Positions 1-64,000 of a DNA stretch of 64,000 bases are shown in pieces. Source of the DNA: Alphaproteobacteria bacterium (GTDB taxonomy: Bacteria > Pseudomonadota > Alphaproteobacteria > WRAU01 > Hepatincolaceae); NCBI GenBank assembly GCA_009780035.1, contig WRAU01000004.1, positions 1-64,000 on the forward strand, in the 5' to 3' direction. The notes beneath the pieces were generated by a model. That model saw nothing but the letters and a program-made list of their open reading frames with translations, did not search any database and was not told the origin of the DNA. The translations under genes were made by a program, and so were the position numbers. How positions within the stretch are numbered: the stretch's first letter is position 1; the number at the start of each line of letters is the position of its first letter.

Positions 1-24
1 CTCGCACTTAATAATCACATACAT
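1..24 (-). CDS. Start of an unidentified gene leaving the left edge (partial)
   Basis: On the minus strand an ATG at 24-22 opens a frame of eight codons (MYVIIKCE) that runs off the window. Five bases upstream lies an unusually strong, G-rich Shine-Dalgarno sequence (GGGAGGGAGGG on the minus strand, plus-strand 31-41), conspicuous in AT-rich DNA. It follows the tail-collar gene at 133-918 in the same direction, so it is probably the next gene of that phage-like unit. Eight residues do not allow a function to be assigned. The call rests on the ribosome binding site, not on the protein. Confidence 0.35.
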
Positions 25-76
25 TTATTCCCTCCCTCCCGCCTTCTAACTTCCTTCCCCCTACTTACTATATTTT

Positions 77-107
77 AACCCCTAGCTTCCCTGTTAGGGG
101 GTTTTTT
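77..107 (+). terminator. Hairpin with T-run
   Basis: An AACCCCTA arm (77-84) pairs with TAGGGGGTT (95-103, one bulged G), followed by a run of T on the plus strand. It looks like a rho-independent terminator for a plus-strand transcript, yet no plus-strand gene lies to its left inside the window. Read from the minus strand it has no T-run, so the two flanking minus-strand genes could still be co-transcribed. Confidence 0.5.
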
Positions 108-132
108 ATTTATATTATAAAAACTTATCTTA

Positions 133-918
133 TTACATTCTTATACTTCTACTATGGGTAATGCTGGTATTTAGGTCTGTTAAATTAACTATCCCAGCGA
201 TTAAATACATATTAACACCGAAGTTCTTCATGCGGGTGCTATCTCCGCCGGTTGAGTTTGTATTTACATTTCCGCTAGAGTTGGTATTTTGCAAGCCTGC
301 GTTGTGTGTTCGGATAGTATGTTCATACATACCAGCTCCACGATTAGCCTCTCTTCCCTCAGTTCAAGCATCTTCTATTAAATTTCTAATAACATTAACA
401 ACGCCTCACCCTCAGTAATCTTTTCTTTGTAAATATGCAGGAAAACTAACTTCTATATTAGGTAAGCTATGAGAATGTGCACCTTGCATATGATTATGCG
501 ATTTAATATCATCTTCCTGCAGCATTAATATATTTTCAGTAGGATTAATTTGCCTAAAAGTTCTGTCCAAAGCATTAGGAGCATTAAATAACACATTACC
601 ATCTTCATTGGTATAAGTAGCAATTTTATCTTTTAATAATGGATAATCATCAAGTTTATATCCCGTTGTGCCATCGCATAAAATATAATCATAAACGCCA
701 TCGTTATAAGTTTTAAGACATTGGGTTTGAAAGTTAGTATCTATCTGTATTTTTCCTATCTGGCTTACAATTAAGGGTTTTATCAGTTTATTGTAAATAT
801 CTACAAAGAAAGTATCTCTTGGGATTCTTCAATCGTTCCCTTCACCATTGGTAGCTATAATATCTAAGTTATCGCTATTGCGGGCTATTTCATTATTGTA
901 TAAAGTTTTTGTTGCCAT
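133..918 (-). CDS. Phage tail-collar/tail-fibre protein, read with UGA as Trp
   Basis: From ATG at 918 to TAA at 133 the frame is open for 261 codons if TGA is read as Trp. Under the standard code it is broken by four TGA codons, at 829-831, 412-414, 406-408 and 364-366. The product has phage tail-collar features: a YILCDGTTGYKLDDYPLL segment, FNAPNALDRTFRQ (matching the usual FNLPDLRGRF), a His-rich HNHMQGAHSHS metal-type motif and a C-terminal NMYLIAGI strand. The recoded Trp contexts are NDWRIPRD, DYWGWGVV and EDAWTEGR. No TGG occurs in this gene. It has its own consensus promoter (952-980) and an AGGA Shine-Dalgarno before the ATG. It would form the distal tip or fibre of a phage tail or a tail-like particle. 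No other tail gene is visible. A pseudogene is the alternative, but four interruptions that are all TGA, with no TAA, TAG or frameshift, argue against it. Confidence 0.8.
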
Positions 919-951
919 AATTATATCCTTTGTTTGTTTTAATACAGCATT

Positions 952-980
952 ATTATACTTTAAATGTATAAAATTGTCAA
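952..980 (-). promoter_or_regulatory. Consensus promoter of the tail-collar gene
   Basis: On the minus strand TTGACA (plus 975-980) and TATAAT (plus 952-957) are separated by exactly 17 bases, a perfect sigma70-type promoter. It points into the tail-collar gene 34 bases downstream. Its -35 and early spacer (CTTGACAATTTT) are identical to those of the promoter at 61074-61102, which drives the other UGA-recoded unit. Confidence 0.75.
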
Positions 981-1087
981 GTCAATTTATTATAATATTA
1001 TAAAGTAGATATTTAACAAAATTAATGATAGATTATATCCTATCAGTATGAAATTATAAAAATATATACTATATTAGTAATATACAA

Positions 1088-2080
1088 GTGAATAACAATA
1101 TAAATGTAGCGTTTTGCTGCGATGAAAATTATGTACCATATTTAGTTCCCTCAATAATATCTATTATAAATAGTAAAAATAAAAACACTTCTATTGCAAT
1201 TTTTATATTAGAAACTGGTATCAACAATTATCATAAAGACAATATCCTTAAATTACAGACAGATAGTGTCCGTATTAACTTTATTAATGTGGCAGAGCAA
1301 GCAAAAGATTTAATTTTAAGTAAAGTTCCTCACAAAACAAATTTTAATAGCACCATTTTATATAAACTATTAATTCCGCAAATATTTAATGATTCAGCAA
1401 AAATATTGCTTTTAGATGCTGATATTATTGTGCAAAAAGACTTATCAGAATTATATAATAAAAATATAGGCAATTATTATATTGCAGCAGCAAAAAGAAA
1501 GTTACCCTACCACTTAAAGTATTTTATAAGCAAAGGAAAAAAATATTCTGTGAGAGAATTCTATAGTAAAGTGCTAGGATTACCAGATTATTTTTATGAC
1601 AGTGATGCTAAATATTATATGAATGCTGGCGTAATTTTATTTAATATATCAAAAATTTTACAGGATAATAAAGATAAAGAATTAATAGAGGTTTTTTTTA
1701 AGCATAAAGATGGGCTGGTATATGCAGAGCAAGATATTTTTTCGAAAGTATTTTTAGATAGCATTGCCCCTTTATTGCCTAACGAGCATTTTGTTCATGT
1801 TTTTTATGATAAAATTAGGAAAGAAGAATATAATAAGGTTTTAAATGAACATAAAGAGGCAGCTATAGTTCATTATATAGCTTCAAAAACCTATGCTAAA
1901 ATGCTAAGATCTATTTATGCAAAAGAATATTTTGATAATTTACAAAAGTCGTATTTACAACTATCTTCTTTAGATATTTTTTTACTGAAATTAAAAACTA
2001 TAAAAAAATTTATTTATAAACCAAAACTATGGTGGGCTATGCCGTATGTTTTAGGTAGTATTAAAATAAACAAAAAATAG
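1088..2080 (+). CDS. Glycosyltransferase family 8 protein
   Basis: The 330-residue product is a GT-A fold glycosyltransferase of family GT8, the group that includes LPS galactosyl/glucosyltransferases such as WaaI/WaaJ-type enzymes and glycogenin. Visible hallmarks are the N-terminal NVAFCCDENYVPYL strand-loop, the metal-binding DAD motif in LLLDADIIVQKDL (about residues 114-116), MNAGVILFN in the acceptor region (about residue 178), and the C-terminal IVHYIASKTYA segment with the conserved His. A basic C-terminal tail (KTIKKFIYKPKLW) could bind the membrane. The likely job is adding a hexose to LPS or another surface glycan in the cytoplasm; donor and acceptor cannot be told. Translation starts at a GTG (1088). 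It stands alone, convergent with the alcohol dehydrogenase gene. Confidence 0.85.
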   Translation: MNNNINVAFCCDENYVPYLVPSIISIINSKNKNTSIAIFILETGINNYHKDNILKLQTDSVRINFINVAEQAKDLILSKVPHKTNFNSTILYKLLIPQIFNDSAKILLLDADIIVQKDLSELYNKNIGNYYIAAAKRKLPYHLKYFISKGKKYSVREFYSKVLGLPDYFYDSDAKYYMNAGVILFNISKILQDNKDKELIEVFFKHKDGLVYAEQDIFSKVFLDSIAPLLPNEHFVHVFYDKIRKEEYNKVLNEHKEAAIVHYIASKTYAKMLRSIYAKEYFDNLQKSYLQLSSLDIFLLKLKTIKKFIYKPKLWWAMPYVLGSIKINKK

Positions 2081-2110
2081 GGTTCAGTGTATGACAACAT
2101 CAAACCCTAT
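2077..2110. terminator. Hairpin between convergent genes
   Basis: ATAGGGTT (2077-2084, including the stop codon of the glycosyltransferase gene) pairs with AACCCTAT (2103-2110). It lies between two converging genes, where a bidirectional terminator is expected. There is no clear T-run on either side, so the function is uncertain. Confidence 0.35.
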
Positions 2111-2126
2111 AAATGATTATGCACTA

Positions 2127-3179
2127 TTACTTCAACGAATTAATATCAATTACAAAACGATATTTCACATCACTTTTAAGCATTCTTTCATAGGCGGTAT
2201 TAATATCTTGGATATTAATCATTTCCACCTCACTTACAATATTATGCTTACCGCAAAAATCTAGTAGTTCTTGAGTTTCTTTAATGCCGCCGATTACTGA
2301 GCCGGCTATAGATTTTCTGCCCATAATCATTGGCACGGTGTTTAGAATCTCATTAGTATCGCCTAAATATCCTACAATAACTAAAGTTCCATCAATGCCT
2401 AAAGTATTTACATAAGGGCGAAGATCATGTTTATAAGGAACGGTATCAATAATTAAACTGAATTTGCCTTTTGCAGCTTTCATTTGCACTTCATCGGTAG
2501 ATATTATAACCTCTTTTGCTCCCAAAGCCTTAGCATCTGCCTCTTTATTTGGTGAACGGCTGAAGAGGCTTACATTTGCTCCCAAAGCGGCAGCAAGTTT
2601 AATTGCCATGTGTCCTAAACCGCCTAAACCAATTACTGCCACATTATCGCCCGGTTTAACATTCCAATGCTTAAGAGGCGACCATGTGGTAATTCCTGCA
2701 CATAATATTGGAGCAACGGCTTTTAAATCTAAGTTTGCAGGAACGCTTAACACAAATTCCTCGCGGGCGATAATTTGCTGTGAATAACCGCCGTAGGTGG
2801 TTGAACCGTCAATTCTATCAATTCCGTGATAAGTTAGTGTAGATCCGTTTTCACAATATTGCTCTAAGTCATGTTTGCAAGGATTGCAACGCTGGCATGA
2901 ATCTACCATACAACCAATGGCAGCAAGGTCGCCAACCTTGAGTTTAGAAACTTTTGAACCAACTTTAATAATTCTGCCGACAATTTCATGACCGGGAACC
3001 ATTGGGAAATGTCCCTTGCCCCAATCACCGTTAACATTATGAATATCGCTATGGCAAATGCCAGCATATAGAATATCCATAATTACATCGTTGTCGCGCA
3101 TTGGACGCTGTTCAAATTCCCAAGGAACTAATTTGCCTTTTTCTTCTAAGGCGGCATAGGCTTTTATTTTGTTTACCAT
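2127..3179 (-). CDS. Zinc-dependent NAD(P)-linked alcohol/aldehyde reductase (YahK/CAD-like)
   Basis: This 350-residue protein belongs to the medium-chain dehydrogenase/reductase superfamily, cinnamyl-alcohol-dehydrogenase-like branch (bacterial YahK/AdhC type). It would interconvert alcohols and aldehydes in the cytosol. The catalytic zinc site is seen as GICHSDIH (about residue 41) and PGHE (about residue 63). The structural zinc site is the four-Cys lobe CMVDSCQRCNPCKHDLEQYC. The nucleotide-binding fold shows GLGGLGHMAIK (about residue 185), and the SRSPNKEADAKALGA segment after beta-2 suggests NADPH preference. Length is normal. It is a single gene flanked by a REP-like inverted repeat on its 5' side. 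The physiological substrate cannot be inferred. Confidence 0.92.
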   Translation of the reverse strand: MVNKIKAYAALEEKGKLVPWEFEQRPMRDNDVIMDILYAGICHSDIHNVNGDWGKGHFPMVPGHEIVGRIIKVGSKVSKLKVGDLAAIGCMVDSCQRCNPCKHDLEQYCENGSTLTYHGIDRIDGSTTYGGYSQQIIAREEFVLSVPANLDLKAVAPILCAGITTWSPLKHWNVKPGDNVAVIGLGGLGHMAIKLAAALGANVSLFSRSPNKEADAKALGAKEVIISTDEVQMKAAKGKFSLIIDTVPYKHDLRPYVNTLGIDGTLVIVGYLGDTNEILNTVPMIMGRKSIAGSVIGGIKETQELLDFCGKHNIVSEVEMINIQDINTAYERMLKSDVKYRFVIDINSLK

Positions 3180-3207
3180 AGTTATTACTCCTTTGTTAAA
3201 ATATCAT

Positions 3208-3306
3208 CATGCCGTGCTACGACACGGCATCAATTTGTAGAATATCAAGACTGTATGTTTATTTTTTGTATAATCCTCTATGGATGCCGTATCGTAGCAC
3301 GGCATG
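3208..3306. repeat. REP-like pair of palindromes in inverted orientation
   Basis: Two 24-bp units, 3208-3231 and 3283-3306, are inverted copies with one mismatch. Each unit is itself a hairpin with stem GCCGTG/CACGGC (GCCGTA/CACGGC in the second) around a 6-base loop. This is the organisation of a bacterial interspersed palindromic element (two REPs head to head around a 51-bp AT-rich spacer). It fills the space between the alcohol dehydrogenase and sdhE genes. The GC-rich arms stand out against the surrounding AT-rich DNA. No third copy was recognised in the window. Confidence 0.7.
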
Positions 3307-3336
3307 ACAATGGAGGTAGTTATTAAAAAAATTAAT

Positions 3337-3609
3337 TTAAAAGATTAAACTATCTTTGTCAAAAGACTTTACCATTTTCCAAATATCGTTGTCTAATTCG
3401 GCAGGGATTGGTTCTTTGCCCATAATCCATTTAAAAATATTGCTGTCTTCCTGCTGCAATAGAATTTTAAAGCGCTCAACCTGTTCCGCACTCATAGACA
3501 GCAGATATTTATCTGCTACATAGCCCAGTAGAATATCTAGTTCAATTAAGCCTCGGCGTTTGGCTCTAACATAAATAGGTTTAAGATTTTCAGGAATTAC
3601 AAGTTGCAT
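3337..3609 (-). CDS. sdhE: Succinate dehydrogenase flavinylation factor SdhE
   Basis: The 90-residue protein matches the SdhE/SDHAF2 (DUF339) family, which promotes covalent attachment of FAD to the flavoprotein subunit of succinate dehydrogenase in the cytoplasm. The family signature is clear: RAKRRGLIELDILLGYVA (residues about 16-33), followed by an acidic helix and FKILLQQEDSNIFKWIMGKEPIP, the usual end. The length fits the family. SDH structural genes are not in the window. It lies downstream of the REP-like element, in the same direction as the alcohol dehydrogenase gene but separated from it by about 160 bases, so co-transcription is doubtful. Confidence 0.88.
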   Translation of the reverse strand: MQLVIPENLKPIYVRAKRRGLIELDILLGYVADKYLLSMSAEQVERFKILLQQEDSNIFKWIMGKEPIPAELDNDIWKMVKSFDKDSLIF

Positions 3610-3793
3610 TTTATTCTCAAGGTATTATAATACTGTGTTATTTTTGTTAATATACAAAATTTAATATTTTGGCTTCCTATGTTGTTAAACTGATTATGTA
3701 TTATTTATACACTGAGCATTCCATACACACCATATAAAACTCAAACTATTAAATTTTCTTTTAAGTATATTATAATTCTAGGGAAAAATAAAT

Positions 3794-4699
3794 ATGAATC
3801 ATATTCAAACTTTAATTATAGTCTGTTTGCCGTCTATAATTTGGGGAATTTTATTTATAATGGCAACGCCGATTTTCCAAGAGGTTAGTCCGATTTATTT
3901 TGCCATTGTTAGATTTCTTCCCTCAACAATGGTAGCTCTTATAATTTTATTTTTTGTAGAAGGGCGCACTGCTTTTAGGGTAGATAAACGGTTCCTTTTT
4001 GTAATGCTTATTGGTGCTTTTGCCATGATAGGCTTTAATGTGATAGTGTGGATAGGCATAAAACTATCCAGCGGAGTTATGGGTGCCATATTTCAACCTA
4101 TTCAGCCGCTTTTTGCAATTATTGTTTCTTTTATTCTGTTTCGTCAAAAATTTAATGCCCTAACTTTTATAACTATCATTATAGCTTTTTTTGGTGTGTT
4201 TTTTGCAGCAAGCGAGGGTAACCTTGCCTTTTTAACACAAGGTGAGCCTATGGGATTCTTTTTAATATTTATTGGGTCTTTTATGGTGGTGTTTACGGGA
4301 ATATTTGGTCCTCGTTTTAAAGATTATTCGGTTTTAAAATTTACCGTAGTTACCAATGGCAGCGGAGTTGTAGCTTTGCTGATTTTTGCCTTTGTGGAAA
4401 ATAGTTTAGGATTTGCGCCGCTTCCAAGTATGGAAAATATTTTAAATGTTAAGTGGGAATTGCTATATACAGGTATTTTAGCGGGGACACTACCGAATCT
4501 TATATGGTATAAGGGCGCTAAAATAATTGGTGCTGTAAATATGATGCTGGTTAGCAATCTAGTGCCAGTGGTAACAATTTCAGGAAGCATTTTGATAGGC
4601 TTTGGTGTTAGCTATTATGAGCTTATCGGCACGGCAATTATTTTTGTGGCTATGGGTATCCATTATTATAATGTTAAAAGAAACCATCCAGCTTTGTAG
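3794..4699 (+). CDS. DMT-superfamily transporter (EamA), first of a tandem pair
   Basis: A 301-residue inner-membrane protein with about ten hydrophobic helices in two EamA halves (about residues 5-140 and 150-295), typical of drug/metabolite transporters that export amino acids, nucleobases or related metabolites. Family features include the N-terminal SIIWGILFIMATPIF, PIYFAIVRFLPS in the second helix and FQPIQPLFAIIVSFILFRQKF at the end of helix 4. It lies 9 bases before a second, clearly paralogous transporter, so the two form an operon that arose by tandem duplication. The substrate cannot be predicted. An AT-rich -10-like TATAAT occurs near 3770, but no convincing -35 was found. Confidence 0.88.
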   Translation: MNHIQTLIIVCLPSIIWGILFIMATPIFQEVSPIYFAIVRFLPSTMVALIILFFVEGRTAFRVDKRFLFVMLIGAFAMIGFNVIVWIGIKLSSGVMGAIFQPIQPLFAIIVSFILFRQKFNALTFITIIIAFFGVFFAASEGNLAFLTQGEPMGFFLIFIGSFMVVFTGIFGPRFKDYSVLKFTVVTNGSGVVALLIFAFVENSLGFAPLPSMENILNVKWELLYTGILAGTLPNLIWYKGAKIIGAVNMMLVSNLVPVVTISGSILIGFGVSYYELIGTAIIFVAMGIHYYNVKRNHPAL

Positions 4700-4708
4700 A
4701 GGAAAGAT

Positions 4709-5617
4709 ATGTTAAATCGCCTAAAACTTTTAGTTTTATTAGTTGCTCCAGCTACTATCTGGGGAATTTTATTTATCGTGGTTAATCCAATTTTTAATGA
4801 GATTAACCCTTTATATTTTGCTCTTGTTAGATATGCTCCCTCGGTAATTATTCTATCAATAATTTTATATTTTGTTGAAGGTAAAATTGCTTTTAAACCA
4901 ACGCCGCGTTTGTTTTTTGTAGCCGCTGCCGGTGCTTTTGGTTTAGCTGGTTTTAATGTTATCGGCTGGATAGGAGTGAGTCTTTCTAATGGCACAATTG
5001 CGGCAATTTTTCAGCCTATGGCACCGTTAATTGCTATTGTAATTTCTTTTATGCTATTTAGAGAAAAATTCGGCTGGCTGACTTTTGGTATTATCATTAC
5101 AGCATTTATTGGGGTATTCTTAGCGGCAAGCGACGGCGATTTATCATTCCTAGTGCATGGGAAACCTTTAGGATTTTTATTAATATTTCTTGGAATTACC
5201 ATGAGCGTTTTCCCGATTATTTTAGCTCCTAGATTTAAAGATTTTTCAGTGATGCGATACACTGCAATTACTAATATCGGCGGAGTTATTGCTTATTTGC
5301 TTTTTGCTGTAGTTGGCACTGCTCTAGGATACGCACACTTGCCCAGCCTTGCAAACTTAAACAATGTTAAATGGCATTTAATTTATGCGGCGATTTTTAC
5401 AGGGGTATTTCCAATATTTCTAATGTTTAAGGCAATAAAGACAGTGGGACCCATTAATGCCATGCTGTTTAACAACCTAATTCCAGTAGTAGCTATTGTT
5501 GGCAGTATTTTAATAGGATTCCATGTTAGCAATTACGAAATAATTGGAGCAGCAATAATTATTTTTGCCATGACTTTACATTATTTTAATTTAAAAAGAG
5601 CTAAGCCTGTGTTATAG
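4709..5617 (+). CDS. DMT-superfamily transporter (EamA), second of a tandem pair
   Basis: A 302-residue, ten-helix EamA-type transporter colinear with its upstream neighbour over its whole length. Shared blocks include TIWGILFIVVNPIF, LYFALVRYAPS, GAFGLAGFNVIGWIGVSLSNG and PMAPLIAIVISFMLFREKFG, and the C-terminal IIGAAIIIFAMTLHYFNLKRA is nearly the same in both. The substitutions are spread evenly, so the duplication is not recent. Both proteins could work as separate homodimers or as a heteromeric pair; DMT proteins occur in both forms. Ends 32 bases before pheS, and co-transcription with pheST is possible. Confidence 0.88.
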   Translation: MLNRLKLLVLLVAPATIWGILFIVVNPIFNEINPLYFALVRYAPSVIILSIILYFVEGKIAFKPTPRLFFVAAAGAFGLAGFNVIGWIGVSLSNGTIAAIFQPMAPLIAIVISFMLFREKFGWLTFGIIITAFIGVFLAASDGDLSFLVHGKPLGFLLIFLGITMSVFPIILAPRFKDFSVMRYTAITNIGGVIAYLLFAVVGTALGYAHLPSLANLNNVKWHLIYAAIFTGVFPIFLMFKAIKTVGPINAMLFNNLIPVVAIVGSILIGFHVSNYEIIGAAIIIFAMTLHYFNLKRAKPVL

Positions 5618-5649
5618 TGGTTATGTAATTAAAATATATAGGTGTAAGC

Positions 5650-6744
5650 GTGGATAATATAAACTTAGATGAATATCCGCAAAAAATTGCGGGGGCAGAA
5701 AACTTAAAAGATTTAGAAGAAATTCATATTCTGTTATTTTCTAAAAGCGGTTATTTTAGTTCAGCTTTAAAAGATATGGCAAGTTTAGGAGTGGAAGAGA
5801 AAAAAACTAGAGGAGCTTTTTTAAACTCGCAAAAAGCCAATTTGTTAGAAGTTTTTTTACAAAAAACAGAAGAGCTTAAAGCCAAAGCCCTTGAAGAAAA
5901 GATTGCAGGAGAGAGCCTAGATTTAACTCTTCCTATTGATAGTTTGCATGCGGGGGGGATTCATCCAATTTCTAATTCTATTGAGCAGATTATTGCCATT
6001 TTTGCAGCAATGGAGTTTAAAGTGGCAGTAGCAAATGAAATTGAGGAAGATTGGTATAATTTTACGGCGTTAAATGTGCCTTTGCACCATCCGGCGCGGC
6101 AAGATCACGATACTTTCTACTTAAATGCCGCGGATAGCGAGGGCAATAGAAAAGTATTAAGAACCCATACTTCTAATACGCAAATACGAACTATGATGGC
6201 TCAAAAGGATAGCCTATATAAAGGGAATCCCATAAAAATTATTGCACCCGGACGCACCTATAGAAACGATAGCGATGCTACGCATTCCCCTATGTTCCAT
6301 CAAGTAGAAGGGCTTTATGTAGATAAAATTGAGAATATCAGCGTGCCGCTTTTGAAATCTATATTAGCAAATTTCTGCAGCAGTTTTTTTGGTGTAGAAA
6401 ATGTTCCCATGCGTTTTCGCCCATCGTATTTTCCTTTTACATCTCCATCTTATGAGGTAGATATGCTATGCGATAGAAGCGGAGATTCTTTAGTAATTGG
6501 ACAGGGTGAAGATTTTTTAGAAATTTTAGGCTCGGGAATAGTTCATCCAAAAGTATTAGAAAATTGTGGTATAGATAGCAGCAAATATGCGGGGTTGGCT
6601 TTTGGCATGGGAATTGAAAGAATCGTGATGCTTAAATATGGGTTTAAAGATTTACGCGATTTTTATAAAGGAGATATGCGTTGGGCAGATTACTATAATA
6701 TTAACTCAATTAAAACCCCAAGTATTTTTGGTGGGCTAGATTAA
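5650..6744 (+). CDS. pheS: Phenylalanine--tRNA ligase alpha subunit
   Basis: Cytosolic class II aminoacyl-tRNA synthetase subunit, 364 residues, catalytic half of the PheS2-PheT2 tetramer that charges tRNA-Phe. The N-terminal coiled coil (residues 1-85) is followed by the catalytic core: LHAGGIHPISNSIEQI (motif 1), RTHTSNTQIRTM, the motif 2 region SPMFHQVEGLYVD, and motif 3 AFGMGIERIVMLKYG near the C-terminus. The start is a GTG at 5650, preceded by a weak AGGTG sequence. A run of seven G (5952-5958) falls inside the conserved Gly-Gly of motif 1, which shows that short G tracts are tolerated in essential genes here. pheT follows after 53 bases. Confidence 0.96.
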   Translation: MDNINLDEYPQKIAGAENLKDLEEIHILLFSKSGYFSSALKDMASLGVEEKKTRGAFLNSQKANLLEVFLQKTEELKAKALEEKIAGESLDLTLPIDSLHAGGIHPISNSIEQIIAIFAAMEFKVAVANEIEEDWYNFTALNVPLHHPARQDHDTFYLNAADSEGNRKVLRTHTSNTQIRTMMAQKDSLYKGNPIKIIAPGRTYRNDSDATHSPMFHQVEGLYVDKIENISVPLLKSILANFCSSFFGVENVPMRFRPSYFPFTSPSYEVDMLCDRSGDSLVIGQGEDFLEILGSGIVHPKVLENCGIDSSKYAGLAFGMGIERIVMLKYGFKDLRDFYKGDMRWADYYNINSIKTPSIFGGLD

Positions 6745-6797
6745 TTATACATGTAATATTTTGCATAAAACATTTTAATTTATAAATAGAGAACAAT

Positions 6798-9191
6798 ATG
6801 AAGTTTACACTTTCATGGTTAAAAGACCATTTAGATTTTGATAATTCTTTAGATGAAATTTTAGATACCTTAGTTAAAATGGGAGCTGAGGTTGAAGAAA
6901 CGGTTAACTATCAAGAAAAATATAAAGATTTTAGTATTGGTTATATTAAATCTGCAGAAAAGCACCCCAATGCTGATAAACTTCAGGTTTGCCGTGTAGA
7001 TACTAAAGATGGAGAGTTGCAGATTGTTTGCGGTGCATTCAATGCCAGAGCAGGAATTTATGTGGTATATGCGCCAAGCGGATCTTACATACCGGGGATT
7101 GATACCGTATTAAAATCTGCAAAAATTAGAGATGTAGAAAGCAACGGCATGATGCTGTCTGAACGGGAAATGGGATTATCGGACGATCATGATGGTATTA
7201 TAGAATTTGCCAATGGTATTATCGGTGATTCCTCAGCACATGCTTTAGGGTTGAACGATGTGGTAATTGATGTTTCCATAACTCCTAATCGCAGTGATTT
7301 GCTGGGAGTTAGAGGGATTGCTAAAGATTTAGCCAGTTTTGGAATTGGGAAATTAAAGCCGTTATCATTTGATAAAATTAATTGGGGAGAGCAATCACAA
7401 ATTAAATTTTCACTTGATGAAAATATTTCGCAAAAATTTTTGGCGACGAAAATTATGGGGGTTAAAACTGTGGAATCTCCTCAATGGTTAAAACAAAGAC
7501 TTCATTTAATAGGACAAGAAAGCCGCGGAGCTTTGGTAGATATTTCTAATTTTGTATGCTTTGACTTAAATCAGCCTCTGCACTGTTATGACTTAAATAA
7601 ATTGCAGGTTGATATTAATGCGGAGACAGAAATTAAAGTTGAGTTTTCTCAAGATGGTGTTAAGTATATGGCTCTTGATGAGAAAGAATATACATTAAGC
7701 AGCATTAGCCCTGTGGTTGCTATTAATGGTAAGATAGAAGCAATTGCTGGAATTAAAGGCTCGCTGACATCAGCAGTTGATGAAAAAACCAGCAATATTC
7801 TTTTGGAATGCGCGCATTTTGAAAGCAAGGTGGTTGCATTAGCTAAGCGGGAGCTGGGAATTAATACAGAGTCTTCTTATCGTTATGAAAGGGAAATAGA
7901 CAGGGAATCAATGAATGATGCTTTTAATTATGCCATTCATTTAATTACCGCAATCTGCGGTGGAGAGGTGGAAAATTTCACAGTTGCGGAATATCCATAT
8001 GAACCTAAAAAGCTGATTATTAGCTTAGAATATATTAATCAACTTGCAGGGATTAATTTCAGCGCGAGCGAAATCAATAATATTTTAGAAAAACTAAGAT
8101 TTAATATCTTAAAAAGCGGCGATGTTTTTGAGGTTGTTCCGCCTTCAAATCGCAATGATATTAATGATAAAAGCGTGGTAGCTGCTGAAATTATTAGACT
8201 CTACAGTGCCGATAATCTGCCTGCGTTGGATATTTATCGTAATTCTAAAAATATAGCAAAAGCCTTTGATTATAACTATGGAATGCAGATAAACGCTAAA
8301 AAAACTTTAGGAAAACTTGGTATGCAAGAAGTTGTATCCATGTCTTTTATTTCTTCTTACATGGCTGATTTATTTGGCATAAATACTAGTGAGCTTACTT
8401 TGCAGAATCCAATTTCCGAAGAGTTGTCAGTTATGCGGAAGTCTTTAATTCCAAGCCTATTGCTAATTGCCAATGAAAATATTAAGAGGGGTTTTGAAAA
8501 CTTAAGACTTTTTGAATCTGCTAATATTTATCAAGATTCTTCAACCCAAGAAACTGCAGCAAGCGGAATTTTAATAGGAAATTCATCAATTGCTAATTGG
8601 CAGCATTCCCGTAAACATTATGATGTTTGGAATACTAAGGAAATTCTTTTTGCGCTTTTGGACAGCTTAAAATTTAATCCTGAAAATATGAGTATAATTC
8701 AAAAAAACCTGCCAGCCTATTATCATCCATATAAAAGTGCGAGTATAAATATGGGTAAAAATATAATTGGTTATTTTGGTGAAATTCATCCTAAGGTTTT
8801 AGAAAGCATGAATATAAAAGTTCCAGCAATGGCATTTGAATTATTTCTTAACCGCCTGCCCGAACCTAAAAATAAAGGATTTGCCAAAGTTCCTTTAATT
8901 TTAAATGAAATTATGCCGGTAATTAGAGATTTTGCCTTTATTGTAGATAAAAACATAACTGCCGGCGAGATGATTCGCCTAGTAAAATCTGTTGATAAAA
9001 AAATTATTACCAATGTTGATGTTTTTGATGTTTATGAGGGCGGTAATATTGAAGATGGTAAAAAATCTATAGCAATTACCACAACCCTGCAAGCAGCTGA
9101 TAAAACTTTCGTGGAAGAAGAAATTGCAGGCTTATCTAATAAAATAATTGCTGTTTTAGAAAAATCTTTAAATGCAAAGTTGCGAGGATAA
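6798..9191 (+). CDS. pheT: Phenylalanine--tRNA ligase beta subunit
   Basis: The 797-residue partner of PheS. Domains in order: N-terminal B1 and tRNA-binding (EMAP-like) domain with AEKHPNADKLQVCRVD (about residues 50-75), the B3/B4 editing domain with ITPNRSDLLGVRGIAKDLA (about residue 160) and SSYRYEREID (about residue 357), the B5 domain with VVPPSNRNDINDKSVVAAEIIRLY (residues about 448-475), a catalytic-like domain, and the C-terminal ferredoxin-fold anticodon-binding domain beginning PVIRDFAFIVDK (about residue 710). Length and order are those of bacterial PheT. All Trp codons I checked in this gene are TGG, which matters for the code question in this genome. Confidence 0.96.
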   Translation: MKFTLSWLKDHLDFDNSLDEILDTLVKMGAEVEETVNYQEKYKDFSIGYIKSAEKHPNADKLQVCRVDTKDGELQIVCGAFNARAGIYVVYAPSGSYIPGIDTVLKSAKIRDVESNGMMLSEREMGLSDDHDGIIEFANGIIGDSSAHALGLNDVVIDVSITPNRSDLLGVRGIAKDLASFGIGKLKPLSFDKINWGEQSQIKFSLDENISQKFLATKIMGVKTVESPQWLKQRLHLIGQESRGALVDISNFVCFDLNQPLHCYDLNKLQVDINAETEIKVEFSQDGVKYMALDEKEYTLSSISPVVAINGKIEAIAGIKGSLTSAVDEKTSNILLECAHFESKVVALAKRELGINTESSYRYEREIDRESMNDAFNYAIHLITAICGGEVENFTVAEYPYEPKKLIISLEYINQLAGINFSASEINNILEKLRFNILKSGDVFEVVPPSNRNDINDKSVVAAEIIRLYSADNLPALDIYRNSKNIAKAFDYNYGMQINAKKTLGKLGMQEVVSMSFISSYMADLFGINTSELTLQNPISEELSVMRKSLIPSLLLIANENIKRGFENLRLFESANIYQDSSTQETAASGILIGNSSIANWQHSRKHYDVWNTKEILFALLDSLKFNPENMSIIQKNLPAYYHPYKSASINMGKNIIGYFGEIHPKVLESMNIKVPAMAFELFLNRLPEPKNKGFAKVPLILNEIMPVIRDFAFIVDKNITAGEMIRLVKSVDKKIITNVDVFDVYEGGNIEDGKKSIAITTTLQAADKTFVEEEIAGLSNKIIAVLEKSLNAKLRG

Positions 9192-9207
9192 CAAATAAAA
9201 GGTGTGG

Positions 9208-9903
9208 TTATAAATTATCTAAATAATCAAAAACCGATTGCATAATATTAGTAGTATTCTCGCTCATTTTGGCAATTTCTTCTTTAAAAGATTTTCCAGC
9301 TTCACTGTCTGCCATATCGGATATTTTTTTAACTAATAAAAAATCTTTACTATATGTGTTGCAAACTTGGGCGAAAGCAGCAGCTTCCATTTCTATAGCC
9401 ATTGTATTGGGATAAATATTTTTTATGAAATTTACTTTCTCACGGTCTGCCACAAAGCTATCGCCGGTAATAACAAAGCCGTCTAAAACTTCATGCTGTT
9501 TTTTAATATGCAATAGCATATCTGTAAATTTTATAGAATTATTCTGTGAGGTAAAAAATTCTATTTGCTGAGGCATTTGTCCAAGTTTATAGCCAAAAGC
9601 TGTGGCGTCAACATCATGATACCCTGTTGATTGTGATAGAATTATGGAGCCCACATTGGCAGAATTAACACCACCGGCTGAGCCTAAATTAATTAAAAAA
9701 TCTGGATTATGCCGATTAATTAAATGGGTAGTAGCACTTGCCGCTGCCGCTTTCCCGATTTTAGAGATAATCGCGAAAATTTCTAAATTTTTATATTTGG
9801 ATAAATATATTTTGTAAAAATCATCATTTATTAATTTTTGCAATGCTAAGGTAGAAACGGCCTTGAATTCCTCTTCCATTGCTAAAACTATGCCTACTTT
9901 CAT
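9208..9903 (-). CDS. mtnN: 5'-methylthioadenosine/S-adenosylhomocysteine nucleosidase
   Basis: A cytosolic phosphorylase/nucleosidase-family enzyme that cleaves adenine from methylthioadenosine and S-adenosylhomocysteine in the methionine salvage and activated-methyl cycle. Visible family features are the start MKVGIVLAMEEEF, the LINLGSAGG loop, the VITGDSFVAD segment, the substrate-binding MAIEMEAAAFAQVC and the catalytic-Asp region LVKKISDMADSEA. I place the start at ATG 9903 because GGAGA sits seven bases upstream. A frame extension to 9936 would add 11 unconserved residues. Length (231 residues) is typical. It is convergent with pheT, with 16 bases between the stops. Confidence 0.92.
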   Translation of the reverse strand: MKVGIVLAMEEEFKAVSTLALQKLINDDFYKIYLSKYKNLEIFAIISKIGKAAAASATTHLINRHNPDFLINLGSAGGVNSANVGSIILSQSTGYHDVDATAFGYKLGQMPQQIEFFTSQNNSIKFTDMLLHIKKQHEVLDGFVITGDSFVADREKVNFIKNIYPNTMAIEMEAAAFAQVCNTYSKDFLLVKKISDMADSEAGKSFKEEIAKMSENTTNIMQSVFDYLDNL

Positions 9904-9955
9904 TATAATCTCCAAATTTAATAATATATTCACCATTATATGCTAAATAAAAGAT

Positions 9956-11074
9956 ATGAGAAACATATTTTTTATTATAATTACGGGTGTATATTTGATG
10001 AATTCTCTATATGCAACCCCGAAATATCAAGTGATTGGTTATCTGCCTTCTTGGGTTAATTGGGAAATGGCAGATATTGATACCGCTAAACTTACTACGC
10101 TTAAATATTCTTTTTTAGAAATTAAAGAAGGCAGAGTGGTATTTGGAAAAAATTCTGCAAAATATACTTTTTTAGAGAATATCCAAAAAGTGCAGGAATT
10201 GCGGCAGAAGAATCCGAATCTGCAATTGATGGTTTCCATAGGTGGCTGGGGTGTTGATGGTTTTTCACAAGCAGCTGCGGCAAAGCAGTCCCGTGAAATT
10301 TTTGCTAAAAGTGCAGCAGATTTTTTAGAAAAATATAATTTTGACGGCGTGGATATTGATTGGGAATTTCCGCTGAGCGGAGCTGGCGGTGTGATAGAAT
10401 CTAATCCTGCTGACCGTGAAAATTTTGTTTTATTAATTGAGGAAATTCGCAATCAGTTGAATATCCTAGAGCAAAAGCATGGCAAGTATTACACAATTTC
10501 TGTAGCAGTAGGGGTCGGAGCAGGTTCTTTAAAGGGGGTTGATTTTAAATCTATGGAACTTAATGTAGATTACTTCGGTGTAATGTCTTATAATTTAACA
10601 GGAACTTTTTCCGAAAAAACAGGCTCGCATGTAGCGCTTTTTAAAGATAACAATAATTGGTCAATTGATGATGGTTTAAATTACATTCTTGCAAGCAATA
10701 TAAATCCTAATATGCTGATTTTAGGAATTGCTTTCTATGGGCGTCCGCTTGGGGAAGTGCAAGGTAATACTAAAACGGGATTGTATCAAGAGTTTAAAGG
10801 GAATGCCGGTAAAAATTCTGCCGCTTATAAATATATTAAAGAAAATTATTTAAAAAATTCCAATTTTAAAGTATTTTTTGATAAAAAAACAAAAGCCACT
10901 TATGCTTATAATGCTAAAGATAGAATTTTTGTTTCCTATCACGATCCTAAAAGTATTAAGGAATTACTAAAATATATGAGAACAAAACATCTAGGCGGTG
11001 TTTTAATTTGGGAGCTTACCCAAGATGATGATAATAAAACATTGCTAAATACTATAGATAAATATATTAATTAA
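9956..11074 (+). CDS. Secreted glycoside hydrolase family 18 (chitinase-like)
   Basis: A 372-residue protein with an N-terminal signal peptide (hydrophobic core IFFIIITGVYLMNSLYA, residues about 4-20) followed by a single GH18 barrel. The catalytic DxxDxDxE motif is intact as DGVDIDWE (residues about 129-136), and the SIGGWGVDGFS strand (about residue 95) and MSYNLTG, AFYGRP and GGVLIWELTQDD segments are the other conserved barrel positions. It should hydrolyse beta-1,4-GlcNAc polymers (chitin or chitooligosaccharides) outside the cytoplasm. No carbohydrate-binding module is attached. Action on peptidoglycan-like glycans or host glycoprotein is an alternative within this family. Confidence 0.9.
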   Translation: MRNIFFIIITGVYLMNSLYATPKYQVIGYLPSWVNWEMADIDTAKLTTLKYSFLEIKEGRVVFGKNSAKYTFLENIQKVQELRQKNPNLQLMVSIGGWGVDGFSQAAAAKQSREIFAKSAADFLEKYNFDGVDIDWEFPLSGAGGVIESNPADRENFVLLIEEIRNQLNILEQKHGKYYTISVAVGVGAGSLKGVDFKSMELNVDYFGVMSYNLTGTFSEKTGSHVALFKDNNNWSIDDGLNYILASNINPNMLILGIAFYGRPLGEVQGNTKTGLYQEFKGNAGKNSAAYKYIKENYLKNSNFKVFFDKKTKATYAYNAKDRIFVSYHDPKSIKELLKYMRTKHLGGVLIWELTQDDDNKTLLNTIDKYIN

Positions 11075-11103
11075 GGAAATTTTTAAAATAACAGGAGATT
11101 ATC

Positions 11104-11394
11104 ATGAAAATACTAGCCGTATGTGAGAAAAAAGAAGATGGCATGCTATTAGTTCATCATATTAAATCTGCAATTAAAGATTTGGGGTTTATTAATATGG
11201 AGGTTGATGCGGCAGATTCTATCCCTAATGATGGCAGAATCGCAAATATCTTTGTTATGAACCGCAGCCTAGCCAGCAAATGCAGCTTGCCGAATATTAT
11301 GATTGTTGAAGATGCTATGGATTTTGCGGATATTAAAGAAAAACTTAAAAAATTATTTATTATCTATGGTTTTTTGGATATTGAAAATTACTAA
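11104..11394 (+). CDS. Small hypothetical protein (96 residues)
   Basis: A 96-residue soluble protein preceded by a good AGGAG Shine-Dalgarno sequence, 29 bases after the chitinase gene and probably in one transcript with it. I do not recognise the family. It starts with a strand MKILAVCE, followed by an amphipathic helix and alternating strands (IANIFVMNRSL, PNIMIVEDAM), which suggests a small alpha/beta Rossmann-like domain. There is a faint similarity in layout to PTS fructose-type IIB domains, but the phosphoryl-carrying Cys is not in the expected position, so I do not assign it. The 3' end overlaps the convergent NarI-like gene by 42 bases. Confidence 0.65.
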   Translation: MKILAVCEKKEDGMLLVHHIKSAIKDLGFINMEVDAADSIPNDGRIANIFVMNRSLASKCSLPNIMIVEDAMDFADIKEKLKKLFIIYGFLDIENY

Positions 11395-12012
11395 GCAGAT
11401 TTTCTTAATTTTATATACAATTATATTAATTAATTTGGTGAAGGGTAAAACTGCTAATAGGGAATATCCCAATAATAAATGCGATAAAGTAAGCCATTTT
11501 AAATTTTCTAAGTATTTTGATGGATTCTCTTTAAAGCTGAATAAGGCAGTAAAATATTTAGAAAAACTTAGGTTCTTAAGTGCCTTATCTTCCAACGAAA
11601 CACTTGCGCCAATAGCAGCGAATCCTAAAAAAATATGCAGAATAATTATAAAAGATACTAATTTTTCTGCTAAGCCTCCCTTAAAAGACAGCTGATTCTT
11701 AAAGTATTTTCTACCAACAACAATTACTAAACAGGTTAAAAATATGGTAATAACCAGCCCGCTTATCATATTGGCTTTGTTTTGCAAATTGCCGGATATG
11801 CCTGCTAATAAAAAAATTTCTCTTGCTGCAAAATAAACAGCAAAATGCAAAAACACTAAGGTGATAATACCTATATTAATATATTTAGCAATATTGTTGT
11901 CTAATGGGCGCTGAGCATAAATAACGGAAGCGGTAACTTTATAAATGCTGCCAAATAAAAATATCAAAATACAGAAATAAGCATAGAATTCAAAAAGCAG
12001 TTTAAATAACAT
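11353..12012 (-). CDS. NarI-like membrane cytochrome b protein (orphan)
   Basis: A 219-residue integral membrane protein with five to six hydrophobic helices. It resembles the respiratory nitrate reductase gamma subunit (NarI/DsrM-type) family, which binds two b hemes and takes electrons from quinol. Support comes from helix histidines in VFLHFAVYFAA, IIILHIFLGF and LSHLLLGYSLL, and from the C-terminal HLLLGYSLLAVLPFTKLI, which parallels the HL..G....FPFTRLVH end of NarI. No catalytic subunits (NarGHJ or heterodisulfide-reductase-like) lie nearby, so its electron acceptor is unknown. The call is to family level only; another diheme cytochrome b family is possible. Confidence 0.6.
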   Translation of the reverse strand: MLFKLLFEFYAYFCILIFLFGSIYKVTASVIYAQRPLDNNIAKYINIGIITLVFLHFAVYFAAREIFLLAGISGNLQNKANMISGLVITIFLTCLVIVVGRKYFKNQLSFKGGLAEKLVSFIIILHIFLGFAAIGASVSLEDKALKNLSFSKYFTALFSFKENPSKYLENLKWLTLSHLLLGYSLLAVLPFTKLINIIVYKIKKICLVIFNIQKTIDNK

Positions 12013-12247
12013 TAAAAAATCCGTTTATATACCTTATTAAAATAGTGGGATATTGTTGTAAATGCAAGTGGATTCGCAAAAATGTTTAAAATATCAGCAA
12101 TATACAGGCGAAAGAAGAGTAAAAGCAATTTTATTGCTTATTTTTGCAATAACAAACAACAAATGAGTCTTCATATTTGTATTTTAAAAATAATTGATAT
12201 ATACCTACTTTATAAGATTAAATAGATTCAATTAAGGGATTTTGGTT

Positions 12248-15200
12248 ATGGATGAGGAAAAAGTTGTAAGCTATGCAGGAAATAAGGTATCTTTGTTTGC
12301 TCCTGCACAAGGTGGAAGAAGGGATATAGCTTATGTCCGCCCTGGTGATGAAGTAGCTTTAAATTTTGATATTAACGACGCTAAAGCGCTTAAAGTTGAA
12401 ATAATCAAGGGCGATATTCATATTGTTTTTGCCAACGGTTCTACTTTAACCTTAATTTCAATGGCGGCAATTGGCTTCGGCGATGATGCTCCAAAATTAG
12501 TTACTATAGACGGCAGAACTTTATCCTTAGAAGAATTCCTTAGCGTAACTTCCGTTTTAAATTATAATGAAGCCCTTTTAATTCTAGCCAACGAAACTCA
12601 AGTAGAATATTCTCCTAATGAACCTAAACTAATTCAAGTGGCATCAGACCAAGATGCAGATAACACCGCAGGTATGCCAATAAGCGGACAAGGAAACTCA
12701 GATGTTTTAACAAAAGGCGTTCCTTCTGATGTAATTGATAGTGCAGGAACTGTAGAAACTCAAGGCGTATCAACAGGACGCGGCAGTTTCGTTTCTACAA
12801 TTTGGACAAGCAACTACCCATACACATTAGATAAATCTAACTATATGCCTGGTGATACCACTCCTAAGAATCTGCCAAATTTAGATGTTACTGTTTTATA
12901 TGGTTCACAGCTATCGAATATTGGTCAGCAGCAAGTTGACGGTCAGAACTACCTAACTTTTCAATTCCAAAACGGCTTTAACTATACTGATGATAAATTT
13001 TCACAGCTATATGCTAATACTGTGCGTCAAGGAGGGTCGTCTCAAGATGTTTTTGTGAATAACTCCACTCCTGAGATGTCTTATATATTTAATATGAACT
13101 ATACCCGTGGAACCTTTCCAAGCTATATTGAAATTTTGGTTCCTAAAAGATTAGAGGGTGTTATAGACTTAAACCCTGGTGCGGGGTTAGTTTTTAGCAA
13201 TATATCATCTACCGATGAAGGCACAGTTTATGCTATATCTGATATTAATCCTTTAGGGGCTATGCAGTTTATTTTATCTTTTGCCGCCAACACCGAGATA
13301 TATAATTTTGATTTAAGTTATTCTATTAAATATTTAGATCCAAGCACAGGGCAGTTTTTAACGGCTACAGCTACAAATCCAATATCTTTATACCCAGTTT
13401 CTCAAGAATCGCATTTAGATAAATCTAATGGTTTTGTGTTATCTACAGTGCCGAATCCAGTAGATGCTGAAACTGGTTCTGGTAATGATATTATTGTCGG
13501 CGGCGGCGGTAATAACCGTATTGTTTCAGGCGGAGGTAATGATAGAATTTTTACCTATGGCGGTGATGATTATGTTGATGTCGGCAGCGGTGATAATCAG
13601 GTTTGGGGTTCTCAAGGCAGTGATTTAATTAAATCTGACGGCACTGGTCATAATGAGCTTTATTACGATAATCGTGTTCCTCCAAAAATTGGCGCTAATG
13701 AATCAGATTTAGCTCCTTTTGCTAATACAAATACTGCTTCAGCTGGAATATTTACTTATTATGGGTTTGATTCTGATGCTCTTAGAGGATTTGCCGGCAG
13801 TGATTTCAAGAATTTTTCACAAATTAATGATTATGATATTCTTATTAAAAAATCACAAGGTATAGATCTTATAAAAGGATTTCAAGATATTTATCTATCG
13901 CAGTTTAATGATACTTTAATAGTTTCTGATAGTGTTGACTTAGGAAATTTAAGAATTCATGGCGGTGAACTGCCGAAAGACAGCAGCGGTAATTATATTA
14001 GAAAAGATACCGATACTGTAGTTATTGATGACGGTTTTGTTGGAGCTGAAGTTAGAATCGGCAATACCATTAGCACAATTAATAGTACTAATGGTGTAAT
14101 TGTATCTTTTGATGGCTTTGAAGTAGTTAGAGGCTCTAAAAACGATGAAAGATTCTACGGCAATGTTATATCGGGCTTTGCTGATACAGATATAGCTATT
14201 ACTTTAGACGGTATGGGCGGCAACAATGTTCTTGACTATTCAACTTTAAGCAGCGGCTATATTGTTTTTGATGCTAATATTGGCAGAGTTGATTTAAAAG
14301 ATGGCTCTGGGGCAGGATTAGGTTCTAACGCCATTAGAAATTTCAGCGAAATAGCAGCAAGCAGCGGCGATGATATTTTCTATGGTTCTTTCACTAATAA
14401 TTATATTTATAGCGATTTAGGCGGAGGAGATATTGTATCTTATGAAAAATCTAATGCGGCGGTTACTATTGTTTTAGATGGTTCTAGCGGAAGTTTCTTT
14501 GTTTATAAAACTACTAAATTTTTTACTGAAGCTGAACTTTTAGCAAATAATGTTTTTCATGATGAACTAAAGGGTTCTTTTAATATTGATAATTTAGCAC
14601 TATCTGCCCGTGATGATATTATTATTGTTACCGATGAAAATGGCAGCTATAATTTTAACGCTGGCGGCGGCAGAGATACACTAAGCTATCTTGATTTAAC
14701 TAATGGTGTTAATGTTACTTTTGATAATTCTGGTTTTGGTAAAGTTACTAAAACTGGCGGCAGCGGTGTTGATACTTTTAGTATAATGACACAAACAGCT
14801 AGCGGGCAGGACACTGTTAATATTTATCGTATTATTGGAACAGCAGGCGATGATTATTTCACAATGGATGATGCTGGCTGGGTGGATGCTAGCAATCAAG
14901 GCAACAAAGCTGGATTTTCTTTAGATGGCGGCGGCGGTTCAAATACCTTATCTTATGCTAATGTCAATAAATATATCGATGTTAATGGCAGCCCAAATGG
15001 TGTAACCTTTAATTTTAACGGCATTAACTCTTCAGTTATGAGAGCGGCAAGCAGCACTGTTGATTTTTTTAAAAACTTTCAAACTTTTATTGGTTCAGAT
15101 TTTAACGATACCTTTATTTTCTCTTCAGGCACTAAGATGAGTGATTTGCAAGGTTTAACTATATACGGCGGCGGCGGCACCGATATTGTAAATTTTACTT

Positions 15201-18200
15201 CATTAGATACTGCGGTAGTGAACCACATTGAAGTAAGTTTCAATGGCAATGAAATGAATGTTGGCTTTTTTGATACTACTAGAGCATTAGTTAGCACTTC
15301 TATTTTTTATGAAATTGAAGGAGTGGTAGGAACAAAAGGTGATGATTATTTCGATGCCACAGGCACTAGCGGTATGAGCATATATTTTAATGGTGTTGAA
15401 GGGAATGATACTGCTGATTATTCTAATATAAGCGATGATGTAGTATTTCATCTAAGTGATAGATCTTTTGGCAATGTTCTAAAAGGAAGCGTTCAAGATA
15501 CCTTATTAAATGTTCAGCATATTCTTGGCGGCAGCGGCACTAATTATTATTTCTTAGATTCTTCATTTGCCTATACTATAGATGGAACTGCGGGTCAAGA
15601 TACTGTAAGCTATTCTACTTCTATAACTTGGTCTGTTGCTAAAAATACTGTTACTAAAGGTTCTGGCACTAATATATTGGTTGATAATTTAATCAATGTT
15701 GAGGGAGTTAAAGGGTCTCAAAGCGATGATCGTTTTGAAGTTGATTTTGATGTTAGCAATTATGTTACAGCTCCGCTTGCGGATTATTATTTTTATGGCA
15801 ACGATATTAATCCAGATGGTCCTGGCACTCCTAATGTTAATCCAAAATCAGATACCGACTGGGTTGTTCTTTCTTCTTTTACATCAAATTTATCTATTAT
15901 CTTAGATAGCTCCGCTGCAGGTTCTTATAATACTTATGATCCAACAACAAGTTTAATACAGACTGAAGGTGATGTTGTTATTTCAAATTTAGCCTTAAGT
16001 TCAGGATCTACAAATTTACATTTAATACACATGGAAGCCTTGCTGTTAGGCAGCGGTGATGATACTGTTGATATAATTGGTTCTTATGGGGCAGCTGTAG
16101 GCAGAACTAGATGGACGATTGATGGCGGAACAGGATATAATACAGTTTCGTATGCAAATGATGCTAATCTTAGCAATAGTAATGGTAATATTATGACTGT
16201 TAGCTTAAACGCTAGCGGTGCTATGGTTGAAAAAAACTACGAAAGCGGCAGCGATACTCGTAAAGCTACTGATAATTTAACCAATGTTCAGGAAATAGTT
16301 TTATCGCAGTTTGATGATGTGGTAACTATCAGCAGCGGTTGGGAAACTTCAAAAATTAAAGATATTTACGGCGGCGGCGGCAATGATACTATTAACTTTG
16401 CAAACATCAACAACGATCTTAAGGTTACTGTTGAAAACACGGGTAAATTCGGTGTTATAATTGATGGATCTTTTGGAGTATTGCCAACATTTTATGATTT
16501 TAACAATATCCGTCTTTCTAGCGGGGAATCTAAAGTTATATTTGAAGATGGCAGCAATTTCAGCGGATTGGCTATTACCGCCAGCACTTCTGTGACTGCT
16601 CTAGGTATTTTAGATTTCCAAGCACTTAGTGCGTCTTTAACTGTAACCTTAGGCGAGCTTGCTACAGATATGGATACTATTGTAGGAGGTTCAAATAACT
16701 TCAGCGTTTATCTTATATCTTATAAGTCTTATGATGGTTTTACCATGATTTTTGCCAATAATAACAATACAGTTATTGGCAGCCTTAATAAAAACATAAA
16801 CTTTACAGGAACAGGCAGCGGCAATACTTTAGATTACAGAAATACAAACGGCGATGGAGTAGTAATTCAGCTGGGTGATTTTTATTTGAATAATCAGACT
16901 GTTCCTACTAACAATGGCGGCAGGGTTACTAAAAATAATTCTGATAATATTTTCGATACTTTCGATGATAGCTTTAGTATAATCTACGGCACAACTAGAG
17001 ATGATACAGTGCTGATTGCTAATCTTAATCAATCTACTGGTTCTTCTAAAACTATAGAGCTTGGCGGTCAGGCTGGAGACAGAGTTCTTGTAGATCTTAA
17101 AGATCTTGTAAGCGGCAATGTTATTTCTGTTGGAGCAAATTTAGATATTATCAGCGGAGATGTTACATCTTCTAGCCTTTCAGGCAGCGCAACTATTAAA
17201 GGATATGGCGGGGTTAATAGAGTTGATTTCGGCGCTTCTGACAATACCATTACATTCTCTTCTGCTTTTAGCAGTGCAGGCAATTTAGATTATGCTAATT
17301 ATAATGCTACAGATGGTTTTAAAAACACTTTAGATTTCTCTGCGGTAAATCAAGTTATTTTTGACGCTGCTAAACAGCAGGTTTCTAAAAACTCACTAAA
17401 CACTGACTACGGAAACTTAACCTATGTGCAAGGAAGAGATAACACTGGGGCTATGGCTGATGTAATTTTTAAAAATTTCTACAGCATTTTAGCGGCGTCT
17501 GCTGATACTTTATTCTATGGTCAGGGCAGAAATAACTATAGTATTACTGGAGCTGCCGGCAGCAATATTATTATGGATTATTCACAGTCAGCAGCTACTA
17601 TCAATATTATGCTATTAGATAGACAAATTAACAAAGCCGGAGCTTTTTTTGATACATTTACTAATGTTTCTGTAATTAACGGCACAGATTATGGTGATAC
17701 TGTAACCATTAATAAAACAAACATCTCGCCAGACCTAAACAATATTACTATTGATGGCGGCGCAGGCAACGACAGGGTTGTTTTTGCTTTTACAGACAGC
17801 ACTGCTATTGTAGCGAATTTCTCTGATTCAGGAACTTCGTTTAGCTTTGGATCGTCTCAATCAATTAATATTAATTTTATGAACTTTGAAATTTTCCAAT
17901 TTACTCCAAATGACGACCAAGTTACTATTGAAAGCGATGCAACTGGCGGTTATTCTTTAATTGGCGGCGGCGGCAATGATACCGTTATATATACAGGCGG
18001 TGCTTCTGGCAATGTAGATATAGAATTTGATGCTGCTACTGGTCGGGTATCAAGAAATGGTGTAAATCAGCTTGATGCTATAACTTCATTTAGCACTATA
18101 GAATACACAGGAAACGGCACTGCCACTTTTAAAGGAAGTGAAGGCAGAGACATGACCTACAAAGGAGGTGCAGGCAATTCAAATTCTGGAAATGCAGTGC

Positions 18201-21200
18201 TAGATTACTCTAATGGTGCGCCAAGCTCTGCTATTACCGTAACTTTTACGCAGTCTAACGGCTTAATAAAAGTAGAAAAAGGAAGCTCAGGTCTTAGATT
18301 TGACTATTTTAATGGTTATATTAATACAATCATTGGAACTCAAGGGAACGATATGTTCATCTTAGATGCTAGAGCCTCTAGCTTGCCAGAACTAACTATA
18401 AAAGGCGGCGGCGGTGATGCCGATACCGTTTCTTACGAAAAATATCAAAACAGCGGCATTACAGATTTTGATATAGATGCGCAAGGGTTAGTAGTAATTA
18501 CTAATGATACTAGCGGTCAGTTTAGTAATTATAAAATTGATTCTCAATCTATTCAATCTTTCAAATTAACTAATGGTAATGATAGATTCCATGGCGATGC
18601 TAACTCATCAATAACTATTGATGGCGGCACAGGGGTAGATATATTAGACTATTCAAGCCTTAGTGTTGATTTAACTATAGATTTTACTACAAATAGAGTT
18701 ATAAAAGAAACTGCTACCGGCACTAATGTTGATACTTTTTATAATTTTAACGGATTTGAAGCTGGGTCTGGCAACAATACCATAATTATTAACGATAAAA
18801 TTATAGATAAAGCTACTAATGCTACTGGTGATATAAATGTTGGCGTTGGTGCAAGCAATACTAATACTTTGAATGCAGCATTTTCTCCTAATGATACTGT
18901 TGGCTATAATATGGAAGTGGTATATGGTCAAAACGGAACCTATAATTCTGTTTTAACCTATAGCGGCAGCGATAGTCAAGGGAACTCTCTTACTGGTCCT
19001 GTTTCTGCAAACTATAATGGCTTTCAAAATATGTTTTTAGGAAGCGGCACGAATAAGGTTTCTTTCTATTATGATGCTGTTTATGGTACTACAGCAAACA
19101 GATTGCAATTTACATCAGCAAGCAGCGATGCTACATTCCTATTAATGGGCGGTGGCTCTGGTTCTTTTCAAGAATTATTTCTTGATAATGTAACTGATAC
19201 TGCCATATTTTCTTTTGCTGCAACCAGCACCGGTGTTAATTTTATGACAATTGCTGGATTCTCTACCATTGGAGTTTTACCGGGAACTACTGCTAATTAT
19301 CAATTAAGCATTAAAACTTCTGGGTTAAATGGCTCTCATGTATTCTATGGCGGCAATACTTCTAGCGGGATTGATGAAATACTTTATGATCAAGCTATTG
19401 ACGGTCTGCAAGCAGGTCTTGTAAGAAACGGCAATGATATTTATATAGAAATAAAAGGCTCTGGTTCAAACAGTTTTACTGATAAACTATACGATATTGA
19501 AAAAATAGTTTTATCTAATGAAGATGATACTTTTGATATTGGCGATGGTGATTTTAATGGCTATACCAGTAATTTAGGTGCTTTAACAATTGATATGGGC
19601 GGCGGGTTAAATAATGTTTTATCTTTTGCCAGTATGACCAGCGCTTTAACTATTGATATTGCAAACGATGGAAAATTAGGAGGAATTCCTAGTGTTAACG
19701 GTATTCTTAATTGGAATATAGTTGCTTTAACTAATCAAGCTGATACAGTAACATTCAGCAGAGAAGTATCAACCAAAATTGATGGCGGCGGCGGTCGTGA
19801 TACTGCTAACTATACCAACAGTGATTTTACTAGCGGCGTGATTCTTTCCGTTGGATTAGATAATAACGGCGCAGAGGTTATGAATGTTAACAAAATATAT
19901 AATAATGTTAACTATAGCGATCAGTTAAAGAATTTTGAAATCTATAATTTAACAAACTATGATGATACCTTTACATATATGGGGGCAACTCAGCTGTCTG
20001 CAGACACTACTGCTAATACTCAAATTGTAATTGATATGGGCGGCAGCGGAGCTAACGGCGATTTAGTAGATTTTTCTAACATGAGCAGCTCTATAGAAAA
20101 AACAAAGTTTGTTTATACATCTACCGGCGAATTAACTGTAGTTAATGATGGAACTTTAGGCGGAGTGGTTCTTAACTATAAATTCCTTCAAATGGATACA
20201 GTTATTTTAGGCGGAAAAGACAGCTCTTTAGTATTAGAAAGCCTTCCTCCTTTTGGCGGTGCCGGCGGCGTAACCTTTATTGCTGATATTAACAATACAA
20301 CCTTTTTAGATCTTTCACAAATTACTAATGCTAATAATATGGTGGTAGATGTTGGGGTTTCAAGCGTATTAGATAATAACGGCAGTAATCCTACATATGG
20401 GTTAACTTATAAAAACTTCAGAGGCGTAATTGGCGGAGCTAAGGTAGTAAGCTACTCTATGAGTGAAACTGATGAATCAAATAACAATATTGATTATACA
20501 GTTTACACAGGCAACTCTAATGCTACTATAGATTATTCCAGAAACGACGGCGGTATTACAGGCGGTATTACAGTTAATGTAGATATTAACAGCAATACTA
20601 CCGTTGATAAAGCTAACAATACAACTGATACTATCGCTTATGATGATGGTTCTGGCTCTGGAAACAATGCTGCATTTGGAACTTTTGTTGGTTCAAATTA
20701 TGATGATACCTTTGTTTTCTCAGCTGCTGGGTTTCAAAATGGCTTATCTATTGATTCAGGTGCAAATTGGCAGAGCGATCCTGCAAATGGCAATGATACT
20801 TTAAATTTAAGCGCAATTAATAGCTCTATTAAATATACAATAGATTTAAGCCAAACTGAAGATTCAGCGGTTGCTGGGTCGGCTACTGCTAAATTTAAAG
20901 ATTTTAGAAATATTCTTGGCTCATCTACTCAAGCTAATGAGTTTACTTTAGCTTTAGCTGGAATGAGCAGAAGTTATGTTGCATCTTTAGACGGCGGGGG
21001 GATGACAGGGTCTTCTTTTAGCACTACGGGAAGCGGTTTAGCTGCCGGCACAAGCGGAAAGGTTACTATAGCTTCTGGTTCTGCTTCAACATCAGTATCA
21101 CTGTCTTCTAATATAGGAGCTAATACTGTATCTGTGGATATGGTTGGTTTTGATACTCTTAATTTTAATGCGGATATGGATATAGTCATAGCTTTTGCAG

Positions 21201-23725
21201 ATGATTATATGAACAGCACCGTAACAACAATAAATGCTAATAGCTCGCGTAATAATACTTTAAATCTCTCAGCTATAGCTTCTAATGTTAATATTAACAG
21301 CAGCGGTTTTGCGCTTACAGGACCTGGTGGTGCTCCAACAGTTGTTAATTTATCTGGTTTTAACAACCTAGTTTTAGGAGGACAGCAAGATAATTTAACT
21401 ATATCTAGCTTTATACCTGGTTTAAATATTGATGGCGGCGGTGCCGGCGTAGTTAATCCTGATACTTTAAATATAGAGAATATGTCTAATTATTCTGTTG
21501 TGCTTACAAGTAAAACTAGTGGTGCGTTTTCTATTGATGTTTATAATTCATTAACTCCAGTTATTGGAACAGATGCTCATTCATCATTCTTAAACTTTTC
21601 ATTAATTAATATAGATGTTAGTGCTAATATATTAATTTTAGATGGAGCTCCGTTAGCTACATTGCAAGCAATTCATGTTAATAACAGCGATGGAACAAGT
21701 GCTTTATCTTTAAAAGCTAGCGATGGTTCTGGTATAGCAATCTCTGCAGCAAAATTAGATTTAACCGCCAACACTATTACAATTAATGCCAAGGAAATTG
21801 CTTATACTGGAATTAATAATTTTAGTTTTGGCAGTGGTTCTGATAGAGTTATTTTAGACAGTTCTACTAGCGGCTATAAAGTTGATGGCGGTCAAGGCTC
21901 TTCAGTAGGCAGCGATAATAATGAAATAGTATTTAATGCAGGAAGTTACAATGTTAACATTGGCGGTGCTGCTGGTGATACAGCTACATTTAATGGTAAT
22001 ACCTTTATTAATTTCTATAACCTTAATTTCACAGCGGGCAGTAGCAATACTAACAATATAACCATGAATAATATTGCTACAAACTTGAATTACCGTTTTA
22101 GCAATATAGATACATTAACTTTTGGCAGTGATTTTGCGGCTAAACAAGTTAATACAATAGCGCTAGACGGCAATAGAGCAAACTTCTCTAATGGAAATAT
22201 AAATGATTCCGTAGGTATAACTGCCTCTTATAACAATTCTATGAATTTAGGGTTTGATGCAGTAAGCATAGATTATACTTTAACCGTAACTTTAGGCAAT
22301 TTATTTGCTACCGGTAGCGGCGGTATTAATGCTCCAACTTTAACTGGCAATGGCTCGGCTGTTTTAATTCTATCTAACATTAGTGAGAACGGAACACAGC
22401 AAGGCTCTTATAACTTTGATGTTATTAATAATGGTATTAGAATTAATGGGCAAAGCAATACTGTAGATGTTTTTGGCTTCAGCGATTTTGAAGTTGGACC
22501 TTATAATTCTACTGTTACATATTCTAGCTCATCTACAATACCGGGCGGCAGAACATTTATGGGAGGCACGCCAAACAGTAAAGTTGATGCTGGAGGTTTT
22601 TTTGCAATTTCAAATGGCGGTGCAGGCAATCAGGTAAGTGATAGCTCTGGTCATATTGATACTTTCCAAGGCTTTGGAATATTTACTGGATCTACTAGAG
22701 TAAACTTAATTACCTCAGAAGAATCTTATCAGTCTTTAAAAGCGATGGATTCTGATAGTAATTTCCGCAGTGCTAATACCGATTCATCAACAAGATATAA
22801 CATGACTGACGGCAATGATACGCTAATGGTTAGCGAAGTTAAGCATAACACTATAGTTGATATGCTGAAAGGCGATGATGCAATTGTATTGAACGGACAT
22901 GCAGCTTTCTATAATGTAGAACATTTTAAAGATGCTTATATTATTATTGACGGCAAGCAATATCAAACTGGCGGCAGCTATTTAATTATTACAGACGACA
23001 ATGGCAATCAGATGTATGTGTTTAATGCTAATCTTGATGATATTAAATCGGGCGGCGTTTTCAACTATGATGATGAAGGTAATATTTCTAGCAGCGGCTA
23101 TAAACAGCATCAAGATAGTTATGATAGCTCTAAGCCTGTAGAAAACGCTGATAATCATCCAAAACCAGATCATAGTCATTCTAATGATGGCTATTCTAAT
23201 GGCAGTAATGGTGTTAGCTCGTATTCTTCTGGACTTGGTGTCGGTGATGATTTGGTGCTTGCAGATAATAATCATGGTCATGATAGCTTTAACAATCTTC
23301 CTTTTGAATTAGTTGAAGATACTAGCTTAGGCTTGCATTATGATGATGAGTTTAATGTTGATAATATTCATCATGATAGTCTTGAAACCAATGTGAATAA
23401 TGCTTTAGATGATTTAAGTATTCAAGTTGCCGGCGGTGAAGGTGCATCGCAAAATCAAGAGATTTCTGATAACGATTTAAGCGATATTCTTAACCAAACC
23501 TTCACTAACGAAAATGATGATTTAGACAATCTTAATCTTAACTTAGATTCTAGCAATAACAGCATTGATGTAAGCGCGATCAATGAAAACCTTGTTGAAG
23601 AAACTACTCTTCAAGAAAGCGATATCGACAGCTATAAAATGGAATCTGAAAGAAATGAAGATGGCACTCTAAAAATCAATCACCATAATAATTCCAACGG
23701 TAATAGTGGAATGGGTTCTTTATAG
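12248..23725 (+). CDS. Giant RTX-type repeat surface/secreted protein (first)
   Basis: A 3,825-residue protein and the most likely cargo of the T1SS encoded downstream. Architecture: an N-terminal BapA-prefix-like domain (about residues 20-80, with RPGDEVALNFDI and GDIHIVFANGSTLTL), a beta-rich domain to about residue 400, a short canonical RTX block (GSGNDIIVGGGGNNRI onward, from about residue 411), then about 3,000 residues of degenerate repeats of roughly 100-150 residues. These recur as GGGG-x-DTxxY, a beta segment, a DTFxNF-like stretch and a GSxxDDxF turn. The last 250 residues are rich in Asp, Asn, Ser and His and probably hold the secretion signal. I saw no cysteine, as is usual for RTX exports. 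I choose ATG 12248, which AAGGGA precedes, rather than TTG 12242. A role in adhesion or as a surface layer is inferred. Confidence 0.82.
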   Translation: MDEEKVVSYAGNKVSLFAPAQGGRRDIAYVRPGDEVALNFDINDAKALKVEIIKGDIHIVFANGSTLTLISMAAIGFGDDAPKLVTIDGRTLSLEEFLSVTSVLNYNEALLILANETQVEYSPNEPKLIQVASDQDADNTAGMPISGQGNSDVLTKGVPSDVIDSAGTVETQGVSTGRGSFVSTIWTSNYPYTLDKSNYMPGDTTPKNLPNLDVTVLYGSQLSNIGQQQVDGQNYLTFQFQNGFNYTDDKFSQLYANTVRQGGSSQDVFVNNSTPEMSYIFNMNYTRGTFPSYIEILVPKRLEGVIDLNPGAGLVFSNISSTDEGTVYAISDINPLGAMQFILSFAANTEIYNFDLSYSIKYLDPSTGQFLTATATNPISLYPVSQESHLDKSNGFVLSTVPNPVDAETGSGNDIIVGGGGNNRIVSGGGNDRIFTYGGDDYVDVGSGDNQVWGSQGSDLIKSDGTGHNELYYDNRVPPKIGANESDLAPFANTNTASAGIFTYYGFDSDALRGFAGSDFKNFSQINDYDILIKKSQGIDLIKGFQDIYLSQFNDTLIVSDSVDLGNLRIHGGELPKDSSGNYIRKDTDTVVIDDGFVGAEVRIGNTISTINSTNGVIVSFDGFEVVRGSKNDERFYGNVISGFADTDIAITLDGMGGNNVLDYSTLSSGYIVFDANIGRVDLKDGSGAGLGSNAIRNFSEIAASSGDDIFYGSFTNNYIYSDLGGGDIVSYEKSNAAVTIVLDGSSGSFFVYKTTKFFTEAELLANNVFHDELKGSFNIDNLALSARDDIIIVTDENGSYNFNAGGGRDTLSYLDLTNGVNVTFDNSGFGKVTKTGGSGVDTFSIMTQTASGQDTVNIYRIIGTAGDDYFTMDDAGWVDASNQGNKAGFSLDGGGGSNTLSYANVNKYIDVNGSPNGVTFNFNGINSSVMRAASSTVDFFKNFQTFIGSDFNDTFIFSSGTKMSDLQGLTIYGGGGTDIVNFTSLDTAVVNHIEVSFNGNEMNVGFFDTTRALVSTSIFYEIEGVVGTKGDDYFDATGTSGMSIYFNGVEGNDTADYSNISDDVVFHLSDRSFGNVLKGSVQDTLLNVQHILGGSGTNYYFLDSSFAYTIDGTAGQDTVSYSTSITWSVAKNTVTKGSGTNILVDNLINVEGVKGSQSDDRFEVDFDVSNYVTAPLADYYFYGNDINPDGPGTPNVNPKSDTDWVVLSSFTSNLSIILDSSAAGSYNTYDPTTSLIQTEGDVVISNLALSSGSTNLHLIHMEALLLGSGDDTVDIIGSYGAAVGRTRWTIDGGTGYNTVSYANDANLSNSNGNIMTVSLNASGAMVEKNYESGSDTRKATDNLTNVQEIVLSQFDDVVTISSGWETSKIKDIYGGGGNDTINFANINNDLKVTVENTGKFGVIIDGSFGVLPTFYDFNNIRLSSGESKVIFEDGSNFSGLAITASTSVTALGILDFQALSASLTVTLGELATDMDTIVGGSNNFSVYLISYKSYDGFTMIFANNNNTVIGSLNKNINFTGTGSGNTLDYRNTNGDGVVIQLGDFYLNNQTVPTNNGGRVTKNNSDNIFDTFDDSFSIIYGTTRDDTVLIANLNQSTGSSKTIELGGQAGDRVLVDLKDLVSGNVISVGANLDIISGDVTSSSLSGSATIKGYGGVNRVDFGASDNTITFSSAFSSAGNLDYANYNATDGFKNTLDFSAVNQVIFDAAKQQVSKNSLNTDYGNLTYVQGRDNTGAMADVIFKNFYSILAASADTLFYGQGRNNYSITGAAGSNIIMDYSQSAATINIMLLDRQINKAGAFFDTFTNVSVINGTDYGDTVTINKTNISPDLNNITIDGGAGNDRVVFAFTDSTAIVANFSDSGTSFSFGSSQSININFMNFEIFQFTPNDDQVTIESDATGGYSLIGGGGNDTVIYTGGASGNVDIEFDAATGRVSRNGVNQLDAITSFSTIEYTGNGTATFKGSEGRDMTYKGGAGNSNSGNAVLDYSNGAPSSAITVTFTQSNGLIKVEKGSSGLRFDYFNGYINTIIGTQGNDMFILDARASSLPELTIKGGGGDADTVSYEKYQNSGITDFDIDAQGLVVITNDTSGQFSNYKIDSQSIQSFKLTNGNDRFHGDANSSITIDGGTGVDILDYSSLSVDLTIDFTTNRVIKETATGTNVDTFYNFNGFEAGSGNNTIIINDKIIDKATNATGDINVGVGASNTNTLNAAFSPNDTVGYNMEVVYGQNGTYNSVLTYSGSDSQGNSLTGPVSANYNGFQNMFLGSGTNKVSFYYDAVYGTTANRLQFTSASSDATFLLMGGGSGSFQELFLDNVTDTAIFSFAATSTGVNFMTIAGFSTIGVLPGTTANYQLSIKTSGLNGSHVFYGGNTSSGIDEILYDQAIDGLQAGLVRNGNDIYIEIKGSGSNSFTDKLYDIEKIVLSNEDDTFDIGDGDFNGYTSNLGALTIDMGGGLNNVLSFASMTSALTIDIANDGKLGGIPSVNGILNWNIVALTNQADTVTFSREVSTKIDGGGGRDTANYTNSDFTSGVILSVGLDNNGAEVMNVNKIYNNVNYSDQLKNFEIYNLTNYDDTFTYMGATQLSADTTANTQIVIDMGGSGANGDLVDFSNMSSSIEKTKFVYTSTGELTVVNDGTLGGVVLNYKFLQMDTVILGGKDSSLVLESLPPFGGAGGVTFIADINNTTFLDLSQITNANNMVVDVGVSSVLDNNGSNPTYGLTYKNFRGVIGGAKVVSYSMSETDESNNNIDYTVYTGNSNATIDYSRNDGGITGGITVNVDINSNTTVDKANNTTDTIAYDDGSGSGNNAAFGTFVGSNYDDTFVFSAAGFQNGLSIDSGANWQSDPANGNDTLNLSAINSSIKYTIDLSQTEDSAVAGSATAKFKDFRNILGSSTQANEFTLALAGMSRSYVASLDGGGMTGSSFSTTGSGLAAGTSGKVTIASGSASTSVSLSSNIGANTVSVDMVGFDTLNFNADMDIVIAFADDYMNSTVTTINANSSRNNTLNLSAIASNVNINSSGFALTGPGGAPTVVNLSGFNNLVLGGQQDNLTISSFIPGLNIDGGGAGVVNPDTLNIENMSNYSVVLTSKTSGAFSIDVYNSLTPVIGTDAHSSFLNFSLINIDVSANILILDGAPLATLQAIHVNNSDGTSALSLKASDGSGIAISAAKLDLTANTITINAKEIAYTGINNFSFGSGSDRVILDSSTSGYKVDGGQGSSVGSDNNEIVFNAGSYNVNIGGAAGDTATFNGNTFINFYNLNFTAGSSNTNNITMNNIATNLNYRFSNIDTLTFGSDFAAKQVNTIALDGNRANFSNGNINDSVGITASYNNSMNLGFDAVSIDYTLTVTLGNLFATGSGGINAPTLTGNGSAVLILSNISENGTQQGSYNFDVINNGIRINGQSNTVDVFGFSDFEVGPYNSTVTYSSSSTIPGGRTFMGGTPNSKVDAGGFFAISNGGAGNQVSDSSGHIDTFQGFGIFTGSTRVNLITSEESYQSLKAMDSDSNFRSANTDSSTRYNMTDGNDTLMVSEVKHNTIVDMLKGDDAIVLNGHAAFYNVEHFKDAYIIIDGKQYQTGGSYLIITDDNGNQMYVFNANLDDIKSGGVFNYDDEGNISSSGYKQHQDSYDSSKPVENADNHPKPDHSHSNDGYSNGSNGVSSYSSGLGVGDDLVLADNNHGHDSFNNLPFELVEDTSLGLHYDDEFNVDNIHHDSLETNVNNALDDLSIQVAGGEGASQNQEISDNDLSDILNQTFTNENDDLDNLNLNLDSSNNSIDVSAINENLVEETTLQESDIDSYKMESERNEDGTLKINHHNNSNGNSGMGSL

Positions 23726-23732
23726 CATCTAT

Positions 23733-23768
23733 TTTTACACCTCATGCTTAATAGTATGGGGTGTAAAA
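23733..23768. terminator. Terminator after the first giant RTX gene
   Basis: TTTTACACCTCAT (23733-23745) pairs with ATGGGGTGTAAAA (23756-23768), one G-T wobble, with T-rich and A-rich flanks on the two sides. It begins 8 bases after the stop codon of the RTX gene, so the giant gene is probably a separate transcript from the coiled-coil/T1SS operon downstream. Confidence 0.7.
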
Positions 23769-23858
23769 TTCTTACAAGTCTTAAATACGGCATGCTTATT
23801 TTTATGTAGAATGCCTTTGATTTTTTTACATTATTATATATTAATTTCACAAAAACAA

Positions 23859-23887
23859 TTGTCTTTTACATAGACTTCAGCTATACT
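23859..23887 (+). promoter_or_regulatory. Promoter of the coiled-coil/T1SS operon
   Basis: TTGTCT (23859-23864) and TATACT (23882-23887) are spaced by 17 bases, about 40 bases before the GTG start at 23928. With the terminator at 23733-23768 upstream, this makes the coiled-coil protein, ABC transporter and HlyD genes one operon with its own promoter. Confidence 0.55.
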
Positions 23888-23927
23888 AAAATAGTCCAAG
23901 AATGTTAATTTAAATTAAGGTGTTTTT

Positions 23928-26900
23928 GTGAAAAGAAGTAATACCGCTAATGTAGATCCGAGAACTATTAATTTTGCTGATGTTAAAAAAAGATTAGAAG
24001 ATAAAATTGATAGAATTAATTCTTATCAACCAAAAAAAGGTTTTAAAGAAGCTCCTAGAGCTGGCACAGCAGGGTTAAATAGCAATAGTCAACCTCAAAA
24101 TAATCCTAGTCGCTTTTCTGCTAGTCCGCAGAATGATGCTGGGTTTAATCCCAACCGTTTTTCTGCAAATCCGCAAGGTGATAGCGGTATGCCGCAAAGC
24201 AGTGGCTCTGGGTTTAATTCTAATGCTGCACCGCAGTCTGATTTTGGCGGTTCGCAGGGTTCTGGAGCTGGAGGCTCACAAAATCCTTTCAGCAGACAGT
24301 CTGGAAGCGGATATGGTTCGCATGGAAATGATCCTTTTGGCAGAAAATCTTCTGCAGGTCAATTCGGGGATCGCGGCTCTTATGGCGAGGAAGCAGATGC
24401 CGGTAATAGAGGCGGTATGGGTGCTTGGAATCGCGGCGGAGCGGCAGAGGCTGGTTCGCAAGGGGAATCTCGATACGGGCAGAATGCCTTAGGTGCTGGT
24501 GGAGGATACTCTGAGGGCAGAGAAAATCAATCTGAAATTCAAAGAAAATTAGATTTTCTTGAGCAGGAAAGACTTAGCGATTTAAGAAATCGTGCCAGTG
24601 ATTCGAAACTATCTTACCTAGCTGATAGTTTAGGTAAAATAGAGGGCAGATTAGATAATCTGCAAAATCCTCCTGTAGGTCAAATGGATGTTTCTTTAGA
24701 AATTATCCAAAGAAAATTAGACAAATTAGAACAAGATAGAATTGATTCACTTCGCAGTAAAATTGAACAAGAAAGAGCTAGAGAGTTAGAAAAATCTATT
24801 GAGAAACTTGGAGCTAAAATTGAAGATTCTTACATAGCCGGTAATACTATCTATAATAAAGGACCATCAGACTTAGAACTTATTCAAAGAAAATTAGATA
24901 AATTAGAACAAGATAAGTTAGACGCTTTAAAGTATAAACTTGAAGAAGATAGATCTTCTGAGATTGTCCGTAATTTAGAAAAAATTGAATCTAAATTAAC
25001 AAGCTCGGTAGATAAATCTGCCTTAGATAAAGCCGCCTACTTAGAGGCACTGTCTAAGGAAGATCTGCTAAGAAAAATTGACAAATTAGAGCAAGATCGT
25101 ATTAATGATATTAAAAATCTTGTGGAACAAGAAAAAGCAATGCTTATTAATAAGCAGATAGAAAAACTAGAATCTAAACTAGAGCAGGCTTTATCTAATT
25201 CTGCAGGAGAACGAACTTCAGCAGAAGCCTCAGCGGAACTTGCTAAGAAACTAGAAAGAATAGAACAGGCTAAAATTGAAGAAACACGGGCAAGAAAAGA
25301 AGAAGAAAAACTTTTGGCGCTTAGCAGAAGTTTAGCTAATATCGAATCTAAATTAGGGGAAAAGCAGGTAATAACTACTCCTCCTGATGTCATGAGAGAT
25401 TTCTTAAATGTTGTTGCCGACAGATTGCAAAGATTAGAGCAGGAAAAATATGCTGAGCCTGTAAGCACAACTAATTTAGAAAGAAGTTTGGCAAGTTTAG
25501 AATCTAAAATAGAAAAAATATCGTATCCAGATGTAAGCCATAAAATGGATTCAAGATATGCAGCACTTTTAGAGGGAATTGAAAGAAAGCTATCAAGATT
25601 AGAACAAGATAAGGTTGATGAATATAAACAAAGGAGCGAAAGTGATAAAATCTCAGAGCTTAGCCGAAGTTTAGATAGAATCGAGGGTTCTATAGCTAAT
25701 AATAGGATTGCCCCATTTTCTACAGGTGTAGAAGGTGACGGTCTTGGAAAAAAGTTCGATAAGCTAGAGCAGGATATTCGTTCTAGCTTAGAAAAAGAGA
25801 AAATATCTAACTTGCAAAGAAGTTTAGATAAGATAGAAACTAAGCTAGATTTTGATTCTAAAATACCGCCGTCTTATACGGCTGGTAGCGAGCTTTCTAG
25901 CGCTTTTGCAGAGTTGTCTAAAAGGTTAGATAATTTAGAGAAAAAAAGAGCAGAAGATATTTCAGCCAAAGAAAACTCTACTGATGATTCTAAATTAACG
26001 GCAATCTTAGAGAAAATAGAGAATAAAATTCAAGCCGCTGCAGGTGATAATCAAAAAGATAAAAAAGATTTTTTTATTGAAGAAATTCAAAGAAAAATTA
26101 GTGCTTTAGAAGAATCTAAAGCAAAAGATTTATTATTAAATGCCGAAAGAGAAAAATTTAATAATCTATCTAATTATGTGGAAAAATTAGATTCCAAAAT
26201 CAATGATATAGCTTTATCTGGATCTTCTAATGCTAAGCCAACAGATGATGTGGCTCGTTTGGCGGATAAAATTGCTAAGATTGAAAAAAATAGAATTGAA
26301 GAAACTAAAGAAAAACAAAATTTAGAAAGATTTAATAATCTATCTAATTATATGGAAAAATTAGATTCTAAAATCAACAGCCTTTCCTCTGCTAATAACA
26401 GCTTGCAGCCTTCATCTGAGATAACGCAATTAGCTGACAAGATTGATAAAATCGAGCAGAATCGTCTTGAAGAAATTATAGCAAAACAAAAGAAAGATCA
26501 TCTCGCTAAGATTGATTCTAAATTAGAAAAAATTGAAACTAAATTATTAAATCAAGAAACTTCAGGTAATAATCCTGCTGCCAACTTAGGATTAGATAAT
26601 CTTCATAGAAAACTAGAGAAACAGCAAGATAAAATTAGTGAACTGCAAGCAAAATTAGAGCAGGAAAAATTTGCTTCACTAACCCGTCATTTGCATAGTT
26701 TAGAGCAAAAAATTGATGCTAAAAATATAGCTGGTAAAGATGCCGGCAGCCCTGCCCTTGAAAATATATCAAGAAAAATTGATAGTTTAACAGTCAAAGA
26801 CGATAGCAGCTCCTTATTGCAGGATATTAAGAATCACTTAAGCAATTTAGAATCTAAAAAAGATGATGCTCATTCTAAAATTCTTTTAGAAATTAAAAAT

Positions 26901-29900
26901 CATCTTCATGGTTTAACGCAAAAAAATAGCGATATAAATAATCCTATTCTTTTAGATATTAAAAACAAGATAGATAGTTTAAATTCAAAAGATGATGATT
27001 CTAATAAATTATTATTTATAGATTTACAGAATCAAATAAATAATTTGGCACAGCAGAAAGATGATGCCAACAATTCCTTGTTGCTCGATATTAAAAATAA
27101 GCTGGATAATGTCAATTTTAAAAATACTGAAGCAGTAGGATTAATCTTAACCGAGCTGAAAAACGCTTTAGTCGGTCAAAAAATACAAACAGCTGAGTTT
27201 CCGCAAAGCAAGGCATTAACAGATATTAATCATAAGCTAGATAGTTTATTGGTTCAAAAAAATGATAGCAGCAATTCAATTCTTGAAAATATTAGTGAAC
27301 GTTTAGCTAATTTAGAATCACAAAAAAACTTGAATTCACAAAATGCAATTTTGGTTGAAATTAAAAGCCATCTTGATAAACTGCACGATAAAATTAATGC
27401 TAATGACAACAAAGATTCTTATTTAAAACTTGATGCTAGTATTTTAGATAATATTAATAACCGCTTAGATAACCTAATTTCTAAAGGAAGCGATTCTAAT
27501 ACGCCGTTGCTGTTGGAATTAAAAAACAAGTTGGATAGTTTAAGTTCTAATAATAATGATTCTAACCGCTCATTATTAATAGATTTACAAAATAGATTGA
27601 ATAATCTTTATCAGCAAAAGAATGAGGCTAGCAATCCAATTTTATTAGAAATTAAAAGCCAGTTGGAAAAAAATGACAATAGCAATAATGCGGTGCTAAA
27701 AGAAATCAGCAGCCGTATAGATAATTTAGAATCTAAAAAAAACGATTCTAGCGATAGAATGCTTATTGAAATAAAAAATAATTTAGAGCAAAGCAATAAG
27801 TTTAATAACTCTATTTTTAAGGAAATAAGCGAACATTTAAATAATTTAAATTCGCATACTGGCGATAGCCATAATTTACTTTTAAGAGATATTCAATCTC
27901 GGCTAGATAATTTAAGTATTAAAGTTAATGAAGCTAAAGATTCATATGCAGGTATGAAGCTGCAGGATAATTTGTATTCTGCCTTAGAACACATAAAAAA
28001 TAAGCTGAATAGCCTGCTTCCAAAAGAAAATAATCATAATCTGTCTGCAGATATTAAAGATTATCTAAAAACCATAACTCTTCCAAAAGAAGACATTAAT
28101 AACGAGCTTTTGAAAGAGCTTAAAAATAAATTAGATAAGCAGGATATTTTTAATAATTCTATTTTAATTGAATTAAAAAATATTTTAGAAAATCTTAAAT
28201 CACAAGGCAGCAATGCTGAGAACAACTCGTCCTTAGCAGAAATGAACCGCACTTTGGAAAGGGTGTCTTTACAAAACAACAATAATCTTATTGCTATCCT
28301 TAGTGAAATAAAATCTAATCTCGATTCAATAGAGGAAAAAAACAAAAATATTAGCGCTAGTGATATTAATACTAATATTTTATTAGAACTTAAGTATAAA
28401 CTAGACAATCTCGGACATAAAAATCATGATGTAAATAGTTCTGCTATTGCTGAAATTAAAGACCTTTTAGAAACAAATAATTATACAGACAGCGCTTCTC
28501 TAAGAGAAATATCTAATCGTTTAGATAAACTAGAATCGCAGAAAGATGCAGAATCACAAAATACAATTTTAGCTGATATTAAAAACCGCCTAAGTAATTT
28601 AGAATCTAAAAAAGGCGATTCTAGTGAAATATTACTTTTAGAAATTAAACATAAATTAGATAATTTAAATATTAAAGATGAAGATTCTAATAAACTATTA
28701 TTAACAGATTTACAAAACAGAATAAATGCACTTTACCAGCAGCAAAGTAATGTAGATAACACAGTTCTTTTAGAAATCAAAAATAAGCTAGATAATATCA
28801 GCTTTAAAAACCATGATAGCGTTGGTTTATTATTGGCAGAGCTTAAGAATACTCTAAACGGGTTAAAACAGCAGAATACTAATGCTGCTAATAATGCCAT
28901 ATTGAATAAGTTAGAAAATTTTAATAAGCAAGACAGTAATCCTTTATGGCTGGAAATTATTCAAAAGTTGAATGACTTGAATGCTAAAAATTCTGATAAT
29001 TCTAACTATAATTTGCTGTTAGATATTAAAAATGCTTTAAACAGTTTAGTTTCTCAAAACAGCAATAATAATAATTTATTATATGTAGAGTTAAAAAATA
29101 AACTAGATACCCTTAATTTATCTAAAAATGATGCTAATAATGCTTTGCTATTAGAAATTAAAAACCAGTTAGATAAACAGAAATTTCAAAACAGTATTTA
29201 TATAGATAAAGACTCTCCTGCACCTAAAACTGAAATACTGCTAAAACAAGAGGAAAATAACAAATTAGACGGTTATCTTCTTAATAAAAATAACGAAAAG
29301 CTAGAAGATATTGCCGTAAACCTGCTGAAATTTAATAACGATATTAAAAATCTCTCGAATAATGTAAATAATAATTTGCAAGAAAGGATTATTACACTTT
29401 TAAACAATATTCATGATAAATATCTTGATAAAATTTCGCAGATAGAATCTTCTATGCGGTTAATGCTTCAAAACGACAATGATATTAAAGGCTATATCTT
29501 AGAACAAGAAATGGCAAATGCAGAAATTTCTAAACTAAAAAATCAGCTTGCTGCTGAAAAAGATATAGCTCAACGCAGTTTTTTACTAAATGAAATCAGT
29601 AAGCTTAAGTCGGCAGATTCTAGCGATAAAAATTTATCTAATAAAAGCGAACTTATTTTAAGTGAAATTCGCAATCAGCAAGATGCTATTAAGAAGTCTA
29701 TTGAAACACTTCCTTTACTAGCTGCCGGAGAAAAAGACTCACCAATAATAGAGGATATTAAAAATTTACTTACCGAGGTTAACGCTCGAAGCAAAGCATT
29801 GAATGATAGTTCAGAGGTTGAGAAAAGGAACTTAGAAAGCATCACTGAAAAAATGAATTCATTCTTTGATGAAATATCTAAAAAATTTCTTGCGATACAA

Positions 29901-31967
29901 TCTTTGTCATTAAACGGAGAAAATGATTCCTCTCCAATAATAGAGGATATTAAGAACTTACTTACTGAAGTTAATACCCGCAACAAAGCATTGAATGATA
30001 GTGCAGAAGTTGAGAAGAAAAATTTAGATAACATTGTTGAAAAAATGGATAAGTTTTTTGCATCAATTGCTAAAATTGAAGAAGTTATAGCTAAAATTGT
30101 CAACAGTGAAAGTTTGGGTGAGAAATATAAGCAATCATTAGAGGAAAACTTTGTTAAACTAAAAGAAGATAATTCCAAAATTATTGAAGGATTAAAAAAT
30201 AATACACAGCAGTCTAACCTGCTTTCAGAAAAAACAGATCTGCTGTTAGATTCTTTAAGAAAAGATATGCAGCATATTTCTCAAACAGAGCAGAAATCTA
30301 TCATCGGCGAATTTACTAATTTAAGAGGGATTGTTTTAGAATTTAAGAACTTTATTAAAAGTCATGAAGATGACAAATCTTATACGCAAACCTCAGCAGA
30401 TAAATTAGTTTCTAATTTAGATAATATTGCTGCACTTCAAGAAGAAACTTTATCTTATTTTAAATCTTTAGATTCTAAAATGGCAAATAGTTTAGTGGAT
30501 TTGCAAAAAAGCTCTACACATGGCTATAACAGCATTTTATCTGAAATTAAATTATATTTGGAAGATACAGCTAGCCGCACACAGTATTTTAATCAGCTGA
30601 AAGATAAGCTAGACCAAAACAACTTAGTAATTACAGAGTTTTTAAATAAATTAACCAATGCCGATAAAGAAATGTTGGGCTTTAGCGGAGAGTTTAAAAT
30701 TGGTTTAGAGAGTTTATCTAACACTATGGCTTCGCTTTTATCAATTAATAATAAGCAAACCGTTGATTTATACGACCTTATTGGTAAAACAGAAAAATTA
30801 CTGAGTGAAGAGCCTGCTCAAGAAATTAAAAAAAAACTTGAAGAAATTAAGTCGTTACAAAAAAATGTTGCAATATCTTCACAGCACTTAACAGAAAAAA
30901 CAAAAGAAATTGAAACTACCGTTGGTAAATCTGTAGATTTGCTGCAAGATAATCTTAATACCTCTAAAGCAGAAATGGCCGATTTAATTAAAGATACTTT
31001 AGAAGATTCTACTAATAAAATTACTGGCATGCAGCAGAGTATATCTAATTTAACCAACAATGTTGATATGGTATTCGCTGGTGTAAATGTTATTAATAAC
31101 ACTACAGGGGCAATTCAAGATAAAGTAATTGGACTGCAGAATGATGTATTAACGGCGCAAAAAGATATTAATGCTAATACGCAGAATCATGCGGAAAACT
31201 CGCTTAATAAATTACAAGATTTATATCACGAATTATCAAATGTAGATAGCAGTGTAAAAGTTCTTAAATCGGGACTTGAAGATATTAAAACCGAGGTTAG
31301 CGAAAATAAATTTTATCAAAAAGAAGTTTCGCAGCTGGTAAAATTAGTGCTGTCATCATCAGATTTAGATAATATTAATTTTGCTGCTACTGTAAATAAT
31401 ATGCTAGATAAAGTAGCTGTTATAGACATTCAGCAGAAAAATTTAGAAAATTTAATTAATAATTTTCAAAAAGAAATCCAGCTGCATTTATCGCCATTTG
31501 TTATTGATAAAAATTTTGCTGAGAATTTTAATAAATTTGTCAATTTTAATGCTTCAAATATAAAAAATCTTAAAGACAGTATTAAATCTTTTAACAGCGA
31601 TTTAAATATTTATCTAATGGAAGATAGCATTATGACCAATGAGCAGTTGGTAAATTTATTAACATCATTTGAAGAAATTCTTAATTTCCAAGATGATTTT
31701 TTTAAAATTTATTCACTTAACAGCGAAAATTTAATGAATTTTGCTAAAAAAACTGAGCAGAAAATCTCTAAGGTAGATGTGAATGCTGCAAATAAGATTC
31801 ACCACCAAGTTAAGCAGGCAATTGTTGAAATTTCGCCGAAAAACAAAGAGGCAGAATTAGCCGGCATGGTTGCCGAAAATAATGCTAAAAATTCAAAAAA
31901 AGTAGATTTATTAGCAAATATGGACTATCTTAATAAAGAGATAACAAAGAAAACTACAGCTGATTAA
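23928..31967 (+). CDS. Giant coiled-coil repeat protein (2,679 residues) co-transcribed with the T1SS
   Basis: Residues 1-45 are basic (RTINFADVKKRLEDKIDRIN). Residues about 50-200 are a Gly/Ser/Asn/Gln-rich low-complexity tract. From about residue 205 to the end the protein is almost entirely heptad-type helix. Two repeat families are visible: an early one of about 60 residues (RKLDKLEQDRIDSL, then LEKIESKL) and a middle one of about 30 residues (LLLEIKNKLDNL, spacer, SNKLLLTDLQNRI). A near-duplicate block (SPIIEDIKNLLTEVN) occurs around 29740 and 29935. No signal peptide, membrane helix or enzyme domain is seen. Start is a GTG after AAGG. It ends 30 bases before the ABC transporter gene and shares its promoter, so it may be exported by it or scaffold it. 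I do not recognise the family. Polar-organiser proteins such as PodJ/TipN are similar only in being long coiled coils. Confidence 0.75.
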   Translation: MKRSNTANVDPRTINFADVKKRLEDKIDRINSYQPKKGFKEAPRAGTAGLNSNSQPQNNPSRFSASPQNDAGFNPNRFSANPQGDSGMPQSSGSGFNSNAAPQSDFGGSQGSGAGGSQNPFSRQSGSGYGSHGNDPFGRKSSAGQFGDRGSYGEEADAGNRGGMGAWNRGGAAEAGSQGESRYGQNALGAGGGYSEGRENQSEIQRKLDFLEQERLSDLRNRASDSKLSYLADSLGKIEGRLDNLQNPPVGQMDVSLEIIQRKLDKLEQDRIDSLRSKIEQERARELEKSIEKLGAKIEDSYIAGNTIYNKGPSDLELIQRKLDKLEQDKLDALKYKLEEDRSSEIVRNLEKIESKLTSSVDKSALDKAAYLEALSKEDLLRKIDKLEQDRINDIKNLVEQEKAMLINKQIEKLESKLEQALSNSAGERTSAEASAELAKKLERIEQAKIEETRARKEEEKLLALSRSLANIESKLGEKQVITTPPDVMRDFLNVVADRLQRLEQEKYAEPVSTTNLERSLASLESKIEKISYPDVSHKMDSRYAALLEGIERKLSRLEQDKVDEYKQRSESDKISELSRSLDRIEGSIANNRIAPFSTGVEGDGLGKKFDKLEQDIRSSLEKEKISNLQRSLDKIETKLDFDSKIPPSYTAGSELSSAFAELSKRLDNLEKKRAEDISAKENSTDDSKLTAILEKIENKIQAAAGDNQKDKKDFFIEEIQRKISALEESKAKDLLLNAEREKFNNLSNYVEKLDSKINDIALSGSSNAKPTDDVARLADKIAKIEKNRIEETKEKQNLERFNNLSNYMEKLDSKINSLSSANNSLQPSSEITQLADKIDKIEQNRLEEIIAKQKKDHLAKIDSKLEKIETKLLNQETSGNNPAANLGLDNLHRKLEKQQDKISELQAKLEQEKFASLTRHLHSLEQKIDAKNIAGKDAGSPALENISRKIDSLTVKDDSSSLLQDIKNHLSNLESKKDDAHSKILLEIKNHLHGLTQKNSDINNPILLDIKNKIDSLNSKDDDSNKLLFIDLQNQINNLAQQKDDANNSLLLDIKNKLDNVNFKNTEAVGLILTELKNALVGQKIQTAEFPQSKALTDINHKLDSLLVQKNDSSNSILENISERLANLESQKNLNSQNAILVEIKSHLDKLHDKINANDNKDSYLKLDASILDNINNRLDNLISKGSDSNTPLLLELKNKLDSLSSNNNDSNRSLLIDLQNRLNNLYQQKNEASNPILLEIKSQLEKNDNSNNAVLKEISSRIDNLESKKNDSSDRMLIEIKNNLEQSNKFNNSIFKEISEHLNNLNSHTGDSHNLLLRDIQSRLDNLSIKVNEAKDSYAGMKLQDNLYSALEHIKNKLNSLLPKENNHNLSADIKDYLKTITLPKEDINNELLKELKNKLDKQDIFNNSILIELKNILENLKSQGSNAENNSSLAEMNRTLERVSLQNNNNLIAILSEIKSNLDSIEEKNKNISASDINTNILLELKYKLDNLGHKNHDVNSSAIAEIKDLLETNNYTDSASLREISNRLDKLESQKDAESQNTILADIKNRLSNLESKKGDSSEILLLEIKHKLDNLNIKDEDSNKLLLTDLQNRINALYQQQSNVDNTVLLEIKNKLDNISFKNHDSVGLLLAELKNTLNGLKQQNTNAANNAILNKLENFNKQDSNPLWLEIIQKLNDLNAKNSDNSNYNLLLDIKNALNSLVSQNSNNNNLLYVELKNKLDTLNLSKNDANNALLLEIKNQLDKQKFQNSIYIDKDSPAPKTEILLKQEENNKLDGYLLNKNNEKLEDIAVNLLKFNNDIKNLSNNVNNNLQERIITLLNNIHDKYLDKISQIESSMRLMLQNDNDIKGYILEQEMANAEISKLKNQLAAEKDIAQRSFLLNEISKLKSADSSDKNLSNKSELILSEIRNQQDAIKKSIETLPLLAAGEKDSPIIEDIKNLLTEVNARSKALNDSSEVEKRNLESITEKMNSFFDEISKKFLAIQSLSLNGENDSSPIIEDIKNLLTEVNTRNKALNDSAEVEKKNLDNIVEKMDKFFASIAKIEEVIAKIVNSESLGEKYKQSLEENFVKLKEDNSKIIEGLKNNTQQSNLLSEKTDLLLDSLRKDMQHISQTEQKSIIGEFTNLRGIVLEFKNFIKSHEDDKSYTQTSADKLVSNLDNIAALQEETLSYFKSLDSKMANSLVDLQKSSTHGYNSILSEIKLYLEDTASRTQYFNQLKDKLDQNNLVITEFLNKLTNADKEMLGFSGEFKIGLESLSNTMASLLSINNKQTVDLYDLIGKTEKLLSEEPAQEIKKKLEEIKSLQKNVAISSQHLTEKTKEIETTVGKSVDLLQDNLNTSKAEMADLIKDTLEDSTNKITGMQQSISNLTNNVDMVFAGVNVINNTTGAIQDKVIGLQNDVLTAQKDINANTQNHAENSLNKLQDLYHELSNVDSSVKVLKSGLEDIKTEVSENKFYQKEVSQLVKLVLSSSDLDNINFAATVNNMLDKVAVIDIQQKNLENLINNFQKEIQLHLSPFVIDKNFAENFNKFVNFNASNIKNLKDSIKSFNSDLNIYLMEDSIMTNEQLVNLLTSFEEILNFQDDFFKIYSLNSENLMNFAKKTEQKISKVDVNAANKIHHQVKQAIVEISPKNKEAELAGMVAENNAKNSKKVDLLANMDYLNKEITKKTTAD

Positions 31968-31997
31968 TTCTCAATTAACTATAAAATAAGTGGTATC

Positions 31998-34352
31998 ATG
32001 ACTAAAGATGATTTAAAAAACCAAGAAAAAAAAGATTCTCTGGATTTAAAAAACAGCGTAGAATCTAAAGAAAATTCAGGGGAAGAAAATCCTGCGCCAA
32101 CGAGTTTTAACATCGGGGCGGCTCCAACTATAGATTTAGAGAATACTGAAACTAAGCAAGAAAAGCCGTTGGCTGCAGAAGTCTTAACTGTTAAAGAAAC
32201 TGCTGCTCCTTCAGAAAATCCTTTAGCCGTAGAAAAAATAGAGGAAGGTAAAGATTTTAACGAAGAAGCTATGCCGCCTAAAGCAGAAGATAAGAAAAAA
32301 TTCCTTAAAATTGCCTTTGAAAGAGTTCTTCGTAATTTTGATAAAAATGTCAGCGAAGAAATTTTATATTCAGGAACTCCCATTCAAGATGGGGTTATAT
32401 CTACATCTGATATAATAAGTATTGCCCGTAAAATTGGGTTGAATGTGGAAATGCGTAGAATTAATATCTTAGATATTAAAACTGGTCCTTGCATTTTAAT
32501 GCTAAAAAATAGTGCATCTTATGTTTATTTAGAAGATGCTAATGGCTTTAATCCTGAAACCGGCATGGAAGAAGAATATAAGCCTGCAGAAATTATTAAG
32601 GAGTATATAGGCTATGCACTGTTCTTCTTTGAAGAAGATTTAACCGTATCTACTTTTGTAAAAAAAACCAGCTTTCTGTTTAATTCTTTATCTAATTTTA
32701 AGCCAATATTTATAGAAATTTTAGTAATCAGTTTTTTTATTAATATTTTTGCTATTGTATCGCCGTTTTATACAATGAATATTTATGATAGAATTGTGCC
32801 GAATCATGCCATATCTACGCTTTTTGTGCTATCTTTTGGGATGATATTGGTATATCTATTTGATTTTGCTTTTAAGCTAATAAAAGCCTATCTTACCGAT
32901 TATATTTCTTTAAACATAGGCAATGAGGTAGATCAAGTTCTGCTTAATAAATTGCTGGCAATTAAAGCACCCGGAACTAATATGAGCAATGGTGCAAAAA
33001 CTGCGCTTTTTAAAGAACTTTCTATGGTTAGAGAATTCTATTTTTCACGCTTTATTCCTATGCTGATTGACTTGCCGTTTTTATCACTGTTTTTCTTGCT
33101 ATTATTATTTATTTCACCGTGGATTGCTTTAGTGCCATTTTTAGCTTCCATTTTTATTTTCGTAATCAATATTCTTATGCAAGTTCCTATGCAGAATACT
33201 TACTATAAAATGATGACAGAAGACGCTAATCGCACCGGCATGCTGGTTGAGGTAGTAGGCGGCACTGAAAGTATTAAAATTTTTAATGGCATCGGCAAGG
33301 TTTTACATAAATGGAAAAGAGTGTTAGATACATCTTACCGCACAAATTTTTCTTATAATCTTTGGGTAAATATTGCCTCAAATTCCTCTATGGCAATTAT
33401 GAATATTGTAACCGTTCTTGTAGTAATTGTCGGGGTGTTTGAAATTTCTTCTAATGCAATGACTACAGGGGGCTTAATTGCTGCCACCACTGTTTCTTCA
33501 AGAGTAATGTCAACAATTATTGGTTTTTCTGGCATGGTAGTGCGCTATCGTTCTATTCAAAATACTCTTAAACATTTGGAAAAAATTATTAATTCTCCAA
33601 TGGAAGATGAAACCGAAAATAATGGTAAAAAAGGACCGTTTAAAGGAAATATTGTTTTTAAAGATGTTTCATTCTTCTATCCCGGCTTGCAAGCACCAAT
33701 TTTAAATAAATGTAATTTGAACATTCAGGCTGGTTCTAAAGTTGCAATTATTGGAAAAACCGGTGCAGGTAAATCAACAATTACGCGGCTGCTGTTGGGG
33801 TTAGATTTCCATAATAATGGTGAAATCTTAATTGATGATATTGATATTAATTACATTCATGTTAATGAGTTGCGCCATAATATTGGTTTTATGCCGCAGA
33901 AATCTTACTTTTTTCAAGGAACTTTGCGGGAAAATATCCTTATGAGCAATAACGAGGTCAATGAAGAGCAATATCAGCAGGCTTGTGAAATGGCAGGAGT
34001 ACCTTTGGTAACTAAGCTATCTCATAAAGGCGATGATATGATTATTCAAGAAGGCGGGAAAAATCTTTCAGGCGGACAGCAGCAGATTGTAGCGCTTGCC
34101 CGGGCAATTATCAACAATCCGCCGATTGTTATTATGGATGAGCCAACTAATGGCATGGATACATCTCTTGAGGCGGTTTTTATGGAAAATACCAAAAATT
34201 ATGTTAAAGATAAAACCTTTATTTTGATTACGCATAAACCATCGCAGCTTTCTCTTGTGGATAGGGTGATTTTAGTTGACAATTCAACTGTAGTAATAGA
34301 TGATACAAAAGAAAAAGTAATAGAAATTCTTAACAAAGGCAGGAAAGCCTAG
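31998..34352 (+). CDS. Type I secretion ABC transporter (HlyB/LapB-like)
   Basis: Inner-membrane permease-ATPase of 784 residues that powers export of the RTX proteins. Order: an unusual acidic, disordered N-terminal extension (residues 1-95), a C39-peptidase-like domain (about 100-205), a six-helix membrane domain (about 225-500) and a C-terminal ATPase with Walker A GKTGAGKST (about residue 584), signature LSGGQQQ (about 689), Walker B IVIMDEP and H-loop ITHKPS. The peptidase-like domain lacks the catalytic Cys motif, so it should recognise the substrate without cleaving it, as in HlyB and LapB. It sits between the coiled-coil and HlyD genes in one operon. Confidence 0.93.
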   Translation: MTKDDLKNQEKKDSLDLKNSVESKENSGEENPAPTSFNIGAAPTIDLENTETKQEKPLAAEVLTVKETAAPSENPLAVEKIEEGKDFNEEAMPPKAEDKKKFLKIAFERVLRNFDKNVSEEILYSGTPIQDGVISTSDIISIARKIGLNVEMRRINILDIKTGPCILMLKNSASYVYLEDANGFNPETGMEEEYKPAEIIKEYIGYALFFFEEDLTVSTFVKKTSFLFNSLSNFKPIFIEILVISFFINIFAIVSPFYTMNIYDRIVPNHAISTLFVLSFGMILVYLFDFAFKLIKAYLTDYISLNIGNEVDQVLLNKLLAIKAPGTNMSNGAKTALFKELSMVREFYFSRFIPMLIDLPFLSLFFLLLLFISPWIALVPFLASIFIFVINILMQVPMQNTYYKMMTEDANRTGMLVEVVGGTESIKIFNGIGKVLHKWKRVLDTSYRTNFSYNLWVNIASNSSMAIMNIVTVLVVIVGVFEISSNAMTTGGLIAATTVSSRVMSTIIGFSGMVVRYRSIQNTLKHLEKIINSPMEDETENNGKKGPFKGNIVFKDVSFFYPGLQAPILNKCNLNIQAGSKVAIIGKTGAGKSTITRLLLGLDFHNNGEILIDDIDINYIHVNELRHNIGFMPQKSYFFQGTLRENILMSNNEVNEEQYQQACEMAGVPLVTKLSHKGDDMIIQEGGKNLSGGQQQIVALARAIINNPPIVIMDEPTNGMDTSLEAVFMENTKNYVKDKTFILITHKPSQLSLVDRVILVDNSTVVIDDTKEKVIEILNKGRKA

Positions 34353-34394
34353 TGTTAAATAAAATAATATGGACTAAAATATGGATAAAATAAT

Positions 34395-35657
34395 ATGAAT
34401 CTTTCTAAATTTCACTATCAATTGGTAGTTTTCCCCATCTTTTTATTTGTGATGGTATTTATGCTGTGGGCAAGCCTTATGCACATTGGCGAGTTTGTGC
34501 GCGGCTATGGTAAAATTGTGCCATCGGGTCAGGTGAAAAAAGTGCAGCATTTAGAAGGGGGAATTATCTCAGAAATTCTTGTGAAAGAAGGAGAGCAGGT
34601 TCGTGAAGGACAGGTAATTTACCGCATTAGAAATGAATTTGCCATTTCTAATTTAAGTGAATTACAGATTGACCTTAATTCTAAATTGGCTTCGGAGTCA
34701 AGGTTGCGTGCTGAATTAAGCGGTGCTGAAGAAATTCAATTCCCTGCACAAATAACTGAAAAATTTCCGAACATTGTTGATAACGAAAAAAGACTGTTTT
34801 TGCAAAGAAAATCTAACTTTAATAACTCTATTAGAGTGTTAGAGCAGCAGACAGAGCAAAAAAGATTGCAGCTGCAGGAAGATAGAGCAAAAAGTAAAAA
34901 CTTAAATATTCAGTATGATTATGCTAGAGAACAGCAAAAAATTCTTGAAAGACTGGTGCAAAGCGGAGCAGGATCGCAAAAAGAATTAATTGATTCTAAG
35001 CTAAAAACACAAAATCTTTTAACCGAGCTGGAAGATACTCAAAATAGAATGCTTACTAACCAAAAAGCTATTGAGGAATCGCAATCAAGGGTAGAAGAAG
35101 CCAAAACAAAATTTTTAGTAGATGTGCAAACGGAATTATCTAATGTGCTGGTTGCCATTGAAAAACTTAAAGAACAAATTAGCGCTAATCGTGATAAAGT
35201 ATTAAGAACCGATATTGTTTCTCCTGTAGATGGCGTGGTTAAAACCATGTATTATAATACCATTGGCGGTATTATTAAACCAGGGGATACAGTGGCGGAT
35301 ATTATTCCATCTAACGAAATTTTACTAATTGAAGCAAGAATACAACCGCAAGATAGAGCTAGAATTTGGCCTGGTCAAAAGGTAAATATTAAGGTTACTG
35401 CTTACGATTCAAGCATTCATGGACAGCTTCTTGGGGTAATATCTGATATTAGTGCGGATACTTTCCTAGATGAAGGCACTAGACAGCCGTATTATGCCGT
35501 AAAAGTAGAGTCTAATGTCCGCGGTTTTGGTAGCGGCAAACCTCTGTATCCTGGCATGGTTGCCGAGGTTGATATTGTCGCCGGCGAACGCACCGTAATG
35601 AGCTACCTAATGAAACCAATATTGAAGATTTTTGATACTTCATTGACTGAGCCTTAA
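34395..35657 (+). CDS. HlyD/LapC-type membrane-fusion protein of the T1SS
   Basis: Periplasmic adaptor (420 residues) that links the ABC transporter to an outer-membrane channel. It has one N-terminal membrane helix (FLFVMVFMLWASLMHI, residues about 14-29), a biotinyl-lipoyl-like half (VQHLEGGIISEILVKEGEQV), a long coiled-coil hairpin (about residues 130-270), the second lipoyl half (ILRTDIVSPVDGVVK type) and a beta-barrel ending in YPGMVAEVDIVAGERTV, the family's C-terminal signature. It is 42 bases downstream of the ABC gene and closes the operon at a strong terminator. No TolC-like gene is in the window, so the outer-membrane partner must be encoded elsewhere. Confidence 0.94.
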   Translation: MNLSKFHYQLVVFPIFLFVMVFMLWASLMHIGEFVRGYGKIVPSGQVKKVQHLEGGIISEILVKEGEQVREGQVIYRIRNEFAISNLSELQIDLNSKLASESRLRAELSGAEEIQFPAQITEKFPNIVDNEKRLFLQRKSNFNNSIRVLEQQTEQKRLQLQEDRAKSKNLNIQYDYAREQQKILERLVQSGAGSQKELIDSKLKTQNLLTELEDTQNRMLTNQKAIEESQSRVEEAKTKFLVDVQTELSNVLVAIEKLKEQISANRDKVLRTDIVSPVDGVVKTMYYNTIGGIIKPGDTVADIIPSNEILLIEARIQPQDRARIWPGQKVNIKVTAYDSSIHGQLLGVISDISADTFLDEGTRQPYYAVKVESNVRGFGSGKPLYPGMVAEVDIVAGERTVMSYLMKPILKIFDTSLTEP

Positions 35658-35667
35658 TGGGTGAGAG

Positions 35668-35705
35668 AAAAGAGGAATTAACTTAGTTAATTCCTCTTTT
35701 AATAT
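35668..35705 (+). terminator. Strong terminator of the T1SS operon
   Basis: AAAAGAGGAATTAAC (35668-35682), a 3-base loop and GTTAATTCCTCTTTT (35686-35700) form a perfect 15-bp stem running into T-rich sequence, 10 bases after the hlyD-type stop codon. Confidence 0.85.
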
Positions 35706-35736
35706 CTTAAAATAGTAATAATTTTATTTAATAAAA

Positions 35737-36009
35737 TTAAGGTAGTTTGTCTTTTAACTCAATTAATGTTTTTATAATAGAGAATAGTTGATCGGTTTTT
35801 TCAAATGGTATTTCTAATCCTTTGTGTAATCTATTCCCTTTTCCTGTATATGACTGAAACTTTATATAAAAACCACTACCATACCAATCTTTATCGGAAT
35901 TAATAGTTCTTCTATCTATTAAAGTTATTCTAGCATTTATTAATTCTGGATAATCAGCACCATCTAAATAGTATTGCTTGCTTCCATCTTGTTTTAAGCT
36001 CTTTGACAT
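35737..36009 (-). CDS. Hypothetical protein, second gene of a two-gene accessory operon
   Basis: A 90-residue soluble protein rich in Lys, Tyr and Gly, without signal peptide or membrane helix. I do not recognise it. It begins 15 bases after the 156-residue gene and is surely co-transcribed with it from the promoter at 36537-36566. A strand-turn pattern (ARITLIDRRT, GSGFYIKFQSYTG) followed by a C-terminal helix (DQLFSIIKTLIELKDKL) suggests a small alpha/beta fold. Its Trp codon is TGG. A toxin-antitoxin or immunity-type partner is possible from the size and pairing, but nothing proves it. Confidence 0.6.
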   Translation of the reverse strand: MSKSLKQDGSKQYYLDGADYPELINARITLIDRRTINSDKDWYGSGFYIKFQSYTGKGNRLHKGLEIPFEKTDQLFSIIKTLIELKDKLP

Positions 36010-36024
36010 TCATTTAACCTCATT

Positions 36025-36495
36025 CTATTTTAAATCAGTAATATAATTAAAAATGTTGTTTAATTCTTCTACTAATAATGGCTGAATTATTTCTTCACCG
36101 GAAGATTGAGACTTGTGTTCTTGCTTAAAAATTGATATATCATAGAATTTTTTTACATGAATCATTACCCATTTTTTCTTTTTTTCCTGAGTATCTAAGT
36201 AATCATTATCCGGAATAAATTTTTCTTTATATAATGTATCAAGTATAGGAATGCTGCTTAAATCAATAAATTCACCAAATATACTTGGAGGCAAAACAAC
36301 TTGCCCTATGTATAATAAATTGTTTCCCTTATTAACAACTAATAAATTACCTCTTTTCATATTATTAAAACTATAACTTTGATTCCAACCATAAACAGCA
36401 TAATTATTAGAGATACAATCTTCAAATAACTTATCATTAATCTCTGAATCCTGTGTTGGTTTAAGACCACATTTAAAAACTTTTTCATGTCCCAT
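36025..36495 (-). CDS. Hypothetical protein, possible PUA/EVE-like domain, first gene of accessory operon
   Basis: A 156-residue soluble protein with an AAGGAG Shine-Dalgarno 9 bases before the ATG. The middle part (YGWNQSYSFNNMKRGNLLVVN, then LLYIGQVVLPP, then KKKKWVMIHVKKFYDI) has the spacing of an EVE/PUA-like beta-barrel, the fold used to read modified bases, with a Trp early in the domain and a G-D/N loop. This resemblance is weak and made by eye. Expression is probably set by the promoter at 36537-36566, whose spacer contains a G8 tract, so the operon may switch on and off. Two genes of this size in an accessory spot between a T1SS and aroC suggest a mobile or defence function. Not assigned. 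Confidence 0.6.
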   Translation of the reverse strand: MGHEKVFKCGLKPTQDSEINDKLFEDCISNNYAVYGWNQSYSFNNMKRGNLLVVNKGNNLLYIGQVVLPPSIFGEFIDLSSIPILDTLYKEKFIPDNDYLDTQEKKKKWVMIHVKKFYDISIFKQEHKSQSSGEEIIQPLLVEELNNIFNYITDLK

Positions 36496-36536
36496 TTTTT
36501 ATTTCTCCTTTATTAATTTAAATACTCTTAACCTCA

Positions 36537-36566
36537 ATTCTACCCCCCCCATGCTGGGGAAGTCAA
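36537..36566 (-). promoter_or_regulatory. Promoter with a G8 tract in its spacer, candidate phase-variable
   Basis: On the minus strand TTGACT (plus 36561-36566) and TAGAAT (plus 36537-36542) are separated by 18 bases, of which the eight next to the -10 are a run of G (plus-strand C 36543-36550). The start codon of the 156-residue protein lies about 40 bases downstream. A change of one G would move the spacer to 17 or 19 bases and so change promoter strength, as in known contingency promoters. Confidence 0.6.
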
Positions 36567-37037
36567 GGATTTATTTAGTGTTAAGGATGATTATGTAGAT
36601 TATAAAGAGAATTCTGATATAAAATTTTCAATCTTTTAAGAATAGATTGTATGGTTTAAAAAAGAAGATTCTCATGTAATATTTTAATAAAATTAAAACA
36701 GCATATGCGAATCTTTGTTTAAAAGAGGCTGTATTTGTTGGTTAAAACAAATACAGCCTATAATCTACGGCAACCTCCTTATTTATTTGTTATATATTTG
36801 TATTTACCATAGATTATATTTTTAATATATAGATAAATGAGTCTTAATGCAATGGATTTTTTCTATTGTAGGTTGAATACAAGGGGTATGCAATAGTAAT
36901 TATAAGTTAAATATAGTTTTTAGTAGGTGTTTTATGATATAGATGCAGTTTTACTAGAGAATCTTCACGCAGCAAACAGCTTAAGAGAAGCATTCTTAAT
37001 TTTATTATTGCTGTTGATGCTCTTAAAGATTCTTATA
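36553..37037. other. Gene-poor 0.5-kb gap with remnants of coding sequence
   Basis: No intact gene is found between the accessory operon and aroC. On the plus strand, frame 36553 reads AGEVKDLFSVKDDYVDYKEN and on, but is stopped by TAA and TAG before resuming as IVWFKKEDSHVIF up to about 36690, which looks like a decayed gene. Near 36927-37054 another plus-strand stretch (YDIDAVLLENLHAANSLREA, then in another frame NFIIAVDALKDSYTKNYH) also looks like a frameshifted remnant. Between them lies the hairpin at 36726-36759. None of the fragments is recognisable. Confidence 0.4.
36726..36759 (-). terminator. Perfect 14-bp hairpin, likely terminator downstream of aroC
   Basis: AGGCTGTATTTGTT (36726-36739) and its exact complement (36746-36759) surround a 6-base loop. 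On the minus strand the stem is followed by CTTTT, so it would end transcription coming from aroC, 280 bases away. Confidence 0.55.
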
Positions 37038-38108
37038 CTAAAAATTATCATTAGCATCTAGTAAAAAATCGGCAATAACTAAGGCACACATTGCCTTTAC
37101 TATAGCAACTCCGCGAATGGCGACACAGGGATCATGTCTTCCTTTAATTTCTACCGTGGTATTTTCGCCGAGGGAATTAATAGTCTGCTGCGGCAAACCA
37201 ATGGAGCTTGTGGGCTTCATGGCAATTTTCATAGTAATATCGCTACCGCTAGATATTCCGCCTAGTATTCCGCCATTGTGGTTAGATGAAAATCTCACCT
37301 GCCCATCTTCCACATACATGGAATCATTTGCCTGTGAGCCTTTCATTTTAGTAATGTTAAATCCTTCACCAAACTCTAAGCCTTTCACAGCGGGAATACT
37401 AAAAATAGCTTCAGCCAGTTTGGCATTTAGCTTATCAAATACTGGATTACCAAGCCCAGGAGGGTAATTTTTAATATGAATATCAATTGTTCCGCCAACA
37501 GAATCCTTATCGGCAATAACTTGTTGTAATATTTTATCCCATTTTTCTATTACATTACGGTCGGCGGCAAAAAAAGGATTCTGTTTGATGTAGTTATAAT
37601 CAAGATTATTATAATCCATAGGAGAATCGTAAATGCTGCTTAAGAAGCCATAGATTTTAATATTAAATTTTTCTAAAATTTTATAGGCAATTGCAGAAGC
37701 AGCAACTCTTGATACAGTTTCTCTGGCGCTGCTGCGTCCGCCGCCGCGAGTATCGCAGTGCTTAAATTTAGCATGCCAAGTGTAATCTGCATGAGAAGGG
37801 CGGAAAGTTTGGGTTAGATTATCGTAATCAGCAGATTTTGTATCTTTATTAAAAATTATCATGGCAATAGGAGTGCCAAGAGTTTTTCCCTGATAAATTC
37901 CGCTAAGGATTTCTACAGTATCTTCTTCCTTACGAGGTGTAGTATATGGGTTTCTTTGAGAACTTCTTTCTTTAACAATATTTTGAATATATTCTTGGCT
38001 TATTTCTAATCCTGCAGGGCAGCCATCAATCACTGCTCCCATAGCTGTGCCATGGCTTTCCCCAAAAGTTGTAATTTTTAAATTTTTGCCAAACCCATTT
38101 GAAGACAT
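37038..38108 (-). CDS. aroC: Chorismate synthase
   Basis: A 356-residue, FMN-dependent cytosolic enzyme that makes chorismate from EPSP, the last shikimate-pathway step. Family signatures are complete: TFGESHGTAMGAVIDGCPAG near the N-terminus, RGGGRSSARETVSRVAA in the middle (about residues 122-138) and GRHDPCVAIRGVAIVKAM near the C-terminus. Length is normal. It stands alone between the accessory region and the acyltransferase gene. Other shikimate genes are not in the window. Confidence 0.96.
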   Translation of the reverse strand: MSSNGFGKNLKITTFGESHGTAMGAVIDGCPAGLEISQEYIQNIVKERSSQRNPYTTPRKEEDTVEILSGIYQGKTLGTPIAMIIFNKDTKSADYDNLTQTFRPSHADYTWHAKFKHCDTRGGGRSSARETVSRVAASAIAYKILEKFNIKIYGFLSSIYDSPMDYNNLDYNYIKQNPFFAADRNVIEKWDKILQQVIADKDSVGGTIDIHIKNYPPGLGNPVFDKLNAKLAEAIFSIPAVKGLEFGEGFNITKMKGSQANDSMYVEDGQVRFSSNHNGGILGGISSGSDITMKIAMKPTSSIGLPQQTINSLGENTTVEIKGRHDPCVAIRGVAIVKAMCALVIADFLLDANDNF

Positions 38109-38171
38109 GATTTTACCGTTTATTTAAAAAAATCTTGCCATTATTATAAATGCTAATTTTGATTCTTACAA

Positions 38172-40106
38172 TTACTTAACTTTATTTAGTTTATATAAAT
38201 CACGCACTTTATACCAAACAGGGTCAATGCCTTGCTCTATGTATTTTTTACCAATGTATCCACCGCCGTAAATTGAGAGATGTATGCCACCAATATCGTA
38301 TAAAGGGTTTGTTCTGTCTTTATACTGGCAAGTTTTATCAGAGCAAAGCACTTTATTAAAATCTACAAAATAGACATTCGGATATTGTTTAGCTAGGTTT
38401 TTTAAATATTTATTAATTGAGGTAACCTTCTGATTTAATTCACTATTTAAATCAAGACGATTAAAATCTATCAAAGAATAAGAATTAATAATCGCTTGAA
38501 TATCTATTTTATCCATATAGTAAACATTAGCAACTATGATAATCATTTTTACTTTTTGACTAAGTTTTTTTATAGTATAGCTTAAGTCGTCCATATTAGT
38601 ATCTATCCACCTTGAGGATAGAATTACAATATCTAAGTTATGATTATTTATGTTTTTATAAATGAATCTTAATGCTTCATAACATTTAGGCGTCCTTATA
38701 TCTGGAATGTTCTTGTTATCTAAATTAAACACTCTGCACCGACCTATATTAATAAAACTAAAGCCAAGGGTTTTAGCAACTTCATTAACAGTCATAACAT
38801 AATGAGAAGCATTACTATCGCCCCACATTATTATATTTGGGTATTTATTGTTACTATATTGCGGAGCTACACAGTCTTCTATCTGATAGAGTGCTGTTGT
38901 GCTATCATCATAACATAAAAATTTAGGCTTGTTTATTGCGTTAACTGAAAGAGGCAAGAGCTGTTCAAATTTAAGGATATTATGCTTAGAGTAGTGGCGG
39001 TAGGTTTGAAAAATACCAAAAGGAATGGCGATAAAAACAAGCAATAGAATTAAGAAATTCCATTTAAGTTTCAAACAAGGCTGCTCTACAAATTTATACG
39101 ATAACCAGCCTAAAAGGATAGAGGCAAAGAATATTGGCAGTGCATGCAGCAGAGGAATATCTTGAAGTCCGGCAAAAAAGTTATGGTAAAGAGCAACTAA
39201 CAGCCAATGATACAAATATATAGAAAAAGACCATAAACCAATAGCAATAAATACTTTATTTTCTAATATCTTATGGATAATTCCTTTATTGTAAACACTG
39301 CCTATTGCAATAATTAAGCCAGCAGGAACAATGGCTAGTAAAGAATATCCATTAGGAAGTTTAAATTTTTCACGGACAAATATCACAGAAATTAAAATTA
39401 GGACTAAACTTAGGCTAAGCAAAGTGTTGGCAATATATTTATTATTAAGCCAAGATAATTTATTTTTAAACACCAAGTAAGCAACAATAGAGCCTAAAAG
39501 TAAGGAGAAAGCACGGGTGTGGAGCATATAGTAAGATAACATCAGATCTATTTTAGAATAATGAATTGCCGAAGCTAAAGATAGCACAAATAATATTGTA
39601 AAAATATGAATAAAATATTTTCTTTTAGCAATCAAAATAATGAATGGAAAGAATAAATAAAATTGAGCTTCAATTCCTAGCGACCATAGGTGCAGGAAAA
39701 TATTGGTATTAGTATCGGGAGCAAAGTATGAGTAATCTAAAAATTTGTAAAAATAAATATTTGCAGCACCAATGGCAGAGAACATTGCCTCTTTTCCTAC
39801 ATTGGGTAATTCTTTAAAATCAACCACAACAAAGGCTATACCACATGATAGCAATAAAAATACTATCAATGCCGGCCATATTCGCAGAAGTCTTCTTCTA
39901 TAAAAATTTATTAGAGAGATGGATTGTGTAGATGTTTCTTCCTTAAGTAAAATTGAGGTGATTAGGAAGCCAGATATAACAAAAAATATATCAACCCCTA
40001 GATACCCCCCCCCTAGGATATTGGGGCTTATGTGAAATATAACCACAGCTACAACGGCTATTGCCCGCAGTGAGGTTATATCGTTACGAAATCTTTTCTC
40101 TGTCAT
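38172..40106 (-). CDS. Surface-polysaccharide acyltransferase with SGNH domain (OafA/OatA-like)
   Basis: A 644-residue inner-membrane protein. The N-terminal acyltransferase-3 domain (residues about 8-350, ten or more helices) starts with DITSLRAIAVVAVVIFH and GGGYLGVDIFFVISGFLI. The C-terminal periplasmic SGNH-hydrolase domain shows WGDSNASH (about residue 428, nucleophile Ser) and the DxxH-type block GGIHLS near the C-terminus. Such proteins O-acetylate O-antigen, peptidoglycan or other glycans across the inner membrane. Codons 32-34 are GGG GGG GGG inside a G9 tract (plus-strand C 40005-40013); slippage there would frameshift the gene, so on/off switching is plausible. In this window the gene is in frame. 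Confidence 0.92.
   Translation of the reverse strand: MTEKRFRNDITSLRAIAVVAVVIFHISPNILGGGYLGVDIFFVISGFLITSILLKEETSTQSISLINFYRRRLLRIWPALIVFLLLSCGIAFVVVDFKELPNVGKEAMFSAIGAANIYFYKFLDYSYFAPDTNTNIFLHLWSLGIEAQFYLFFPFIILIAKRKYFIHIFTILFVLSLASAIHYSKIDLMLSYYMLHTRAFSLLLGSIVAYLVFKNKLSWLNNKYIANTLLSLSLVLILISVIFVREKFKLPNGYSLLAIVPAGLIIAIGSVYNKGIIHKILENKVFIAIGLWSFSIYLYHWLLVALYHNFFAGLQDIPLLHALPIFFASILLGWLSYKFVEQPCLKLKWNFLILLLVFIAIPFGIFQTYRHYSKHNILKFEQLLPLSVNAINKPKFLCYDDSTTALYQIEDCVAPQYSNNKYPNIIMWGDSNASHYVMTVNEVAKTLGFSFINIGRCRVFNLDNKNIPDIRTPKCYEALRFIYKNINNHNLDIVILSSRWIDTNMDDLSYTIKKLSQKVKMIIIVANVYYMDKIDIQAIINSYSLIDFNRLDLNSELNQKVTSINKYLKNLAKQYPNVYFVDFNKVLCSDKTCQYKDRTNPLYDIGGIHLSIYGGGYIGKKYIEQGIDPVWYKVRDLYKLNKVK
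40005..40013. repeat. G9/C9 homopolymer inside the acyltransferase gene
   Basis: Nine C on the plus strand, nine G in the coding strand, encode Gly32-Gly34 as GGG three times. This is the longest G/C homopolymer I found in the window and lies within the first 5 percent of the gene, where a slip would abolish the protein. Confidence 0.85.
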
Positions 40107-40145
40107 ATAATTAATATTCTCTTTTGGACTATTAATTATACGACA

Positions 40146-40634
40146 CTACAATTTTTTTGCAAGGCTTTCTATAGAAGTGTCTATTAATTTTTTATGCTGA
40201 GGTTCACCTATATTTTTATCGATATGGTTTAAAACCCCATCTAAACTTCTATGGATAATATCTTTTTTATGATTAAGTATAGAAGAGTGGTATTGAATAT
40301 CTAAATAATTATTAAAAGATTCTTTAGACGATTTAGCGCGCAGATTTAACTCAGCTATATATTTTTCGTAATAAGCATCATCTTCATGCTTAATTCTATT
40401 AGAATTTTCAGCTAGATTTTTTTCTATGGAAGATCGCTCAAGAGTAACTTCATCAAATAAACTAGAAGCATCATTTAAAACCTCTACGCTATTATCAATT
40501 TCACTAGCTACATCGCTAATTTTTTTCTCTAAAATATTATTGATGATTTTGTAAGTAAATTTCACAAACAGAGTCATTGCAATAACAAAACCAATAATTA
40601 ACCAAAAATGCACATCATAGAAATAGCTAAACAT
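40146..40634 (-). CDS. atpF: F0 ATP synthase subunit b
   Basis: A 162-residue peripheral-stalk subunit with one N-terminal membrane helix (VHFWLIIGFVIAMTLFVKF, about residues 8-26) followed by a long hydrophilic coiled coil. It is last in the F0 operon, 12 bases after the b' gene, the place of atpF in alphaproteobacteria. Sequence conservation of b subunits is low, and the call leans on membrane topology and position. F1 genes (atpHAGDC) are not nearby, consistent with the split ATP synthase loci of this class. Confidence 0.88.
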   Translation of the reverse strand: MFSYFYDVHFWLIIGFVIAMTLFVKFTYKIINNILEKKISDVASEIDNSVEVLNDASSLFDEVTLERSSIEKNLAENSNRIKHEDDAYYEKYIAELNLRAKSSKESFNNYLDIQYHSSILNHKKDIIHRSLDGVLNHIDKNIGEPQHKKLIDTSIESLAKKL

Positions 40635-40646
40635 ATTGTCCTACGC

Positions 40647-41252
40647 TTATTTATTCAAATTTAATTTTTCAATAATCATTCCGGAAAGCTGCTTTACATC
40701 AGCATCAAAGTCTATCTTAGACGCATAATCTCTTTTCTGCTTTTCAAAACCTTCTAATTTTTCTTGCTTATATTTATCCATTTCGTCTTGCTTATTTTTT
40801 GAAAGCTCAGATATTTTTTTTACAAGCATCTCTTTAGATTTGTTAATTTCAGCTTTATACTTAGATTTTATAGCATTAATTTCTTGATTAACTTTATCTA
40901 TATTTTTCTTGATTTTCATAGATTTTTCTATGTTAGCAAGAATAACATTGCTTCTGTTTACCTTAATACCTTGAGTTTTTCTAATAATAAAATATTTGAC
41001 GAATAGAAACAAAATACCAAAGTTAATTATTAACCAAAATATTTGCTGAGAGTATTTTGATGTATCAAACTGCGGCAATCCAGCACCTTCTTCCTTAGCA
41101 ACTTGCTTAACCTCAGTATTTAGAGGCTCGCTTTTAGAAAATACAGTTGCCTCTTCAGCAGATATAACATCAGCTGGGGTAGCAGATACTGATGCCGTAA
41201 TAAACAACAACGGCAATAAAAATAATAAACATTTAATATTTTTATATTTCAT
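40647..41252 (-). CDS. atpG: F0 ATP synthase subunit b'
   Basis: A 201-residue second stalk subunit. Residues 1-24 look like a signal peptide or extra hydrophobic helix (CLLFLLPLLFITASVSA), followed by an acidic linker and then the diagnostic b' block GLPQFDTSKYSQQIFWLIINF (residues about 58-78) that begins the true membrane helix, then a Lys/Glu-rich coiled coil. A paired b/b' arrangement occurs in alphaproteobacteria, cyanobacteria and chloroplasts, and the block here is the alphaproteobacterial form. The hydrophobic N-terminal extension is seen in other members of the class. Gene name follows alphaproteobacterial usage (also atpF2). Confidence 0.92.
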   Translation of the reverse strand: MKYKNIKCLLFLLPLLFITASVSATPADVISAEEATVFSKSEPLNTEVKQVAKEEGAGLPQFDTSKYSQQIFWLIINFGILFLFVKYFIIRKTQGIKVNRSNVILANIEKSMKIKKNIDKVNQEINAIKSKYKAEINKSKEMLVKKISELSKNKQDEMDKYKQEKLEGFEKQKRDYASKIDFDADVKQLSGMIIEKLNLNK

Positions 41253-41343
41253 AATTATTTAATTTCCAACTTTTGCAGGAAATAAAAAATTAAATTTAGC
41301 TCAATATTTAAGAAACTAAATTTAATTTCTAATTCCTTATTTT

Positions 41344-41589
41344 TTAACTGAATAAAATAATAAATGCCACAACGAAAGCATATAAACCAGCAGCTTCAGC
41401 TAAGGCAAAACCAATAAGGGTATAAGTAAATAAAGTTCCCTTAGCGGCAGGGTTTCTTGACATTTCTGTTACAAGGGCTCCAAACATAACCCCAATCCCT
41501 GTAGCCACGCCACCCATAGGGATCATACATAAACCGACAGCTATATATTTTAAACTTGTAGCTATAAGTGCTGCACTATCAAAATCCAT
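41344..41589 (-). CDS. atpE: F0 ATP synthase subunit c
   Basis: The 81-residue proteolipid that forms the rotor ring. Two membrane helices flank the polar loop TEMSRNPAAKG. The ion-carrying Glu sits in the second helix in GFALAEAAGLYAFVVAF. The glycine-rich first helix (IPMGGVATGIGVMFGALV) is typical. The residues around the Glu do not form the Na+-binding pattern, so the motor should use protons. It lies 28 bases after atpB. Confidence 0.96.
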   Translation of the reverse strand: MDFDSAALIATSLKYIAVGLCMIPMGGVATGIGVMFGALVTEMSRNPAAKGTLFTYTLIGFALAEAAGLYAFVVAFIILFS

Positions 41590-41617
41590 GATTAAACCTC
41601 TTTTTCTATAATTTATA

Positions 41618-42346
41618 CTAATGTAAATTTACTACTTGATCTAAAAAAATACAAGATAGTATTGCAAATATATATGCTTGAATACAGCTTACTCCTAATT
41701 CAAAAATATATAAAAGAATTGTAAATCCTAGCGGCAGTATGCCGAAAAACCCAAGCGCCACTATAAACCCGGCGATAACTTTCATTAAAATATGTCCTGC
41801 CATCATATTGGCAAATAAACGGACACCTGTGCTTATTCCTTTTGCCCAAAATGAAATAAATTCTAATACAAACATATAAGGAACTAAAAATATAGGAATT
41901 CCCGACGGCAAAAATATTTTAAATATTTTAAAACCATGCAGATATATTCCATAAACAATAGTAATAAGCATTACTAATGCCATCACAGATAATGTAATAA
42001 CTATTTGGGCGGTAAAAGTAAAAGAATATGGAACTAAACTAATTAAATTTCCTGCAAGAAAGAAAAAGAATATGGTAAAAATAAGCGGAAAAAACTTTTT
42101 GCCTTTTTCACCGGGGATATTGTCTCTAACTAAGCCATAAACAAAATCATAACCCGATTCTGTTAAAAGCTGCATTTTATTAGGAACAATACTTGCTTTT
42201 TTTAATCCTAAATATGAAAACACTGCAATTATTAGCACTGCAATAGTCATAAAAAGTGCGGAAGTATTAAAGGAAATATCTATTCCATTAACAACAATTT
42301 GATTGCCAATGGTGCTAACTCTAAACTGTTCTACTGGTGATTCCAT
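41618..42346 (-). CDS. atpB: F0 ATP synthase subunit a
   Basis: The 242-residue stator channel subunit with about six membrane helices. Conserved elements are the PYSFTFTAQIVITLS stretch, the helix with the essential Arg in GVRLFANMMAGHIL (about residues 176-189) and the C-terminal FELGVSCIQAYIFAILSCIFL with conserved Glu and Gln. The start codon overlaps the stop of atpI by a base (42346), so the two are translationally coupled. Confidence 0.96.
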   Translation of the reverse strand: MESPVEQFRVSTIGNQIVVNGIDISFNTSALFMTIAVLIIAVFSYLGLKKASIVPNKMQLLTESGYDFVYGLVRDNIPGEKGKKFFPLIFTIFFFFLAGNLISLVPYSFTFTAQIVITLSVMALVMLITIVYGIYLHGFKIFKIFLPSGIPIFLVPYMFVLEFISFWAKGISTGVRLFANMMAGHILMKVIAGFIVALGFFGILPLGFTILLYIFELGVSCIQAYIFAILSCIFLDQVVNLH

Positions 42347-42630
42347 TATAATTTACCCAAATATTTATTTAAGTTTCTCAATCCTGCTATAAAGCCAAGA
42401 ATTACAAATATTATAAAAAAAATAAAATTAGTGCCAAAAAGTTTATCAAGACCGAATCCAATCGCTCCTCCTGCAATAAAACCGCTAATTAATTCAAGCA
42501 TGCAGTTCATTGCTATTTTCATTTCGCTAAAACTTATTCTTTCTGCATAAACCATACTAGGCTTTTCCAGCGTAGATTTTTGAGTTTCAGCAATTTTTTC
42601 TTCTAAACTTTTTAATTTATTTTCAATCAT
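42346..42630 (-). CDS. atpI: ATP synthase assembly protein AtpI-like
   Basis: A 94-residue membrane protein at the head of the F0 operon, the normal place of AtpI, which helps c-ring assembly. It has an N-terminal charged coil (residues 1-30) and two hydrophobic helices (MLELISGFIAGGAIGFGLDKLFG and FIFFIIFVILGFIAGLRNLNKYLG). The pattern of a Gly-rich first helix followed by GLDKLFGT and a second helix ending in G..N matches the AtpI/AtpZ family. Confidence 0.85.
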   Translation of the reverse strand: MIENKLKSLEEKIAETQKSTLEKPSMVYAERISFSEMKIAMNCMLELISGFIAGGAIGFGLDKLFGTNFIFFIIFVILGFIAGLRNLNKYLGKL

Positions 42631-43239
42631 TTATTTTAAAAGTTTATCAATTTCCCTTTGTATTGCACTATAAGCAGGAGTTCCTACCAATTTAACGCTA
42701 GATGCAGTTAAAGGAGATCCTGTTTTTACAAAAAATACTGTCGGCGTTCCTTCAACTTTAAGGTTTTGCAAATAATCCTGCGATTTCTTAATAAACGCCT
42801 CTTTAAATTCTTTATTATTTAAAGCAAAATCTATGGATTTTTCTGAAATTCCCATTAATTTCGCATAAACTTTTACATCATTTACAGTTTGTAATTTCGC
42901 CTGATTCTCATAAAACACATGAAGCAATTTAAAGAAATCTTCACTGTTTTTAGTTTGATACAATAAAGAATGAGCAAAAAGATTTACTTCACTGCCAAAA
43001 GGCACATCCATAAAAACATATTTTACTTTACCGGTATCGATGTAATCTTTGATGATTTTCGGCATAATATCTCTATCAAAATCTGAACAGTGGATACATG
43101 CAATAGAGCCGAATTCGTAAATAGTAATAGGGGCATCAGTTTTGCCTAAAAAACGATTATGAGTTTCAATCTGCGAATATAACAAAGTATTGCTGGCTAT
43201 TAAAACAACTAAAGCAAAAGCTAATTTTTTTAGAATCAT
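42631..43239 (-). CDS. Secreted DsbA-type thiol oxidoreductase
   Basis: A 202-residue protein with an N-terminal signal peptide (KLAFALVVLIASNTLLYS) and a thioredoxin-like DsbA domain with active site CIHC in FGSIACIHCSDFD (about residue 49) and the cis-Pro loop VEGTPTVFF (about residue 165). It should act in the periplasm in disulfide exchange; whether as oxidant or isomerase/reductase cannot be told. Its stop abuts the atpI start, and DciA lies 72 bases upstream on the same strand. The DciA-DsbA pairing is a recurring alphaproteobacterial arrangement, usually next to smc, which is absent here. Confidence 0.88.
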   Translation of the reverse strand: MILKKLAFALVVLIASNTLLYSQIETHNRFLGKTDAPITIYEFGSIACIHCSDFDRDIMPKIIKDYIDTGKVKYVFMDVPFGSEVNLFAHSLLYQTKNSEDFFKLLHVFYENQAKLQTVNDVKVYAKLMGISEKSIDFALNNKEFKEAFIKKSQDYLQNLKVEGTPTVFFVKTGSPLTASSVKLVGTPAYSAIQREIDKLLK

Positions 43240-43311
43240 AATTTAACCTATCATAAAATGTTTATTGTAATGATAATAAAATTAAAAATAAATAGCAAGT
43301 GTAATTGCTGT

Positions 43312-43614
43312 TTATGTTATAAACTTAATTTCCACAATGCAATTATAACCGAAATAAGTATTTATTTTTGCCATTAAATCATTTTTCTTATGCAGCATAA
43401 TGTGATTCATAATGCTATTAACCGATCTAACATACAATATGCCTTGATTATTAGTTTTCCATACAATTTTAGACGGCGCTAAACTTTTCCTAACATCAAG
43501 CGGCATAATCAGCTGCCAGTCTTCAAGCAGCTTTACAAGATGAATCCCTTTCTTTTCCATAGCGGGCTTGGATAGTTTTTCAATAAAATAAAATAAATTT
43601 TTTGGTTCAATCAT
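43312..43614 (-). CDS. DciA-like (DUF721) protein
   Basis: A 100-residue protein of the DUF721/DciA family; DciA loads the replicative helicase DnaB in bacteria without DnaC. The pattern is W-x2-I at LEDWQLIMP, then APSKIVWKTNNQGILYVRS, a helix (IMNHIMLHKKNDLMAKINTYFG), and a closing strand CIVEIKFIT, which is the usual short form. It is divergent from the ATPase/DUF4276 pair and precedes the DsbA gene. The match is of pattern and neighbourhood, so the family call is good but not certain. Confidence 0.75.
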   Translation of the reverse strand: MIEPKNLFYFIEKLSKPAMEKKGIHLVKLLEDWQLIMPLDVRKSLAPSKIVWKTNNQGILYVRSVNSIMNHIMLHKKNDLMAKINTYFGYNCIVEIKFIT

Positions 43615-43677
43615 CTTATAAATCAGTAGTTGTTTAAACGCATTTTTTATTATATTATTAATAATAAAAAAACCATA

Positions 43678-44784
43678 GTGAATAATGTGCTAATATTAGA
43701 AAATTTTAAAGTTGCTAATTTTAAGAATTTTAAAGAATTTAATTTAGATCATCTTAAGAATCTTACGGTATTAATTGGTTCTAACGGCGTAGGAAAATCT
43801 AATTTTTTATCAATAATAGACCTTATATCCAGTGCATTTCACGATGGAATCATCGCTTACCTTAGGGCAAAAGGACTTCAGTTTCAAGACTGCATCCATC
43901 AATGGAATCTTGAAAGTAAAATCAGTCTGTATTTAAAATTTAAAGATACTGTTGAGAATCTTTCTTATTCCTATGAATTTACTTTAGAATATGAGGTTAA
44001 CAAAGGCTTTAAAATTATTGATGAAAAATTCACTAATAGCGATGGCACTTCTAAAAGCTATAACAATAAAGATTTTACTGTGCTGAATTTAAAAGGAGGC
44101 TTCTCTCTATCGAAAGAAGAACAGATAGTTAAAGATTTTCTCTCAAATGTGGTCGGCTACAGTTTTTACAGCACTAATTTATTTAGTAATACTCTGCAGA
44201 TTGTTGATAAAAACAATACTAGAACCCTAGAAAGCAATGCTTCTAATATGGCATCGCTGCTGTATTTGTTAAAATCAAAATATACGGTAAGCTATAAAAG
44301 AATCGTTGATACATTAAAACTTATAGTTAAATCTTTTGAAGATTTTTATTTCGTGGAAGAAGGGCATAATATCCTCTTAAAATTTAAAATGCAGAATAAT
44401 AAATACCCGGTTGCGCTTAAGAGTTTATCTGACGGCACAATTAGATTTATTATTTTAAGTTTATTATTAAATTTACCGCTTAACTTAAGGGCTTCGCTGA
44501 TTCTGCTAGAAGAGCCGGAAGTATCGCTTCACCCTTTAGCCATAGATGTTCTAGGAGATTTAATAGAATCTTATTCGCAGGATTCGCAAATTATGATTGC
44601 TACCCAGTCTCCTTATATTTTAAATAAACTAAATATAGAAGATGTTTATGTTCTTAATTATAATGTTGATAAAAACGAGACGGAAATTAAAAACATTCGC
44701 AATGGTCAGCTTAAGGAATGGCTGGAAAAATACTCATTAGGCGAGTTGTGGATGATGAATCTTTTCGGCGGAGGTCCTTTATAA
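43678..44784 (+). CDS. AAA/ABC-type ATPase (AAA15/AAA21-like) of a two-gene system
   Basis: A soluble ATPase of the RecF/OLD-like branch. The N-terminal FKVANFKNFKEFNLDHLKNLTVLIG leads to Walker A GSNGVGKSN (about residue 35 from this start). Near the C-terminus are a signature-like LKSLSDGTIRF, Walker B SLILLEEPEVSLHP and a switch region MIATQSPYIL. No nuclease domain is attached; the partner gene, one base downstream, encodes a DUF4276 protein with TOPRIM-like motifs. Such ATPase plus TOPRIM-like pairs resemble known anti-phage systems of the PARIS/OLD type. The frame extends up to TTG 43630. I prefer GTG 43678 because conservation starts just after it, though no clear Shine-Dalgarno decides. 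Confidence 0.82.
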   Translation: MNNVLILENFKVANFKNFKEFNLDHLKNLTVLIGSNGVGKSNFLSIIDLISSAFHDGIIAYLRAKGLQFQDCIHQWNLESKISLYLKFKDTVENLSYSYEFTLEYEVNKGFKIIDEKFTNSDGTSKSYNNKDFTVLNLKGGFSLSKEEQIVKDFLSNVVGYSFYSTNLFSNTLQIVDKNNTRTLESNASNMASLLYLLKSKYTVSYKRIVDTLKLIVKSFEDFYFVEEGHNILLKFKMQNNKYPVALKSLSDGTIRFIILSLLLNLPLNLRASLILLEEPEVSLHPLAIDVLGDLIESYSQDSQIMIATQSPYILNKLNIEDVYVLNYNVDKNETEIKNIRNGQLKEWLEKYSLGELWMMNLFGGGPL

Positions 44785-44785
44785 A

Positions 44786-45424
44786 ATGACCAAAGAGATA
44801 ACTCTGGGAATTTCTGTTGAAGGGCAGACAGAGGCTTATTTTGCAAAATATGTCCTTGCCAGGTATTTAAAAAATTTTAATATAAATTTAGCCGATCCTC
44901 TAATTCTTGGCGGCAATGTAAATATTCCTAGAATTGAAAGTATTCTTTACTTAATGTCAAGCAACTATGATTATGTTACTACTTTATACGATTTTTACGG
45001 CTTTGAGGGGCAGAATATTGGGGAAACTAAAGAAAGCCTCTGTGAACGAATCAAAACCAGCGGTGTTTTAAAAACCCGCAGCAATATTATTCCCTATATT
45101 CAAATGTATGAGTTCGAGGCTTTATTATTCTCAGATCTAAATATTTTATGCAAATATATGGATGATGATCCTGCCGTTGTTCAAAAATATATAGAATTAT
45201 TCCAAGCGAATCTTGGAGGAGCTAAACCAGAGCAGGTTAATAATAGTATTCTTACCGCTCCTTCAAAAAGAATCCATGCAATTTTTAAGCGGTATAAAAA
45301 AAGCATTTACGGCTATACAATCGCACAGGAAATAGGGATTCATAAAATTAGAGAAATGTGTCCTAACTTTAGCAATTGGCTTGAAAATCTTATAAATCTA
45401 GCGCAAGAAGAAAATTTATCTTAG
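44786..45424 (+). CDS. DUF4276 protein, TOPRIM-like partner of the ATPase
   Basis: A 212-residue soluble protein. It opens with LGISVEGQTEAYFAKYVL, where the VEG-x-TE motif provides the first TOPRIM-type Glu, and continues with YDYVTTLYDFYGFEG, a DxY/DxD-like second metal site, and IPYIQMYEFEALLFSD, the DUF4276 signature. The C-terminus is helical (PSKRIHAIFKRYKKSIYG). DUF4276 proteins are regularly next to AAA ATPases. A metal-dependent nuclease that the ATPase holds or triggers on phage infection is an inference. Start codon is one base after the ATPase stop, so the two are translationally coupled. Confidence 0.8.
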   Translation: MTKEITLGISVEGQTEAYFAKYVLARYLKNFNINLADPLILGGNVNIPRIESILYLMSSNYDYVTTLYDFYGFEGQNIGETKESLCERIKTSGVLKTRSNIIPYIQMYEFEALLFSDLNILCKYMDDDPAVVQKYIELFQANLGGAKPEQVNNSILTAPSKRIHAIFKRYKKSIYGYTIAQEIGIHKIREMCPNFSNWLENLINLAQEENLS

Positions 45425-45484
45425 CATTTTATTCTTAGGACGCACAATTTAATAGCAATAAAATATAAAGATATGGAATTTCTA

Positions 45485-45514
45485 TTGTTAATCTTCTATT
45501 TTTTTGTGTATAGT
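45485..45514 (+). promoter_or_regulatory. Promoter of the second giant RTX gene
   Basis: TTGTTA (45485-45490) and TATAGT (45509-45514) are 18 bases apart, about 50 bases before the ATG at 45564. The -10 region reads GTGTATAGTAA, exactly as in the promoter at 57257-57285, suggesting a common element for these envelope genes. Confidence 0.5.
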
Positions 45515-45563
45515 AAAATTTAATTATATTATGTATGAAGAATAATTTATTAAAGGGCGTTAA

Positions 45564-48500
45564 ATGGCAAACTCAGTAACATACAATACAGATGCAATTC
45601 AAGTTCAAGATCCTAGAAAAGAAAATGTGGTTATTTACGCACATCCTGGAGATAAAATCAATATAGGTTTTGATATTTCGGCACTTAGAGTTGAGGTTGT
45701 GAACGGCGATTTAGTAATTAAAACTCTGGGCGGCGGCAGCATAACCATTGCCAATTATTCAATTATGGCATTGCAAGAAATAGCTCCTTTAATTGTAGAT
45801 TCGCTATCGCATCAATATGCTTTTGCCGATTTTCTTAACTCTAGCCCAACTGCAGCTGCAGCTATAACTTCAACCGATAATCCAGATTCTTTCGTGGTGA
45901 ACCGAGTAGTTTCAACGCCGAAATCAGTTGTTTCCGGCGATTACCTTACCAGCGGTGAAACATTTTTACAAAATAATGAATATTCTACAAGAAAATTAGT
46001 TGGCATGGTAGATGTTGATGAACAGCATCCCATTTTGGCACAGGATGTCAGCCTGTCTCCTTATATGATGCTAAGATTATATCCAGATGGCGTTGCTCCC
46101 TATGATGCTCAGGTTGTTTATAGATATAACGGCAGAACTTTGTTAAATCAAGAAGAGCCAAGCACGCTTCCAGTTATAACTAGAAATACCAACCCTCGTT
46201 CTAATCCTATATATGGAACCAAAGAAACTTTCTCTACGCCAACTTTAGAAGATGGCAATGTATTCCAAGTAGTTAATACAATTGCCGGCGGCGGTAATAT
46301 TGTGGGCAACGATTATTCTGTTTACCAATATAGTCCGCAAGTTTTAGATTATTCTTCTATGGGCGGCAATATTTTATACAGAGCATATACAGGCAATCAA
46401 ATTGTTAGGGGTTTGCAGTTATATTTAACAGATGCCAATGCTTCACTTAGCAATATCTTAATTCAAAATGTTCCGGAAGGAGTGGTTTTCCAATCTACAG
46501 ATTCTACAGAAGTTCAGCCTTTAGGCAATGGAATGTTTTTTATACTTCCTAAAGCACAGTCTCAATCCATAGATTTATATTTTGCTTACAACGAAGCCAG
46601 TGCTATAGATAGCTATGGCAATCCAATTGGCTTGAAAGATATAATGCAGCAGGTTTCAGTTCAAATTGAGGGTTATAATGCTAAGTATCAGCAGCTGGTA
46701 TTAGGAAGAACTGAGCTTACTTTAGATTTTAGACAAGTTCGTTCGGACGGAGATCTTAATAACTTTTCAATGTATAATACTTATACCTATTCAACGCTTT
46801 TTGATCCTCTTATCGTTCGTGCAACTCATTTTGATGATGATGTTTACGGCGGTGTTGTAAATCATACCTATGATACCTTAGACGGCAACGATACTTTCCA
46901 CAGCGGCACAGGAAACGACACCGTATATTTAGGAGAAGGTGATGATACCTATATTTACAACTGGGGAAATGACTGGGCAGACGGTAAAGCAACTATGGGC
47001 AGCGCCGGCAATCCGCAAATGGTAGGGGTTGATGCCATTAGATTCGATCACAATGCCTATACTTATGCCAATGGAAATTATGTTTTTAATTCAGCTATTG
47101 CTATTAGCTTTAATAACGGTGTAGTTCATGTTAAAAACACGGCAGTGAATCCTTCTGGGAAAGTTGATAACTCTAATTCAACATTTCAAAACTTTGATGA
47201 ATTATATTTAGAAGAAGATACAGGTGTATCGGCTAATCAAAATAATACTATAGATATTAGCTCTACTGCAGGGTTTAGAGGTTTTAAAATTTATAGTGGC
47301 GGGCATGTCGGCGATGGCGCTACAGACGGCACTTCTGAAGATACTCTTAATATACACAGTTCTGCGCTAATTAGTTTTGATGATGCTGTCGGTGCTTTTA
47401 TTTCTACTGTATCAACAAGACTTAATGCTAGGGCTGCTAGTGATTTTGATGCTACTCAGAATATTTATTTCGGCTTATACGATTATAACGGTGTAAGCAA
47501 TTATTTCCGCACTATTAACGGGTTAAACGGTAACTTTACTTTCTTGGCATCTAATGAGAAAAACTTCAATGTTGTGTTTAATGGCAATAGTGCCGGCAAG
47601 CATACTTTAGATTTTTCTTTAATTACAGGCAACGGAGTAGTTTTTGATGCAAACAGCGGTATCACTACTTACGGCAACAGTTCAGATATTATAAAAGTAA
47701 TAAATGGTATTTTCATAGGCACAGACGCTGATGATCAAATTTATGCAAGCGGCATCGGCTCTATGGAATATTATGGGCACGCTACATCTTCTTCTGCTTC
47801 AAACGGGGGCAACGAATATGTTTCCTATGAAAGATGGGGAGGCGATGGTTCTGGAAAAGGCGTTAGCATAAATTATCTTACAGAACTTTCTTCAGGATAT
47901 ATTGAGGTTATTAAACCTAATGCCGCAGATAAAGATAAACTATATTATATAAACGATGTTAGAGCCTCACAGTTTAATGATACATTCATACTAGCTTATA
48001 GCGGATCATATGTTATTGATGGCTTTGACGGAACTGAAGATACACTTGATTATAGTAAAGACTCCGCAGGTTCTGGAGGCATAATTGTTAATATTAATAG
48101 TATGAACACCGGCAGCAGCCCATTCGGCGCAAGCGGACGCACCGATAAGGGCACTCAGTTTGACGATTTCCAAAATATCAATAAAATTATTGGAACAAGC
48201 GGCGATGATAAATTTTATATAGATGGACCGCAATCTACCAACATGTTTTACGAAGGCGGCGGCGGCTATGATACTATCTTCTATGATGGCAACAATATAC
48301 CTTCTGATGTATTCATCACTTATACTTTTTCTGGCACTGGCGGAACTTTGGTAAAAAATACTAGCAGTGGACAGTTTACAGATAAATTAACAGGATTCTC
48401 TGAAGTAACAGCAACAAATAATGACGACGCTTTTATAACAAGCGATGATAGCTGGCGGAATGGAAATGTTCAGTATTATGGAGGCAAAAGCAATTGGACT

Positions 48501-51500
48501 GCAGGCGTTCTTATTACCGAAAACGGCAGTAGTTTAGTAGGAGCAGGTGATGTTTTATATTTAGATTATGATGTTGGTGTTGTAGATATTAGATCGCTTG
48601 AACTTAAGTTCCATGATATTGATACTCTTAGATTAAGCAATCAATATGGCGGAACTGTTGAATCCAGTGATACATACTCATTCAATAATATTTGGGGCGG
48701 CACAGGAGCTACTGCAAAAAATTTCTTTAATGCCAGCGGTGCTTCTAGTCAAATTACCTTTGATATATCTAATAATGTTGCTAATATTGGTGGATTGTCT
48801 CTTTATAACTTTACTACTTTGCGGGGATCTGATGTCGGCACAATATTTAATGTATTGTTCGACCCTAGCAGCGGCGTAATACAAAACTATACTTTCCTTG
48901 GCGGCGATGCTATAGATACTTTAAGTTATGAAGGCAATACAGCAGGACATACGCCGGCTACGATAGATTTAGTTTTTGATTTCGGCAACAATAGTGTTGA
49001 TGATCCTAACAATCCTACTAGCTCTGTCCAAAAATATAATCACGGCACTATTCCATCCAGAGCCTTAATTGGCACCGATTATTTCTCGGGTATTGAAAAT
49101 TTTGTCGGCGGCGATGGCGATGATGTTTTTAAATTAAATCCAAACAATACTACTTATAATATAGATGGCGGTGAAGGGTTTAATACCGTATCTTTTGTGA
49201 ATTATTTCACATCGGTTAGTTCTGCAAATATTAATGTTAATGCTTATACAAGAATTCGAAGATTCGAACTTACTAATTTTAACGATGTATGGACTATTAC
49301 AAACAGTTTAGCCAATAGTGATATTTCTGGCGGCGGCGGTATAGATACTGTTCAGGTAGATCCAAATGTTACCTCAGTGGTTTATAATGTTGGTATTATT
49401 GATGCCAGTTCAAACAAACCTTATGTAGAGCTAATATTAGGCAGCGGCAATGTTCATAAGCTAACATTCTTCGAGGTGTTTACAGGAACACAATCTGGGT
49501 CTGATACTGTAAATATGGAATCTATTGATAACGCCGATCTTTCTACCAACAGCAACTTATATTTTGTTTTAAATGATGCTACTGTTAACTATAATCAAAA
49601 CGGAACTTTTGATAATCAAGGATTAATCCTAAATTTATTTGGCGTTAATACTACAGTTTTTACTAATGTTGAAGCGACTATGTCTATCGTTAAAAAGAAT
49701 AACGCAACCGATTATTTTAATGGGGTTTCGCAAGTTAATCTTGGCGGCGGAGATAATATAATCCATATAGATCTTACTGTTCCAGTGGGTTCTTATAACG
49801 GGTTAAGCATTAATGCTGGCAGCGGCGGCAATAACACTATAGATGTTTCTGACGACGGCGGCAGAGATTTAATTTTTGATAATACTGCAGGAGGAGGTTC
49901 GTTTACATTAGGCACTTCATTAGCTACGCATACTTTTAATATTACAAACTGGAATACATTAATAACAGGTGAAGGCAGCGATACCTTTATACTAGGTGCG
50001 GCTACAAATAACTTAAATATAGATGCCGGTAATGGTAGAAATATTTTAGATCTTTCAGCCTTCACTACCAATTTAGATGTTGTTTTTACAGAATTTCAAA
50101 GAAATATTACTGTAGCTCAAGGTGCTTCTACTATTGTAAACTATATCGGCAACGAGGAAGATACTATAAAAACAGGAAGCGGCGATGAAAAGTTCATGGC
50201 TATTTCTGCCAATTCATATACTATAGATGGCGGCGGCGGCAACAACTCTATTGATTATAGCCAAGCCGTAGATTCTTCTGGCTTTGTTTTTAATTTATAT
50301 ATAGATACAGCTAATAATCACCCTAATTTTTGGGTAGTAAAAGGAACTACTGGCAATACCGATCAGCTTCTAAATATTCAATCTATATCAGGATCAACTA
50401 AAGACGATGTCTTTAATATAGATTTTAACTCTGGAATTACCAGCATAGATGGCGGCAGCGGAGCAAACAAGCTAGAAATTAAATCTACTACAACTTCAGG
50501 CTATACTTTTGATTTAGATAACAATATATTATACGAAAATTCTAATCCTTCTCAAACAATAGGATTTGCTCATTTTGACATACTAACCGGCTCGGTGTCA
50601 GATGATACTTTCATTTTAACTGATGATCGCATTCTATCTTTACGGGGTTCTGTAGATGGCGGCAGCGGCGGCAACGATACTCTTGATATAAACCTTAAAG
50701 ATGCAAACCAGGACGTTGTAGATTTATATGCAGATTTATCAGCCGGATATATTTATAGAAAAAATGCCGATAACTCTCCTAATCTTAACGATTTCCTTGC
50801 CGTTAAAAATATTAATAATATTAAACTCGGTGATGGCGATGATCTTATAGTTTTCAGTAAAAGTATGGCCGGCGGCAATTTTTCTATAGATGCCGGTGCG
50901 GGTAATAACTACCTGTCTTTTGAAAGGGTTAATAATGCTTTAACTGGCACACTAAATGATATGCTTGCATCATTCGGTAATATTAATGTTGCGTCAACCG
51001 GAGGGACTCTAGGCTATAGGCTTACTAACTTTGCTGATTACCTAGAAGTTGATTCTAACAATAACGATCTTTTAGTAGATGGCGGCTATGGTAACGATAC
51101 TATAGATTACACAAGAGTTTCAGATAATATTAAAATAGATTATAGCGTTCCTAGTTCTGTTCCTGGTCAAATTATCGTAAGCAGAGGAACCCATACCGAT
51201 ACCCTGCTTAACTTTAATAAATTTGTTTTAGGTGCAGGAAATAATACTGTTATTGCCGGCGATTCGTCTATAGATGTAAATTTCGGCTCGGGCAGCGGTA
51301 CTAACACAATATCTTATGAAGAATTTGTTAGCAATAGCGGCGTAATTGCCAACCTAGCAGCCGGAACAGTTTGGAAAACACTAACTAATGGTCAGGGCGT
51401 GTTAGATAGAATCACTAACTTTACTAAATTTATAGATTCTCAAGGCGATGATTTAATATTAGCTTCAAATAATGTTAAAGAAATTCAAAGCAACTGGGGC

Positions 51501-54500
51501 AACGATGTTCTTAATCTTACAAGATTAACCTCTACATCTACCGTAGTTTATGCCTCTAATGCTTCTTTATCGAATATTTCTAACGGTTCGGGAATTAGCT
51601 TTAACCTTACTTACGATACTGCGCTTAATCCAAATGCTACCGCTCATATGATGGGGCGTATAATTTTCGGCGATTTTAATTCCACAGTAAAAACTGCCAC
51701 TGTTGAAGGCAGAACATACAACGGTGCTGCTGGCTATACAAATACTTTAGATTATAGCACCGTAAGCAGCGGCACAGGTATTTATGTGAATATTCAATAC
51801 GGCACAGTAGAAGAAAACAACAATCCAGGGAATCCTCCAACTGGCGGCAATAAGGATACTTTTACGAACTTTAATGCAATAGTAGGCACTAATTACGACG
51901 ATAACATTCAAGGCTTAAATGCTAGCAGCACCATCAGCCTAGATTTACAAGGCGGTGATGATACCATATCATTTACAGGCTCATCAAGCGCCCTAACCGG
52001 CATTGAAATAGATGGCAGCGGCAACCTTAGCATGAGCACAATTACTGTTAACAAAACAAGCGGTTCGCTTATTACTGGGGCGACTAATTTTGATGATTCT
52101 TTCTTCGTTACCGATATGAATCTCTTCAACCCGTCTGTATCTGGCGGTGTTAATGGCAACGGCGGTAATGATACGCTAGATTTTTCTAAAATTACTTCTG
52201 GGGTAACCTTTACAATCGGCGATGTTTATAGCTTTAAATTGCAGAATTTTAATACTTATAACTTTACCTCAGGCAACGATAATATTACTTGGTCTTACGA
52301 TCCCAGCACTAATGGGCGTATTTATGTGCCAAGCCGCTTGAATTTCGGCACTGGAAATGATACTTTCCATTTAAATGTAGATAATATTGCCGGCGGCACT
52401 ATGGCTTATAATCAAGATGGCTCTGCGAATGCTTTCCTTAGCATTATTTACAACGGTGTTTCTGTGTTGGTAGATATTATTAACCTAGATACTTTAATGG
52501 TAGATTCATCCAGCAGTATTTCTTTAGATTCATACCGCGGTATTTTTAGCGGCGGCACTTATGCCACTGGTGCAGATGTTTTTGCAGGTAATGTTATTAT
52601 TAATTCTAATATTTCTTTTACAAACGGTATTAATTTAGACATCCGCAATTATAACGATAATGGAAGTGCTACCGGCAGTGCGTTTAATTTTGATTCTTCA
52701 TCTATTATTGCCGATATAAACTCCGTTACTTTTTCCAATATGGGAGGCATAGCAAATATAGCAACAGCAAGACCATCAGTTGCTATTAATGTCAGCACTG
52801 CTCAAAACAGAGATGTTGCCATACGCTTTAACAACGCTGTAGATTTTACGGCTACTGGCGCTCTTACTGCCAGTTCGCTTACTCTTGTTGGCAATACTCT
52901 TACCGCTCAGTTTACTAATTCTGGCGCTACAGGGCTTAATCAGGCTTTCTCTACTACTGGAATTTCTACATCTTCTTTAGCTATAGATAGCGGCACATTC
53001 GCTGTGCAGTCTTCTTCTAACCTTTCTATTTTTAATAATATTTATGTTAGTCAAGGCGCTTCTGCTCTTACAATTGATTTCTCCGGCTATGGCGGTCAGC
53101 ATGGTATTATTGGCGGCGACGACTGGAGGCTTGCTAGCAATGCTGGTAAAACAGTTCTTAACGGCTCGCTTTCAAATGCTTTTTCTATAGTTTTTGATAC
53201 TGCAGCTGCTTCGGCTAATACTTCTATTGTTTTATCGGCTACCAACGATACTCTTGCACTAGATCAAGATATTACTCTATTCCAATCAGGAATTACCTTT
53301 AATGGTTCTGGCGGGCAGAATACTATCAGCATTACTAATGCTAATTCCGGCGGTGCCATTGCCAATGTTGAATCCGGCGGTATTTACATGATTTCTTCCG
53401 GCAACGATAATGTTGCAGGTGCTCCTTTTGCTAGCTCTATTGCTAATGCCAATATGTCTGGCTTTGATTACAGCAATTTCCAAATTGTTGATATGTCTGA
53501 TTCAGCTGTTGCTTCTGGGCTTAATAATTCTAATATTATTAACATCATTCTTGATCCTAGCTCTACCCTTCGTGAAATTATTGCCCCTCACGCCAGAGCT
53601 GCTTCTACTACTGAAAACACTATGCCGCGCTCTATAATTAACGGTGCCGGCTGGTCTTCTGGAGGCGGTATGGCAGGTGTTCAGGGCGGTTTTTCTAACG
53701 GCGGCACATTTGTTGCTTCTTTCATTAATGAAATTAACGATCCTAATACTATGAACCGTATGATGCAGGTGCAGGCTCAGTATCAGGAATCTTCTACATC
53801 ATACCTCTTTAATGTAAACAATATCCAATCTATTTTCGGTAAACGTGGTGATTCCGATAATGTTATCTTTGGTGCCCTTAATACTAGCCAGTTTAATTCT
53901 TTGGTTTCTCAGTTTAACAATGGGCAGTATAGCTATTCTACTGGTTCTAATGCCCAAAATGCTATTAATAGAGAGAGCTACCTTTATCTTGATTTAGAGT
54001 TTGCTAGAGATGAAACAGGAAGTACAGGTAATAACTCTCAAACTGATAATGCATCTTCACCACAAGATATTATCGATTTTTCTTCTTGGCAGATATTTGA
54101 TCCTAATAATAGTTTTGTTGATTTTATGATTGCTGGCGCTAGGGGTGATGGCAGCAATAATGGTCTTCATATGTGGGCTGTTGGCAGTTTCGATGAAAGT
54201 AATGATGGTGCTACTAACCCTATTATGATGGTTCGTGCAGCGGGCAACCAGCATTTTATACTTCCGCAAACTAGATTCTATTGGGGAGCTTCTTCAGCTT
54301 ATTATGCTGGTAAAGTTTATACCTTAGAAATGCCTAATTCTTCTGATAGAAATATCTATGGTATATACGATGCTCTTAGAGGTAATATTACTCAAGGCAG
54401 CCAATATAATTGGAACATGCTTGTAGATAGTATTGGCACTACTAATGTTTCTAGCAACATTACTACCATTGGTTTTACTACTTTTTATCTTGATAACAAC

Positions 54501-57182
54501 GGTAATAATACTGGCAACTCTAACGGCAATCAAACTGCTACTATTGGCAGTAATAATTTATTCTTATCGAATAAAGTATATATTTATTTTTCACAAGGGG
54601 ATATGAGCGGTAATAATGTTCTTTCAACAATTGGTTCTCCTATAGATAGCACTAACAGAACAAATAACGCCGATAGAATTTCAGGCAACGGTTCAAACGA
54701 TAAGGCAGATTATAGCACTATAACCAGCGGCTCTTATTACTTCAGCTGGGGATCGTGGGAAATGCAAGAAGCTCAAGCTAGAGCTGATGCTACTAACTAT
54801 ACTAACGGTAATGGCTGGGTTTCTGAATCTGTTAATACTGCTCAGGAATATACCAATGCCTACCAAGATTATATTACCGATAAAGGCACAGGTGTCGGCA
54901 TTATTTTCACAGGTATTCTTGATGCTAACCGTGTTGGCATTACCGATGGCTATAGCTCTCAAATTTTCTATCGTATGCAGTCTGTTAATAACCTTGTTCT
55001 TACTGGCGGCAGCGATACTTTTGCTACCGGCAAGCTATTTTGGGGCACTAGCGGTCCTCACGGAGCTTTTGCCGATTATGCTTATTCTACTACGCAAGGC
55101 AAAACTTTCCTTAATTCTGTTGATGCCGGCGCGGGTATGAACACCTTTGTTGATAATAACTTCAGTTCAGACACGCAAAAAAATAGCGGCGGCGCTCAAA
55201 GCGGTAATGTTAGAAGAGAAATAGGGGTTACTGGAAATAATCCAGGCGGTTCACCTAATCCTGTTGACCCTTCCAACATGCCTAATTATGGCTTGTATCA
55301 ATATTTAGGATATTCTCCTGCTGGAGGCGGCGGCGACCAAGGCAGTTTTGGCGGGGCTCAATACGCTCAAGAAGGACATATGGAAAGGGTTTATATTTTT
55401 GATGACAGCGGAGCCAATAGTGTTTTAAATATCCGTGCTATTGCAACTATAGATGGCACCACTTATGGAGCGGGGGTGCAAGCTAGCGGAACCAGCGGTG
55501 TTGGCGCTAATACTGCTGATTTATCTAATACCATGCCAACCGGCACTAACAATATATCTTATATTGATAATATAGTTAGAACTACCTACACTAATTTTAA
55601 TAAAATTCATATAGATGACTATAGTGCTAACCTTGATATGAGAAGCGGCTATTACACAGGCACTAGAGATATTACTAGCGTATTAGCTAAAAACGATTCT
55701 AGCTATAAAGAGTTCGATTTAGGCGGCAGGTATGTAGTTAATGAAAACACCGGGGTTATTGCCAAAGAAATGGCTTTGCATACGGCAATTGGGCATCAAA
55801 TAAGGGTGCAGTGGACGAATGTTAACGATCCTAAAGTAGACAGTTCTATTGTAGTGGCAGACGGTTGGAACGGCACTAACTACACCTCTTACTATGGCTA
55901 CAGAAACTTCGATCAATTAGAAATCGGCAGTAAAGATTTAGGCAGTCTTAACACAACTACTCCATTTGTGATAAGTTTTGTTTTCAACTCTGATTTCGAT
56001 TTTGCTAAAATGGATGGTAAAGACTTTACCTTAGATCCTAATGTTTACTCGGGATCTAATGTTACTTATAATATTCTATTCCAGCAGTCTATATATAACT
56101 ATACTGTAACCTCAAGTGGCACCTCTAAAAGAACTTATACTATTACAGAAGACGGCAGTACTAGAAAGTTTACCTTTAATATTTGGGTTGACAACGGCGC
56201 TAATATAAACTTCCAGCAAGATGCCAGCGATGTCAGCGTGGCAAGGCATAACCTAAGCCCAGAACAGCTGCATAACTTAGAAACCTATGGCAACATAGAC
56301 GGCATAGATACAAGCGGCAGCGGGAATGCCAGTGATTCTACAGACAGCAGCAGCAATAGCTTAAGTTCTTACGGCAGCAATACCATGATGAGCCACCAGC
56401 AAGAAACTGCAGCTAAAGAAGCAAACTTCAGTGATGGCAACAGCGGTATAAGCTCATTCGGGCGCGGCGGCAGAAGCCATGATGCTTCGCAAGTTAGTGC
56501 TGATGCTGAAGAATCTAAAGATTCCTCTAATACGCATAAATCTGATGCTGATACCAGATACGAGCAAGACTACGGCAGCATTTATGCGCAGAAACAGCAG
56601 GAAGATACCTCTAAGGAAGAAGAAGACTCTAAAGACAGCACTGAAGAGGATTCTAAAACTGATAGCAATGCAGAAAAACATGCTCAGCAAGATGATGCCA
56701 ATAATGCTAAAGCTGAAGACGGTCTGCATAATCATGATAATAATGCCTTAGATAATAATCAGTCTAACAATGAAGATAATCTTCATAATGTTAATGATTC
56801 TAATAAAGAAGACGGCTTGCATAATCATAATGATAGCCTTCATAACATTAGCGACTTAACTCTTAATGTTAGCTTAGACGGCTTTACTAACGATGACAGC
56901 TCTTCTTTGAATTTAGATAATCTGTTTAATTTAGCCGACGATTTACTATCTAACAATGCCGGCTTATCTGATTCTCTTCATGAAATGACTGATTCTATTC
57001 AAGCTATTACTGAGGAATCTGTTAATACTACCAACCAGCAGGACGAGCTTGATTCTATGAGCTTTGCTTTAGATTCTATGTTTAATGTTAACCATGATGC
57101 TGATGCTAATTCTTCTCAGCATAGTGCTGATCATAACAATAAGCATAAAAACAGTTCTGGAGGCGTTGGCGGAAATTCTTAG
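45564..57182 (+). CDS. Giant RTX-type repeat surface/secreted protein (second)
   Basis: A 3,872-residue protein with the same plan as the first giant: a BapA-prefix-like N-terminal domain (HPGDKINIGFDI, VEVVNGDLVIKTLGGGSITI; about residues 28-75), a beta-rich domain, a short canonical RTX block (TLDGNDTFHSGTGNDTVYLG, from about residue 435) and a very long set of degenerate repeats with GGGG-x-DTxxY and DTF/DDxF turns. From about residue 2700 the repeats give way to a distinct segment with fewer Gly-Asp turns. The last 330 residues are Asp/Ser/His/Asn/Gln-rich. No cysteine was noticed. AAGGG precedes the ATG. The T1SS at 31998-35657 is the likely exporter although 10 kb away. Function as adhesin, surface layer or biofilm matrix protein is inferred. 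Confidence 0.82.
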   Translation: MANSVTYNTDAIQVQDPRKENVVIYAHPGDKINIGFDISALRVEVVNGDLVIKTLGGGSITIANYSIMALQEIAPLIVDSLSHQYAFADFLNSSPTAAAAITSTDNPDSFVVNRVVSTPKSVVSGDYLTSGETFLQNNEYSTRKLVGMVDVDEQHPILAQDVSLSPYMMLRLYPDGVAPYDAQVVYRYNGRTLLNQEEPSTLPVITRNTNPRSNPIYGTKETFSTPTLEDGNVFQVVNTIAGGGNIVGNDYSVYQYSPQVLDYSSMGGNILYRAYTGNQIVRGLQLYLTDANASLSNILIQNVPEGVVFQSTDSTEVQPLGNGMFFILPKAQSQSIDLYFAYNEASAIDSYGNPIGLKDIMQQVSVQIEGYNAKYQQLVLGRTELTLDFRQVRSDGDLNNFSMYNTYTYSTLFDPLIVRATHFDDDVYGGVVNHTYDTLDGNDTFHSGTGNDTVYLGEGDDTYIYNWGNDWADGKATMGSAGNPQMVGVDAIRFDHNAYTYANGNYVFNSAIAISFNNGVVHVKNTAVNPSGKVDNSNSTFQNFDELYLEEDTGVSANQNNTIDISSTAGFRGFKIYSGGHVGDGATDGTSEDTLNIHSSALISFDDAVGAFISTVSTRLNARAASDFDATQNIYFGLYDYNGVSNYFRTINGLNGNFTFLASNEKNFNVVFNGNSAGKHTLDFSLITGNGVVFDANSGITTYGNSSDIIKVINGIFIGTDADDQIYASGIGSMEYYGHATSSSASNGGNEYVSYERWGGDGSGKGVSINYLTELSSGYIEVIKPNAADKDKLYYINDVRASQFNDTFILAYSGSYVIDGFDGTEDTLDYSKDSAGSGGIIVNINSMNTGSSPFGASGRTDKGTQFDDFQNINKIIGTSGDDKFYIDGPQSTNMFYEGGGGYDTIFYDGNNIPSDVFITYTFSGTGGTLVKNTSSGQFTDKLTGFSEVTATNNDDAFITSDDSWRNGNVQYYGGKSNWTAGVLITENGSSLVGAGDVLYLDYDVGVVDIRSLELKFHDIDTLRLSNQYGGTVESSDTYSFNNIWGGTGATAKNFFNASGASSQITFDISNNVANIGGLSLYNFTTLRGSDVGTIFNVLFDPSSGVIQNYTFLGGDAIDTLSYEGNTAGHTPATIDLVFDFGNNSVDDPNNPTSSVQKYNHGTIPSRALIGTDYFSGIENFVGGDGDDVFKLNPNNTTYNIDGGEGFNTVSFVNYFTSVSSANINVNAYTRIRRFELTNFNDVWTITNSLANSDISGGGGIDTVQVDPNVTSVVYNVGIIDASSNKPYVELILGSGNVHKLTFFEVFTGTQSGSDTVNMESIDNADLSTNSNLYFVLNDATVNYNQNGTFDNQGLILNLFGVNTTVFTNVEATMSIVKKNNATDYFNGVSQVNLGGGDNIIHIDLTVPVGSYNGLSINAGSGGNNTIDVSDDGGRDLIFDNTAGGGSFTLGTSLATHTFNITNWNTLITGEGSDTFILGAATNNLNIDAGNGRNILDLSAFTTNLDVVFTEFQRNITVAQGASTIVNYIGNEEDTIKTGSGDEKFMAISANSYTIDGGGGNNSIDYSQAVDSSGFVFNLYIDTANNHPNFWVVKGTTGNTDQLLNIQSISGSTKDDVFNIDFNSGITSIDGGSGANKLEIKSTTTSGYTFDLDNNILYENSNPSQTIGFAHFDILTGSVSDDTFILTDDRILSLRGSVDGGSGGNDTLDINLKDANQDVVDLYADLSAGYIYRKNADNSPNLNDFLAVKNINNIKLGDGDDLIVFSKSMAGGNFSIDAGAGNNYLSFERVNNALTGTLNDMLASFGNINVASTGGTLGYRLTNFADYLEVDSNNNDLLVDGGYGNDTIDYTRVSDNIKIDYSVPSSVPGQIIVSRGTHTDTLLNFNKFVLGAGNNTVIAGDSSIDVNFGSGSGTNTISYEEFVSNSGVIANLAAGTVWKTLTNGQGVLDRITNFTKFIDSQGDDLILASNNVKEIQSNWGNDVLNLTRLTSTSTVVYASNASLSNISNGSGISFNLTYDTALNPNATAHMMGRIIFGDFNSTVKTATVEGRTYNGAAGYTNTLDYSTVSSGTGIYVNIQYGTVEENNNPGNPPTGGNKDTFTNFNAIVGTNYDDNIQGLNASSTISLDLQGGDDTISFTGSSSALTGIEIDGSGNLSMSTITVNKTSGSLITGATNFDDSFFVTDMNLFNPSVSGGVNGNGGNDTLDFSKITSGVTFTIGDVYSFKLQNFNTYNFTSGNDNITWSYDPSTNGRIYVPSRLNFGTGNDTFHLNVDNIAGGTMAYNQDGSANAFLSIIYNGVSVLVDIINLDTLMVDSSSSISLDSYRGIFSGGTYATGADVFAGNVIINSNISFTNGINLDIRNYNDNGSATGSAFNFDSSSIIADINSVTFSNMGGIANIATARPSVAINVSTAQNRDVAIRFNNAVDFTATGALTASSLTLVGNTLTAQFTNSGATGLNQAFSTTGISTSSLAIDSGTFAVQSSSNLSIFNNIYVSQGASALTIDFSGYGGQHGIIGGDDWRLASNAGKTVLNGSLSNAFSIVFDTAAASANTSIVLSATNDTLALDQDITLFQSGITFNGSGGQNTISITNANSGGAIANVESGGIYMISSGNDNVAGAPFASSIANANMSGFDYSNFQIVDMSDSAVASGLNNSNIINIILDPSSTLREIIAPHARAASTTENTMPRSIINGAGWSSGGGMAGVQGGFSNGGTFVASFINEINDPNTMNRMMQVQAQYQESSTSYLFNVNNIQSIFGKRGDSDNVIFGALNTSQFNSLVSQFNNGQYSYSTGSNAQNAINRESYLYLDLEFARDETGSTGNNSQTDNASSPQDIIDFSSWQIFDPNNSFVDFMIAGARGDGSNNGLHMWAVGSFDESNDGATNPIMMVRAAGNQHFILPQTRFYWGASSAYYAGKVYTLEMPNSSDRNIYGIYDALRGNITQGSQYNWNMLVDSIGTTNVSSNITTIGFTTFYLDNNGNNTGNSNGNQTATIGSNNLFLSNKVYIYFSQGDMSGNNVLSTIGSPIDSTNRTNNADRISGNGSNDKADYSTITSGSYYFSWGSWEMQEAQARADATNYTNGNGWVSESVNTAQEYTNAYQDYITDKGTGVGIIFTGILDANRVGITDGYSSQIFYRMQSVNNLVLTGGSDTFATGKLFWGTSGPHGAFADYAYSTTQGKTFLNSVDAGAGMNTFVDNNFSSDTQKNSGGAQSGNVRREIGVTGNNPGGSPNPVDPSNMPNYGLYQYLGYSPAGGGGDQGSFGGAQYAQEGHMERVYIFDDSGANSVLNIRAIATIDGTTYGAGVQASGTSGVGANTADLSNTMPTGTNNISYIDNIVRTTYTNFNKIHIDDYSANLDMRSGYYTGTRDITSVLAKNDSSYKEFDLGGRYVVNENTGVIAKEMALHTAIGHQIRVQWTNVNDPKVDSSIVVADGWNGTNYTSYYGYRNFDQLEIGSKDLGSLNTTTPFVISFVFNSDFDFAKMDGKDFTLDPNVYSGSNVTYNILFQQSIYNYTVTSSGTSKRTYTITEDGSTRKFTFNIWVDNGANINFQQDASDVSVARHNLSPEQLHNLETYGNIDGIDTSGSGNASDSTDSSSNSLSSYGSNTMMSHQQETAAKEANFSDGNSGISSFGRGGRSHDASQVSADAEESKDSSNTHKSDADTRYEQDYGSIYAQKQQEDTSKEEEDSKDSTEEDSKTDSNAEKHAQQDDANNAKAEDGLHNHDNNALDNNQSNNEDNLHNVNDSNKEDGLHNHNDSLHNISDLTLNVSLDGFTNDDSSSLNLDNLFNLADDLLSNNAGLSDSLHEMTDSIQAITEESVNTTNQQDELDSMSFALDSMFNVNHDADANSSQHSADHNNKHKNSSGGVGGNS

Positions 57183-57204
57183 AGAGCTTTATTAATTGCT
57201 AAGC

Positions 57205-57240
57205 ATTCTTCCCCTTGTTAACAGGGGGAAGAATAATTTA
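57205..57240 (+). terminator. Terminator after the second giant RTX gene
   Basis: ATTCTTCCCC (57205-57214) pairs with GGGGGAAGAAT (57224-57234) around a short loop containing TTGTTAACA, followed by a short T-rich stretch, 23 bases after the stop codon. Confidence 0.65.
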
Positions 57241-57256
57241 GTCTTAATTAACTGTA

Positions 57257-57285
57257 TTGATTCTCAAACAATGATGGTGTATAGT
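57257..57285 (+). promoter_or_regulatory. Promoter of the LolA-like/porin genes
   Basis: TTGATT (57257-57262) and TATAGT (57280-57285) with a 17-base spacer, about 48 bases before the start of the next gene. The GTGTATAGTAA core is shared with the promoter of the second giant RTX gene. Confidence 0.55.
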
Positions 57286-57332
57286 AAGTATTCACTCTTT
57301 CTTTAAAGAATTAGTGCTAGGTTTTAATAGTT

Positions 57333-58175
57333 TTGAGAGTATCTGTGTTTTTATTAAGATGTTTTTTAATTTTTAGTTTTTTTGCCGCAAGTTTAAACGC
57401 CAAAGATAATATAGATAATGCGCTGAATGCTTATTATCAGTCTTTAATAGATGCCTATGCCTTTTATTACGAAGCTGATATTAAAACAGAAGACGATTAC
57501 GGCAAAAAAATTGTTGATGATTCTTTAACCTTAGACAGCATGCTTGATAAACAGCCTAAGGAGGAATCTTCTATCAACAAGTTATCTGCATTAGATATTA
57601 AGGAAGAAGAGGACGATTCTGCACACATTGCCCTTTATAAAGAAATTAAAAATAACAGCTATTCTGCCATTACAAAAAATACAGCTTCTAATGTTTTAAA
57701 TTTGTTTAAAACCTCTAAGAGCAATTCATCGTATTCGCCATTTATGGTTAACGACTTTGATTTTAATATTTTAGATTATTTAACCATCTATCATGACAGC
57801 TATAATTTTGAAATTATTAAAACTACCAGCCACGACTATTTTTACCGCGGAGTTTTAAAACCAGAAATTGCCAGCAGCGGCAGTGATTTATTTCCAGAAA
57901 TGCAAATTAAATTTTCTAAAGATTATAATATTCCTACAAAAATAATTCTTTACGATAAAAAAAATAAGATTGCTATAAATATTGAAGTGGAGAATATTAT
58001 CAAAATTAGAAATAATTATATGCCTTCAAAGTTTATAGTGTATAATAATGGTAAAAAAACCACAATATCTTTATATAATATCCAAACTGGGATTCCTATA
58101 GATATTGAAAACAATTATAAAATTACCTTAGAAGAATATATAAACTTAACTGATGATGACAATAAAAATAATTAA
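57333..58175 (+). CDS. Periplasmic protein, possibly LolA-like
   Basis: A 280-residue exported protein. Residues 1-23 form a signal peptide (VFLLRCFLIFSFFAASLNA). A Lys/Asp/Glu/Ser-rich linker (about 45-95) follows, and the C-terminal half is beta-rich with a run of strands (YNFEIIKTTSHDYFYRGVLKP, EMQIKFSKDYNIPTKIILYD, KIAINIEVENIIKI) of the kind seen in LolA/LolB-fold lipoprotein carriers. This fold call is tentative. The start is probably the TTG at 57333; GTG 57345 is an alternative. The gene overlaps the porin-like gene by 23 bases, which suggests they act together in the envelope. Confidence 0.55.
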   Translation: MRVSVFLLRCFLIFSFFAASLNAKDNIDNALNAYYQSLIDAYAFYYEADIKTEDDYGKKIVDDSLTLDSMLDKQPKEESSINKLSALDIKEEEDDSAHIALYKEIKNNSYSAITKNTASNVLNLFKTSKSNSSYSPFMVNDFDFNILDYLTIYHDSYNFEIIKTTSHDYFYRGVLKPEIASSGSDLFPEMQIKFSKDYNIPTKIILYDKKNKIAINIEVENIIKIRNNYMPSKFIVYNNGKKTTISLYNIQTGIPIDIENNYKITLEEYINLTDDDNKNN

Positions 58176-59328
58176 ACTTCTTTTAGCAGGAATTTGTTTC
58201 AGCCTATTGTTTGGCAAATTAAATGCGGCAGCGGTTTTTTCTGCTGAATCTAATGCCGTAGCCTTGTTCGGCGATTTTAACTTGGCTTATTTTAATCGTT
58301 TGCCCTCAGTCAATACTTACGATTTTATGAAAAATAATCAATATTATTCAACTGTGGGGGCATCTGTTGAAAATACATCTTTAGAAAATTTTACCGTTGC
58401 TTTGGTGGTTGATGTCCGCATTAATAACAAATTTTATTATCCAGAAAATATAGATAAAGATTATTATAGGTCTTTAGAAGTAAATCAGCTGTATTTAGAA
58501 CTTAAAGATGCTGCCGGCAGCACAACATTAGGAAATTTTAACTCAAAAGTAATTAGCAGCACAGTTGATGCTACAAATAAAGCGGGTATATTTTTATTAG
58601 ATGCGGCGTTTTCTTTTACAGGGGCTAGTAGTGGAATTTTTGGAGAGTATGCAGAAAGCGATTTTTCTACAAGAAAAATTTATCAAGGAATCGGGCATTA
58701 CGATAAATCTTCTAATTTTATTATAGCGGCTGAATTTGAAAGCCCTAGAGATAACCTTAACGCTCGTAATGCTTTTGAAGAGGGCGCTTTTAATAGAAGA
58801 TTCTCAGCAGGCGCAGCTGTAGGATATGCTGGGGAAGCCGTTGGGGCATCTGTTGGCTATAAACGAATTGAAAATAAACTTAATGCTGAATTTGATAGTA
58901 TTGATTTCAAAAAAAGCATAATAAACTCTGATAATATTTTAGGCTCTGTTTATATAAATTTAAGTAAGTTTTATTTAGCATTATCAGGAGGCTATTATTA
59001 TAATTTAAAAATTGCCGGAGTTAACCATGTTGGGGCGTCGGCTCTTATAAGCTACCGCTTAAGTAAATTAAGGACTTATGCCGGCTATCAGCTGCTATAC
59101 GCTGGCAATATCCATAAGTATGGCAGTATTTATGGTATGGCTGATAATAAAGATTATTCATTCGATCAAAGCGTTGCTGTGTTCGGCTTATCATACGAGG
59201 CTTTTACAGGTTTTATGATGGGTATTGAACATAGCAATGATATTAGAACTAAGCTGCAGCGGCAGTCTTCTCTGTTGAACAACAGCAATAATGATATTAC
59301 AGCGGTTTATTTAAAATATTCTTTTTAG
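58153..59328 (+). CDS. Outer-membrane porin-like beta-barrel protein
   Basis: A 391-residue exported protein. The signal peptide (IIKLLLAGICFSLLFGKLNAAA) is followed by alternating strands with aromatic ends (GDFNLAYFNR, FTVALVVDVRINNKFYY, NQLYLELKDAAGSTTLGNF, SVYINLSKFYLALSGGYYYN) and a C-terminal phenylalanine after VYLKYSF, the classic outer-membrane assembly signal. The LELKDAAGSTTLGNFNSKV region resembles the loop-3 area of general bacterial porins. It should form a diffusion pore, possibly trimeric. It overlaps the LolA-like gene upstream. Confidence 0.8.
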   Translation: MMTIKIIKLLLAGICFSLLFGKLNAAAVFSAESNAVALFGDFNLAYFNRLPSVNTYDFMKNNQYYSTVGASVENTSLENFTVALVVDVRINNKFYYPENIDKDYYRSLEVNQLYLELKDAAGSTTLGNFNSKVISSTVDATNKAGIFLLDAAFSFTGASSGIFGEYAESDFSTRKIYQGIGHYDKSSNFIIAAEFESPRDNLNARNAFEEGAFNRRFSAGAAVGYAGEAVGASVGYKRIENKLNAEFDSIDFKKSIINSDNILGSVYINLSKFYLALSGGYYYNLKIAGVNHVGASALISYRLSKLRTYAGYQLLYAGNIHKYGSIYGMADNKDYSFDQSVAVFGLSYEAFTGFMMGIEHSNDIRTKLQRQSSLLNNSNNDITAVYLKYSF

Positions 59329-59403
59329 AAAATAAGAATCGCATCACAAAAAAAGATGCCATCTGTATAAGTAAATAAAATATAAAATTTAGAGGTATGG
59401 GTT

Positions 59404-60273
59404 ATGAAAAAATTAGTCTTTTGTCATGGTTTAGGATTTACTAAATCTTTGATGATGCCGCTTATTCTTTCAATTGAGTCTTTTTATGGCAGCGATAGAA
59501 TTCATAACTCCCATTTTTCTGCAGCTTTACAAAACAGCTTGAGTTTAGCTGATTTACAGCGTAAAGATGATGCTGAAAATAATCAACAAACCTTGAATTC
59601 TGATTCTAAGGCAGCAAAACCTAAGAATAAATCTGCGGCTAAGCAGGGTAAAACATCTTCTTCTAAGGTTAATTCTACAGAAGATAGTTTTATTTTTAAT
59701 GATAGTTTAGATAATCAAATAGAAATTATTAACTTAGACATGGGCTATTTCGGTGATAAAATAACGGCTAGCAAAAATCTTGATGGTGCTGTTGCCATCG
59801 GGCACGGACTGGGTTTTAACAAGCTGTTGGCTATGAATGTAAAATGGTGCGGTATTGTGGGTATATCTACACTGCTGCAGTTTGTTTATGATGAAGAAAG
59901 CCGCAGAAAAATAGAGAATCTTGAAAGTTCTCTTAATATTAACAGCGAGTTAGCATTAAAATCTCTTATAGCTAGATTAAGCAATGGAGAAGTAGCAATT
60001 AATTTGCCGTATCCTAATGCGGATATAAATTTAATAAAGGCAGATGCTGAATATTTAAAAAATACTGATAGCCGCCAAGCATTGCAGAAAAATCCTTTGC
60101 CGACCTTATTTTTACATGGCGGAAAAGATAATTGGTTTAATGCTGCCGCTGCTGAACAGCAATTTAAAGATTATAATATTTTAATTAATGCAGATGCTTC
60201 GCATATCTTGGGCTTTTTGCAGGCTGCTTGGTGCCGTGACAATATTATTAAGTTTATTGACAGTCTTTCTTAA
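59404..60273 (+). CDS. Alpha/beta-hydrolase-like protein without the nucleophile Ser
   Basis: A 289-residue soluble protein with an alpha/beta-hydrolase outline. It begins KLVFCHGLGFTKSL (strand and oxyanion HG motif), has the nucleophile-elbow region as AIGHGLGFNKLL (about residue 132), then WCGIVGISTLLQF, the acid-residue segment FLHGGKDNWF and the His segment ADASHILGF. The elbow reads G-H-G-L-G where active members have G-H-S-x-G, so the catalytic Ser is replaced by Gly. A Lys/Ser-rich insertion (about residues 55-95) splits the first two strands. BioH/BioG-type esterases are the nearest well-known shape. It may be inactive or have another role. It ends 4 bases into the convergent DUF1761 gene. 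Confidence 0.65.
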   Translation: MKKLVFCHGLGFTKSLMMPLILSIESFYGSDRIHNSHFSAALQNSLSLADLQRKDDAENNQQTLNSDSKAAKPKNKSAAKQGKTSSSKVNSTEDSFIFNDSLDNQIEIINLDMGYFGDKITASKNLDGAVAIGHGLGFNKLLAMNVKWCGIVGISTLLQFVYDEESRRKIENLESSLNINSELALKSLIARLSNGEVAINLPYPNADINLIKADAEYLKNTDSRQALQKNPLPTLFLHGGKDNWFNAAAAEQQFKDYNILINADASHILGFLQAAWCRDNIIKFIDSLS

Positions 60274-60728
60274 GGAAATAGCGCATAAGAGAAAAACATT
60301 GAGTAAGAAAGAAATGCTATTAAAAAACATGCGATTATAGTTATAAAAGTTTGGCAGGCATTCAGCAAGTATAGTTTAAAACTTTTGCCAGACCAAATAT
60401 GATCGTCAAAGGATTCGAAAATTACAAGAAAAGCAATTAATAATACAAAAATAAATGAAGGCATATTTTGTAATATCAGCATGCCTCCAGCCATAGTATA
60501 AATAATTACTGCTTTAAGAATAGCCGAAATTAAGGCTTTGGCATACGATGCGTTTAAAGATTTATTATCAATTTTTGTGAAATCTATGTTTGATAAAGAC
60601 ATAAATAATTTTCCAAATAAAAATTTTGAATACCATAAAAATCCAATAATAAATTGAATACAAACCATTACAGCTATGGTTATTATCATGTAAAGCATAG
60701 ACATTCTTTGTAATTTCTCCTTAAGCAT
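60270..60728 (-). CDS. DUF1761-type membrane protein
   Basis: A 152-residue protein with four hydrophobic helices. The first helix ends in GFLWYSKFLFGKLFM, the DUF1761 hallmark (WYSP-LFGK-W). Conserved spacing of the following helices (AYAKALISAILKAVIIYTMAG, FIFVLLIAFLVIFESF, YLLNACQTFITIIACFLIAF) supports this. The family's function is unknown. It is a single gene, convergent with the hydrolase-like gene by a 4-base overlap and divergent from the tRNA gene. Confidence 0.75.
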   Translation of the reverse strand: MLKEKLQRMSMLYMIITIAVMVCIQFIIGFLWYSKFLFGKLFMSLSNIDFTKIDNKSLNASYAKALISAILKAVIIYTMAGGMLILQNMPSFIFVLLIAFLVIFESFDDHIWSGKSFKLYLLNACQTFITIIACFLIAFLSYSMFFSYALFP

Positions 60729-60784
60729 TATCTAATTTTCTCATTATAGCACAAAATTATTTGTGAAAAAATATAATTTTTTTA

Positions 60785-60812
60785 TTGACAAAAATGGTAG
60801 TTTTATTATAAT
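60785..60812 (+). promoter_or_regulatory. Promoter of tRNA-Thr
   Basis: TTGACA (60785-60790), 16-base spacer and TATAAT (60807-60812), ending 17 bases before the mature tRNA. Both boxes match consensus exactly, as expected for a tRNA gene. Confidence 0.75.
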
Positions 60813-60828
60813 AATCTTTGTAATTAAT

Positions 60829-60904
60829 GCCGAATTAGCTCAATTGGTAGAGCTACTGATTTGTAATCAGTGGGTTGGGAGTTCGAGTCTCTCATTCGGC
60901 ACCA
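60829..60904 (+). tRNA. trnT: tRNA-Thr (anticodon UGU)
   Basis: The 76-base gene folds into a full cloverleaf: a perfect 7-bp acceptor stem GCCGAAT/ATTCGGC, a D-arm with AGCTCAATTGGTAGAGCT, an anticodon stem ACTGA/TCAGT with loop TTTGTAA (anticodon TGT at 60862-60864) and a T-arm with GTTCGAGTC. CCA is encoded. It has a consensus promoter and a terminator right behind it. The UGA-recoded phage-like genes begin about 330 bases downstream; tRNA 3' ends are frequent phage integration sites. Confidence 0.97.
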
Positions 60905-60919
60905 TTCAATATAGTGCGG

Positions 60920-60942
60920 GCTAGGGATAACCTAGCTTTTTT
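60920..60942 (+). terminator. Terminator of the tRNA-Thr gene
   Basis: GCTAGG (60920-60925), loop GATAA and CCTAGC (60931-60936), followed by six T, an ideal rho-independent terminator 16 bases after the tRNA. Confidence 0.85.
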
Positions 60943-61237
60943 CTTGTGTTGTAAGTTTTGCAACTGTTTCAAAAAAAATTTTATTTATCTATTCCTATGT
61001 TTATAAATTCCTTAAAAACTATCTATTATTACATATTATTTTGCAATAATATTCTTTTTAAGAATATAAACGCTTGACAATTTTCTTAAAATGTATTATA
61101 ACTATAAACACAATACATTTAAAGGCAAAAAGCAAGTAATGTCTTAAAAGAAAGATGTATATGATGAAATCTTGCAAATTAAAGGATTTAAAAGGTGTAT
61201 CTGTTTTGTGTCCGTAAAAAAAGTAAAAGAATCAACA
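60943..61237. other. Non-coding leader region between the tRNA and the recoded operon
   Basis: From the tRNA terminator to the first recoded gene there is about 295 bases of AT-rich DNA. It contains the consensus promoter at 61074-61102 and one possible short reading frame, ATG 61155 to TAA 61217 (20 codons, MYMMKSCKLKDLKGVSVLCP), with no good ribosome binding site. The frame of the downstream 77-residue gene also stays open upstream as far as 61148, so that gene could start earlier at a GTG (61208). No copy of the tRNA 3' end (att site) was found to the right. Confidence 0.4.
61074..61102 (+). promoter_or_regulatory. Near-perfect promoter of the UGA-recoded operon
   Basis: TTGACA (61074-61079), a 17-base spacer and TATAAC (61097-61102). 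The first 12 bases, CTTGACAATTTT, are the same as in the promoter of the recoded tail-collar gene (952-980). The long leader (about 130 bases) to the first gene is notable. Confidence 0.7.
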
Positions 61238-61471
61238 ATGAGAAAAAGAAAAATAACCTTCGTTATAGACGAAGATGATGAAGATAGCATTAGCGAGTAT
61301 AGAAAATCTCATTTAGATAAAAAAGGAAATGAGGTTTGAAAGCTGTTAGGTAAGTGGCTGTTGATTTTATCGGCGACGATTATTTTATGATATGTCAGCA
61401 TTCAGATAGAAAAAGTGCAAACCAAAGCAAGCAAAAAAGCAATAGATATAATAAATTATAGAAAAAAATAG
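61238..61471 (+). CDS. Small single-pass membrane protein, read with UGA as Trp
   Basis: A 77-residue frame that is open only if TGA means Trp, at 61337-61339 (codon 34) and 61388-61390 (codon 51). Codon 40 is an ordinary TGG, so both Trp codons are used in one gene. The product has a charged N-terminus (RKRKITFVIDEDDEDSISEY), one membrane helix flanked by the Trp residues (KWLLILSATIILWYVSIQI), the usual interfacial place for Trp, and a Lys/Glu-rich C-terminal helix. It resembles small phage lysis or morphogenesis membrane proteins in size and shape, but no family is recognised. An AGGA sequence at its end serves the next gene, nine bases downstream. Confidence 0.68.
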
Positions 61472-61480
61472 GATAATCAA

Positions 61481-61819
61481 ATGTTAGGAATAGTAAAAAA
61501 TTTAATAAATATAGGCTGAAAATTTTTTAAGTTTAAAAGAAACGAAGGTCTAGTTAAAAATATGGGATCAATTAGCTTAGTTATTTTATTTGTATCAATA
61601 ATTGCCGGGTTAGACAAAGATAAACTTGAGCTTATTATGCAGGTATTAGCGGTGCTAAGTATAAATGATTATATAACAGCAGTTGTCTTTGCCGTTATAA
61701 TTTGTATACTGCTAGCAATTTTGTGGCTAGGGTATAGATATATTAAAGGTTATGGCGATTATTTAGAAAGCAGAGGCAGAGAGAATAAAACGGAATTAAA
61801 TAATGAGGATAAAAAATAA
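61481..61819 (+). CDS. Small two-helix membrane protein, holin-like, read with UGA as Trp
   Basis: A 112-residue protein if TGA at 61517-61519 (codon 13) is Trp: MLGIVKNLINIGWKFFKFKRNEG, an amphipathic start, then two membrane helices (ISLVILFVSIIAGL and YITAVVFAVIICILLAILWLGYRYI) and a hydrophilic Glu/Lys/Arg tail. An internal ATG at 61562 would give 85 residues without the TGA, but the AGGA Shine-Dalgarno is placed before 61481, which decides for the longer form. A second Trp in the last helix is TGG. The size and topology fit a phage holin; this is an inference. Same operon as the 77-residue protein. Confidence 0.68.
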
Positions 61820-61940
61820 TGCTCCAGCAGGAAATTATCAAAAAGTCCAGAATATTTTTAGTGAAGCAGAAGTTTATTTTAATACAAAAGGCACGGTTAT
61901 AACAAACGAATTGCAAGTTAATAATAACTTTTTCATATAA
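61803..61940 (+). CDS. Possible small overlapping gene (45 residues)
   Basis: ATG 61803 overlaps the end of the holin-like gene by 17 bases and opens 45 codons to TAA at 61938: MRIKNNAPAGNYQKVQNIF, then SEAEVYFNTKGTVITNELQV and a short end. Composition (N, T, V, F) looks more like a beta-rich protein fragment than noise, and the overlap would allow translational coupling. There is no Shine-Dalgarno and no known family. It may be the degraded start of a longer phage gene. Confidence 0.3.
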   Translation: MRIKNNAPAGNYQKVQNIFSEAEVYFNTKGTVITNELQVNNNFFI

Positions 61941-62101
61941 CATCCATTTTTGTTTAAATAAATAATATAAATTAATGCAACTAATTTATACATTATAGCA
62001 AATATTAAGAAATTAAAATAAAAAAATTCTTTACAACAATTATAAATTGTATTAATATACATCTTATAATAATAAGAAACTAAGCAATAAAGCTAAGTTA
62101 T

Positions 62102-62136
62102 AAAAGGCAGATATAATTTTTCATATCTACCTTTTT
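62102..62136. terminator. Bidirectional terminator hairpin
   Basis: AAAAGGCAGATAT (62103-62115) pairs with ATATCTACCTTTTT (about 62123-62136) with one internal mismatch. It lies between the recoded operon on the plus strand and the convergent Nramp gene, and has T-rich ends in both directions. The 160 bases before it hold nothing recognisable. Confidence 0.6.
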
Positions 62137-62182
62137 CATAAAAATTCTGCTAAAATAAATGCTTGATTGTTGCGCCTTAGCT

Positions 62183-63415
62183 TTACCGATCTATAAACAT
62201 ACTATAAAGCAATATTATATTTAATACCGATACAAAAACTCCACAGGATACTAGTAAAACATTTGTTAATAGTTTATTGGCATCAGCTCCCATAACTTTT
62301 TTACTGCTTGTTAAATATATCTGCAAACCAATTGTAAAAGGCAACTGCATGCTAAGAAACATTTGTGAATAAAGCAATCCCATAAGCGTATCATTTATAA
62401 ATAAAATAATAAGGCAAGTAAGGGTATGGGTAATAATTATTCCTGCTCTTGTATAATTACTTTTTTCATTATACTCTTTTTTAAAAACTGCGGAAAAAAT
62501 AATACCGCCAGCTACTCCTGCAGTAATGGAAGAAGCAAAACTAGCGCATAATAAGCTGGCTGCAAAAACTAAAGCGGCTTTGCTTCCAAGAACTGGTTTT
62601 AAAAGATCAGCAGCTTGCGATAAGTCATCCACTTGAATATTATTTTTAAAAAATACTTCAGCGGCTAAAATAATAATGGTGCAGTTAATAGCCCAACCAA
62701 GTATCATTGAAAAAAGCGTATCTAAAAATTCATATTTTAAAAGTTTGGCTTTTATTTTAGGCTGTTCGCGAAACCAATTTTTAGTTTGAATTATCTCGGA
62801 ATGTAAAAATAAATTATGAGGCATTACCACCGCCCCTAAAATACTTACAATAATAAGCATAGATCCTTGCGGAAAGGAAATAACTGTTGCAGATTTTGCA
62901 GCCATCACCCAGTCAACATTTACAAGGGTCATTTCATAAAAAAAGCAAAAGCCGATAATTGCTACAAAACTTATGATAAATTTTTCCAGACGCTGATAAT
63001 CAGTAAGAAAAGTTACTAAGCATACGGTAATGAGCATGCACAAAACCCCTAATTTTAAGGGAATGCCTAATAACATATTTAAGGCAATAGCTCCGCCGAG
63101 AATTTCTGCTAAACTTGTGGATATGGCTGCAAGCAGGGCAGTTATTAAAAGCGGTTGGGCATATCTTGGGCGCAAGTGCAAAAAAGCATTTTCAGCCAGG
63201 CAATGACCGGTAGCAATTCCTAAATGTGCTACATTGTGCTGCAATAAAATTAGCATTAGCGTAGAAACACTAACAACCCACAATAAAGAATAGCCAAACA
63301 TAGAGCCGGCAGCTAAATTTGACGCCCAGTTGCCGGGGTCAATAAAACCTACGGCAACAAGCACGCCTGGTCCCATGTATTTAAAAAAAGTATATTTTCT
63401 GTTTGCTTGCTTCAT
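62183..63415 (-). CDS. mntH: Nramp-family divalent metal transporter (MntH-like)
   Basis: A 410-residue inner-membrane protein with 11 or so helices that imports Mn2+ (or Fe2+) with protons. The two unwound metal-binding helices carry the signature residues: FIDPGNWASN in helix 1 (DPGN, about residues 27-30) and VVMPHNLFLHS in helix 6 (the family's MPHNLYLHS). LLQHNVAHLGIATGHCLAENA and ITAGVAGGI are further conserved blocks. The usual metal-binding Met is in the loop A-x-M region as AVVMPHN. Regulation (MntR, Fur or a riboswitch) is not visible in the short intergenic space before the gene. Confidence 0.92.
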   Translation of the reverse strand: MKQANRKYTFFKYMGPGVLVAVGFIDPGNWASNLAAGSMFGYSLLWVVSVSTLMLILLQHNVAHLGIATGHCLAENAFLHLRPRYAQPLLITALLAAISTSLAEILGGAIALNMLLGIPLKLGVLCMLITVCLVTFLTDYQRLEKFIISFVAIIGFCFFYEMTLVNVDWVMAAKSATVISFPQGSMLIIVSILGAVVMPHNLFLHSEIIQTKNWFREQPKIKAKLLKYEFLDTLFSMILGWAINCTIIILAAEVFFKNNIQVDDLSQAADLLKPVLGSKAALVFAASLLCASFASSITAGVAGGIIFSAVFKKEYNEKSNYTRAGIIITHTLTCLIILFINDTLMGLLYSQMFLSMQLPFTIGLQIYLTSSKKVMGADANKLLTNVLLVSCGVFVSVLNIILLYSMFIDR

Positions 63416-63429
63416 AGGTATTTTATTTT

Positions 63430-64000
63430 TTATAAAGCATGAGTGAAACTTTTTAAATTAATTCTGCCGATAACCTTAGCCACAATATCAAAAGAAGTGC
63501 TTTCGCTGGATAAATCAATTTCAATAGGATCGTATTCAGGATTTTGTGATATTAATTTCACAAGATCTTTCTGCTTAAATTGAATTTTTTTAATCAGATA
63601 ATCTGAATTATAGCAAACAATATAGATACCTTGATAATTTTGAGCATTATCAAATTTTCTTGCAAAAACAATATCGCCCTCTTGAATTAAAGGCTCCATA
63701 GAATCACCCTTAACTTTTAAAGAAAAAATATCTTCGAAATTTTTAACCATAAATTCGTTCTTTAACCAATTACTGTCAAAACTTAAGTAATCTGGAGATT
63801 CATCCAGCGAGCTTAATCCTTTGCCTGCCGAAACTTCTGAATAGAAAAAAGGAATTTTAACCATGCTGTTATCAGTTGGCGGTATCGTAGTATTGCTTTT
63901 ATTGTAAAGCAGAGGCAGATCAATATCTAAAACTTTAGACATTTTATGCAATATATGAAAGCTAGGAGTAGCAGTTTCACTTATGTATCTGGATACGGTT
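63430..64000 (-). CDS. HTH/S24 repressor (CI/LexA-like), 5' end beyond the window
   Basis: The frame runs off the right edge, so the N-terminus is missing. The first visible residues, TVSRYISETATPSFHILHKM, followed by SKVLDIDLPLLY, are the end of an XRE-type helix-turn-helix domain. A linker leads to an S24/LexA peptidase domain with the Ala-Gly-type cleavage area VSAGKGL, the catalytic Ser in VKGDSMEPLIQEGDIVF and the catalytic Lys in YLIKKIQF. Such proteins repress prophages or stress genes and inactivate themselves with activated RecA. It lies 14 bases before the Nramp gene. An internal ATG at 63951 is not the real start, because the DNA-binding part continues upstream of it. Confidence 0.85.
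   Translation of the reverse strand, partial: TVSRYISETATPSFHILHKMSKVLDIDLPLLYNKSNTTIPPTDNSMVKIPFFYSEVSAGKGLSSLDESPDYLSFDSNWLKNEFMVKNFEDIFSLKVKGDSMEPLIQEGDIVFARKFDNAQNYQGIYIVCYNSDYLIKKIQFKQKDLVKLISQNPEYDPIEIDLSSESTSFDIVAKVIGRINLKSFTHAL

Follow-up and report, generated by a model that had tools for sequence, protein, structure and literature searches.

In-frame UGA codons at tryptophan positions in phage-derived genes of an alphaproteobacterium whose own genes keep UGA as a stop

Late genes of phages in which UGA has passed from stop to tryptophan, with a suppressor tRNA to match, are known (PMC10746230 and PMC9523058, describing Borges et al. 2022), and recoding has been proposed to act in such phages as a lock on late gene expression. 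The phages share three features with the genome described here: UGA stands for Trp in late structural genes, a tRNA-Trp(UCA) is present, and the host has the standard code and RF2. Unlike in those phages, the tRNA in the present case lies on the host chromosome outside the phage loci, the recoded genes are distributed over several loci, and one recoded cluster is vertically inherited and is standard-coded in sister genera. Bacteria with code 4, such as Mycoplasma and Hodgkinia (PMC8629427, PMC2704378), likewise combine a tRNA-Trp(UCA) with a small genome, but in the genome studied here RF2 is kept, UGA is still a stop and host genes are not recoded. Stop recoding in phages is thus not new; its host-borne form in domesticated phage genes appears to be.

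Two further comparisons concern the podovirus-like head cluster on contig C9 of this genome. Its gene content resembles that of prophage region 2 of Ca. Hepatincola porcellionum, which has capsid, head-tail connector and tail tubular protein A genes, has no attachment sites and occurs in all three strains (PMC9992710); the cluster also has the same flanks in the presumed HepAv strain. Regions 2 and 3 of that species (PMC9992710, PMC11724238) differ in being standard-coded, and the passages searched in the two papers make no mention of recoding. Like gene transfer agents (PMC9662315, PMC11841831), the C9 cluster is a set of structural genes without integration or replication genes that holds one locus over genus-level divergence; unlike them, it is podovirus-like and UGA-recoded.

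The window, 64,000 nucleotides, forms the left end of contig C4 in a 1.42-Mb genome (G000) that is 98.8% complete. Direct reading covered about 40% of this genome, as stretches (L numbers), so that all host counts are samples. Two genomes of its family, G001 and G002, served for comparison, and the sister genome G003 was added for tRNA genes. The sequence-only reading had taken the DNA to be alphaproteobacterium-like, which fits; the nearest complete relative was taken to be Ca. Hepatincola porcellionum HepAv, presumably our G001.

The gene that drew attention to this locus runs on the minus strand, which the sequence-only reading had left unstated, from 918 to 133, and ends with a TAA stop at 135-133. 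The other claims about the frame held: its 261 codons include four TGA codons, no internal TAA or TAG, and no TGG. The TGA codons are codon 30 (829..831, in the motif GND[W]RIPRD), codons 169 and 171 in the fibre variable region (412..414 and 406..408) and codon 185 (364..366). Upstream on the same strand are a sigma-70 type promoter matching the consensus at 12 of 12 positions (TTGACA-N17-TATAAT, 980-952) and a ribosome-binding site, AAAGGA (926..931), with the ATG 7 nt further on; both had been reported correctly. The name tail-collar is less secure: its one support is a weak profile match, to PHROG 19618 (E 4.5e-5), Pfam profiles gave no collar match, and we call the protein tail-collar-like. 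Outside the collar gene the window holds ordinary long frames. Three of these, without TGA, are giant (12242-23725, 23928-31967 and 45564-57182; 3827, 2679 and 3872 aa), and the end pieces of two of the three had no Pfam match.

The collar gene is one of at least five paralogues in the genome, with further copies on C1, C3 and, twice, C6, together with a partial copy, and nearly all carry in-frame TGA. Codon 30 is TGA in four of the five full paralogues and Phe in the fifth (Tyr in the partial copy), although synonymous divergence is near saturation, a degree of conservation beyond chance. At two columns TGA in one paralogue is matched by TGG in another; at others TGA is exchanged with Tyr or Phe, and codon 185 varies among TGA, Tyr, Phe and Gln. 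For the first 145 columns, dN values of 0.07-0.25 stand against dS values of 0.9-1.9, and dN so far below dS indicates that the sequence flanking TGA on both sides has been maintained by selection. The possibility that these are decaying pseudogenes, with TGA as nonsense mutations, finds some footing in two of the copies, since the C1 copy is frameshifted near its start by a 1-nt insertion after codon 4 (L015 8395-8410) and the C3 collar has an extra TGA aligned to Gly. The C1 copy nevertheless retains its perfect promoter, as do the others named below; it could perhaps serve as a silent donor for fibre variation. In G001, one stretch (L019 5703-9063) holds three tandem tail-fibre genes with N-terminal parts in common and differing ends, all in standard code. 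No close relatives of the collar or sheath-like proteins were found in viral, genome or phage collections. A fold of the sheath-like protein predicted from the single sequence had a pLDDT of 33 and was discarded.

Two larger clusters are recoded as well. The tail-type cluster on C6 (L014, about 3.9-15.7 kb) comprises lysozyme, a DUF276 protein, a tape-measure-like protein and two collar genes, and has 14 TGA and 8 TGG codons. The head cluster on C9 (42.3-52.9 kb) comprises terminase (TerL), portal (PF12236, E 1e-87), capsid (PF19821, E 1e-84), tail tubular A and B and small proteins, and has 8 TGA and 28 TGG codons. Together with the dispersed collars, these loci contain 31 TGA and 37 TGG among 6,845 codons, with neither TAA nor TAG, and the C1 frameshift is the only one seen. 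As TGG becomes TGA or TAG by one G-to-A change in either case, decay should have produced TAG as well as TGA. The argument that random decay gives all stops, made earlier for the collar gene, applies across all recoded loci; together with TGA at Trp columns (see below), dN far below dS and the perfect promoters, it makes the pseudogene reading very improbable. A T follows only 1 of 30 internal TGA codons against 19% expected (p 0.015); UGA followed by T is a context that favours termination (PMC5289835), and its scarcity is in line with selection against strong termination contexts.

The meaning of UGA can be read from C9, which can be aligned with standard-coded relatives. Six of its seven alignable TGA columns are TGG-coded Trp in each of G001 and G002: TerL 432, portal 483, p109 25, capsid 80, tail tubular A 51 and tail tubular B 271. 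Among 30 homologues, TerL column 432 is Trp in 25, Tyr in three and His in two. The seventh, tail tubular B 224, is Asn or Gln in relatives and lends Trp no support; like the additional TGA in the C3 collar, it may be a substitution or damage. For the eighth TGA, in a 313-aa protein, no alignable homologue was found. As judged from these alignments and from the exchanges of TGA with TGG, Phe and Tyr among collar paralogues, TGA occupies Trp positions in frames under purifying selection. The proposed reassignment of UGA is supported for the collar gene and its relatives; as a statement about the whole genome it is not supported, as RF2 and UGA stops are kept.

C9 has the same gene order in G000, G001 and G002 and is standard-coded in the latter two. 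Its neighbours in G002 differ from those that G000 and G001 share; from their sequences we take the shared ones to be an mnh antiporter operon on one side and a YfcC-like transporter, a porin-like protein and a rhodanese on the other. The shared locus in G000 and G001, together with the standard code of the relative, implies that the cluster is old and inherited and was recoded later in this lineage. Taken on its gene content and position, C9 is an old, vertically inherited cluster of gene-transfer-agent-like type, with no integration or replication genes within it. It had the standard code at the split from the sister genus, and the TGG-to-TGA changes followed in this lineage. These data bear on a different origin, namely that a recent foreign prophage, recoded beforehand, brought its own tRNA-Trp(UCA) and that the loci are its remnants, not domesticated genes. 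Phages with recoded late genes and a suppressor tRNA are a precedent for this (PMC10746230, PMC9523058), and C6, found in no relative, and the collars fit it in having no close kin in 385 alphaproteobacterial genomes or in phage collections. C9, having the same flanks and the standard code in G001, was not imported in recoded form.

Host genes, in contrast to these loci, use UGA as a stop. RF1 and RF2 are intact, the latter with its SPF and GGQ motifs, so that the loss of prfB, which the sequence-only reading had proposed to look for, was not seen. UGA terminates 17 of 278 sampled host ORFs (6.1%), compared with 4.7% in G001 and 5.2% in G002. All 840 Trp codons of sampled host ORFs are TGG, as are all 79 of the prophages on C5 and C1, and no read-through TGA was seen in the sampled host genes or these two prophages, an absence that is partly by construction, as table 11 ORFs end at TGA. 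Two tests are independent of this: the share of TGA-ended ORFs, given above, and a scan of the sampled DNA for TGA with an open stretch of 100 aa on either side, which found none in host DNA and matched a recoded C6 gene only. In the sampled host DNA, then, RF2 and UGA stops persist, and the recoded codons are restricted to certain loci of phage origin. A switch of the whole genome to code 4 would account for a tRNA-Trp(UCA) and for the small number of UGA stops; with RF2 intact, a share of UGA stops like that of standard-code relatives, host Trp codons that are TGG and no read-through frames, we regard it as highly improbable. Three other leads were dropped. A TGA inside the C5 terminase belonged merely to a 5' extension of the match. 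Extensions from host UGA stops to a back-up stop are short (median 6 codons), and equally short in relatives. A His-to-Gln change in the codon-recognition motif of RF2, considered as degeneration, is likewise present in G001, G017, G047 and G054.

Besides a tRNA-Trp(CCA) on C16, the genome has the tRNA-Trp-like gene with anticodon UCA that the sequence-only reading had called for. It lies at C1:52667, 220 nt past tRNA-Leu(CAA) and amid host genes; the nearest mobile-looking gene, a XerC/D-like recombinase, is about 7 kb off, and no UCA tRNA was found within the C6 or C9 clusters. The tRNA is 74 nt long, scores 63.6 bits, has a U6-U67 mismatch and shares A1-U72, G5-C68, A9 and G73 with tRNA-Trp. 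It is 79% identical to the host tRNA-Trp, compared with 83% for tRNA-Trp(CCA) from other alphaproteobacteria. Greater closeness to tRNAs of other alphaproteobacteria would suit delivery by a foreign phage, and a location amid host genes at such a distance from a recombinase speaks against it; taking this with the history of C9, we consider a foreign, already recoded prophage improbable. In G001-G003 the CCA form of tRNA-Trp was found and no UCA form. An exact search for the 15-nt anticodon arm in 385 alphaproteobacterial genomes, which misses UCA variants with another stem, returned this tRNA and 12 other matches, eight of them tRNA-Sec (~95 nt) and four not tRNAs. Two standard-code prophages carry tRNA-like elements (C1:2234-2292 in L062 and C5:2712-2778 in L061) of 32-33 bits, with shortened stems and no ARAGORN call, each located between the repressor gene and the gene that follows.

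ARAGORN labels the UCA tRNA SeC, and its anticodon would suit UGA as selenocysteine. The tRNA has no long variable arm, no SelB scored over the cut-off in the genome, and homologues have Trp, Phe or Tyr at TGA columns, which leaves selenocysteine with next to no probability. UGA might instead be read as Trp with no part played by this tRNA, through the near-cognate tRNA-Trp(CCA), an inefficient RF2 or A-to-I editing of UGA to UGG. In E. coli, tRNA-Trp(CCA) is known to read UGA weakly, and the Gln in the RF2 codon-recognition motif, where most have His, would be compatible with such a route. The same Gln in four other genomes counts against it, as do the several genes with two to four TGA, which would require efficient decoding, and the existence of a dedicated UCA tRNA. 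The motif of TadA is UACG, and the context of the TGA codons does not fit it. We therefore give these routes little credence.

The reading that we consider likely is that UGA has two meanings in one genome: a stop, through RF2, in ordinary host genes, and Trp in C9, C6 and the dispersed tail-fibre genes, probably by means of the UCA tRNA, with C9 recoded after the sister-genus split. We infer that this tRNA paralogue, charged with Trp, would compete with RF2 at UGA; it is the most probable decoder. As UGA stops have not been purged and TGA has not spread into host genes, decoding is probably weak or conditional. UGA codons could then lock particle production at the level of translation, as has been proposed for phage late genes (PMC10746230, PMC9523058), and such a lock on the particle genes would account for the restriction of TGA to structural genes. 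Such a genome would also represent an in-between state of the sort postulated by models of code change, in which UGA serves as both stop and sense codon while RF2 is kept, and a host may use recoding to gate phage-derived particles. In practice, standard gene calling splits recoded genes of this kind into fragments.

Promoter sequences offer one hint of regulation. Nine perfect consensus sigma-70 promoters were found in about 0.55 Mb, and six precede recoded genes: the collars on C4 (the window gene), C1 and C3, two genes in C6 and the C9 portal. All but the last of these six have a spacer motif in common. The promoter of the UCA tRNA (TTGACA-N17-CATAAT) partly shares this motif, its spacer ranking eighth of 284 candidate promoters, outranked by the five sites from which the motif was derived and by two sites without a downstream phage gene; the resemblance is suggestive only. 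It would suit a scheme in which the tRNA and the particle genes are co-induced through the common motif, so that in most cells the genes could not be translated before the tRNA appears; the host would thereby run a translational lock on a particle resembling a gene transfer agent. We put this forward tentatively, as a possibility that we would not expect to hold.

Some smaller observations were made as well. The phage promoter element recurs at L025 2816 (minus strand) and L141 6525 (plus strand), where it precedes no phage gene; these two copies have a downstream stretch in common, GTGATGTAAA..ATAGGAGG..CATCATG, one lies about 170 nt before dxr, and they may represent a small element that is mobile or has a regulatory role. 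Short dispersed repeats of about 28-37 nt enter frames at L014 11446-11556, L015 7489-7680, L059 16918-16948 and elsewhere, yielding peptides such as MDAVFQRHDD, and are reminiscent of Rickettsia palindromic elements. Finally, a glycosyltransferase family 8 gene adjoins the collar gene of the window (1088..2080, plus strand; PF01501, E 2e-31), another lies between the two C6 collar genes (L014:9702-10655; E 7e-18) and a third beside a tail cluster in G001 (L020 11389-12345), a pairing that is possibly a fibre/surface-sugar module.
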